DNA of 32,468 nucleotides from Ignavibacteriota bacterium (lineage in GTDB: Bacteria > Bacteroidota > Ignavibacteria > UBA10030). The stretch spans positions 98,138-130,605 of the forward strand of contig PMZI01000045.1 of NCBI GenBank assembly GCA_003170475.1, written 5' to 3'. The notes under the pieces are model-generated. The model made no database searches. It worked only from the letters and a program-made list of their open reading frames with translations, and had not been told where the DNA came from. A program made the position numbers and the translations under genes. How positions within the stretch are numbered: position 1 is the stretch's first letter; every line of letters starts with the position of its first letter. Shown here in pieces: positions 1 to 32,468 of this stretch.

Positions 1-520
1 CGTTCGTCAGATCATCGAGAAATCGGAACAACTCGTCAAGCATCATTTTCAGATATCCAACGTTGTCTTCGAAACAGTGCTTCCGGCTGAGGAGATGTTG
101 CTCCTTTGTGACGAGAACCAGATAGAGCAGGCGTTGGTTGCACTTTTTGTGAACGCTGTCGAGGCAATGCCGGGAGGCGGAAAGTTGGTCGTCGAAGTCC
201 AACAAGGCGCCGCCAAAAGTGATGTACGGATTCTTGTGAAAGATTCCGGCGCCGGTATCGTGCAGGAAGATCTCCCGCACGTGTTTGAACCCTTCTACAG
301 CACAAAAAAGAACGGACAAGGTGTTGGGCTCGGACTTTCGGTTGTCTATGGAATACTCGAACGTCACGGCGGTCGCATCTCTATTCAATCCGATCCGGGC
401 AAAGGAACAACATTTATCATGGAGTTTTCACAGACCGAGACAAGTGGTACTCGTGCAGAGGAACTGACGGACAATGTTGCCAAAGAACCGACTTCTGCCA
501 CTGAACAACGCAAGACATGA
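1..520 (+). CDS. Sensor histidine kinase, C-terminal ATPase part (5' end outside window)
   Basis: The reading frame is open from the first bases of the window and ends at a TGA at 518-520, so only the C-terminal part of a sensor kinase is present. What remains is a HATPase_c domain: an N box with FVNAVEAM, a G1 box DSGAGI, an F box FEPFYSTK and a G2 box GQGVGLGLSVVYG. This fold binds ATP and phosphorylates the conserved histidine of the dimerisation domain, which would lie upstream. A polar tail of about 25 residues follows the domain. The stop codon overlaps the vicinity of the next gene's start, so kinase and response regulator are almost certainly co-transcribed and form a cognate pair. 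The kinase is of the NtrB/HydH-like type that commonly pairs with NtrC regulators. The input signal cannot be judged without the N-terminus. Confidence 0.93.
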   Translation, partial: VRQIIEKSEQLVKHHFQISNVVFETVLPAEEMLLLCDENQIEQALVALFVNAVEAMPGGGKLVVEVQQGAAKSDVRILVKDSGAGIVQEDLPHVFEPFYSTKKNGQGVGLGLSVVYGILERHGGRISIQSDPGKGTTFIMEFSQTETSGTRAEELTDNVAKEPTSATEQRKT

Positions 521-528
521 GGCATCGT

Positions 529-1881
529 ATGAACGGAACTCCTGCTTTACTCGTTGTTGATGATGAACAAGTCGTCAGAGATTCACTCTCGAAGTGGTTT
601 CGGGAAGATGGTTTCCTCGTTGGCACTGCCGCGAGCGCCGCAGAGGCGCTTTCGCAACTCCAAGGGCGCAAATGGGACATTCTTCTTCTGGATATCAAGA
701 TGCCAGGGATGGATGGCATGGAGCTTCAGCAGAGAATCAAAGAAATCGACTCCAACGCCACTATTATCTTCATCACCGCGCATGCAACGGTCGATACTGC
801 CGTCAAGGCTCTGAAGGAAGGCGCCTTTGACTATGTGACAAAGCCGGTGGATCCTGATTATTTGTCGCATCTTGTGACGAACGCTCTGAAACAGCGGAAC
901 CTTGCAAATGAAAATCTGAAGTTGAAAGAGCAGATCACCGAGTTCAGCAAGGCAGACGACATCGTCGGCGACTCTGCTCAAATGCAGAAAGTTTATGATC
1001 TGATTCAGACTGTCGCGAAAACAGAAACCACTGTCATGATCCGCGGCGAGAGTGGAACGGGGAAAGAGCTGATCGCACGGGCGATTCACAGCAACAGCTC
1101 GCGTCGGTACTTTCCGATTGTCGCGGTAAACTGCGGTGCGATGGCAGAGGGGGTTCTTGAAAGCGAGTTGTTTGGACACGAACGAGGTGCCTTCACCGGC
1201 GCTCAGTATCGACGAAAAGGAAAGCTCGAATTGTCAGATGGGGGGACGCTTTTCCTTGATGAAATTGGCAACATCGATATGAAGACACAGATGGACCTGC
1301 TTCGCGTGATCGAGACAAAGCAGTTTACGAGAGTCGGGGGCAATGACATCATCAAGGTCGACTTCAGAGTCATCTGTGCGACGAACAAAGATCTGGAAAA
1401 AGCAGTTGCGGAGGGGTCATTCCGGGAAGATCTGTACTATCGATTGAATGTGTTCTCGGTGTTCATCCCACCGCTGAGAGAGCGGAAAGGAGACATACCG
1501 GTCCTCGCGAACTATTTCGTGCAAAAGTACATGCGAGTCATGGGGAAGCAAATTACGTCAATCGCCCCCGAGGCGATGGATACGATTGTTCGCTACAATT
1601 GGCCTGGAAATGTCCGAGAACTGGAGAATGCTATCGAACGTGCGATGGTGGTTGGGAAACCTCCTTCGATCAAACCCGAGGACCTGCCATACCAACTGAC
1701 TGAAAAGAACCATGTTCTGCCGGCCGGTTCTCTCGCCTCCATGGAAAAAGCGCATATCGCTTCCGTGCTGGATCAAAATCGATGGAACATATCGCGCTCT
1801 GCGGAGATTCTCCAGATCGACAGGGTCACGCTCTACAATAAGATCGAGAAGTATGGTCTGAAGAAACCAAACGCCGGATGA
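529..1881 (+). CDS. NtrC-family sigma54-dependent response regulator
   Basis: A complete bacterial enhancer-binding protein of about 450 residues. A receiver domain comes first, with acidic pair VVDDE, phospho-acceptor Asp in LLLDIKMPG (about residue 55) and the conserved Lys in TKPVDP. Next is a sigma54-interaction AAA+ domain with Walker A GESGTGKE (about 173-180), an intact GAFTGA loop (about 220-225) and Walker B LFLDE. A Fis-type helix-turn-helix closes the C-terminus (NISRSAEILQIDRVTLYNKI). GAFTGA is the loop that contacts sigma54, so the protein should remodel closed sigma54 complexes once phosphorylated. Two starts are possible: ATG at 517 overlaps the kinase stop but has no Shine-Dalgarno, whereas ATG at 529 has GAGG six bases upstream and is preferred. 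The nearest candidate target is the -24/-12 element at 2556-2570. Confidence 0.95.
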   Translation: MNGTPALLVVDDEQVVRDSLSKWFREDGFLVGTAASAAEALSQLQGRKWDILLLDIKMPGMDGMELQQRIKEIDSNATIIFITAHATVDTAVKALKEGAFDYVTKPVDPDYLSHLVTNALKQRNLANENLKLKEQITEFSKADDIVGDSAQMQKVYDLIQTVAKTETTVMIRGESGTGKELIARAIHSNSSRRYFPIVAVNCGAMAEGVLESELFGHERGAFTGAQYRRKGKLELSDGGTLFLDEIGNIDMKTQMDLLRVIETKQFTRVGGNDIIKVDFRVICATNKDLEKAVAEGSFREDLYYRLNVFSVFIPPLRERKGDIPVLANYFVQKYMRVMGKQITSIAPEAMDTIVRYNWPGNVRELENAIERAMVVGKPPSIKPEDLPYQLTEKNHVLPAGSLASMEKAHIASVLDQNRWNISRSAEILQIDRVTLYNKIEKYGLKKPNAG

Positions 1882-1891
1882 GACGACTGTT

Positions 1892-2425
1892 GTGGCTTCT
1901 GCCATAAACATCCTGAACGCCTCAACTCTGGAAGATGAGCGGTTGGAGGGGATTTCGCAAGCTGTCGGTCGAGTCTTTGGCCTTCGGACGTACGTCACTC
2001 CGGCTCCGCTGAATCTTGACAGGGCATTCGATCCCTCTCGAGGGCAATACAACTCCACGGCCTTGTTGGCACAACTCCTCCAGGCGTACAAGGACGGCGA
2101 CGAAAAGAGAATAGCAGTCGTGGGCGTCGATCTCTTCATTCCGGTGCTTACGTTCGTTTTCGGGGAAGCCCAACTCAATGGTATCGCAGCGGTGGTTTCC
2201 TTTCACCGCCTTGCCAACCCGTTCTACGGCATGGTGCCTGATGATGCCATGACCTGGAAGCGTCTGGAGAAAGAGATCGTTCACGAACTGGGGCACACTT
2301 TCGGGCTTTATCATTGTCATCAGTTCGAATGTGTGATGCGGTCATCGACGTACGTCGAGGAGATCGATCTGAAGCGAGAGTCTCTTTGCCCTGACTGCAA
2401 GTCGAAGCTGGTGGCGACGCGTTGA
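1892..2425 (+). CDS. Archaemetzincin-like zinc metalloprotease
   Basis: A 177-residue protein starting at a GTG ten bases after the response regulator stop; no other start is available before the upstream in-frame stop. It carries HELGHTFGLYHC at 131-142, followed by C147, Met149 and a C166-x2-C169 pair. This matches the archaemetzincin signature HExxHxxGxxHC-x4-C-x-M-x(16-17)-CxxC. His131, His135 and His141 should bind the catalytic zinc, Glu132 is the general base, Met149 is the Met-turn, and the four cysteines form a second structural zinc site. There is no signal peptide, so it is predicted cytoplasmic. Physiological substrates of the family are not well known. Its tight spacing puts it in the same transcript as the two-component genes, which is unusual. 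Family assignment is firm; role is unknown. Confidence 0.9.
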   Translation: MASAINILNASTLEDERLEGISQAVGRVFGLRTYVTPAPLNLDRAFDPSRGQYNSTALLAQLLQAYKDGDEKRIAVVGVDLFIPVLTFVFGEAQLNGIAAVVSFHRLANPFYGMVPDDAMTWKRLEKEIVHELGHTFGLYHCHQFECVMRSSTYVEEIDLKRESLCPDCKSKLVATR

Positions 2426-2464
2426 GGATTTCAACAATCGTTGGCGGAATCAAGAAAGGCTTTG

Positions 2465-2510
2465 AATCGCCTTCTCATTTGTGACAAAAAACGATCACAA
2501 TTGTGCGATT
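2465..2510 (+). promoter_or_regulatory. Nested inverted repeats upstream of the vor operon, candidate activator site
   Basis: Three inverted elements overlap here: AATCGC (2465-2470) with GCGATT (2505-2510), TTGTGA (2479-2484) with TCACAA (2495-2500), and a perfect ten-base palindrome CACAATTGTG (2496-2505). Their centre lies roughly 80-95 bases upstream of the start site predicted from the -24/-12 element at 2556, a usual distance for an NtrC-type enhancer. The TGTGA/TCACA half-sites resemble a CRP/FNR-family box but are ten rather than six bases apart. No T-run follows, so it is not a clear terminator. Binding partner is inferred. Confidence 0.4.
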
Positions 2511-2555
2511 GCAAGTCGAATAGTGCTTTATCTGAGCCTCTGTAGGCCTGACCGG

Positions 2556-2570
2556 TGGCACGTAAGTTGT
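2556..2570 (+). promoter_or_regulatory. Candidate sigma54 -24/-12 promoter of the vor operon
   Basis: TGGCACGTAAGTTGT matches the sigma54 consensus TGGCACG-N4-TTGC at every defined base except the last C. The GG and the -12 G are separated by the required ten bases. Transcription would start near 2582, leaving a leader of about 68 bases before vorD. A sigma54-activator gene lies just upstream. The imperfect -12 dinucleotide (GT instead of GC) is the main reservation. Confidence 0.55.
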
Positions 2571-2590
2571 CAAGTGTTCACAAAAGATCG

Positions 2591-2612
2591 TTGAGAACGT
2601 CAATGTTCTCAA
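2591..2612 (+). promoter_or_regulatory. Perfect 8-base inverted repeat in the vor leader, candidate operator or hairpin
   Basis: TTGAGAAC and GTTCTCAA form a perfect inverted repeat around a six-base spacer (GTCAAT). It lies about ten bases downstream of the predicted sigma54 start and 37 bases before the vorD start codon. It could be a dyad operator, for instance for the Rrf2-type regulator encoded at the end of the same operon, or a leader-RNA hairpin. No T-run follows, so it is not an intrinsic terminator. Confidence 0.5.
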
Positions 2613-2649
2613 GAGGATTTCAGATTATTGAAGAAAGGGGCATATCTCT

Positions 2650-2904
2650 ATGATACGAGGCAAAGTGACAATCGCCGAGGAGATCTGCAAAGGATGTGAG
2701 CTCTGTATTACCGCTTGTCCTCAGGAAAGTCTTGGTCTTTCCGATAAGATTAACCTGAAGGGATATCGCTACGCAGTGTTGATCCAGGACAATTGCACAG
2801 GTTGCATAAACTGTGCATTGGTATGCCCGGATGCAGCGATCACTGTTTATCGTCAAAAGAAACCAGTCAAAGGTGTCGGACCGCAGGTTCAGATTGCTGC
2901 CTAG
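2650..2904 (+). CDS. vorD: 2-oxoacid:ferredoxin oxidoreductase, delta (2x[4Fe-4S] ferredoxin) subunit
   Basis: An 84-residue bacterial-type ferredoxin with two C-x2-C-x2-C-x3-CP motifs: Cys13, 16, 19 and 23, and Cys49, 52, 55 and 59. These should bind two [4Fe-4S] clusters. In multi-subunit Vor/Kor/Por enzymes this subunit passes electrons from the catalytic core to free ferredoxin. It is the first gene of the operon and precedes the alpha, beta and gamma subunit genes, a common order for the four-subunit type. The ATG at 2650 is preceded by GAAAGGGG with nine bases of spacing, a good ribosome binding site. The 224 bases upstream hold the candidate sigma54 promoter and the two inverted-repeat elements. 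Confidence 0.9.
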   Translation: MIRGKVTIAEEICKGCELCITACPQESLGLSDKINLKGYRYAVLIQDNCTGCINCALVCPDAAITVYRQKKPVKGVGPQVQIAA

Positions 2905-2931
2905 CCGCCGATATCGGTTCTTTCAAAAACA

Positions 2932-4044
2932 ATGACAAACAAAGTTATGCCAACGCTCGATAAGACAGAAGTTCGTCTGATGAAAGGGAACGAGGCGCTT
3001 GCCGAAGCCGCACTACGGGCTGGCATGCAGGCGTACTTCGGTTATCCCATTACACCTCAGTCCGAAGTCATTGAGTATCTGATGGCCGAACAGCCGAAGC
3101 ACAAGAATTGTGTCGTGCTGCAGGCTGAGAGTGAGGTCGCCGCCATCAACATGGTTTTTGGAGCCTCAGGCGCAGGCGCACGAGTGATGATCTCGTCGTC
3201 AGGGCCGGGGATTAGTTTGATGCAGGAAGGCATCTCCTACATGGCGTCGGCACAACTGCCGTGCCTGATCGTCAACGTGCAACGTGGAGGCCCGGGCCTT
3301 GGGACCATCCAGCCATCGCAAGGTGATTACTTTCAGGCAACTAAAGGGGGAGGCCACGGAGACTATCGCTTGATTGTTCTCGCTCCGGGTTCCGTCCAGG
3401 AAATGGCCGACTTTGTGTTCGAAGGTTTCAGGTTGGCAGAGAAGTACCGAACTCCTGCTCTCATCCTGACCGACGGTGCTCTGGGTCAGATGATGGAGAA
3501 AGTCTCCCTGCCGCCTCTTGGATCGCTGCCCTATCCGGACACGCCATGGGCAACGATGGGGAAGAAACCAGGTGAAAAACGTCACATCATTACGTCGCTC
3601 TTCATGCAGCCTGAGGAGATGGAAGAGGTCAACATGACACTCCAGAAAAAGTACAGGCTGATAGAAGAAACCGAAGTCCGATACGAGGAGTTCGGTGTGG
3701 ATGATGCGGACGTTCTCCTGGTAGCGTTTGGCCTTGTTGCGCGCATCTGTCAGAAAGCGATGCAGCAAGCGCGTGCGCGAGGACTGAAGGTCGGTCTGTT
3801 GCGTCCGATCACGCTCTTTCCGTTCCCCGAAAAGCGCATCGCAGAGTTATCCGCGCGAGTTGCCTCTGTGCTCACCGTTGAGATGAACGCAGGCCAGATG
3901 TTAGAAGATGTTCGCCTTGCGGTTGAAGGACGCTGCCCCGTGCACTTTAAGGGTCGCATGGGCGGGATGATTCCTTCTCCGGATGAAGTGCTCGAGGCAA
4001 TCGAAGCCATCGCAGAGAAACACAATGTCGAATTGCAAAGGTGA
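2932..4044 (+). CDS. vorB: 2-oxoacid:ferredoxin oxidoreductase, alpha subunit (VorB/KorA type)
   Basis: A 370-residue alpha subunit of the pyruvate-ferredoxin-oxidoreductase superfamily. It holds the pyrimidine-binding domain (KGNEALAEAALRAG, FGYPITPQSE), the segment QAESEVAAINMVFGASGAGARVM broken by conserved SSSGPG, then RGGPGLGTIQPSQGDYFQ and GGGHGDYR, followed by a C-terminal domain (about 250-370) with RPITLFPFPE. With the beta subunit it oxidatively decarboxylates a 2-oxoacid to acyl-CoA, or runs in reverse as a carboxylating synthase. The GGGHGDYR region is most like subunits annotated VorB (branched-chain 2-oxoacids), but sequence alone does not separate 2-oxoisovalerate, 2-oxobutyrate and 2-oxoglutarate enzymes. 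ATGs at 2932 and 2947 are both usable; neither has a strong Shine-Dalgarno. A palindrome CCGATATCGG sits in the gap after vorD. Confidence 0.92.
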   Translation: MTNKVMPTLDKTEVRLMKGNEALAEAALRAGMQAYFGYPITPQSEVIEYLMAEQPKHKNCVVLQAESEVAAINMVFGASGAGARVMISSSGPGISLMQEGISYMASAQLPCLIVNVQRGGPGLGTIQPSQGDYFQATKGGGHGDYRLIVLAPGSVQEMADFVFEGFRLAEKYRTPALILTDGALGQMMEKVSLPPLGSLPYPDTPWATMGKKPGEKRHIITSLFMQPEEMEEVNMTLQKKYRLIEETEVRYEEFGVDDADVLLVAFGLVARICQKAMQQARARGLKVGLLRPITLFPFPEKRIAELSARVASVLTVEMNAGQMLEDVRLAVEGRCPVHFKGRMGGMIPSPDEVLEAIEAIAEKHNVELQR

Positions 4045-4048
4045 TTCC

Positions 4049-4825
4049 ATGGATCTTCCTCCCATTACGAATGGATTTGAACTTGTATATCAAAAGCCCC
4101 AGACGCTGACCGAGACACCGATGCATTATTGCCCCGGCTGCGGTCATGGGGTTGTGCACCGGGTCTTGATGGAAGTGATCGATGAAATGGGTCTTCAGGA
4201 CAGGACGATTGGCGTCGCGCCTGTTGGATGCTCGGTGTTCGCGTACGAGTACATGAATATTGATGTTCAAGAAGCCGCCCACGGAAGGGCGTCCGCCGTT
4301 GCGACTGGCATTAAACGCGTGTTACCTGACCGGGTTGTGTTTTCGTATCAAGGTGATGGTGACCTCGCTGCGATCGGAACCGCCGAGACGATCCACACGG
4401 TGAATCGAGGCGAGAATATTCTGATGCTATTTATCAACAACGGCGTCTATGGTATGACCGGGGGTCAAATGGCTCCTACGACGCTTCTCGGGATGAAGAC
4501 CACGACATCTCCCTATGGTCGTGAAACCAGCCTCGCTGGTTATCCCTTGAAAATCACAGAGCTCCTGGCTCAACTTCCGGGCTCCTACTACGTGACGCGT
4601 CAAGCAGCGCACACTGCCGCTGCCGTACGGAAGCTGAAGAAGGCTGTCCAGCTTTCGCTTCAATACCAGTTGCTCAACAAAGGGACGTGCTTCATCGAGG
4701 TTGTCTCCAATTGTCCGTCCGGCTGGAAAATGACGCCGACGGAATCGAATAAATGGTTGGAAGCAAATATGTTCCCGATCTACCCGCTGGGGGATTTGAA
4801 GACCCCGGCTCAACCAATGAACTAG
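4049..4825 (+). CDS. vorA: 2-oxoacid:ferredoxin oxidoreductase, beta (TPP-binding) subunit
   Basis: A 258-residue thiamine-pyrophosphate subunit. The TPP/Mg motif is GDGD at 102-105 with the closing Asn pair at 130-131, followed by GMTGGQMAPTT. Cys28 and Cys31 of YCPGCGHG, Cys61 (PVGCS) and a late Cys (SNCPSGW) are positioned to bind the subunit's [4Fe-4S] cluster. The frame is open upstream into the alpha gene, but the start is set at ATG 4049: it lies five bases after the alpha stop, has AAAGGTGA four bases upstream, and gives the usual N-terminus. It forms the active site with the alpha subunit. Strong conservation and tight coupling make the assignment secure; the exact 2-oxoacid is not. 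Confidence 0.93.
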   Translation: MDLPPITNGFELVYQKPQTLTETPMHYCPGCGHGVVHRVLMEVIDEMGLQDRTIGVAPVGCSVFAYEYMNIDVQEAAHGRASAVATGIKRVLPDRVVFSYQGDGDLAAIGTAETIHTVNRGENILMLFINNGVYGMTGGQMAPTTLLGMKTTTSPYGRETSLAGYPLKITELLAQLPGSYYVTRQAAHTAAAVRKLKKAVQLSLQYQLLNKGTCFIEVVSNCPSGWKMTPTESNKWLEANMFPIYPLGDLKTPAQPMN

Positions 4826-4838
4826 GTGGTACAATCCC

Positions 4839-5408
4839 ATGACGAACACGCAAGAAATCATTATTGCCGGTTTTGGGGGACAAGGGGTCCTCTCGATGGG
4901 TCAGTTGCTGGTCTATGCAGCGATGATAGAAGGGAAAGAAGTAAGCTGGATGCCCTCCTACGGTCCCGAGATGCGCGGAGGAACCGCGAATTGCATGGTC
5001 ATCATCTCCGAGGCTCGTATCAGCTCTCCCATTCTCTCGAAATTTGATTCCGCGATTGTTCTCAACCAGCCATCTATGGACAAGTTCCTCGGAAAGGTTC
5101 ATCCAGGCGGTCTTGTCATTTACGAGCGTTCTACGATCATTAATCCGCCCGCTCGGACCGACATCGAGGTGCTTGGTCTTCCGGCGATTGAGGAGGCCCA
5201 CCGGCTGACGAGCAAGCAAGTGGCGAATGTGGTATTGCTCGGGGCATTTCTCGAGCGCCGACCAGTCGTGAAGCCCGAGAATGTGATCATAGCGCTCCGT
5301 AAAGTCCTTCCGCCGCACCGCCAGCATCTGTTGCCGATCAACGAGCAAGCCCTGGTGAGAGGAAGAGAACTTGCGATCGAGGCTCTTGCTGAGTCAGTCG
5401 TACGGTGA
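4839..5408 (+). CDS. vorC: 2-oxoacid:ferredoxin oxidoreductase, gamma subunit
   Basis: A 189-residue gamma subunit of the same enzyme. The N-terminus IIIAGFGGQGVLSMGQLL is the typical glycine-rich opening of the family, followed by SWMPSYGPEMRGGTANC, also diagnostic. Length is normal for a free gamma subunit; in many relatives this domain is fused to the alpha chain. The gene starts 13 bases after the beta stop with GGTGG upstream of the ATG. It completes the delta-alpha-beta-gamma set, so a functional complex is expected. No missing motif or frameshift is visible. Confidence 0.92.
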   Translation: MTNTQEIIIAGFGGQGVLSMGQLLVYAAMIEGKEVSWMPSYGPEMRGGTANCMVIISEARISSPILSKFDSAIVLNQPSMDKFLGKVHPGGLVIYERSTIINPPARTDIEVLGLPAIEEAHRLTSKQVANVVLLGAFLERRPVVKPENVIIALRKVLPPHRQHLLPINEQALVRGRELAIEALAESVVR

Positions 5409-5442
5409 GGAGTTTTGAGTTGTGCAACGAGAAAGGATCGAT

Positions 5443-5712
5443 ATGAGCGAGTCGACGGTCAAATGTGCGCATGCTTGCCGCAATACTTGTGCGATGCTTG
5501 CAGAAGCGCTTCGTGAGGAGAGTGAGAGGGTGAGTTTTTACGAGAGACTTCAACAGGAATGCAACTATCCCGATGTGCACGATATGCTGCTTCAGTTGAT
5601 CGAGTCCCGCAGCAAGTCCGTCCTCATGATTAATCAGAAACTGAACGAACTCAGCGCCCGAGCCGCCATCATGGATGGCGTCATCTCGAGTTACGAGAGA
5701 GCTGAGGCGTAG
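5443..5712 (+). CDS. Small helical protein with a Cys-x3-Cys-x3-Cys start, unknown function
   Basis: An 89-residue protein that I do not recognise. The ATG at 5443 has AAAGGA five bases upstream and is preferred over the in-frame GTG at 5422. Near the N-terminus are Cys8, Cys12 and Cys16, spaced as on one face of a helix. The rest is strongly helical and charged, with a second helix around LLQLIESRSKSVLMINQKLNEL and a Cys in QQECNYP. The shape suggests a small helical bundle that could bind metal or an Fe-S cluster, or a structural adaptor; this is speculation. It sits 34 bases after vorC and 7 bases before the Rrf2 regulator start, so it belongs to the vor operon. Confidence 0.75.
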   Translation: MSESTVKCAHACRNTCAMLAEALREESERVSFYERLQQECNYPDVHDMLLQLIESRSKSVLMINQKLNELSARAAIMDGVISSYERAEA

Positions 5713-5719
5713 CGCCCCA

Positions 5720-6148
5720 ATGAGTGTTCTCTTCAGCAGGCAATGCGAATATGCCCTTCAAGCTGTCATGTTTCTGGCCTTGAAGGCCGACGGTGAAAGA
5801 ACTTCGATCCGGGATCTGACAAAGAAAGTTAAAATCCCGCATCATTTTCTCGCAAAGATCCTGCAAGACCTTGCCTACAAAGGACTGCTGGTATCGCAGA
5901 AGGGTCCGACGGGAGGATTTGCGTTGGCGAAGTCGGCAAAGGAGATCACGCTCTTTGATATCGTCGATGCCATCGACGGATCTGCTTTCATGCAGAACTG
6001 CGTTTTGGGTTTTCCCGAATGCAGCGGTAAGAGCCCTTGCGCTGTGCACGAGAAGTGGGGTGCCATGCGGGAAGAACTGAGACTGATGCTCGCGAGCAAG
6101 AATGTCGCTCAGATGGCAAAGGAAATGAAAAAATCGGAATATCGATAG
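5720..6148 (+). CDS. Rrf2/IscR-family transcriptional regulator
   Basis: A 142-residue Rrf2 protein starting MSVLFSRQCEYALQAVMFLA at ATG 5720; the longer in-frame start at 5675 lies inside the preceding gene and would add an untypical N-terminus. The winged helix (SIRDLTKKVKIPHHFLAKIL, then KGPTGGFAL in the wing) binds DNA. Three cysteines, Cys94-x6-Cys101-x5-Cys107, correspond to the Fe-S ligand cluster of IscR and NsrR, so it probably senses Fe-S status, oxygen or NO through a bound cluster. As the last gene of an operon for an oxygen-sensitive Fe-S enzyme it may autoregulate that operon. The inverted repeat at 2591-2612 is a candidate operator. A terminator follows 48 bases after the stop. 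Confidence 0.9.
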   Translation: MSVLFSRQCEYALQAVMFLALKADGERTSIRDLTKKVKIPHHFLAKILQDLAYKGLLVSQKGPTGGFALAKSAKEITLFDIVDAIDGSAFMQNCVLGFPECSGKSPCAVHEKWGAMREELRLMLASKNVAQMAKEMKKSEYR

Positions 6149-6195
6149 GCTCCTGAAGGAAACCGGGAGGGCACGAGAGGGAGGCTGCAGCATAA

Positions 6196-6230
6196 TGGCC
6201 CCGTCCATTGGACGGGGCCAGTATGTTTTT
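6196..6230 (+). terminator. Intrinsic terminator after the vor-rrf2 operon
   Basis: TGGCCCCGTCC (6196-6206) and GGACGGGGCCA (6210-6220) form an 11-base perfect stem with a very tight loop. A T5 run at 6226-6230 follows after five bases. On the minus strand no T-run follows, so it mainly terminates the plus-strand operon, but the strong stem lies between convergent operons and may slow transcription from both sides. Confidence 0.75.
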
Positions 6231-6254
6231 GTGATATTCGTCAGAGCTATTCCA

Positions 6255-6749
6255 CTAAGCGGACTTGGCAACGAGCAATTTTCGAGTGTACGCGATGAGT
6301 CCGCCCGCATCGATGATCGCCTGGCGTGCTTTGGGAAGAGGTTCGATAGCGAACCGTTTGCCACTGGTCTTGTTGACGATCTCGTCGTTCGTGAATTCAA
6401 GATCGTCTCCTTCCGATGCCTCAATCGTGGGACACACGACAGTGCGCAATCCCAAATTGATTCCGTTCTGAAGAAAAATCCTCGCGAATCCCGGTGCCAC
6501 GATGACGAGTTCATGGCCTTTCAGTGTGGAGACCGCTTGCTCTCGCGAGGAGCCGCATCCGAAATTCTTGCCGCCGACAATCACGCTCCCCGCAGGGATT
6601 TGCTTCGATTTCAGCTTGCTGTTGAAGTCCGTCATGTCTGAAAACGCATACTGCGGAGTTTCGCTCGGCAGTACTGTGGCCATGTAGCGACCCGGATAGA
6701 TCACGTCGGTCGAGATATCGTCGCCGAGTTTGATGACGACTTGTGCCAT
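6255..6749 (-). CDS. leuD: LeuD-type aconitase-family hydratase, small subunit
   Basis: A 164-residue swivel-domain subunit of the LeuC2/LeuD2 (archaeal-type) isopropylmalate/methylmalate/homoaconitate dehydratase group. It begins with GDDISTDVIYPGRY and contains GKNFGCGSSREQA. The loop that selects substrate in this group reads YMAT (residues 22-25). Methanogen homoaconitase has an Arg in this loop, whereas isopropylmalate and methylmalate isomerases carry a small or hydrophobic residue; Ala24 therefore argues against homoaconitate. This is inference from remembered family knowledge. It is the last gene of the minus-strand operon and starts one base after the leuC stop. It forms a heterodimer with the LeuC-type subunit next to it. 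Confidence 0.92.
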   Translation of the reverse strand: MAQVVIKLGDDISTDVIYPGRYMATVLPSETPQYAFSDMTDFNSKLKSKQIPAGSVIVGGKNFGCGSSREQAVSTLKGHELVIVAPGFARIFLQNGINLGLRTVVCPTIEASEGDDLEFTNDEIVNKTSGKRFAIEPLPKARQAIIDAGGLIAYTRKLLVAKSA

Positions 6750-6750
6750 A

Positions 6751-8043
6751 TTATTTTGCTCCTTTCCGGGGATTCGTTATGACACCCTTCACCGCTGAGG
6801 CGGCCGCGACGGCCGGTGAGCATAAGAACACCTGGGAATTTGGATTGCCCATACGTCCTTTGAAATTACGATTCGTTGTTGAAAGGGCTGTTTCGCCATC
6901 GCCGAGAGCGCCTTCATGGATACCAAGGCAAGGTCCGCAGCCGGGGTTCATCACCACCGCTCCCGCCTTCATAAACGTTCCGATATAGCCTTTCGCAAGC
7001 GCCTGAGCGTATATCCTTCCCGAAGCCGGAAAGACCAGCATTCGAGTACCCTGCGAAACCTTTTTTCCTTTGAGGATCCCTGCCGCAATCGCCAGGTCAT
7101 CGAGCCGTCCGTTCGTGCACGATCCGATCACCACTTGATGAACCCTGATCCCTTTGACTGAGGCGACAGACTTTACATTGTCTACAGTATGCGGACACGC
7201 GACTTGGGATTCAAGTTTCGAAACGTCGATCTCGATGACTTTCTCGTACGCCGCGTCTTTGTCAGCGACCACCGGAGCGATTGTTCCCTTGACTCCTGCT
7301 TCTTCCCGCAGGTAGCGCGCAGTTTCTTTATCTGCAGGAACAATTCCTGCTGTCGCGCCGGCTTCGACGGACATATTGCAAATCACCAGTCGTCCTGAGG
7401 TAGACATCGAGCGAATGGTCGGGCCGTGAAATTCTATGACTTTAAAGTTGGCGCCTTGCGCGGTCAATTTCCCAATCAGGTGCAAGATGAGATCTTTCGG
7501 TCCGACAAACTTCTTGAACTTACCCTTGACGTTCACTTTGATGGTAGCGGGGACTTCGACGTTGAGGACTGTTCCCAGTGTCCAGACGCTGGCCATTTCT
7601 GTCGCACCAATGCCGAACGCAAATGCCCCGAGCGCACCGTGACTCGTTGTGTGTGAATCGGTGCCCACCACAACAAAGCCGGGCCGCACATAACCGTTCT
7701 CCGGAAGGATCTGGTGACAGATGCCGCCCACATCTCCACGGATGTCATGGAATTTGCCGACTCCCTGTGCTCCAACGAACTCCCGCACTTTTTTCTGGTT
7801 TGAAGCTGTCTTCGGCGACTCGGCCGGCACGCGATGGTCGAAGATAACAGACACTTTTGATGGATCCCAGATGTTCGGCTGAAGATTCGTTCCCTGATAC
7901 ACTTCAAGGAACTGGTTGATCACCAGCGCGGCGTTTTCGTGGGACATCGCGAGATCAACCTTTGGCTCGACGACATCTCCAGCTTTCACCGATGGAAGGC
8001 CGGAGGCACGCGCCAAGATCTTCTCAGCAACGGTCATACCCAT
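6751..8043 (-). CDS. leuC: LeuC-type aconitase-family hydratase, large subunit
   Basis: A 430-residue Fe-S subunit of the LeuC2 group. Motifs in order are FDHRVPAESPKTASN, HDIRGDVGGICHQILPE, VVGTDSHTTSHGALGAFAFGIG, then the three cluster cysteines in GSCTNGR and NPGCGPCLG. The [4Fe-4S] cluster should activate the hydroxyl of the substrate as in aconitase. With the small subunit it isomerises a 2-hydroxy-2-alkyl diacid to the 3-alkyl isomer: isopropylmalate, citramalate/3-methylmalate, or possibly citrate or homocitrate. The start has AAGGAG six bases upstream. No leuA or citramalate synthase gene accompanies it here; instead it follows a CoA-transferase and an HMG-CoA-lyase-like gene, which makes the leucine pathway an unlikely sole role. 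Confidence 0.92.
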   Translation of the reverse strand: MGMTVAEKILARASGLPSVKAGDVVEPKVDLAMSHENAALVINQFLEVYQGTNLQPNIWDPSKVSVIFDHRVPAESPKTASNQKKVREFVGAQGVGKFHDIRGDVGGICHQILPENGYVRPGFVVVGTDSHTTSHGALGAFAFGIGATEMASVWTLGTVLNVEVPATIKVNVKGKFKKFVGPKDLILHLIGKLTAQGANFKVIEFHGPTIRSMSTSGRLVICNMSVEAGATAGIVPADKETARYLREEAGVKGTIAPVVADKDAAYEKVIEIDVSKLESQVACPHTVDNVKSVASVKGIRVHQVVIGSCTNGRLDDLAIAAGILKGKKVSQGTRMLVFPASGRIYAQALAKGYIGTFMKAGAVVMNPGCGPCLGIHEGALGDGETALSTTNRNFKGRMGNPNSQVFLCSPAVAAASAVKGVITNPRKGAK

Positions 8044-8057
8044 ATGGATCTCCTTGG

Positions 8058-9251
8058 TTAGATGATCTTTGAGTCTCTGAGCTTCTTGATTTCATCTTCA
8101 GAATAGCCGATCCCCCGAAGGACCTCCTTCGTATGTTGTCCAAGGGTGGGTGGGGGTGATTCGACGGAGCCCGGCGTTTTTGAATACTTTGCCGTCAAAT
8201 TGAACAGCTTGAAATCTCCAATCCCTTCCACGGAAGTCGTTCCGAAGGTGTTGCGGTGTTTTATTTGCTCTTGATTCATCGCTCCTTCGAGCGTCAGAAT
8301 CGCTCCGGAAGGTACGTCGTTCTTGTTCAACATATCAACCCAGGAGTTGGTCTCCTTCTCAGCCAGTTTCGCTTCGAGAAGCGGCGTCAGAGCCTTGCGG
8401 TTTTTCTTCCGTGTGTCCCGTTCTTGAAAACGTGGATCAGTTTTCAGCTCCGAAACGCCCAGGACGTCAGCTACGGCTTCCCACTGCTCTTGCTTGTTGG
8501 CAGCAATGTTGATGAATCCGTCTTTGGTCCTGAATGTGCCTGACGGAGCTGCAGTGAAATTGTCATTTCCCATCATCACGGGCTGCTGTCCGCCGATCAT
8601 CAGGTTGGCGACAACCCATCCCATCAATGGCATGATGGAATCGAGCAGGGCAACATCGATGAATTGACCTTCCCCTGTTCTTTCGCGGAAGTAGAGCGCA
8701 CCCATGATGGCGAATGCGGCATTCAATCCGCCCACCGTGTCGCAGACGGGAAATCCCGCGCGCAGCGGATTGAGCCGTTCGTCTCCGTTGATTGCCATTT
8801 CGCCGCTCAGACCCTGGATGATCTGGTCGTAGGCCGGTTTCAATGCGTCTGGACCGCTCTGGCCAAAGCCGGATATTCCACAGTACACCAATCTTGGATT
8901 GATTTGGCTCAAGGCCTCATAGGAGATGCCCAAACGCTTCATGACGTCAGGGCGAAAATTCTCCACGACCACATCGGCGGCAGCGACGAGTTTCTTGAAT
9001 ATTTCTTTTCCCTCAGGTGTCTTGAGGTTGAGGGTCAGCGATTTCTTGTTTGCATTCTGTGCGAGAAAACTGGTCCCCATGAGCATCTGATTGTATTTCG
9101 GGACACATCCCAGTTTTCGTGCAAGGTCTCCGTCGGCGGGGTTTTCGATCTTGATAACCTCTGCGCCGCAGAGTGCCAGGTGGAGAGTAGCAAATGGTCC
9201 CGACAGAACATTTGTCAGATCGAGGACCCGAATTCCATCAAGGAGCTTCAT
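8058..9251 (-). CDS. CaiB/BaiF (class III) CoA-transferase
   Basis: A 397-residue class III CoA-transferase. It opens LLDGIRVLDLTNVLSGP, has IKIENPADGD and VVENFRPDVMKRLG, and the catalytic Asp corresponding to Asp169 of formyl-CoA transferase is Asp171 in FPVCDTVGG. Family members move CoA between carboxylic acids through an aspartyl-CoA anhydride. Members include succinyl-CoA:(R)-citramalate CoA-transferase, the mammalian glutarate/HMG transferase, and succinyl-CoA:malate transferase. Three bases separate it from the upstream HMG-CoA-lyase-like gene, so the likeliest role is to load CoA on the substrate of that lyase, or unload its product. Cytoplasmic. Family is certain; substrate is inferred. 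Confidence 0.93.
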   Translation of the reverse strand: MKLLDGIRVLDLTNVLSGPFATLHLALCGAEVIKIENPADGDLARKLGCVPKYNQMLMGTSFLAQNANKKSLTLNLKTPEGKEIFKKLVAAADVVVENFRPDVMKRLGISYEALSQINPRLVYCGISGFGQSGPDALKPAYDQIIQGLSGEMAINGDERLNPLRAGFPVCDTVGGLNAAFAIMGALYFRERTGEGQFIDVALLDSIMPLMGWVVANLMIGGQQPVMMGNDNFTAAPSGTFRTKDGFINIAANKQEQWEAVADVLGVSELKTDPRFQERDTRKKNRKALTPLLEAKLAEKETNSWVDMLNKNDVPSGAILTLEGAMNQEQIKHRNTFGTTSVEGIGDFKLFNLTAKYSKTPGSVESPPPTLGQHTKEVLRGIGYSEDEIKKLRDSKII

Positions 9252-9254
9252 TGA

Positions 9255-10193
9255 TCAATGTATCCTTTTCTGATTCTCGTTGGCGGCAACCGTCCGGAGG
9301 GGTCCGGTCTTGTAGACCAATCCGGGCATCTCCCGATTGAAAAACGTGGCGACATCTTTAGCCAGCATGACGAGTTTGTCGAGGTCGATGTCTTGTCGCA
9401 TTCCCATCCGATGGAGAAAGTGCACAAAATCCTCTGTGCAGACATTTCCTGCAGCGACCTTTGTGAACGGGCAGCCTCCCAATCCTGCAAAGGAGGATTC
9501 AAAGCACCTGACACCGACATCCATTGCAGCAACGCAATTGGCGATCCCCATTCCGTAAGTATTATGGAAATGACATGTGCAGTCTGTGGTGGCGTCGAGT
9601 TTAAGAATTTCCTCGAACATACGTTTCACCTGGTAGGGCTGCGCGTGCCCTGCTGTGTCCGCCAGCGAAATGTTCTTCAGTCCGGACTCCAGGTAGTTCC
9701 GGACTATCCCAAGAACGCGTTCCTGTGGGATCGCACCCTCGAAACCGCATCCAAATGCAGATTGAACAGAGACCTGGACTTTCTTGCCGGACTTCGTGGC
9801 CGTCTGGGCCATTGCAGTGATGCGTTTCAGCGCTTCGTCCGTCGACATGCCGGTGTTCTTCCTGCTATGGGTTTCACTGGCAGAAACTCCCATGCAGTAC
9901 ATATCGACGCCGCATGATTCGCCACGCTCCAGCCCCTTTTCGTTGAGCACAAGACCGGAGAGGGTGACATGACTGGGTTTATTGCCGGGTTCTCTGAAGA
10001 ACGCAAAGAGTTTGTCCGTGTCTGCCATTTGGGGTACTTTGTCCGGATGGACGAACGATCCTATTTGAATGATATCGACCCTGGCTTCGATCAGATTCTT
10101 GATCCACGTGACCTTCTGCTCGAATGGAACGACTTGCTTTTCCATTTGCAGGCCATCGCGCAAACCAACTTCGTGTACCACAATTTCGTTCAT
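9255..10193 (-). CDS. HMG-CoA lyase-family protein (possible citramalyl-CoA lyase)
   Basis: A 312-residue DRE-TIM metallolyase. The catalytic pieces of HMG-CoA lyase are all present: GLRDGLQ with Arg12 and Asp13, SFVHPDKVPQM, the metal-binding HFHNTYG with His208 and His210, GLGGCP with Cys241, and AAGN with Asn250. The Asp after the second His of the human motif is Asn here. It should cleave a 3-hydroxyacyl-CoA branched at C3 to acetyl-CoA plus a keto acid, or run in reverse. Known products are acetoacetate from HMG-CoA and, for the Chloroflexus relative, pyruvate from (R)-citramalyl-CoA. Its neighbours (CoA-transferase, LeuCD, dehydrogenase) favour citramalyl-CoA, because no other leucine-degradation genes such as methylcrotonyl-CoA carboxylase are nearby. 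Substrate remains inferred. Confidence 0.9.
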   Translation of the reverse strand: MNEIVVHEVGLRDGLQMEKQVVPFEQKVTWIKNLIEARVDIIQIGSFVHPDKVPQMADTDKLFAFFREPGNKPSHVTLSGLVLNEKGLERGESCGVDMYCMGVSASETHSRKNTGMSTDEALKRITAMAQTATKSGKKVQVSVQSAFGCGFEGAIPQERVLGIVRNYLESGLKNISLADTAGHAQPYQVKRMFEEILKLDATTDCTCHFHNTYGMGIANCVAAMDVGVRCFESSFAGLGGCPFTKVAAGNVCTEDFVHFLHRMGMRQDIDLDKLVMLAKDVATFFNREMPGLVYKTGPLRTVAANENQKRIH

Positions 10194-10224
10194 GAGGCGT
10201 TCTTTCTCCCGAGAGGCCGTAGGT

Positions 10225-11346
10225 TTATCTCAGTTGTGATGCGATCGCCTGTGCCATTTGGGTGGTTGTATTCGATCCGTTCATGTCGTAGGTACGGATC
10301 TTGCCCTCCTTGATCACCTCGGCTGTGGCTTGTTCGAGGGCTGATCCTTTTTCGGGTTCACCCAGCCAATCGAGCATCATCTTTGCCGCAAGGATCGTGG
10401 CTATGGGATTCACCTTATTGAGTCCCGTGTACTTTGGAGCGGATCCGTGCGTTGGTTCGAAAACTGCGAGTTTGTCTCCGATGTTCCCCGAACATCCGAA
10501 TCCGAGGCCCCCGACCATCTGTGCACAGAGATCGGATATAATATCGCCGTAAAGATTCGGCGCGACAATGACGTCGTAGTTGAATGGATTCTTCAGGAGC
10601 CACATCGTCATCGCATCGATGTTCGCGTCATCCATCTTGATCTCCGGATACTGCTGAGCGACTTCTTTCGCGGTCTCGAAGAACAGACCATCGGTTGCAC
10701 GGACAACGTTTGCCTTATGCACTATGGTGACTTTCTTGCGTTTGAATTTCCGGGCGAAATCAAACGCTGCTCGTACGATTCTCTCCGATCCGGCGCGGGT
10801 ATTGATCTTGCAGGAAATCGCATACTGGTCGACAGGGAGCTTGCTGAAGGGAGCAAACGGTTTTGAGAGGCGGCTGAGAGTGTCTGCAAGTTCTTGCGGA
10901 ACAGGGGAGAACTCGACTCCGGAATAGAGATCTTCGGTGTTCTCGCGGAAAACGACCAGGTCGATTGCTTCCTTGAAGTTGATAGGGTTGCCCGGATACG
11001 CCTTGCACGGACGGAGGCAAATGTACAGATCAAACATCTGACGCATCCGTACTATGGGAGATCGATAGACGAGGTTCTTGGTCTGCAGCTCAGGGACGAG
11101 TTCCTTTTGAGCTGCCTTCATCGGCTTTGAAGTTATGGCCCCAAACAATGCCGCGTCCACATTATTCAGCAGGTCGATGGTACGCTGCGGAAAGGCATCG
11201 CCTTCCTTGCACCAGAATTCCCAACCAATATCGCCGTGAAAATATTCGGCATCGAGACCAATTTTGTCAAGAACAATTTTCGTCGCATCGAGTACTTCTA
11301 CGCCTATGCCATCGCCCGGCAACCAAGCTATCTTGTATTTTGACAT
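10225..11346 (-). CDS. Isocitrate/isopropylmalate-family beta-decarboxylating dehydrogenase
   Basis: A 373-residue enzyme that oxidises and decarboxylates a (2R,3S)-3-substituted malate. Conserved residues include Arg102, Arg112, Arg134 (FRENTED), Tyr141, Lys211 (HKANVVRATDG) and the metal Asp residues 244, 268 and 272 (NLYGDIISD). The cofactor loop reads HGSAPKYTGLNKV: Lys305, Tyr306 and Val312 match the NADP determinants of E. coli Icd (Lys344, Tyr345, Val351), not the Asp-Ile of NAD enzymes. The substrate helix reads RSPIVRMR: Ser96 matches Icd Ser113 but Ile98 replaces Asn115, where IPMDH also has a hydrophobic residue. That suits 3-methylmalate or isopropylmalate better than isocitrate. 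First gene of the operon; the start has AGAGGGAG five bases upstream. Confidence 0.88.
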   Translation of the reverse strand: MSKYKIAWLPGDGIGVEVLDATKIVLDKIGLDAEYFHGDIGWEFWCKEGDAFPQRTIDLLNNVDAALFGAITSKPMKAAQKELVPELQTKNLVYRSPIVRMRQMFDLYICLRPCKAYPGNPINFKEAIDLVVFRENTEDLYSGVEFSPVPQELADTLSRLSKPFAPFSKLPVDQYAISCKINTRAGSERIVRAAFDFARKFKRKKVTIVHKANVVRATDGLFFETAKEVAQQYPEIKMDDANIDAMTMWLLKNPFNYDVIVAPNLYGDIISDLCAQMVGGLGFGCSGNIGDKLAVFEPTHGSAPKYTGLNKVNPIATILAAKMMLDWLGEPEKGSALEQATAEVIKEGKIRTYDMNGSNTTTQMAQAIASQLR

Positions 11347-11410
11347 GACAACTCCCTCTTTGAGAATCGTTTTTCAGATTTAAAAATCAGCTCAATCGCC
11401 AATATAACAC

Positions 11411-11425
11411 TCAACGCCCGTGCCA
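11411..11425 (-). promoter_or_regulatory. Candidate sigma54 -24/-12 promoter of the dehydrogenase-leuCD operon
   Basis: Read on the minus strand the site is TGGCACGGGCGTTGA, again TGGCACG-N4-TTG with GG and the -12 G ten bases apart, missing only the final C of the consensus. Transcription would begin near 11400, about 54 bases before the dehydrogenase start. It is the same degenerate form as at 2556-2570. Confidence 0.5.
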
Positions 11426-11588
11426 GAGAAAGTGTAGATTAGTGCCTGTTTTTGAAGAGAAGATTCATTAGATCAGAAGCCCACACCTCAAATCGTGTAA
11501 AAGAGAGACAGAGTTTCCCAATCTTGATAACCAAACGTTCTCGGATGGCGAGTCACTACTCAGAGGTGGCAGGCTGTTTTCTCATGAC

Positions 11589-11617
11589 TTGACAAAGCGA
11601 TCTCCATCGATTAAATT
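11589..11617 (+). promoter_or_regulatory. Sigma70-type promoter for the membrane Fe-S protein gene
   Basis: A perfect -35 box TTGACA (11589-11594) is followed after 17 bases by TAAATT (11612-11617), four of six matches to the -10 consensus. The start codon lies about 40 bases further, preceded by GGAGAAGG. Confidence 0.65.
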
Positions 11618-11656
11618 AAGAGTAATTAGTCTGATATATGGAGAAGGCTTTTTGAA

Positions 11657-12823
11657 ATGATCCACGATGTCGATACGCACATTGAAACAAACCCTGGGAT
11701 CGTCGAATCATTGATGCTGGCGCCCGGAGTCAGGAAAATCCCCAGGGAACGCCGAAGAAGAAGACTTCCGAAATCGGACACTCGAGGCTGGAAGGGTATA
11801 TTCTGGCGACTGCAATTCGATTCGCAGTATCTTCGAACTGTGGTCCAGAGTGCATTTGCTCTTCTGTGCCTTTGGATCGGGGTTGAATTCTACCTCTTTG
11901 TTCGTTGGGGTTTGTCCGGGAACAATTCGGCGATTGTCAGTCGACCACCCGGTGTAGAGGGATTCCTACCAATCAGTGCCCTTATGAGCTTGAAGTACTG
12001 GCTGCAAACTGGTATCATCAACAATATCCATCCTTCCGGCCTCTTCATCTTTTGCGCCCTTCTTCTCATCAGCTTTTTGATGAAGAAGGCTTTCTGCAGT
12101 TGGATGTGTCCGATAGGGACCTTGAGCGAATCTCTCTGGATGCTGGGAGAGAGAATCTTCGGAAGAAACCGGCGCCTCCCGCAATGGTTGGATTATCCGC
12201 TTCGGACATTGAAGTATCTGATCCTGGCGTTCTTTGCGTACGTGACCGAGACGATGGATGTCGGCGGACTTCGAGCGTTCATCGATAGCCCCTACAACAG
12301 AATGGCAGATGTGAAGATGTATCTTTTCTTCGCTAACATCTCCTTCTTTGCTGTCTGGACGATACTTGTGCTTGTCGTCCTTTCCGTGGCGATAAAAAAC
12401 TTCTGGTGCCGATACCTCTGTCCCTACGGTGGCCTGCTCGGTTTGATCAGTGTCCTGAGCCCGTTGAAGGTGACGCGCCAGACCTCGACCTGCATTGATT
12501 GTGAGCTGTGCAGCAAAGCTTGTCCATCAGGGATCAACGTGCATTCAGTGAAGAGGGTCTGGAGCGATGAATGCACAGCATGCTACATGTGCATCGAGGT
12601 CTGCCCTGTGAAAAACACACTCGAGATCAAGGCTGCAAAAGATTTGAAGCCTATTCCATCGTGGGTGTTCGGAAGTCTGCTCGCTGGCGTCTTTGTTGGC
12701 GTCATCGGTCTTGCAATGCTCACCGGAAACTGGCACAATAGCATCTCACACGAAGAGTACCAGAAACGATTCAAGGAGCTCAATGCTCCTGCGTACGAAC
12801 ACTTTGGTGCACGAGGTCATTGA
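11657..12823 (+). CDS. Membrane-bound 4Fe-4S electron-transfer protein (NapH/CcoG-like)
   Basis: A 388-residue membrane protein with about five hydrophobic segments (near 62-82, 126-142, 182-199, 222-246 and 337-356). After the second comes CSWMCP (Cys147, Cys151) and after the fourth CRYLCPYG (Cys251, Cys255), the paired C-x3-CP motifs of NapH, NosR and related proteins. Two classical 4Fe-4S motifs follow: Cys279/282/285/289 and Cys306/309/312/316. The protein probably carries electrons between quinol or a membrane partner and a soluble acceptor. The N-terminal 40 residues are soluble and Arg-rich (RERRRRR). The start has GGAGAAGG nine bases upstream. No nap, nos or cytochrome oxidase genes are adjacent, so the partner is unknown. 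A methyltransferase gene follows immediately. Confidence 0.88.
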   Translation: MIHDVDTHIETNPGIVESLMLAPGVRKIPRERRRRRLPKSDTRGWKGIFWRLQFDSQYLRTVVQSAFALLCLWIGVEFYLFVRWGLSGNNSAIVSRPPGVEGFLPISALMSLKYWLQTGIINNIHPSGLFIFCALLLISFLMKKAFCSWMCPIGTLSESLWMLGERIFGRNRRLPQWLDYPLRTLKYLILAFFAYVTETMDVGGLRAFIDSPYNRMADVKMYLFFANISFFAVWTILVLVVLSVAIKNFWCRYLCPYGGLLGLISVLSPLKVTRQTSTCIDCELCSKACPSGINVHSVKRVWSDECTACYMCIEVCPVKNTLEIKAAKDLKPIPSWVFGSLLAGVFVGVIGLAMLTGNWHNSISHEEYQKRFKELNAPAYEHFGARGH

Positions 12824-12824
12824 G

Positions 12825-13613
12825 ATGCCGAAGAACGAGAAAAAACAAATCAACGCACGATCGATCGAGGAGTTCTATGATCTCCTTGCCCCGGAATACG
12901 ACACGATGACCGGTTTCGAAAAGCGCTTTGTTCAGGAGCGACCTTTCCTTCAGGCTCTCATCGGTCGGTTTCATTTTCAGAGCGCACTCGATGCAGGATG
13001 CGGTTCCGGATTTCATTCAATATTGCTCTCACAGCTCGGTGTGAATGTGACCGGGGTAGATGTATCGGCTGAGATGTTGCGCCTCGCTCAGGATCACGCC
13101 CGAGCGAACAACGTACAACTTCGAACTCTCCAGGGGGCTTTTGAGAATCTTGGTGAGTTGATGAAAGAACGATTCGCATCGGTGTTCGTTATGGGGAATT
13201 CCCTCGTCCATCTCCTCAGTTCTGATGAAGTGGAGAAGGCGCTCCGCAATTTCGCTGAGGTTCTCGAAACCCGCGGCGTTCTGGTCATCCAGATCCTGAA
13301 TTATGAAAGGGTTCTCGCCGCGCGTGCGCATATTCAGAACGAAAAACAAGCGGGCGCGAAAACGTTTGTTCGTTCTTATGACTATGACGACATGGGAGTT
13401 CTTTTCAACATCTTGACTCGGGAACAAAAGGACGTGACCATTGAGGAGAGGATGCAGACAATCAGACTCCGACCAGTCCTGCGCACTGAGCTGATGACTC
13501 TTCTCAAGCGAGTTGGTTTTGTGGACATAGAGCTGTTTGGCGGTATTTCCCAGCTTCCGTTTGATGCCGCCAATTCCAAGGACCTTGTTGTTCTTGCCAT
13601 AAAAAAAGGATAG
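12825..13613 (+). CDS. Class I SAM-dependent methyltransferase
   Basis: A 262-residue methyltransferase. The start is set at ATG 12825, one base after the Fe-S gene stop, with GAGG eight bases upstream; the frame is open further into the upstream gene but that extension is not protein-like. The SAM-binding motif I is LDAGCGSGFHS (near residue 55), followed by the acidic motif II VTGVDVSAEML and the post-motif VFVMGNSLVHLL. The N-terminal SIEEFYDLLAPEYDTMTGF is typical of small-molecule methyltransferases of the UbiE/glycine-N-methyltransferase type. The methyl acceptor cannot be told. Tight coupling with the membrane Fe-S gene suggests joint expression, perhaps a quinone or cofactor function, but this is weak inference. 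Confidence 0.88.
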   Translation: MPKNEKKQINARSIEEFYDLLAPEYDTMTGFEKRFVQERPFLQALIGRFHFQSALDAGCGSGFHSILLSQLGVNVTGVDVSAEMLRLAQDHARANNVQLRTLQGAFENLGELMKERFASVFVMGNSLVHLLSSDEVEKALRNFAEVLETRGVLVIQILNYERVLAARAHIQNEKQAGAKTFVRSYDYDDMGVLFNILTREQKDVTIEERMQTIRLRPVLRTELMTLLKRVGFVDIELFGGISQLPFDAANSKDLVVLAIKKG

Positions 13614-13738
13614 CACTGTTGCCACTTTTGGATGCTGGCGCCGTCTTTTCCCCTCCGTTGTGACAATGCTGCCTTAGAATACGCTCATCTCTACAGGCAC
13701 ATTTCTTGTTTGCAGGAATCCTTCCTATTATTCTCTCT

Positions 13739-13767
13739 TTGATAAAAGCCTCAAGTTTTCTTATGCT
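13739..13767 (+). promoter_or_regulatory. Sigma70-type promoter upstream of the PAS-rich hybrid kinase
   Basis: TTGATA (13739-13744), 17 bases, then TATGCT (13762-13767). The leader to the ATG at 13893 is about 120 bases. The rest of the 279-base gap shows no gene and no clear terminator for the methyltransferase. Confidence 0.45.
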
Positions 13768-13892
13768 GTTCTGTTCGTATTGAATGACCGTTCCATCTCA
13801 ATCGATTGCCGCGTTGCCGAGGCTGCTGACTGAGTGAAGCTACGGAATGAAGAGTGCGACTTGTTTGATATCCACGGTCCGGAGGGTAGGTT

Positions 13893-16800
13893 ATGGTTGA
13901 TCACAAAACAAACACGCGAATGCCAATGAGGGCAACGGTAGGTTTTGTGGTTTTTGCGGCTCTCGTGATAACCATCGGTTATCTTTACTACCGGGACGAG
14001 ATGGCACAATATCGTCATCAGGTCGGCCGGGAATTGGATACCTATGCGAGTCTCAAGACTTCGCAGATCAACCGATGGAGAAACGAACGACTGGCTGACG
14101 CCGGCTCATTTTCCCAGAACAGGGCATTTGCAGAATTGATGGAGCGCCTCGTCAATGATCCGGCGAGTTCGAACATCAATGGACAGTTGCGCACAGCACT
14201 GGCGCCAATTCTCAGCAATCATGACTATGCAGCGATCACGTTCATCGATCTCGCAGGGAAGGTCCATTTTATCCTTGGAGACTCAGATCTTGTCTCGCCG
14301 ATGTGCAGCCATGACTCTGCCGGCAAGTCCAATGTGCAGTCCCGTGAGTTTGCCCCCTTGTTGACCCGAGTGGAACAGCGCATTCACGTCGATATTCTTG
14401 CTCCGATCATGAAGGGCAAGGGCCACAAGTCTGCCCTCCTCGGCTATCTCATTTTTCACATTGATCCATACCTGGAACTGTATCCGCTGGTGCAGTCTTG
14501 GCCGGCGCCCGAGAAAACTTCCGAGTGTCTCCTTCTCGAGGCGACATCAGGTGACATCCTCCTGTTGAACGATTCTCAATTGGTCGGCGATAGCCTGCAT
14601 CACCTTGCGGTGAAGGAATTGGATTCCCGTTTCATTGAAGCTCGTGCTGCGACGGGAGAGGAAGGTCTTTTGCAGGGACAAGATTACCGTCATTGCGAAG
14701 TGCTTGCGTCGGTAAAAAAACTCCCGGGCACCAATTGGGTTCTTGTGACGAAAGCCGGAGCGGGGGCACTCAGCGTTCCAGTGAGGCTCCGAATATGGCT
14801 CGCTGTCGGTCTGACCTTGGCCCTTCTTGTCAGTGCGGGTATCACACTCTTCCTTCTGTGGCGACGGAAACTCTCCCCGGCGGACATCGTCTCGGGTGAG
14901 CTCCAGTCGTTTGCCGGACCGTCCATGCAGCAGTATGACATGCTCACTCGTCATGCGAACGACATCATCCTCTTAATGACGCCGGACGGAACGATTGTCC
15001 ATGCAAATGATCGGGCGGGTGAAGCATACGGCTATTCGGCCAAAGAGATGGCGGGGATTCATATCAGTCGGATACGCGCTCCCGAGACACTTGCATCTCT
15101 GAGACGGCAGACAGAACTGATTGCCGAACGAGGGGGGTTGATTTTCGAGACTATCCATCAGCACCGCGATGGCCGGACGTTTCCTGTGGAAACGAGTTCG
15201 AGGCAGATTGAAATCGATGGTGTGAAGTACTTTCAGGGCATCGTCCGCGACACTACTGGCCGGAAGAGATCCGAAGAACGGCTCAGCAAACTGAATAACT
15301 GCCTGTTGGGATTTGGGTCTGATCCTGTGAAGAATATCAATTCACTTGTGGAACTCTGCGGGCAATTGCTTGGTGCATCAAGTGCAGCATATAACCGGCT
15401 GGAAGGGGAGTTCCTTCGTTCCGTCGGTTACTGGAATGTCTCGATTGACCATGAACCTCTGGATGTCGCTCAAGGGCATGTGTGTTGTGATGTGATTACT
15501 TCAGGTCGAGAAGATATCGTGGTGGTTCGCGACCTGGATCAAACGGACTATGCAAGAACCGATCCCAATGTGACTCGGTATCGGCTCAAAACTTATGTCG
15601 GAAAAGGAGTACGGTTTGGAACTACGACCATCGGATCCCTGTGCGCGGTGTTCCAGGAGGACTTTGTTCCCTCCGAGGATGACGAGAGACTCATAGGAAT
15701 TGTCGCCTCGGCCCTTGGGGTTGAGGAAAACCGGCGTCACAAGGAGGATGCTCTGCGAGAAAGTGAGGACCGCTATCGAAAGCTCGTGGAATTCTCGCCG
15801 GATGCGATCGCAGTGCATATCGATGGACGGTTTGTCTATGTCAATCGGGCCGGGATCAACATGATGGGTGCAAGAGACATGAACGATCTTCTGGGGAAAC
15901 CGATCCTGGACATCGTTCACCCGGACTACAGGGAGCTTGCGCAGAAGAGGGCTTTTGAGCAACCCGTAGAACGGATCGAGCAGCCATTCGTCGAGGAGAA
16001 ATTTGTGCGCTTCAACGGGTCGACGATCGACGTTGAGGTAGCGACGACTCCGATTACTTATGAAGGCAAGGCTGCCACATTGGTGGTCGCACGTGACCTG
16101 GAGGATCGACATCGGGAGCAGGAAGAATTAATACGATTGCGCGAGGCTGTTGAAACCACAGGAGAGGTTGTCTTCACAACCAACGCGGAAGGCACGTTCA
16201 CGTATGTGAACCCCGAGTTCACTCGTATCTACGGATATGCTTCAGCGGAGGTTGTCGGAAAGGCAACACCATGGATTCTGAGAAGCGGATTGATGGATCG
16301 CGCGACATATGATGAATTCTGGAATGAGCTTCGCTCGAAGCGGGTATTCCGGGGTGAGTTGATCAACAAGACAAAGGACGGTCGATTGATTACGGCCGAG
16401 GGGTCTGCGAGTCCGATCGTTGGCAAGGATGGATCTGTTCTGGGGTATCTTGCGATTCAGAGGGATGTTACTGACCGGAGGCAGGTAGAGGAGGCTCTTC
16501 GGAGATCGGAAGAAAGCTACCGGGGGCTCTTCAACAGTGTCAGCGATGCGATCTACATCCTGGATCGAGAAGGAAAGTTTGTTGACGTGAACCAGGGGGC
16601 CTTGACGATGTACGGCCACTCTCGCGATTTCTTCATCGGAAACACACCTGCCGTTCTGGGTGCGTCGGGCATGAACGATATGGCAAAGACCTCGGACGCA
16701 GTGAAAAAGACATTTGAGGGTTTGCCTCAGCGGTTCGAATGGTGGGGGCTTCGGAAGAACGGAACTATCTTCCCGAAAGAAGTGCGCCTGAATCGCAGCG

Positions 16801-19172
16801 TCTACTTTGGGCAAGATGTAGTCGTGGCACTTGGTCAGGATATCACAGATCGGAAAAAGGCCGAGGATGCGATTCGAAGATCCGATCTCAGGTTTCGGCA
16901 AGTGTGGGGTAGCTCGAGGGATGGAATGCGCATTCTGGATGAAAGCGGAACGATCATTATGGTGAATGAGGCCTTCTGTCGTCTTGTAGGATTTGAAGAG
17001 AAGGATCTTGTCGGGAAAACCTTTCCGACTGCGTACATGTCAGGGGATGAGGCGAAAGATCTCGATGATCTGAGGATCTTCAAGCAGAGGTTTCAGACGC
17101 GTTCATTTGCCTCCCGTCAGGAAGTACCCATCAGGCTCAAAGGGGGGAAGCACATTCTCGTTGAGCTCTCGAACGACGTTCTCGAAATGGAAAACGAGGC
17201 ACCGCTTCTGCTGAGCATTTTCAGGGATTTTACAGAGCGCCGGGAATCCGAACGGAAGCTCCGTGAGAGTGAAGAGAAATTTCGATCGCTCTCGGAGCAG
17301 TCCCCGAACATGATCTACATCAACAAAGGCGGAAGGATTGTCTACGCAAATCAGAGATGCGTCGACGTTATGGGCTTCTCCAAGGAAGAGTTCTACACTG
17401 AGGAATTCAACTTTCTCTCTCTGATTGCCGCAGAACACCTGTCGACCGTGCGCAAGAATTTTGCGCGGCACCTGGCAGGAGAAGAAATCGATCCCTATGA
17501 GTATGCCCTGTATACCAAAGACCGAAAAAGGCTCCTCGGCATCCACACCACCAAGCTTATTAACTTTGAGGAGGGGAATGCAGTCCTTGGAATTATTACC
17601 GACGTCACCGGAACTCGCCACGTGGAAGAAGAACTCCGCAAACTTCAGCAAGCGGTGGAACAAAGTCCTGCATCGATCATCATCACCGATGTCGAAGGAA
17701 ACATCGAGTACGCCAACCCCCGATTCACGGAAGTGAGCGGCTATAAGTTGGAGGAAGTCATCGGCGCAAATCCGCGTATTCTAAAATCGGATCATACCTC
17801 GCGTGACGAATACGCTATATTGTGGGAGACGATCAAAGCCGGCAGGGAGTGGAGAGGGGAATTTCACAACAAGAAAAAGAACGGCGAGCTCTTTTGGGAG
17901 CAGGCTTCGATTTCTCCCATCAGAGATGCAGCCGGCACGATCACGCATTTCCTCGCAGTAAAAGAAGATATCACAAAAAGAAAAATGCTCGAGCTGCAGC
18001 TCTGGCAGGCGCAGAAGATGGAGAGTATTGGCACTCTTGCCAGCGGTATTGCGCATGACTTCAACAATATCCTTGGGATCATTCTGGGCTATGCAAGCCT
18101 GCTGACCCAGAAACCCGTCGAATCGTCGAAGTTGAACGCATATGCGGATTCGATCGTGAAAGCGGCCGATCGCGGGGCAGCATTGGTGCGCCAGATTCTC
18201 ACCTTTGCGCGGAAGAGCGAGTTCAAGTTGCAGAAGGTGGATGTGAACTCGATCATTGGTGAGCTGGCGAAAATGCTCGGTGAGACATTTCCGAAGACCA
18301 TCAGCTTGTCGCTGCAGCTTGAAAAGGCACTACCTGCACTGTCGATCGATCGTACCCAACTGCACCAGGCTCTGCTCAACCTCTGTGTCAATGCGCGCGA
18401 TGCCATGTCCGAGCGAGGGTCTCTGACGATCACCACGAAACTTGTATCCGGAGATACCCTGGGGCCGCGATTTGCTGCGGCGTACGGGAGGAGGTTTGTG
18501 GAAATCAATGTCTCTGATACAGGAATCGGAATGGACGAGACAACAAAGATCCGAATCTTTGAACCATTCTTCACCACAAAGGAAATCGGAAAAGGAACAG
18601 GGCTTGGGCTCGCGGTCGTGTTTGGCGTTGTTCAGGAGCATCTGGGATTTGTCGATGTGGAGAGTACGGTTGCTGAAGGGTCGACCTTCCATGTGTACCT
18701 GCCGGTTCCGGAAGGTGCCATGTCGGGATCCGGTGAGCTCAGCTCCGTCGGGGTGGATATGCCCGGCGGATCGGAGACGATACTCGTTGTCGAGGATGAA
18801 GATCTCATGCGAGAATTTCTCGTCGCATTGCTTGAGCAGAAGGGTTACAGGGTGCTGACGGCGATCGATGGAGAAGAGGCCATCAAGATTCACGAAGCGA
18901 ACGCGCAGCAAATCGATCTGGTGCTTTCCGACGTAGGGCTTCCAAAACTGGATGGCTGGGAGGCGAGCAAGCAGATGAAAAAGGCGAATCCCCAGTTGCT
19001 TGTATTCCTGGCAAGCGGGTACCTGGACTCTCATCTCCGGGCAGAAATATCGGAAGGGGGCATTCGGGGATTCATCGAAAAGCCGTACCGGCCGAATGAT
19101 ATCCTGATGAGAGTACGAGAGGCGCTCGATTCTCGAAAACCTTCTTCTCAACCGGGCCAGGAGAAGCTGTAA
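13893..19172 (+). CDS. Hybrid sensor histidine kinase with seven PAS domains, one GAF domain and a receiver
   Basis: A 1759-residue membrane kinase. Segment 13-32 is a transmembrane helix, about 33-297 an extracytoplasmic sensor region, and 300-325 a second helix. Then follow PAS1 (about 348-457), a GAF domain (464-615), PAS2 (621-740), PAS3 (749-865), PAS4 (869-990), PAS5 (992-1115), PAS6 (1122-1240) and PAS7 (1248-1365). The HisKA domain has the phospho-His at 1388 in GIAHDFNN. The HATPase domain has LLNLCVNARDAM, DTGIGMD and GTGLGLAVV. A C-terminal receiver starts near 1630 with VVEDED and has its acceptor Asp at 1680 (LSDVGLPKLDG). GIAHDFNNIL kinases form a known hybrid subfamily. There is no output-domain gene beside it, so its partner is elsewhere. 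Start: GGAGGG six bases before the ATG. Confidence 0.95.
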   Translation: MVDHKTNTRMPMRATVGFVVFAALVITIGYLYYRDEMAQYRHQVGRELDTYASLKTSQINRWRNERLADAGSFSQNRAFAELMERLVNDPASSNINGQLRTALAPILSNHDYAAITFIDLAGKVHFILGDSDLVSPMCSHDSAGKSNVQSREFAPLLTRVEQRIHVDILAPIMKGKGHKSALLGYLIFHIDPYLELYPLVQSWPAPEKTSECLLLEATSGDILLLNDSQLVGDSLHHLAVKELDSRFIEARAATGEEGLLQGQDYRHCEVLASVKKLPGTNWVLVTKAGAGALSVPVRLRIWLAVGLTLALLVSAGITLFLLWRRKLSPADIVSGELQSFAGPSMQQYDMLTRHANDIILLMTPDGTIVHANDRAGEAYGYSAKEMAGIHISRIRAPETLASLRRQTELIAERGGLIFETIHQHRDGRTFPVETSSRQIEIDGVKYFQGIVRDTTGRKRSEERLSKLNNCLLGFGSDPVKNINSLVELCGQLLGASSAAYNRLEGEFLRSVGYWNVSIDHEPLDVAQGHVCCDVITSGREDIVVVRDLDQTDYARTDPNVTRYRLKTYVGKGVRFGTTTIGSLCAVFQEDFVPSEDDERLIGIVASALGVEENRRHKEDALRESEDRYRKLVEFSPDAIAVHIDGRFVYVNRAGINMMGARDMNDLLGKPILDIVHPDYRELAQKRAFEQPVERIEQPFVEEKFVRFNGSTIDVEVATTPITYEGKAATLVVARDLEDRHREQEELIRLREAVETTGEVVFTTNAEGTFTYVNPEFTRIYGYASAEVVGKATPWILRSGLMDRATYDEFWNELRSKRVFRGELINKTKDGRLITAEGSASPIVGKDGSVLGYLAIQRDVTDRRQVEEALRRSEESYRGLFNSVSDAIYILDREGKFVDVNQGALTMYGHSRDFFIGNTPAVLGASGMNDMAKTSDAVKKTFEGLPQRFEWWGLRKNGTIFPKEVRLNRSVYFGQDVVVALGQDITDRKKAEDAIRRSDLRFRQVWGSSRDGMRILDESGTIIMVNEAFCRLVGFEEKDLVGKTFPTAYMSGDEAKDLDDLRIFKQRFQTRSFASRQEVPIRLKGGKHILVELSNDVLEMENEAPLLLSIFRDFTERRESERKLRESEEKFRSLSEQSPNMIYINKGGRIVYANQRCVDVMGFSKEEFYTEEFNFLSLIAAEHLSTVRKNFARHLAGEEIDPYEYALYTKDRKRLLGIHTTKLINFEEGNAVLGIITDVTGTRHVEEELRKLQQAVEQSPASIIITDVEGNIEYANPRFTEVSGYKLEEVIGANPRILKSDHTSRDEYAILWETIKAGREWRGEFHNKKKNGELFWEQASISPIRDAAGTITHFLAVKEDITKRKMLELQLWQAQKMESIGTLASGIAHDFNNILGIILGYASLLTQKPVESSKLNAYADSIVKAADRGAALVRQILTFARKSEFKLQKVDVNSIIGELAKMLGETFPKTISLSLQLEKALPALSIDRTQLHQALLNLCVNARDAMSERGSLTITTKLVSGDTLGPRFAAAYGRRFVEINVSDTGIGMDETTKIRIFEPFFTTKEIGKGTGLGLAVVFGVVQEHLGFVDVESTVAEGSTFHVYLPVPEGAMSGSGELSSVGVDMPGGSETILVVEDEDLMREFLVALLEQKGYRVLTAIDGEEAIKIHEANAQQIDLVLSDVGLPKLDGWEASKQMKKANPQLLVFLASGYLDSHLRAEISEGGIRGFIEKPYRPNDILMRVREALDSRKPSSQPGQEKL

Positions 19173-19307
19173 GTCGTTCTGTGAATGCAGCTTGTGGATT
19201 TACAAAAATATTCCTATTCGCGGAACATTTTTTTGAAGCTCTGTGTTAGAAAAAATGGACCCGCTCTGTAGTCCTACCTCGAGTGGGTTTCATAACAACC
19301 TCCCTGG

Positions 19308-19343
19308 CCCCGACGCTCACGGTGCGCGTCGGGGTTTTTATTT
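19308..19343 (+). terminator. Intrinsic terminator after the hybrid kinase
   Basis: CCCCGACGC (19308-19316) pairs perfectly with GCGTCGGGG (19326-19334) across a nine-base loop, followed directly by TTTTTATTT. It lies 135 bases after the kinase stop. The minus strand has no T-run after the stem. Confidence 0.9.
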
Positions 19344-19395
19344 CCTTCCGCACTTCGTCCGCTGATCTTCGTCGCTTCTGGGATATGAGGGCAAT

Positions 19396-20037
19396 TCAAC
19401 CCGGGAGTGGGCTTTCTGTCTCGCGGTGCACGTCTGTGAGCGATTTGAGAAGAAGACGTACCTCTGACGTGTCGAGAGAGCGATGCTCTCCGGGATTCAT
19501 TCCGGTCAGAGTCAATGGACCTAGTGCGATCCGTAGGATGCGAAGAGTGGGGTGTCCAACCGCTGCGGTCATTTTTCGTACTTGCCTGTTGCGGCCTTCT
19601 GTCAAAGTGATCTCCAGCCATGTCGTGGCAACATTTTTCCTGAACCGGATTGGCACCGCTCGTGGGGGGACATCGGGTTCTTGTTCAAGCTTTTGAACAG
19701 CGGCTTCGTTTGTTTTCTTCCCCTCGATCAGTACACCCATTCTTAGTCGCGCAAGGGCCTCACTCGTCGGTGTTCTCTCTACTTGCACGAGATACGTTCG
19801 CGTGTGGCCATAGCGTGGTTCAACCAAGCGGTGTTTGGTGTCATTGTCATCTGTGAGCAGGAGGAGGCCCTCACTGTCGGCGTCCAGCCTGCCGACGGGA
19901 TAAACACATTTGGGGAAAGGACCGAAATCACTCAGAGTCTTTCTTCCCGCATCATCCGTAAACTGAGAAAGGACGCCGTATGGTTTGTAGAAGACGATGT
20001 ATGTGTGAAGCTCTGACCTGATGTGCTTATGTGGCAT
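19396..20037 (-). CDS. RluE/RsuA-family pseudouridine synthase
   Basis: A protein of about 213 residues that isomerises uridine in rRNA. The catalytic motif is GRLDADSEGLLLLTDD with Asp52; other family motifs are FYKPYGVLSQF, GRNRQVRKMTAAVGHPTLRILRIALGPL broken by normal spacing, and GEHRSL near the end. There is no N-terminal S4 domain, so it resembles RluE (23S rRNA U2457) more than RsuA or RluB. The open frame extends to an ATG at 20091, but that extension would be read from the clpC terminator hairpin and looks unlike protein; the ATG at 20037 with AGAGG just upstream is preferred. It lies downstream of the clpC terminator, so it may depend on read-through or a promoter not seen. Confidence 0.85.
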   Translation of the reverse strand: MPHKHIRSELHTYIVFYKPYGVLSQFTDDAGRKTLSDFGPFPKCVYPVGRLDADSEGLLLLTDDNDTKHRLVEPRYGHTRTYLVQVERTPTSEALARLRMGVLIEGKKTNEAAVQKLEQEPDVPPRAVPIRFRKNVATTWLEITLTEGRNRQVRKMTAAVGHPTLRILRIALGPLTLTGMNPGEHRSLDTSEVRLLLKSLTDVHRETESPLPG

Positions 20038-20050
20038 GATCCTCTGCGAG

Positions 20051-20082
20051 AAAAAAAATCCCCCGGGAGAAGCCGGGGGATT
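20051..20082 (-). terminator. Intrinsic terminator after clpC
   Basis: On the minus strand a perfect ten-base stem AATCCCCCGG / CCGGGGGATT with a six-base loop is followed by a run of eight T (plus-strand A at 20051-20058). It lies 27 bases beyond the clpC stop. Confidence 0.92.
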
Positions 20083-20108
20083 CCAATTCAAATGCGCTAC
20101 GGACTCTC

Positions 20109-22610
20109 CTACGATGCATCAGCAACTTCTTCGTCATGTTCCTTCAACTCGTCTCCCCCTTTGTCCTTGCTGGAATCGATGAATCTCAGCTCTTCAGCTT
20201 TCTTGCTGAATTTCACCTTGATCTTGCTTCCATTCACGAAAGAGCCTTTCAGGATCTCTTCCGCGAGTGGATCCTCCACATACTTCTGAAGAGCCCGGCG
20301 GAGGGGGCGTGCGCCGAAGGCGGGATCGAACCCCTTGTCTGCCAGGAACTCTTTGGCCGGCTTCGTCAGTTCGATCACAATTCCCATGCTCTCCATGCGC
20401 TTCAGGAGATCCTGTGACGCAATATCGATGATCTGGAGAATGTGTTCGCGCTCGAGGCTGTGGAAAACGATGGCGTCGTCAACGCGGTTGAGGAACTCAG
20501 GATTGAACACGCGTTTCAAAGCGTCTTCAATGTGTCCCTTCATTGCGCTGTATTTGTCGGCTTCTGACTTTGTTCCAAATCCCATAGCGCCGGTGGACTT
20601 GATGTCGCGAGTCCCGATGTTGGAAGTCATGATCAGGATCGTATTCTTGAAATCTACGCGGCGGCCCAGGCTATCTGTCAGAATGCCGTCATCCAACACC
20701 TGCAAGAGGATGTTGAAGACATCCGGATGAGCTTTCTCGATCTCATCCAAGAGAACAACGGAGTACGGCTTGCGTCTGACTTTTTCCGTCAGTTGCCCGC
20801 CTTCTTCGTATCCGACGTATCCCGGAGGGGCACCCACAAGGCGCGAAACGGAGAATTTCTCCATGTATTCGCTCATGTCGATGCGAATGAGGGCTTCTTC
20901 AGAATCGAAAAGATACTTGGCCAGCGCCTTCGCCATTTCTGTTTTGCCGACACCGGTTGGTCCAAGGAAAATAAACGATCCGATCGGTCGTCTCGGGTCC
21001 TTAAGGCCTGCTCTTGTGCGGCGAATCGCCCGCGTCAGTTTTGTGATTGCTTCATCCTGCCCCACGATCACACCTCTGAGCGCTTCTTCCATCTTCAGGA
21101 GCTTCTCGGACTCGCTCTGCGCGACGCGGTTGACCGGGATGCTTGTCATCATGGAGACAACTTCAGCACAGTTCTCTTCGCTCACGTCGTAAACAATATC
21201 CTGAGCTTTCAGCTCCCATTCACGTTTCGCAATTTCGAGGTCACTGAACAGTTTCTTTTCGAGGTCACGGAGCCGTGCGGCTTCCTCGAAGTTTTGATTC
21301 TTCACAACCTGATTCTTTGCCTGTTTGATCTTTTCTATTTCTTCTTCAAGCTGCAAAATTTCCTTTGGCACGATGATATTCGCAAGGTGAACCCTTGATC
21401 CGGCCTCATCCATGACGTCGATTGCCTTGTCCGGCAAATATCGGTCCGTAATGTATCGGTCACTCAACCGGACAGCTGCCTCGATTGCCTTGTCGGAAAA
21501 GCGGACGCCGTGATGTTCCTCATATTTCGACTTGATGTTCATGAGAATCTGAATGGTCTCATCCACGGAAGTGGGATCCACCATGATCTTCTGGAAACGG
21601 CGGTCGAGAGCGCCGTCTTTCTCAATGTACTGTCGATACTCATCAAGCGTCGTGGCGCCGATGCACTGGAGTTCCCCCCGTGCCAAAGCCGGCTTGAACA
21701 TGTTGGAGGCATCGAGCGACCCGCTTGCGCCGCCGGCTCCCACGATCGTATGCAATTCGTCGATGAATAGGATGACGTCTTTCGCCTTCTCCAACTCGTT
21801 CATCACAGCTTTCATTCGCTCTTCAAATTGGCCGCGGTATTTTGTTCCGGCAACCAACGCCGCGAGGTCCAAGGTGACGACACGCTTGTCGTGCAGAACT
21901 CTTGATACCTTTTTCTGAACAATCCTCAGGGCCAAGCCTTCAGCAATTGCGGATTTCCCAACGCCGGGCTCGCCGATCAACACTGGATTGTTCTTTTTCC
22001 GACGGCTCAGGACCTGTGCAACCCGTTCGATTTCCTTTTCACGACCCACGATGGGGTCAAGCTTATCTTCGATCGCCAACTTCGTGAGGTCACGGCCGAA
22101 GTTGTCAAGCACCGGAGTCTTTGATTTGTCCTGCTTTTTCTCTGTCGGGTGTTGCGACGGAGGGGATGACGGCTTTCCGGAAATGATATTGTCGAGTTCG
22201 TTTCGAACGACGTCATAGTGCACGTTGAATTGATGCAGGATCTGTGCGGCAATATTGTCGTCATCGCGGAGAAGCGACAGAAGGAGATGCTCGGTGCCGA
22301 TAACATCGGACTTGTAGAGCTTCGCCTCCAGATAAGTGATTTTAAGGACTTTTTCAGCCTGTTTGGTCAAAGGGATATTGCCAATGGTCAGAGTGCCACC
22401 GGACGTCCGAACTGTGTCCTCGATCGCTTTTTTAAGCTTATAGAGGTCGACTCCCAGGTTACGAAGGATTTTCACAGCAATTCCTTCGCCTTCCCGGATA
22501 ATACCGAGAAGAAGGTGTTCTGTACCGATGTAGTCGTGCCCCAAGCGCAATGCTTCTTCGCGGCTTAACCTGATGACATCCTGAACTCTATTCGAAAAAT
22601 TGCCTTCCAT
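20109..22610 (-). CDS. clpC: ClpC-type ATP-dependent unfoldase
   Basis: An 833-residue Hsp100 protein. Two Clp-N repeats (about 1-145) are followed by AAA module 1 with Walker A GEPGVGKS at 213-220 and Walker B LFIDE. Next is a short middle domain with a UVR-like segment ([17 protein letters not shown]). AAA module 2 has Walker A GPTGVGKT at 550-557 and [14 protein letters not shown], and a C-terminal small domain ends the protein. The short middle domain separates ClpC from ClpB. It unfolds proteins and feeds them to ClpP; clpP is not in the window. Neither mcsA, mcsB nor ctsR is adjacent, and I see no CIRCE or CtsR-like box upstream, so housekeeping expression from the promoter at 22695-22723 is likely. 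Confidence 0.95.
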
Positions 22611-22694
22611 CGAAACTCTCGCCTATAGAAAATGAACAGTGGTACATCTCATACGTCTAATAACACGCAGGCAGACGAATGAGTTTCCGAGTAG

Positions 22695-22723
22695 AATATA
22701 ACCAATAATCAAAGTGCAGTCAA
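22695..22723 (-). promoter_or_regulatory. Sigma70-type promoter of clpC
   Basis: On the minus strand TTGACT (22723-22718), 17 bases, then TATATT (22700-22695), five of six matches at both boxes. The clpC start is about 85 bases downstream. Confidence 0.65.
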
Positions 22724-22802
22724 GGAACGTAATTTCCGCCGCAAATTTCCACATTGCTTTAAGTCAAATCTGCAATCCTTTTGAGGGTGTACAAACTTTT
22801 CT

Positions 22803-22831
22803 TTGACTTTATAGGCGAAAAAGCTTAAATT
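22803..22831 (+). promoter_or_regulatory. Sigma70-type promoter of the uppS-bamA-lpx operon
   Basis: TTGACT (22803-22808), 17 bases, then TAAATT (22826-22831). The -10 box is identical to that of the promoter at 11589-11617. The uppS TTG start lies about 50 bases downstream. Confidence 0.65.
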
Positions 22832-22881
22832 TTTTGTCACGTCAAGATGTCGAATTCGGCAAAGGATGAAGAGGCGCAAGG

Positions 22882-23724
22882 TTGGCGTTGGAAAAAGCAG
22901 CGGGTTCTGACAAGCTCCTTCAGGACCAGATCATCAAATCTGGTGATATCCCAAGGCACATTGCGATCATCATGGATGGCAATGGGCGGTGGGCACAGAA
23001 GCGGGGTTTGCCGAGAATCGCAGGCCATCGCGAAGGCGTCAATTCTGTCCGGGACATCGTCGAAGCCTGTGGCCAGCTTGGTGTCAGGTATCTGACGCTT
23101 TACGCCTTCTCCACCGAGAACTGGAAAAGGCCCCGGGAAGAAGTCTCGTTGCTCATGCGCCTTCTTCTCAAAGCATTGCGCGATGAGAAGGACCGTCTCC
23201 ATCAGAATGAAGTGCAGCTCAAAGCTGTTGGCGACATTTCGACGCTGCCACAGGATGTCCAGGATGAGCTTCTCGATGGCATCGAGAAAATGAAGAACAA
23301 CAAAGGCTTGACGCTCATTCTGGCTCTCAGCTACAGCGGCCGATGGGATATTACAAATGCCATCGGAAGGATGTACGACGACATACGCTCCGGAAGTCTC
23401 AAGAAGGAGCAGATTACTCAGGACCTTATCGCAAGCTACCTGTCAACGAAAGACTTTCCCGACCCAGATCTTCTCGTTCGGACAAGCGGTGAGCTTCGAA
23501 TTAGCAATTTTCTCATCTGGCAGATTGCCTACAGCGAGCTCTTCATTTCTCAGGAGTTTTGGCCCTCGTTTCGAAGGAATCAGCTGTATGAGTCCATTGC
23601 GGATTTTCAGCGAAGAGAGCGAAGATTCGGGATGGTGAGCGAACAACTTCACTGCAATGAACCCACGGGAGTAGAGCCACTCCGAGAGATGGAAAGGTTT
23701 GTAAAAAGTGCATCGAAGCCATAG
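22882..23724 (+). CDS. uppS: Undecaprenyl diphosphate synthase (isoprenyl transferase)
   Basis: A 280-residue cis-prenyltransferase that makes the C55 lipid carrier for peptidoglycan and O-antigen from farnesyl and isopentenyl diphosphates. The catalytic Asp is Asp32 in IIMDGNGRWA. Other motifs are AFSTENW, SYSGRWDI, and DLLVRTSGELRISNFLIWQIAYSEL with its conserved Arg and Glu residues. An in-frame stop at 22867-22869 forces the start downstream; the TTG at 22882 has GAGG seven bases upstream and leaves a normal N-terminal segment, so a TTG start is chosen. An ATG at 22847 opens a different frame. uppS next to bamA and the lpx genes is a usual envelope gene order. The 3' end overlaps bamA by 17 bases. 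Confidence 0.93.
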   Translation: MALEKAAGSDKLLQDQIIKSGDIPRHIAIIMDGNGRWAQKRGLPRIAGHREGVNSVRDIVEACGQLGVRYLTLYAFSTENWKRPREEVSLLMRLLLKALRDEKDRLHQNEVQLKAVGDISTLPQDVQDELLDGIEKMKNNKGLTLILALSYSGRWDITNAIGRMYDDIRSGSLKKEQITQDLIASYLSTKDFPDPDLLVRTSGELRISNFLIWQIAYSELFISQEFWPSFRRNQLYESIADFQRRERRFGMVSEQLHCNEPTGVEPLREMERFVKSASKP

Positions 23725-26065
23725 GCTTTTCCCGTTCTTGATCGCCCTTCTGACACCGTTTGCTCTTCTTCAGGGACAGCAGACGAAACCTGAGGTGTAC
23801 AAGATCCTCGGTATTTCTGTTGAGGGTCAGCGCGCTTCAGATCCATCCGCCATCATCGCCAATACAGGGCTTAAAGTAGGTGACGAAATTTCGATTCCCG
23901 GCGAGCAAACCCGGGCAGCCATCGAGCATCTCTATACATTGCGTTTGTTCGATGACATACAGGTTCTCATAGAGAATCGAACGCCGCAAGGAGTCTACCT
24001 CCTGATACGTGTGAGGGAGAACCCTCGACTTGAGAAGATCGAAATTCTTGGAAACGATGAGTTGAGTGACGATGAGGTGATGAAAAAGATCAACCTTGTC
24101 AAGGGGCAGATCGTCACGAAACAGGATCTCTCAAGCATTATCCATCTCCTCCGTTTGAAATACGATGAGGATGGATACCTGAACGCGGTGATCAAGCCGG
24201 AACTTATCCTTGCCAACGATTCTGTGGGGAACCGAAGGATCCTGCGAGTGACCATCAATGAGGGGCCCAAAGTCAAAGTTGACCGGCTTCGCTTCCACGG
24301 AAACAAAGTGTTTGATGATGGCGATTTGAAAGGGGCGATGAAAGAGACCTCCGAGCGGGCATGGTGGAAATTCTGGACGACGAACAAGTTTGACAAGAAG
24401 AAGTATGAAGAGGACAAGAAGCTCATTCTGGATTTCTATCAGAAGAACGGGTACCGCGACGCTGAGATCCTCACAGATTCGATTTCGTACGATGAAGCAA
24501 AGAAACTTCTTGGGGTTGATATCTACGTCTATGAAGGTCCGCAATATCATATACGGAATATCATTTGGGAAGGAAATACCGTTTACAAGTCTGATATATT
24601 GAGCGCCCGCCTTGGATTTCAGAAGGGTGAGGTGTACGACAAGGAAAAGTTTGAAAAGAACATGTACCGGACGGAAGAGGAGACGGATGTTCAGTCGCTC
24701 TATTCAGACAACGGCTATCTGATGTTTCAGGCGGAGCCGGAGGAAGTCCGCGTGCCGGGAGACAGCCTGGATATCACGATCCACATCCGGGAGCATAATC
24801 AATTCCGCATAGGACAGGTGTTCATTTCCGGGAATACCAAGACATACGAAAAGGTCATCCGTCGCGAATTGTTCACTCGCCCCGGGGATTACTTCAGCCG
24901 CGGTGCCGTGATGAGGAGTGCGCGGCAGCTTTCACAACTGAACTATTTCAACCCCGAAAAGATCAAACCGGATACCAGAAATCTTGACGTGGAAAAAGGA
25001 ACCGTAGATCTGGAATATGCCGTTGAAGAGAAATCGAGCGACACGTTTAACATGTCGGTCGGTTACAGCGGGTACTTCGGATTCAATGGAGCGCTGGGAC
25101 TCACGTTTAACAACTTCTCCATCAGCGAACCGCTGAGGGGAGGACAGGGGCAGCAGTTGAGTTTTGATTGGCAGTTTGGCGAAGGGAGCCGGTACCGGAC
25201 GTTTTCCATCGGATTCACTGAACCGTGGATGTATGACACACCGACCTTGTTTGGAGTCAATCTTTTTGACCAGCACCAGAACTACGTCTACGATATGCGG
25301 CTTACCGGTGCATCCGTCCGGATTGGTCGCAGGTTCAAATGGCCCGACTATTTGTTCCGCGGGGACTGGACTGTCAAGTTCCAGCGTAATGATGTCATAA
25401 ACGGCGGATCATATTATCTCGAAGGATTGACAACGCAAGTCGGTATTTCGCAAGTCATCTCACGCAACAGCTCGGACAGCCCGATCTTCCCGTCACGCGG
25501 TTCGAATCTCTCTCTTCTGACAGAGATCAATGGCGGACCCTTCCTTCCGGGGAACGTAAATTTTCACAAGCACATTTTCAGCTTCGACTGGTACGTGCCG
25601 GTCATGGGGAGTTCCCGTGTTGCGCTCGCTTTGTCTACGACGTGGGGGTTCATCTTCGGTATCGGGGGGAGCGCGAGAATTCAGCCGACGGACGTCTTCT
25701 ACATGGGCGGCACCGGGTTGGGTTATTTCAACACGACGCCATTGCGAGGATATGATGACCGCGGCGTCGGTCCAACAAGCGGCGGCCACGCCATGATCAA
25801 GCACTCTGCCGAACTTCGGTTCGCTTTGACGATCAACCCCATTCCCATATACACGTTGATGTTCGCCGAGGCTGGAAACGTCTGGGCTGAACCCAAGAAC
25901 ACCGACCCGATGGATCTCCGGCGATCAGCGGGGGTTGGAGTTCGACTGATGATTCAACCGATCGGTCTTGTTGGGTTTGATTACGGATATGGTTTTGATT
26001 CAACAACGCCGACGCTCGGTCCGCCGGGATGGAAATTCCATTTCCAGTTTGGCAAAGGATTTTAG
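23708..26065 (+). CDS. bamA: Outer-membrane protein assembly factor BamA
   Basis: A 785-residue Omp85 protein that folds and inserts beta-barrel proteins into the outer membrane. The GTG start is forced by an in-frame stop six bases upstream and gives a signal peptide (basic MHRSHR, hydrophobic LFPFLIALLTPFALL). Residues about 28-435 hold POTRA repeats, for example around VRENPRLEKIEILGNDEL and IREHNQFRIGQVFISGNTKT, split by typical loops. From about 440 comes the 16-strand barrel, with the conserved loop-6 motif RGYDDRG at 680-686 and a C-terminal aromatic residue (FGKGF) as needed for barrel recognition. It overlaps uppS and is followed by two periplasmic chaperone genes, the expected Bam neighbourhood. 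Confidence 0.95.
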   Translation: MHRSHRLFPFLIALLTPFALLQGQQTKPEVYKILGISVEGQRASDPSAIIANTGLKVGDEISIPGEQTRAAIEHLYTLRLFDDIQVLIENRTPQGVYLLIRVRENPRLEKIEILGNDELSDDEVMKKINLVKGQIVTKQDLSSIIHLLRLKYDEDGYLNAVIKPELILANDSVGNRRILRVTINEGPKVKVDRLRFHGNKVFDDGDLKGAMKETSERAWWKFWTTNKFDKKKYEEDKKLILDFYQKNGYRDAEILTDSISYDEAKKLLGVDIYVYEGPQYHIRNIIWEGNTVYKSDILSARLGFQKGEVYDKEKFEKNMYRTEEETDVQSLYSDNGYLMFQAEPEEVRVPGDSLDITIHIREHNQFRIGQVFISGNTKTYEKVIRRELFTRPGDYFSRGAVMRSARQLSQLNYFNPEKIKPDTRNLDVEKGTVDLEYAVEEKSSDTFNMSVGYSGYFGFNGALGLTFNNFSISEPLRGGQGQQLSFDWQFGEGSRYRTFSIGFTEPWMYDTPTLFGVNLFDQHQNYVYDMRLTGASVRIGRRFKWPDYLFRGDWTVKFQRNDVINGGSYYLEGLTTQVGISQVISRNSSDSPIFPSRGSNLSLLTEINGGPFLPGNVNFHKHIFSFDWYVPVMGSSRVALALSTTWGFIFGIGGSARIQPTDVFYMGGTGLGYFNTTPLRGYDDRGVGPTSGGHAMIKHSAELRFALTINPIPIYTLMFAEAGNVWAEPKNTDPMDLRRSAGVGVRLMIQPIGLVGFDYGYGFDSTTPTLGPPGWKFHFQFGKGF

Positions 26066-26115
26066 TTTCTGATTTCTGCAATCACTCTAACCGTTCACAT
26101 CATCTCGAGGATACC

Positions 26116-26655
26116 GTGAAGAATACGTTCATTCTAATCGCTCTTGCAGCTCTGTTCGTCCTGTCGGCAAGTGTTGCCGTTGCTCAAACGACGAAAGCAG
26201 CGTTTGTCGACTCTGAGAAAATTCTAGGGGAATTGCCCGAAGCCCAGAAGGCATCTCAGGAATTGGGAACGATGGTCAAAGCATGGCAAGATTCAGTCGC
26301 AGGCATGCAAGCCGATTTCCAGAAGCAGGTTGAGGAGTATCAGAAGCAGTCGTCCGTCATGGCAGCCGCAAAGAAAGATGCGGAAGAGAAACGACTCAAC
26401 GAGATCAATCTCAAGTGGCGCGAATTCTACACACAGAAGCTGGATCCTCAGAAGGGTGAGGCGGCTCAGGAGCGTGAGAAACGTTTGGCACCCATTCGGG
26501 AGAAAGTTCTTCGTGCCATCGAAGCTGTTGCGAAGGAAGATGGATTCACCTTCGTCTTCGATCGTGCCAACGTCCTTTTCGCCGATGCAAAAGTCGACCT
26601 GACGTACAAGGTGATCGATCGGCTGAAGAGAGGCACAGTTCCGAAGGCGAAGTAG
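26116..26655 (+). CDS. skp: Periplasmic chaperone Skp/OmpH, copy 1
   Basis: A 179-residue OmpH-family chaperone that escorts unfolded outer-membrane proteins to the Bam complex. The GTG at 26116 has GAGG five bases upstream and starts a clear signal peptide (NTFILIALAALFVLSASVAVAQ split by cleavage after AVAQ). The longer frame from 26029 begins inside bamA and is rejected. The mature part begins with the family strand KAAFVDSEKILGELPEA, continues as a long charged coiled coil (about 50-135), and ends in a strand-rich core with VAKEDGFTFVFDRANVLFAD. It lies 50 bases after bamA. Confidence 0.9.
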   Translation: MKNTFILIALAALFVLSASVAVAQTTKAAFVDSEKILGELPEAQKASQELGTMVKAWQDSVAGMQADFQKQVEEYQKQSSVMAAAKKDAEEKRLNEINLKWREFYTQKLDPQKGEAAQEREKRLAPIREKVLRAIEAVAKEDGFTFVFDRANVLFADAKVDLTYKVIDRLKRGTVPKAK

Positions 26656-26727
26656 CGTTCGGATGGCTGGCCGTACTGTTGGTAAGCGATGAGAACACTT
26701 GAACGTGCAGAAAGGTGGGGTGTACCT

Positions 26728-27261
26728 ATGAAGAAACTCTGGTGGCTTTCGATCTGTGCGATGCTCGTCGGTTCATCATGGGCGCTGGGGCAGGCGAAGG
26801 TCGGATTTGTGAGCACCGATGCCATCATGAAGCAGTTGCCTGATGCACAGGATGCCCAGAAACAGCTCGACCAGATCGTTGTTGACTGGCAGGCCGATCT
26901 GAACAAGATGCAGCAGGACTGGCAGAAAAAGTACGACGACTATGAGAAGCGGAAGCTCATCATGACCGAACAACGTCGGGCGGACTCCGAAAAGGAAATG
27001 CGGGATCTCGATTCCAAGATTGCAGATTTCCGCAACAAAAAATTCGGACAGAACGGCGATCTTTTTGCCAAGCAGAATGAGCTGATGAAGCCGGTGCAGG
27101 ATCGTGTGTTCAAGGCCATTCAGGAAGTCGCAGTCGAAGAGGGATATGACTACGTTTTTGACAAAAGCGGCGAAATTTTGCTCATGTACGCGAATGTGAA
27201 GTACGACCTCACTCCAAAGGTATTGGCGAAGCTCAATGTTGCTGCCAGCGGAGTGAAGTAG
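26728..27261 (+). CDS. Periplasmic chaperone Skp/OmpH, copy 2
   Basis: A second OmpH-family chaperone of 177 residues, 72 bases after the first. The ATG at 26728 with a G-rich AGGTGGGG upstream starts a signal peptide (MKKLWWLSICAMLVGSSWALG); the longer start at 26689 puts 13 untypical residues before it. The mature protein opens VGFVSTDAIMKQLPDAQ, has a coiled coil with DWQKKYDDYEKRKL, and ends with VAVEEGYDYVFDKSGEILLMY. The layout matches copy 1 but the sequences differ widely, so the duplication is old. Tandem skp genes are common in Bacteroidota and Chlorobi. Confidence 0.88.
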   Translation: MKKLWWLSICAMLVGSSWALGQAKVGFVSTDAIMKQLPDAQDAQKQLDQIVVDWQADLNKMQQDWQKKYDDYEKRKLIMTEQRRADSEKEMRDLDSKIADFRNKKFGQNGDLFAKQNELMKPVQDRVFKAIQEVAVEEGYDYVFDKSGEILLMYANVKYDLTPKVLAKLNVAASGVK

Positions 27262-27274
27262 AACTGGCCTGCCC

Positions 27275-28330
27275 ATGACCACTCAGGAAATCGCGACTCT
27301 GTTCAAAGGTGAAGTCGTTGGCGATCCGAACGTCGAGATTCGCAGGGTCGCGAAGATCGAGGAAGCGGGCACGGGAGATCTCACCTTCTTTGCTAATCCG
27401 AAGTACGAGAAGTACATCGCTTCTACCAACGCGTCCGCGATTCTCGTTTCGAACGGGTTCGACACGACCCGGACGGTAGCGAGCCGTCTCGTCTTCATCA
27501 AGGTTCCTGATCCCTACGTAGCGTTTCTCCAGATTCTGAAGCGCGTGACGCCAATGCCTGATCCGTTTCCAAAAGGCATTCACGCAACTGCGGTCATCCC
27601 TGATTCTGCGAAACTCGGTTCGGGGATCTCGATTGGAGCACATGTTGTCCTCGGCGAGAACGTCGTCGTCGGTGCGAACACGAAGATCGGCCACGGGTGC
27701 GTTTTGGGCGACGGATCGAATGTTGGTGAGAACAGTGTGATCTATCCGAACGTTTCGGTGTATCACGGTTGTAAGATTGGCAATCGCGTCATTCTTCATT
27801 CAGGAGTCGTCATTGGCAGTGACGGCTTCGGATTCGCTCCGAGAAGTGATGGCACGTACGAGAAGATACCGCAATTGGGGATCGCCGTCCTTGAGGATGA
27901 TGTTGAAGTCGGGGCGAATTGCACGATTGACCGCGCCACGATAGGCCAGACACTCCTCAAGCATGGAGTGAAGTTGGACAACTTGGTCCATATCGCCCAC
28001 AATGTCGTCGTCGGGGAGAACACGGTGATCGCTGCACAGGCTGGAATCAGCGGCAGCACAAAGGTCGGCAAGAATGTCGTGATCGCAGGACAGGTCGGCA
28101 TCGTCGGGCACATTGAGATAGGGGACCGGTCTGTCCTTATGGCACAGTCGGGGATACCGAAATCGACGGAGCCCGGGAAAATCTACTTTGGTAGCCCTGC
28201 AAAAGATCACCACAGAGCGATGAGGATCGAGGCAGTCATACGTTCACTGCCGGAGCTTGCGAAGGACATTGAACAACTAAAAAGGTCGTTGGAGGAACTC
28301 CGCAACCGTTTGTCAGAGTCCAAACCGTAA
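27275..28330 (+). CDS. lpxD: UDP-3-O-(3-hydroxyacyl)glucosamine N-acyltransferase
   Basis: A 351-residue LpxD, third step of lipid A synthesis: it adds the N-linked hydroxyacyl chain. An N-terminal uridine-binding domain (about 1-100, with GDLTFFANPKYEKYI) is followed by a left-handed beta-helix of hexapeptide repeats (about 100-305). The catalytic His is His242 in IAHNVVVG, matching His239 of E. coli. A helical C-terminus (LAKDIEQLKRSLEELRNRL) forms the trimer stalk. It starts 13 bases after the second skp gene. Lipid A genes downstream complete steps one to three. lpxB is not in the window. Confidence 0.95.
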   Translation: MTTQEIATLFKGEVVGDPNVEIRRVAKIEEAGTGDLTFFANPKYEKYIASTNASAILVSNGFDTTRTVASRLVFIKVPDPYVAFLQILKRVTPMPDPFPKGIHATAVIPDSAKLGSGISIGAHVVLGENVVVGANTKIGHGCVLGDGSNVGENSVIYPNVSVYHGCKIGNRVILHSGVVIGSDGFGFAPRSDGTYEKIPQLGIAVLEDDVEVGANCTIDRATIGQTLLKHGVKLDNLVHIAHNVVVGENTVIAAQAGISGSTKVGKNVVIAGQVGIVGHIEIGDRSVLMAQSGIPKSTEPGKIYFGSPAKDHHRAMRIEAVIRSLPELAKDIEQLKRSLEELRNRLSESKP

Positions 28331-28350
28331 TCACTCTTCCGGAGAGACCC

Positions 28351-29823
28351 ATGCTTGTTCAGCAACATACCATCAAGAAGCCAGTCACCATGACGGGGGT
28401 CGGATTGCACACGGGCGTGCAGACGACCATGACATTTAAACCCGCGCCGGAAAACTTTGGAATTCGGTTTCGCCGGGTTGATGTCGGCGGAAATCCTGAG
28501 GTTCCTGCGGATGTCGATCACGTGGTGGGAGTGGAACGCGGAACGACGATCGGGATCGGTGATGTTCGTGTGCACACCGTTGAGCATGTGCTTGCAGCGA
28601 TCGTAGGTCTCCAGGTCGACAACGTCATTATCGAACTGGACAACATTGAGCCCCCCATTGCTGACGGGAGTTCGAGGCCTTTTGTCGACATGATTCTTGA
28701 GGCCGGCGTACAGGAGCAGGAAGCTCCAAAAGACTACCTCATCATCGACCAGCCCATTCGCTATCAGAATGAAGAAAAAGGAGTCGACATTGTCGCATTA
28801 CCGACAGATGATTTCCGGCTCACCGTGCTCATTGATTATCACAACCCTGCCCTTGGCAGCCAGCATACGGGATTGTTCAGCCTCGAAAAAGAATTCGTAA
28901 CGGAGTTTTCCCAAGCCCGCACGTTTTGCTTTCTCCACGAAGTTGAGATGCTCCGGGATAAGGGACTCATCAAAGGCGGGAACCTCGACAACGCGATCGT
29001 CATCGTGGATCGCGATCTGTCGAACCACGAGCTCAATAGTCTGGCGAAAAAGCTCGGGATCGATCACGCCCTTATTCTCGGTCAAACAGGAGTCTTGAAC
29101 GAGAAGCAACTGCATTTCAAGAATGAGCCCGCGCGGCACAAACTGGTGGATCTTATCGGAGACCTGGCACTCATCGGGGTTCCCTTGAAGGCCCAGATCC
29201 TCGCAGCAAGGCCGGGGCATGCAAGCAATGTGGAATTTGCCCGGCGTGTACGCAAGCTGTACCAGCAGAAGAAGCTGGTCAAGAAGTACATGCACGCGAA
29301 AAAGGAAGGCGTGATCTTTGATGTCAATGCGATTACCCGCATTCTGCCCCATCGGTATCCGTTTCTCCTCATCGATAAGATCATCGATTTCCAACTTGAC
29401 GAACGTGTTGTGGGTGTCAAGAACGTGACATTCAATGAACCCTTTTTCCAGGGTCATTTTCCTAATCAGCCTGTGATGCCGGGTGTGTTGATCGTCGAAG
29501 CCATGGCGCAAGCAGGTGGTGTCTTGATGCTGAACGGCCTGGAGAATCCGGGAAACAAACTCGTGTACTTCATGTCCATCAACAATGTGAAGTTCCGAAG
29601 GCCGGTCGTTCCCGGAGACCAACTTGTCCTGGAAGTGACGATGGTCAGTCGTCGATCGAAGTTTATTCAAATCCGTGGTCAGGCGTTTGTTGATGGCAAT
29701 CTCGTCGCTGAAGGGGATTTCTCCGCTGCGATTGTCGACAGGGAAGAGACTCAACAGAAACAGGGGAACCATTCAGACTCCTATCAACTCTCATCAGAGA
29801 ACCAGAACACATCGACAAAATAA
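28351..29823 (+). CDS. lpxC/fabZ: Bifunctional LpxC deacetylase / FabZ dehydratase fusion
   Basis: A 490-residue fusion. Residues 1 to about 305 are LpxC, the zinc-dependent deacetylase committing UDP-acyl-GlcNAc to lipid A: His79 (HTVEH), His263 and Asp267 (HKLVD) should bind zinc, and His290 (PGH) is the catalytic acid. After a basic linker (about 305-320), residues 320-470 are FabZ, the 3-hydroxyacyl-ACP dehydratase, with PHRYPFLLID and catalytic His369 and Glu383 in GHFPNQPVMPGVLIVEAMAQ split at PV. A polar tail of about 25 residues follows. Fusion of the two enzymes, which compete for the same hydroxyacyl pool, is a known trait of Bacteroidota/Chlorobi and relatives. Its stop overlaps the lpxA start by one base. 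Confidence 0.95.
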   Translation: MLVQQHTIKKPVTMTGVGLHTGVQTTMTFKPAPENFGIRFRRVDVGGNPEVPADVDHVVGVERGTTIGIGDVRVHTVEHVLAAIVGLQVDNVIIELDNIEPPIADGSSRPFVDMILEAGVQEQEAPKDYLIIDQPIRYQNEEKGVDIVALPTDDFRLTVLIDYHNPALGSQHTGLFSLEKEFVTEFSQARTFCFLHEVEMLRDKGLIKGGNLDNAIVIVDRDLSNHELNSLAKKLGIDHALILGQTGVLNEKQLHFKNEPARHKLVDLIGDLALIGVPLKAQILAARPGHASNVEFARRVRKLYQQKKLVKKYMHAKKEGVIFDVNAITRILPHRYPFLLIDKIIDFQLDERVVGVKNVTFNEPFFQGHFPNQPVMPGVLIVEAMAQAGGVLMLNGLENPGNKLVYFMSINNVKFRRPVVPGDQLVLEVTMVSRRSKFIQIRGQAFVDGNLVAEGDFSAAIVDREETQQKQGNHSDSYQLSSENQNTSTK

Positions 29824-30614
29824 TGGCGACAAACATTGATTCGCGCGCGCTGGTCAGTCCCAAGGCCGTGATCGGGGAGGGTGTGCATGTGGGGCCTTTT
29901 TCTGTCATTGAGGATGATGTGACGATCGGTGACGGAACATGGATCGGAACTCATGCTGTCATCCACAGTGGCAGCCGTGTTGGTCGGGAGTGCAAGATTC
30001 ATGCGATGGCCGCCATCGGCGGTCCTCCGCAGGATCTGAAGTACCGCGGGGAGCCCACGACCGTTGAAATCGGTGACAAGACCGTCGTTCGGGAATTTGT
30101 TACGCTGAACCGCGCAACCATCGAGACGGGAAAAACCGTGATCGGCAGCAATTGCATGTTCATGGCGTATTCGCACGTCGGTCACGATTGTGTGGTTGGC
30201 GATAACGTTATCCTGGCTAACTGTTGTGCACTGGGCGGTCATGTACACCTGGGGCACTGGGTCATCCTCGGCGGCTTGACGCCGGTGCATCAGTTCTGCA
30301 CGATCGGTGATCATGCGATGGTCGGAGGTGGATTCCGTGTCGTGAAAGATGTCCCGCCGTACGTTCTTGCAGGAAGCGAGCCTCTTATTTTCGAACGACT
30401 CAACATCGTCGGGTTGCGCCGAAGAGGATTCTCGGACACATCGATCGAGGTGCTCGATAAGACCTATCGTCTTATCTACCGCTCAAGCCTCAACGTTTCT
30501 CAAGCAGTTGCCCGCATCAAAGAAGAAGTCGAGCAAACGCCAGAGGTTCAGGCGGTCCTTTCATTCATCGCGATGAGCAAGCGCGGTATCATTTCTGGCT
30601 ACGCCCACCACTAG
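29823..30614 (+). CDS. lpxA: UDP-N-acetylglucosamine O-acyltransferase
   Basis: A 263-residue LpxA, first enzyme of lipid A synthesis. Hexapeptide repeats form a left-handed beta-helix over about residues 1-190. The catalytic His is His121 in SHVGHDC, equivalent to His125 of E. coli. The signature IGGPPQDLKY is present, and GGGFRVVKDVPPYVLAGSEP leads into a helical C-terminal domain. The start codon shares its A with the stop of lpxC-fabZ (TAATG), so the two are translationally coupled. Length is normal (262 in E. coli). Confidence 0.95.
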   Translation: MATNIDSRALVSPKAVIGEGVHVGPFSVIEDDVTIGDGTWIGTHAVIHSGSRVGRECKIHAMAAIGGPPQDLKYRGEPTTVEIGDKTVVREFVTLNRATIETGKTVIGSNCMFMAYSHVGHDCVVGDNVILANCCALGGHVHLGHWVILGGLTPVHQFCTIGDHAMVGGGFRVVKDVPPYVLAGSEPLIFERLNIVGLRRRGFSDTSIEVLDKTYRLIYRSSLNVSQAVARIKEEVEQTPEVQAVLSFIAMSKRGIISGYAHH

Positions 30615-31391
30615 ATGATCTGGCAGTTCCGCAATACGGGATATCGGACCGGCGCAGAAAACATGGAGTACGACGAGCAGCTTGCTCAGTCACTTCTGGC
30701 GGCCGATCATCCATTTGTCGTACGAGTCTATGGATGGAAACCTCCGGCGATTTCGCTCGGCTGGCACCAAAACATGGAAGATATTGATCTCGAGAAATGC
30801 TCCCGGGAAGGGATTGATGTTGTCCGCCGATCCACGGGAGGTCGGGCGATTCTTCACTCGGACGAAGTCACCTACAGCGTCGTCATGATTGCCACACAAA
30901 AGAGCGTTCTCTCCGTCTACCAGCAGATCAGCGAGGCGCTTGTCCGTGGACTCCGGGAACTCGGTGCTGACGTTGCGCTGGAAAAATCGCAGCCGCATTT
31001 TCCATCCCTGTATCGGTTACCCTCGGCAGTGGCCTGCTTTGCAAGCGTTGCCAGGTATGAGATCCATATCGATGGGCGGAAATTGGTTGGGAGTGCTCAG
31101 AGAAGATTTGCCCGGCCGGACGGCCAGGAGGTCGTTCTCCAACATGGATCGATCCTGCTCGGTGAGGACCATCTCAGGATGGTGGATTTCCTCCGAGGAT
31201 TGGATTATTCTCAGCGCAAGCAACTGAAGATTGAACTCCGACAGAACACGGTCGACCTCTCGTCCGCCTTCGGCAGGAAGGTTCGATTCGAAGAGGTGGT
31301 GCCTGCTTTGGAGTGGGGATTCGAAAAGACCTGGGGAATAGATTTCTCCGATCTGGGAATGAGTGTGGAATCGAACGTTTCCGAAAGATGA
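30615..31391 (+). CDS. LplA/LipM-family octanoyltransferase or lipoate-protein ligase
   Basis: A 258-residue member of the biotin/lipoate ligase fold that starts directly after the lpxA stop. It has RRSTGGRAILH (substrate-binding loop), SLGWHQN and KLVGSAQRRFARPDG with the conserved Lys156. Cys141 in AVACFASVARYEI sits where Bacillus LipM has its nucleophilic Cys150. LipM moves octanoate from acyl carrier protein to lipoyl domains; LplA ligates free lipoate and lacks this Cys and has an extra C-terminal domain. The short length and Cys141 favour LipM. Lipoylation serves 2-oxoacid dehydrogenases and the glycine cleavage system. Its place in the lipid A operon is probably about sharing acyl-ACP supply or simply co-transcription. 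Confidence 0.82.
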   Translation: MIWQFRNTGYRTGAENMEYDEQLAQSLLAADHPFVVRVYGWKPPAISLGWHQNMEDIDLEKCSREGIDVVRRSTGGRAILHSDEVTYSVVMIATQKSVLSVYQQISEALVRGLRELGADVALEKSQPHFPSLYRLPSAVACFASVARYEIHIDGRKLVGSAQRRFARPDGQEVVLQHGSILLGEDHLRMVDFLRGLDYSQRKQLKIELRQNTVDLSSAFGRKVRFEEVVPALEWGFEKTWGIDFSDLGMSVESNVSER

Positions 31392-31452
31392 GCAAGACAG
31401 AATTTGGGCGAGACGTTGTGTGAGTCTTTAATTTTCAATACTTTCTATCGTC

Positions 31453-32241
31453 GTGAAATCAAAAGCAAAAAAGAAATACAACATTCTGGTATCAAACGAT
31501 GATGGCATCGACGCCCCCGGCATCTATGTGCTCGTTCAGGAACTGAGGAAAATCGGCGATGTGGTTGTCGTTGCCCCTGACAAACAACAAAGTGCAGTGG
31601 GGCATGCGATCACGATGAATTTTCCTTTACGCGCGAAGGAGGTCAAGAAGGATGGGGCTTTTTTCGGCTATGCTGTGGAAGGTACGCCTGCTGACTCGGT
31701 CAAGTTGGCCGTCAAGGCCCTCCTCAAGAAGAAGCCCGACCTCGTTGTTTCAGGTGTGAACCATGGAGCAAACACGGCCATCAGCATCATCTATTCCGGG
31801 ACTGTGTCTGCGGCGACCGAAGGCACCATTCTCGGCATTCCGTCGATGGCAGTCTCGCTGACCACGTATGGTCCGCCCGATTTTCGGTACGCTGCGAAGT
31901 TCGCCAGGAAATTAGCTCAGCTGGTTCTGAAAAAAGGGCTGCCCGAAGGAACACTTCTCAATGTTAATGTCCCGGCCGTAGCGGAGAAGGAGATCAAGGG
32001 TGTTCGAGTTACGCGACAAGCGCGGGCCGTCTGGAACGATACCTTCGATGTCCGGCGGGATCCGACGAACAAGGAATACTATTGGCTGACGGGCAATTTG
32101 CAGGACGACGATGAAGGACCTGAATTCGATCAATCCTGTGTTCGGGACAACTATGTTTCGGTAACACCAATCCACTATGATTTGACAGATTACAAATTGC
32201 TCGGCATGATGGAGCAATGGGACGTTGACTCACTTCACTAA
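31453..32241 (+). CDS. surE: 5'/3'-nucleotidase SurE
   Basis: A 262-residue SurE phosphatase acting on nucleoside monophosphates. Metal ligands are Asp16 and Asp17 in VSNDDGIDAPG, Ser47 in KQQSAVGHA and Asn103 in SGVNHGANT. The rest (YSGTVSAATEGTILGIPSMAVS split by normal residues, NVNVPA) is typical. The start is GTG at 31453. The 61-base gap after the octanoyltransferase has no clear terminator, so it probably remains in the same transcript. Length is normal for the family. Confidence 0.93.
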   Translation: MKSKAKKKYNILVSNDDGIDAPGIYVLVQELRKIGDVVVVAPDKQQSAVGHAITMNFPLRAKEVKKDGAFFGYAVEGTPADSVKLAVKALLKKKPDLVVSGVNHGANTAISIIYSGTVSAATEGTILGIPSMAVSLTTYGPPDFRYAAKFARKLAQLVLKKGLPEGTLLNVNVPAVAEKEIKGVRVTRQARAVWNDTFDVRRDPTNKEYYWLTGNLQDDDEGPEFDQSCVRDNYVSVTPIHYDLTDYKLLGMMEQWDVDSLH

Positions 32242-32265
32242 CAACGATTAAGAGGGACCCAGACA

Positions 32266-32468
32266 ATGCGTATAGGAATTCTTACTGGTGGCGGCGATGT
32301 GCCCGGACTAAACCCGTGCATCAAGGCTGTCGTATATCGAGCAATCGACAAAGGTGCGGAGGTCATCGGAATCCGGCGTGGATGGGGAGGATTGTTGAAT
32401 TATGATTTTGACCGAAAAGACAATGAAGGCGACAACTACGTCCATCTTCATAAGTTGAATACGCGCAC
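32266..32468 (+). CDS. pfkA: 6-phosphofructokinase, N-terminal part (cut by window end)
   Basis: The first 67 codons of a phosphofructokinase. ATG at 32266 has AGAGGGA eight bases upstream. The protein opens [21 protein letters not shown], the phosphate-donor loop of the family (usually GGGDCPGLN), and continues [14 protein letters not shown]. Whether it uses ATP or pyrophosphate is decided by residues beyond the window (GGDG versus GGDD motif). It follows surE by 24 bases. Confidence 0.88.

Follow-up and report, generated by a model that had tools for sequence, protein, structure and literature searches.

A conserved five-gene operon of an Ignavibacteriota bacterium probably encodes the lower half of lysine breakdown via homocitrate

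Which substrates are handled by an operon that combines a LeuB-like dehydrogenase, a LeuCD-type isomerase, a CaiB-type CoA-transferase and an HMG-CoA-lyase-like enzyme? Such an operon lies on contig PMZI01000045.1 of an Ignavibacteriota bacterium, within a stretch of 32,468 nucleotides that was analysed as a whole (the window). A preliminary description of this DNA had proposed a five-gene operon at 6255–11346 with a Vor enzyme nearby, and the family matches confirmed both, with the operon on the minus strand and the oxidoreductase subunit genes at 2650–5408. Named genes were identified by profiles or PDB matches, and further copies by tblastn. The features are as follows.

2650–2904, plus strand: ferredoxin-type subunit of a 2-oxoacid:ferredoxin oxidoreductase (ORF; its counterpart in locus L045 matches 4Fe-4S families)
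2932–4044, plus strand: VorB-type alpha subunit of the 2-oxoacid:ferredoxin oxidoreductase, with 2-oxoglutarate as proposed substrate (NF005507, 541 bits, cut-off 399)
3983–4825, plus strand: 2-oxoacid:ferredoxin oxidoreductase beta subunit (PF02775)
4839–5408, plus strand: 2-oxoacid:ferredoxin oxidoreductase gamma subunit (PF01558)
5720–6148, plus strand: Rrf2-family regulator between oxidoreductase and operon, its role suggested by position (PF02082, 110 bits)
6196–6220, no strand assigned: terminator-like stem-loop by consensus match only (11 pairs, 9 of them G-C, T-rich tail)
6255–6749, minus strand: LeuD-type small subunit, proposed homoaconitase (TIGR02087, 118 bits, cut-off 109)
6751–8043, minus strand: LeuC/HacA-type large subunit, proposed homoaconitase (TIGR01343 hacA_fam, 521 bits, cut-off 386; TIGR02086, 514 bits, cut-off 410)
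8058–9251, minus strand: CaiB family III CoA-transferase, proposed succinyl-CoA:homocitrate CoA-transferase (PF02515, CoA_transf_3, 407 bits)
9255–10193, minus strand: HMG-CoA-lyase-like enzyme, proposed homocitryl-CoA lyase (PF00682, HMGL-like, 144 bits)
10225–11346, minus strand: NADP-type beta-decarboxylating dehydrogenase, proposed to be a homoisocitrate dehydrogenase working as a 2-oxoadipate carboxylase (PF00180, Iso_dh, 295 bits)

From the dehydrogenase through the lyase, the CaiB transferase and LeuC to LeuD, the intergenic gaps are 31, 3, 14 and 1 bases, and the stem-loop sits directly beyond the last gene. Relatives of the lyase are encoded on 423 stretches of the species-genome collection, and in 44 of the best 80 of these 423 loci, from other genomes of many phyla, the complete five-gene set occurs together. 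Lyase orthologs of at least 60% identity were found in 26 of the 61 genomes searched, own genome counted. The five-gene operon is thus a conserved module and more than a chance assembly. A class-level search around locus L117 gave 2 of 396 genomes. The claim that this gene set had not been described in one operon agrees with our literature search, which returned no paper describing it.

The genes beside the module in other genomes point to the conversion of lysine to 2-aminoadipate wherever an informative neighbour was recognised. Lysine 6-transaminase (LAT) adjoins the module in three loci (L047, L052 and L073; TIGR03251 above cut-off), L-piperidine-6-carboxylate dehydrogenase (P6CDH) lies by it in four (L077, L082, L106 and L117; NF050084 above cut-off), and lysine-ketoglutarate reductase (LKR) and saccharopine dehydrogenase (SDH) accompany it in L107/L188, L190 and L191. 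The best solved relatives in L107 were alpha-aminoadipic semialdehyde synthase (4e-83) and saccharopine dehydrogenase (1e-98); NCBIfam gave no name to LKR (best model alanine dehydrogenase, 22.5 bits, cut-off 392) and had no match for SDH. In the Elusimicrobiota-group loci L194 and L195, the five genes, LKR, SDH and P6CDH all lie on one strand. In L052, the aldehyde dehydrogenase next to LAT was above the cut-off of none of the 25 NCBIfam models listed, and the class III aminotransferase in L083 remained below those of the GABA-transaminase (470 bits, cut-off 639) and 2-aminoadipate transaminase (369 bits, cut-off 650) models. Linkage to lysine genes was observed in 8 of the best 80 of the 423 loci and in 5 of the 14 genomes of a second set. 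The fetched flanks of the other 72 of the best 80 loci, often short contigs, held no lysine gene, and the operon of the window is not adjacent to lysine genes, both of which weaken a reading based on lysine. The simple ORF caller picks antisense frames in GC-rich loci.

Considering this linkage in several arrangements, we regard it as probable that the five genes account for the lower half of lysine catabolism, by a route via homocitrate. Enzymes whose genes lie elsewhere in this genome, and next to the module in some other genomes, would first convert lysine through 2-aminoadipate to 2-oxoadipate. The dehydrogenase would then form homoisocitrate from 2-oxoadipate, CO2 and NADPH, and LeuCD, acting as a homoaconitase, would convert homoisocitrate to homocitrate. 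The CaiB enzyme may transfer CoA from succinyl-CoA onto homocitrate, and the lyase may cleave the resulting homocitryl-CoA to acetyl-CoA and 2-oxoglutarate. The neighbouring Vor-type oxidoreductase may convert 2-oxoglutarate to succinyl-CoA, freeing CO2, and could in this way supply the CaiB transferase and repay the CoA. That these steps form an O2-independent lysine cycle via a new metabolite, homocitryl-CoA, encoded by a five-gene cassette that has spread across phyla and joined the host's lysine-to-aminoadipate route, is a broader proposal that we favour with less assurance.

None of the individual proteins reached an NCBIfam equivalog cut-off for a homocitrate-pathway enzyme, which speaks against this proposal. 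The closest solved chain to the CaiB protein is succinate--hydroxymethylglutarate CoA-transferase (SUGCT; 9br6, E 2e-76), which supports the homocitrate reading. It differs in that it is not an equivalog of the NCBIfam succinate--glutarate CoA-transferase model, on which it scored 293 bits (cut-off 750). The opening of one abstract assigns SUGCT to the catabolism of lysine and tryptophan (PMC7426296).

The lyase exceeds the cut-off of the HMG-CoA lyase subfamily (NF004283, 279 bits, cut-off 246), and like HMG-CoA lyase it retains R12, D13, H208, H210, C241 and N250 in all 97 loci of an alignment-based set that holds three genomes twice (L107/L188, L083/L183 and L112/L182) and takes in two paralogous lyases (L196 and L197). 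However, the Glu of the HMG-CoA lyase motif IE(A/I)(G/T)SFV, present in both HMG-CoA lyase alignments shown, is replaced by Gln43 in the same 97 of 97 loci. The isomerase subunits match Pfam Aconitase (LeuC, 341 bits) and Aconitase_C (LeuD, 47 bits). The loop of LeuD reads YMAT in the window, with MAT in 63 of 64 loci, whereas the YLRT loop, which we take to be the substrate rule of methanogen homoaconitase small subunits, is present in 2pkp; LeuD of the window lacks the loop Arg, and this weakens the homocitrate reading.

The best NCBIfam model for the dehydrogenase was homoisocitrate dehydrogenase AksF2 (346 bits), which supports the homocitrate reading though the score is below the cut-off of 540. 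By alignment, its APKY motif is conserved, K305 in 70 of 70 loci and Y306 in 66 of 70, and is shared with the NADP-IDH-like paralog of the genome, the other two paralogs having APDI. Presumably APKY marks an NADP-type enzyme, and the motif thus suits carboxylation, that is, reduction. An SPIV motif may be common to fungal homoisocitrate dehydrogenases; a short-fragment PDB query for the fungal motif gave no match, and the motif is not drawn on as evidence.

The closest solved relatives of the dehydrogenase include the NAD-type isocitrate dehydrogenases 6ltf and 6m3s, which together with the subfamily score of the lyase would fit 2-oxoglutarate carboxylation followed by citryl-CoA cleavage, as in a reverse TCA cycle, or a leucine degradation route with 2-isopropylmalyl-CoA or HMG-CoA as intermediate. 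However, when the E. coli enzyme was aligned, the Ser-x-Asn substrate pocket of isocitrate dehydrogenase, which we assume to correspond to its S113 and N115, was not found in 66 of 66 loci, Ser96 being retained and the Asn replaced by Ile98. The genome has separate aconitase-type and IDH-type genes, HMG-CoA lyase requires neither an isomerase nor a dehydrogenase, and the recognised neighbours of the module are lysine genes. We consider this explanation highly improbable.

The CoA-transferase and the lyase are in principle reversible, and the homocitrate chemistry could instead run from acetyl-CoA and 2-oxoglutarate to homocitrate and 2-oxoadipate, serving to make lysine or some other compound. 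Loci L107, L188 and L191 have LKR, SDH and an aldehyde ferredoxin oxidoreductase, which could work in the direction of lysine, as in fungi; these loci alone fit synthesis as well, and to that extent they weaken the case for breakdown. P6CDH and lysine 6-transaminase, however, act in lysine breakdown, and the NADP-type motif of the dehydrogenase suits the reductive direction. Furthermore, the genome of the window has LysA, and the operon is therefore not obviously needed for lysine synthesis. Operation of the homocitrate segment in this forward direction is thus very unlikely.

The preliminary description had assigned the operon to the interconversion of 2-oxobutyrate, or of propionyl-CoA through Vor, with acetyl-CoA and pyruvate via 3-methylmalate, citramalate and citramalyl-CoA. 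The reaction types are identical to those of the homocitrate reading; LeuCD-type isomerases and LeuB-type dehydrogenases accept C5 substrates; the hydrophobic Ile98 stands in place of the isocitrate-binding Asn; and the closest solved relative of LeuD is the small subunit of an isopropylmalate/citramalate isomerase (3vba). The same account had supposed a genome without citramalate synthase, which proved wrong: CimA is present (TIGR00977, 687 bits, cut-off 450) and adjoins LeuA and LeuB in an ilv/leu cluster apart from the operon. MeaB is encoded beside a biotin-type carboxyltransferase, which suggests an ordinary propionyl-CoA route, and the annotated part of the flanking genes contained none recognisable as specific to propionate or threonine. 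The same carboxyltransferase gene is what was observed of a leucine-degradation set. The general idea of a 2-oxoacid elongation made reversible by a CoA-transferase and a lyase in place of a synthase was thus retained, but citramalate is an unlikely substrate, since the neighbours are lysine genes and separate CimA and LeuA are encoded in the genome.

The intermediates proposed for the preferred homocitrate route, 2-oxoglutarate, homocitrate, homoisocitrate and 2-oxoadipate, are those of the homocitrate segment of alpha-aminoadipate (AAA) lysine biosynthesis, and the operon contains both the isomerase and the dehydrogenase families of that segment. It differs in having a CoA-transferase and an HMG-CoA-lyase-like lyase instead of homocitrate synthase, in the NADP-type motif of its dehydrogenase, and in the proposed direction, which is reversed. 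No homocitrate synthase was found in the operon or, by best score, among the two other HMGL-like genes of the genome, whose top-scoring models are citramalate synthase and 2-isopropylmalate synthase. In Chloroflexus aurantiacus, the (R)-citramalate CoA-transferase and (R)-citramalyl-CoA lyase reportedly comprise a CaiB transferase beside an HMG-CoA-lyase-like lyase. The operon resembles that pair, by gene types only, in the adjacency of the two genes, but adds LeuCD, the Iso_dh dehydrogenase and, in some genomes, lysine genes.

The upper half, LAT or LKR/SDH followed by a semialdehyde dehydrogenase, is that of known lysine breakdown through 2-aminoadipate. Known routes lead 2-oxoadipate to glutaryl-CoA or, through HglS, to D-2-hydroxyglutarate, whereas the proposed lower half would be a reductive carboxylation. 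According to passages of two reports, nearly all MetaCyc lysine routes finish at glutaryl-CoA (PMC5653290), and an O2-dependent alternative starts from 2-oxoadipate (PMC7286885); unlike this HglS route, the proposed lower half would need no O2. Homocitryl-CoA was not mentioned in the literature searched and would, if the route is true, be added as a metabolite. The route, which is directly testable with the five purified proteins, would also explain how many uncultured bacteria could use lysine without O2. A widespread operon whose genes look like those for leucine, citramalate and HMG-CoA would thereby gain a function.

In keeping with the lysine reading, the genome of the window encodes LAT (G000:C32:38777-40066, 685 bits, cut-off 521) adjoining an aldehyde dehydrogenase ORF. 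However, LAT was above cut-off in carriers and non-carriers of the operon alike, 56 of the 61 relatives in all; its presence therefore does not discriminate operon carriers, and it was dropped as a marker. HglS (PF07063) was considered as a mutually exclusive alternative to the module and gave no contrast, with matches in 0 of 61 genomes and in 2 of 14 controls. Glutaryl-CoA dehydrogenase had been expected to be absent from the window's genome, and this expectation was overturned by a gene of that type (L214:1480-2646); of the ten solved chains closest to it, nine carry the name glutaryl-CoA dehydrogenase. In this genome, the only one to which the result applies, the classical route may therefore coexist with the operon, which weakens the homocitrate reading.

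The genome of the window's organism (4.08 Mb, 85 contigs; nearest named relatives, Ignavibacteria MAGs) carries five close-packed minus-strand genes as the preliminary description reported, and gene and family calls show that the operon is real. Its end is followed by a stem-loop of the terminator-like kind. Family profiles gave the following assignments:

10225-11346, minus strand, Iso_dh dehydrogenase
9255-10193, minus strand, HMGL-like lyase
8058-9251, minus strand, CaiB transferase
6751-8043, minus strand, LeuC
6255-6749, minus strand, LeuD
5720-6148, convergent to the operon, Rrf2 regulator
2650-5408, convergent to the operon, 2-oxoacid:ferredoxin oxidoreductase (Vor)

In two close relatives (loci L043 and L045), Rrf2-type regulator genes lie on both flanks of the operon; the window has one (5720-6148).

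The operon had been read as a CoA-dependent citramalate/2-oxobutyrate pathway lacking a citramalate synthase. The type of reaction stands, but the substrate is probably wrong: the genome encodes CimA, and the operon's neighbours elsewhere led to lysine. The transferase and lyase had been likened to the R-citramalate CoA-transferase and R-citramalyl-CoA lyase pair of Chloroflexus; the available part of PMC3150298 names no gene for that lyase in Chloroflexus. The best-supported explanation, which we consider likely, is a lysine catabolic module running the homocitrate steps in reverse. Judged by family, the enzymes are those of these steps, namely an HMGL-family C–C bond enzyme, an aconitase-type isomerase and a β-decarboxylating dehydrogenase; a CoA-transferase and a lyase in place of a synthase render the sequence reversible. 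The dehydrogenase would convert 2-oxoadipate, CO2 and NADPH into homoisocitrate, and the isomerase would turn this into homocitrate. CoA transfer from succinyl-CoA would yield homocitryl-CoA and succinate, and the lyase would release acetyl-CoA and 2-oxoglutarate. If Vor accepts 2-oxoglutarate, succinyl-CoA would be regenerated with release of CO2.

Lyase orthologs (≥60% identity) occurred in 26 of 61 genomes, the window's own included, and relatives of the lyase are encoded on 423 stretches in a collection of 84,980 species genomes. Names among the best 80 of the 423 include Ignavibacteria, Acidobacteria, Aminicenantes, Opitutae, Zixibacteria, Elusimicrobia, Anaerolineae and Calditrichaeota. 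By tblastn matches (>45% identity; some contigs stop early), 78 of these 80 loci hold lyase and CaiB, 57 LeuC, 56 the dehydrogenase, 52 LeuD, 44 the complete set and 8 at least two Vor-type subunits. At E ≤ 1e-90, 14 of 247 genomes carried the module in a phylum-level sample centred on the L107 genome (Elusimicrobia), and 2 of 396 did so in a class-level sample centred on L117. From this sporadic distribution we infer spread between lineages. Additional lyase C-terminal fragments, either in the gap separating lyase from CaiB or adjacent to the lyase gene (G058:C92, L010; G033:C5, L013), look like partial duplication. Two contigs (G206:C28, L196; G063:C14, L197) carry a second lyase paralog, 56% identical, and the other operon genes are absent from the fetched stretch.

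Lysine genes adjoin the operon in several lineages. In Ignavibacteria, an aldehyde dehydrogenase gene and lysine 6-transaminase (LAT) lie upstream on the same strand (L052; TIGR03251, 650 bits, cut-off 521), divergent from the operon (L047) or next to CaiB (L073). L-piperidine-6-carboxylate dehydrogenase (P6CDH), above the NF050084 cut-off of 730 in all four cases, is upstream in L077 and L106 (Opitutae) and L082 (Anaerolineae) and downstream in L117 (Anaerolineae); a DAO-family gene is also present in L082 and L117, joined in L117 by one of the OCD family. In the Elusimicrobiota sample, lysine-ketoglutarate reductase (LKR) and saccharopine dehydrogenase (SDH) adjoin the operon in L190, in L191 and in L188, which comes from the same genome as L107. 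The top solved-structure matches in L107 were α-aminoadipic semialdehyde synthase (LKR, 3.8e-83) and saccharopine dehydrogenase (SDH, 1.3e-98). On one strand, L194 reads P6CDH (score 739), LKR, SDH, lyase, CaiB, LeuC, LeuD, dehydrogenase, and L195 reads dehydrogenase, lyase, CaiB, LeuC, LeuD, LKR, SDH, P6CDH (score 759). These different arrangements argue for repeated linkage. Linkage occurred in 8 of the best 80 loci and 5 of the 14 Elusimicrobiota-sample module genomes (L107 in both), with chances of 3e-5 and 6e-6, respectively, under random placement assuming three single-copy lysine loci per genome and ignoring kinship. P6CDH exceeded the cut-off in 15 of 40 operon genomes versus 1 of 14 controls, which are not a matched background. 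However, the fetched flank contained no lysine gene in 72 of the 80 loci, nor at the window's own operon, which weighs against the lysine reading.

The CaiB transferase has succinate–hydroxymethylglutarate CoA-transferase (SUGCT) as nearest solved relative, which fits reverse homocitrate chemistry. So do the dehydrogenase residues: the nearly invariant YRSPIVRMR stretch (residues 94-102; 66-67 loci) has Ile at the position of what we take to be the substrate Asn of isocitrate dehydrogenase, and K305 (70/70 loci) and Y306 (66/70) match the APKY, presumably an NADP-type motif, of one paralog, whereas the remaining two have APDI. In the lyase, six conserved residues are retained at all 97 loci, but Gln stands where both HMG-CoA lyases aligned with it have Glu, possibly altering the substrate. 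One feature does not fit this reading: the Arg found in the homoaconitase loop of methanogens is missing from LeuD.

On contig C32, the window's genome encodes LAT (685 bits) next to an ORF for an aldehyde dehydrogenase, so the organism can probably turn lysine into 2-aminoadipate. LysA, whose best match (G000:C2:25699-26946, L215) spans one TAG stop, points to lysine synthesis presumably by the diaminopimelate route. The CaiB family has one match and the HMGL family three, the two outside the operon being LeuA and CimA; on this gene content, citramalate synthesis is assigned to CimA. A second LeuC and LeuD, plus LeuB, lie apart from the operon; the genome also has one more aconitase-family gene and two further Iso_dh genes, and a MeaB gene adjoins a carboxyltransferase gene. 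The main weakness for this organism is a possible glutaryl-CoA route, since one glutaryl-CoA-dehydrogenase-type gene is present; the two routes may operate side by side.

In the parts available, glutaryl-CoA is the end point of almost all MetaCyc lysine routes (PMC5653290), HglS with O2 converts 2-oxoadipate to D-2-hydroxyglutarate (PMC7286885), and forward extension from 2-oxoglutarate, in engineered E. coli, is all that is mentioned (PMC12861294). HglS was not found in the window's genome. The term 'homocitryl-CoA' was absent from the 5.39 million PMC papers searched, which include few subscription papers and no preprint servers. Among the matches listed, titles and abstract openings on homocitrate and lysine breakdown, the citramalate pathway, and the carrier phyla with lysine describe no such gene set. 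The module is thus undescribed within the literature searched, and its novelty is provisional.

In six Elusimicrobiota-group loci (L182, L183, L184, L185, L189 and L193) the operon is accompanied by a class III aminotransferase, a tungsten-type aldehyde ferredoxin oxidoreductase or both; these enzymes could take the place of the aldehyde dehydrogenase or supply 2-oxoadipate. In all of these loci but L193, Vor-type subunits (44-57% identity) also adjoin the operon. A family I CoA-transferase gene (PF01144) by the operon at L194:15473-16132, with similar ORFs seen by eye in L183, L189 and L191, might recycle succinyl-CoA from acetyl-CoA. In the window, a NapH-like polyferredoxin membrane protein (11657-12823) is divergent from the operon, a 1759-residue hybrid sensor kinase (13893-19172) has seven PAS_9 stretches with HisKA, HATPase and receiver domains, and LpxC is fused to a FabA/FabZ-like domain (28351-29823) within an Omp85-OmpH-LpxD-LpxC-LpxA run.
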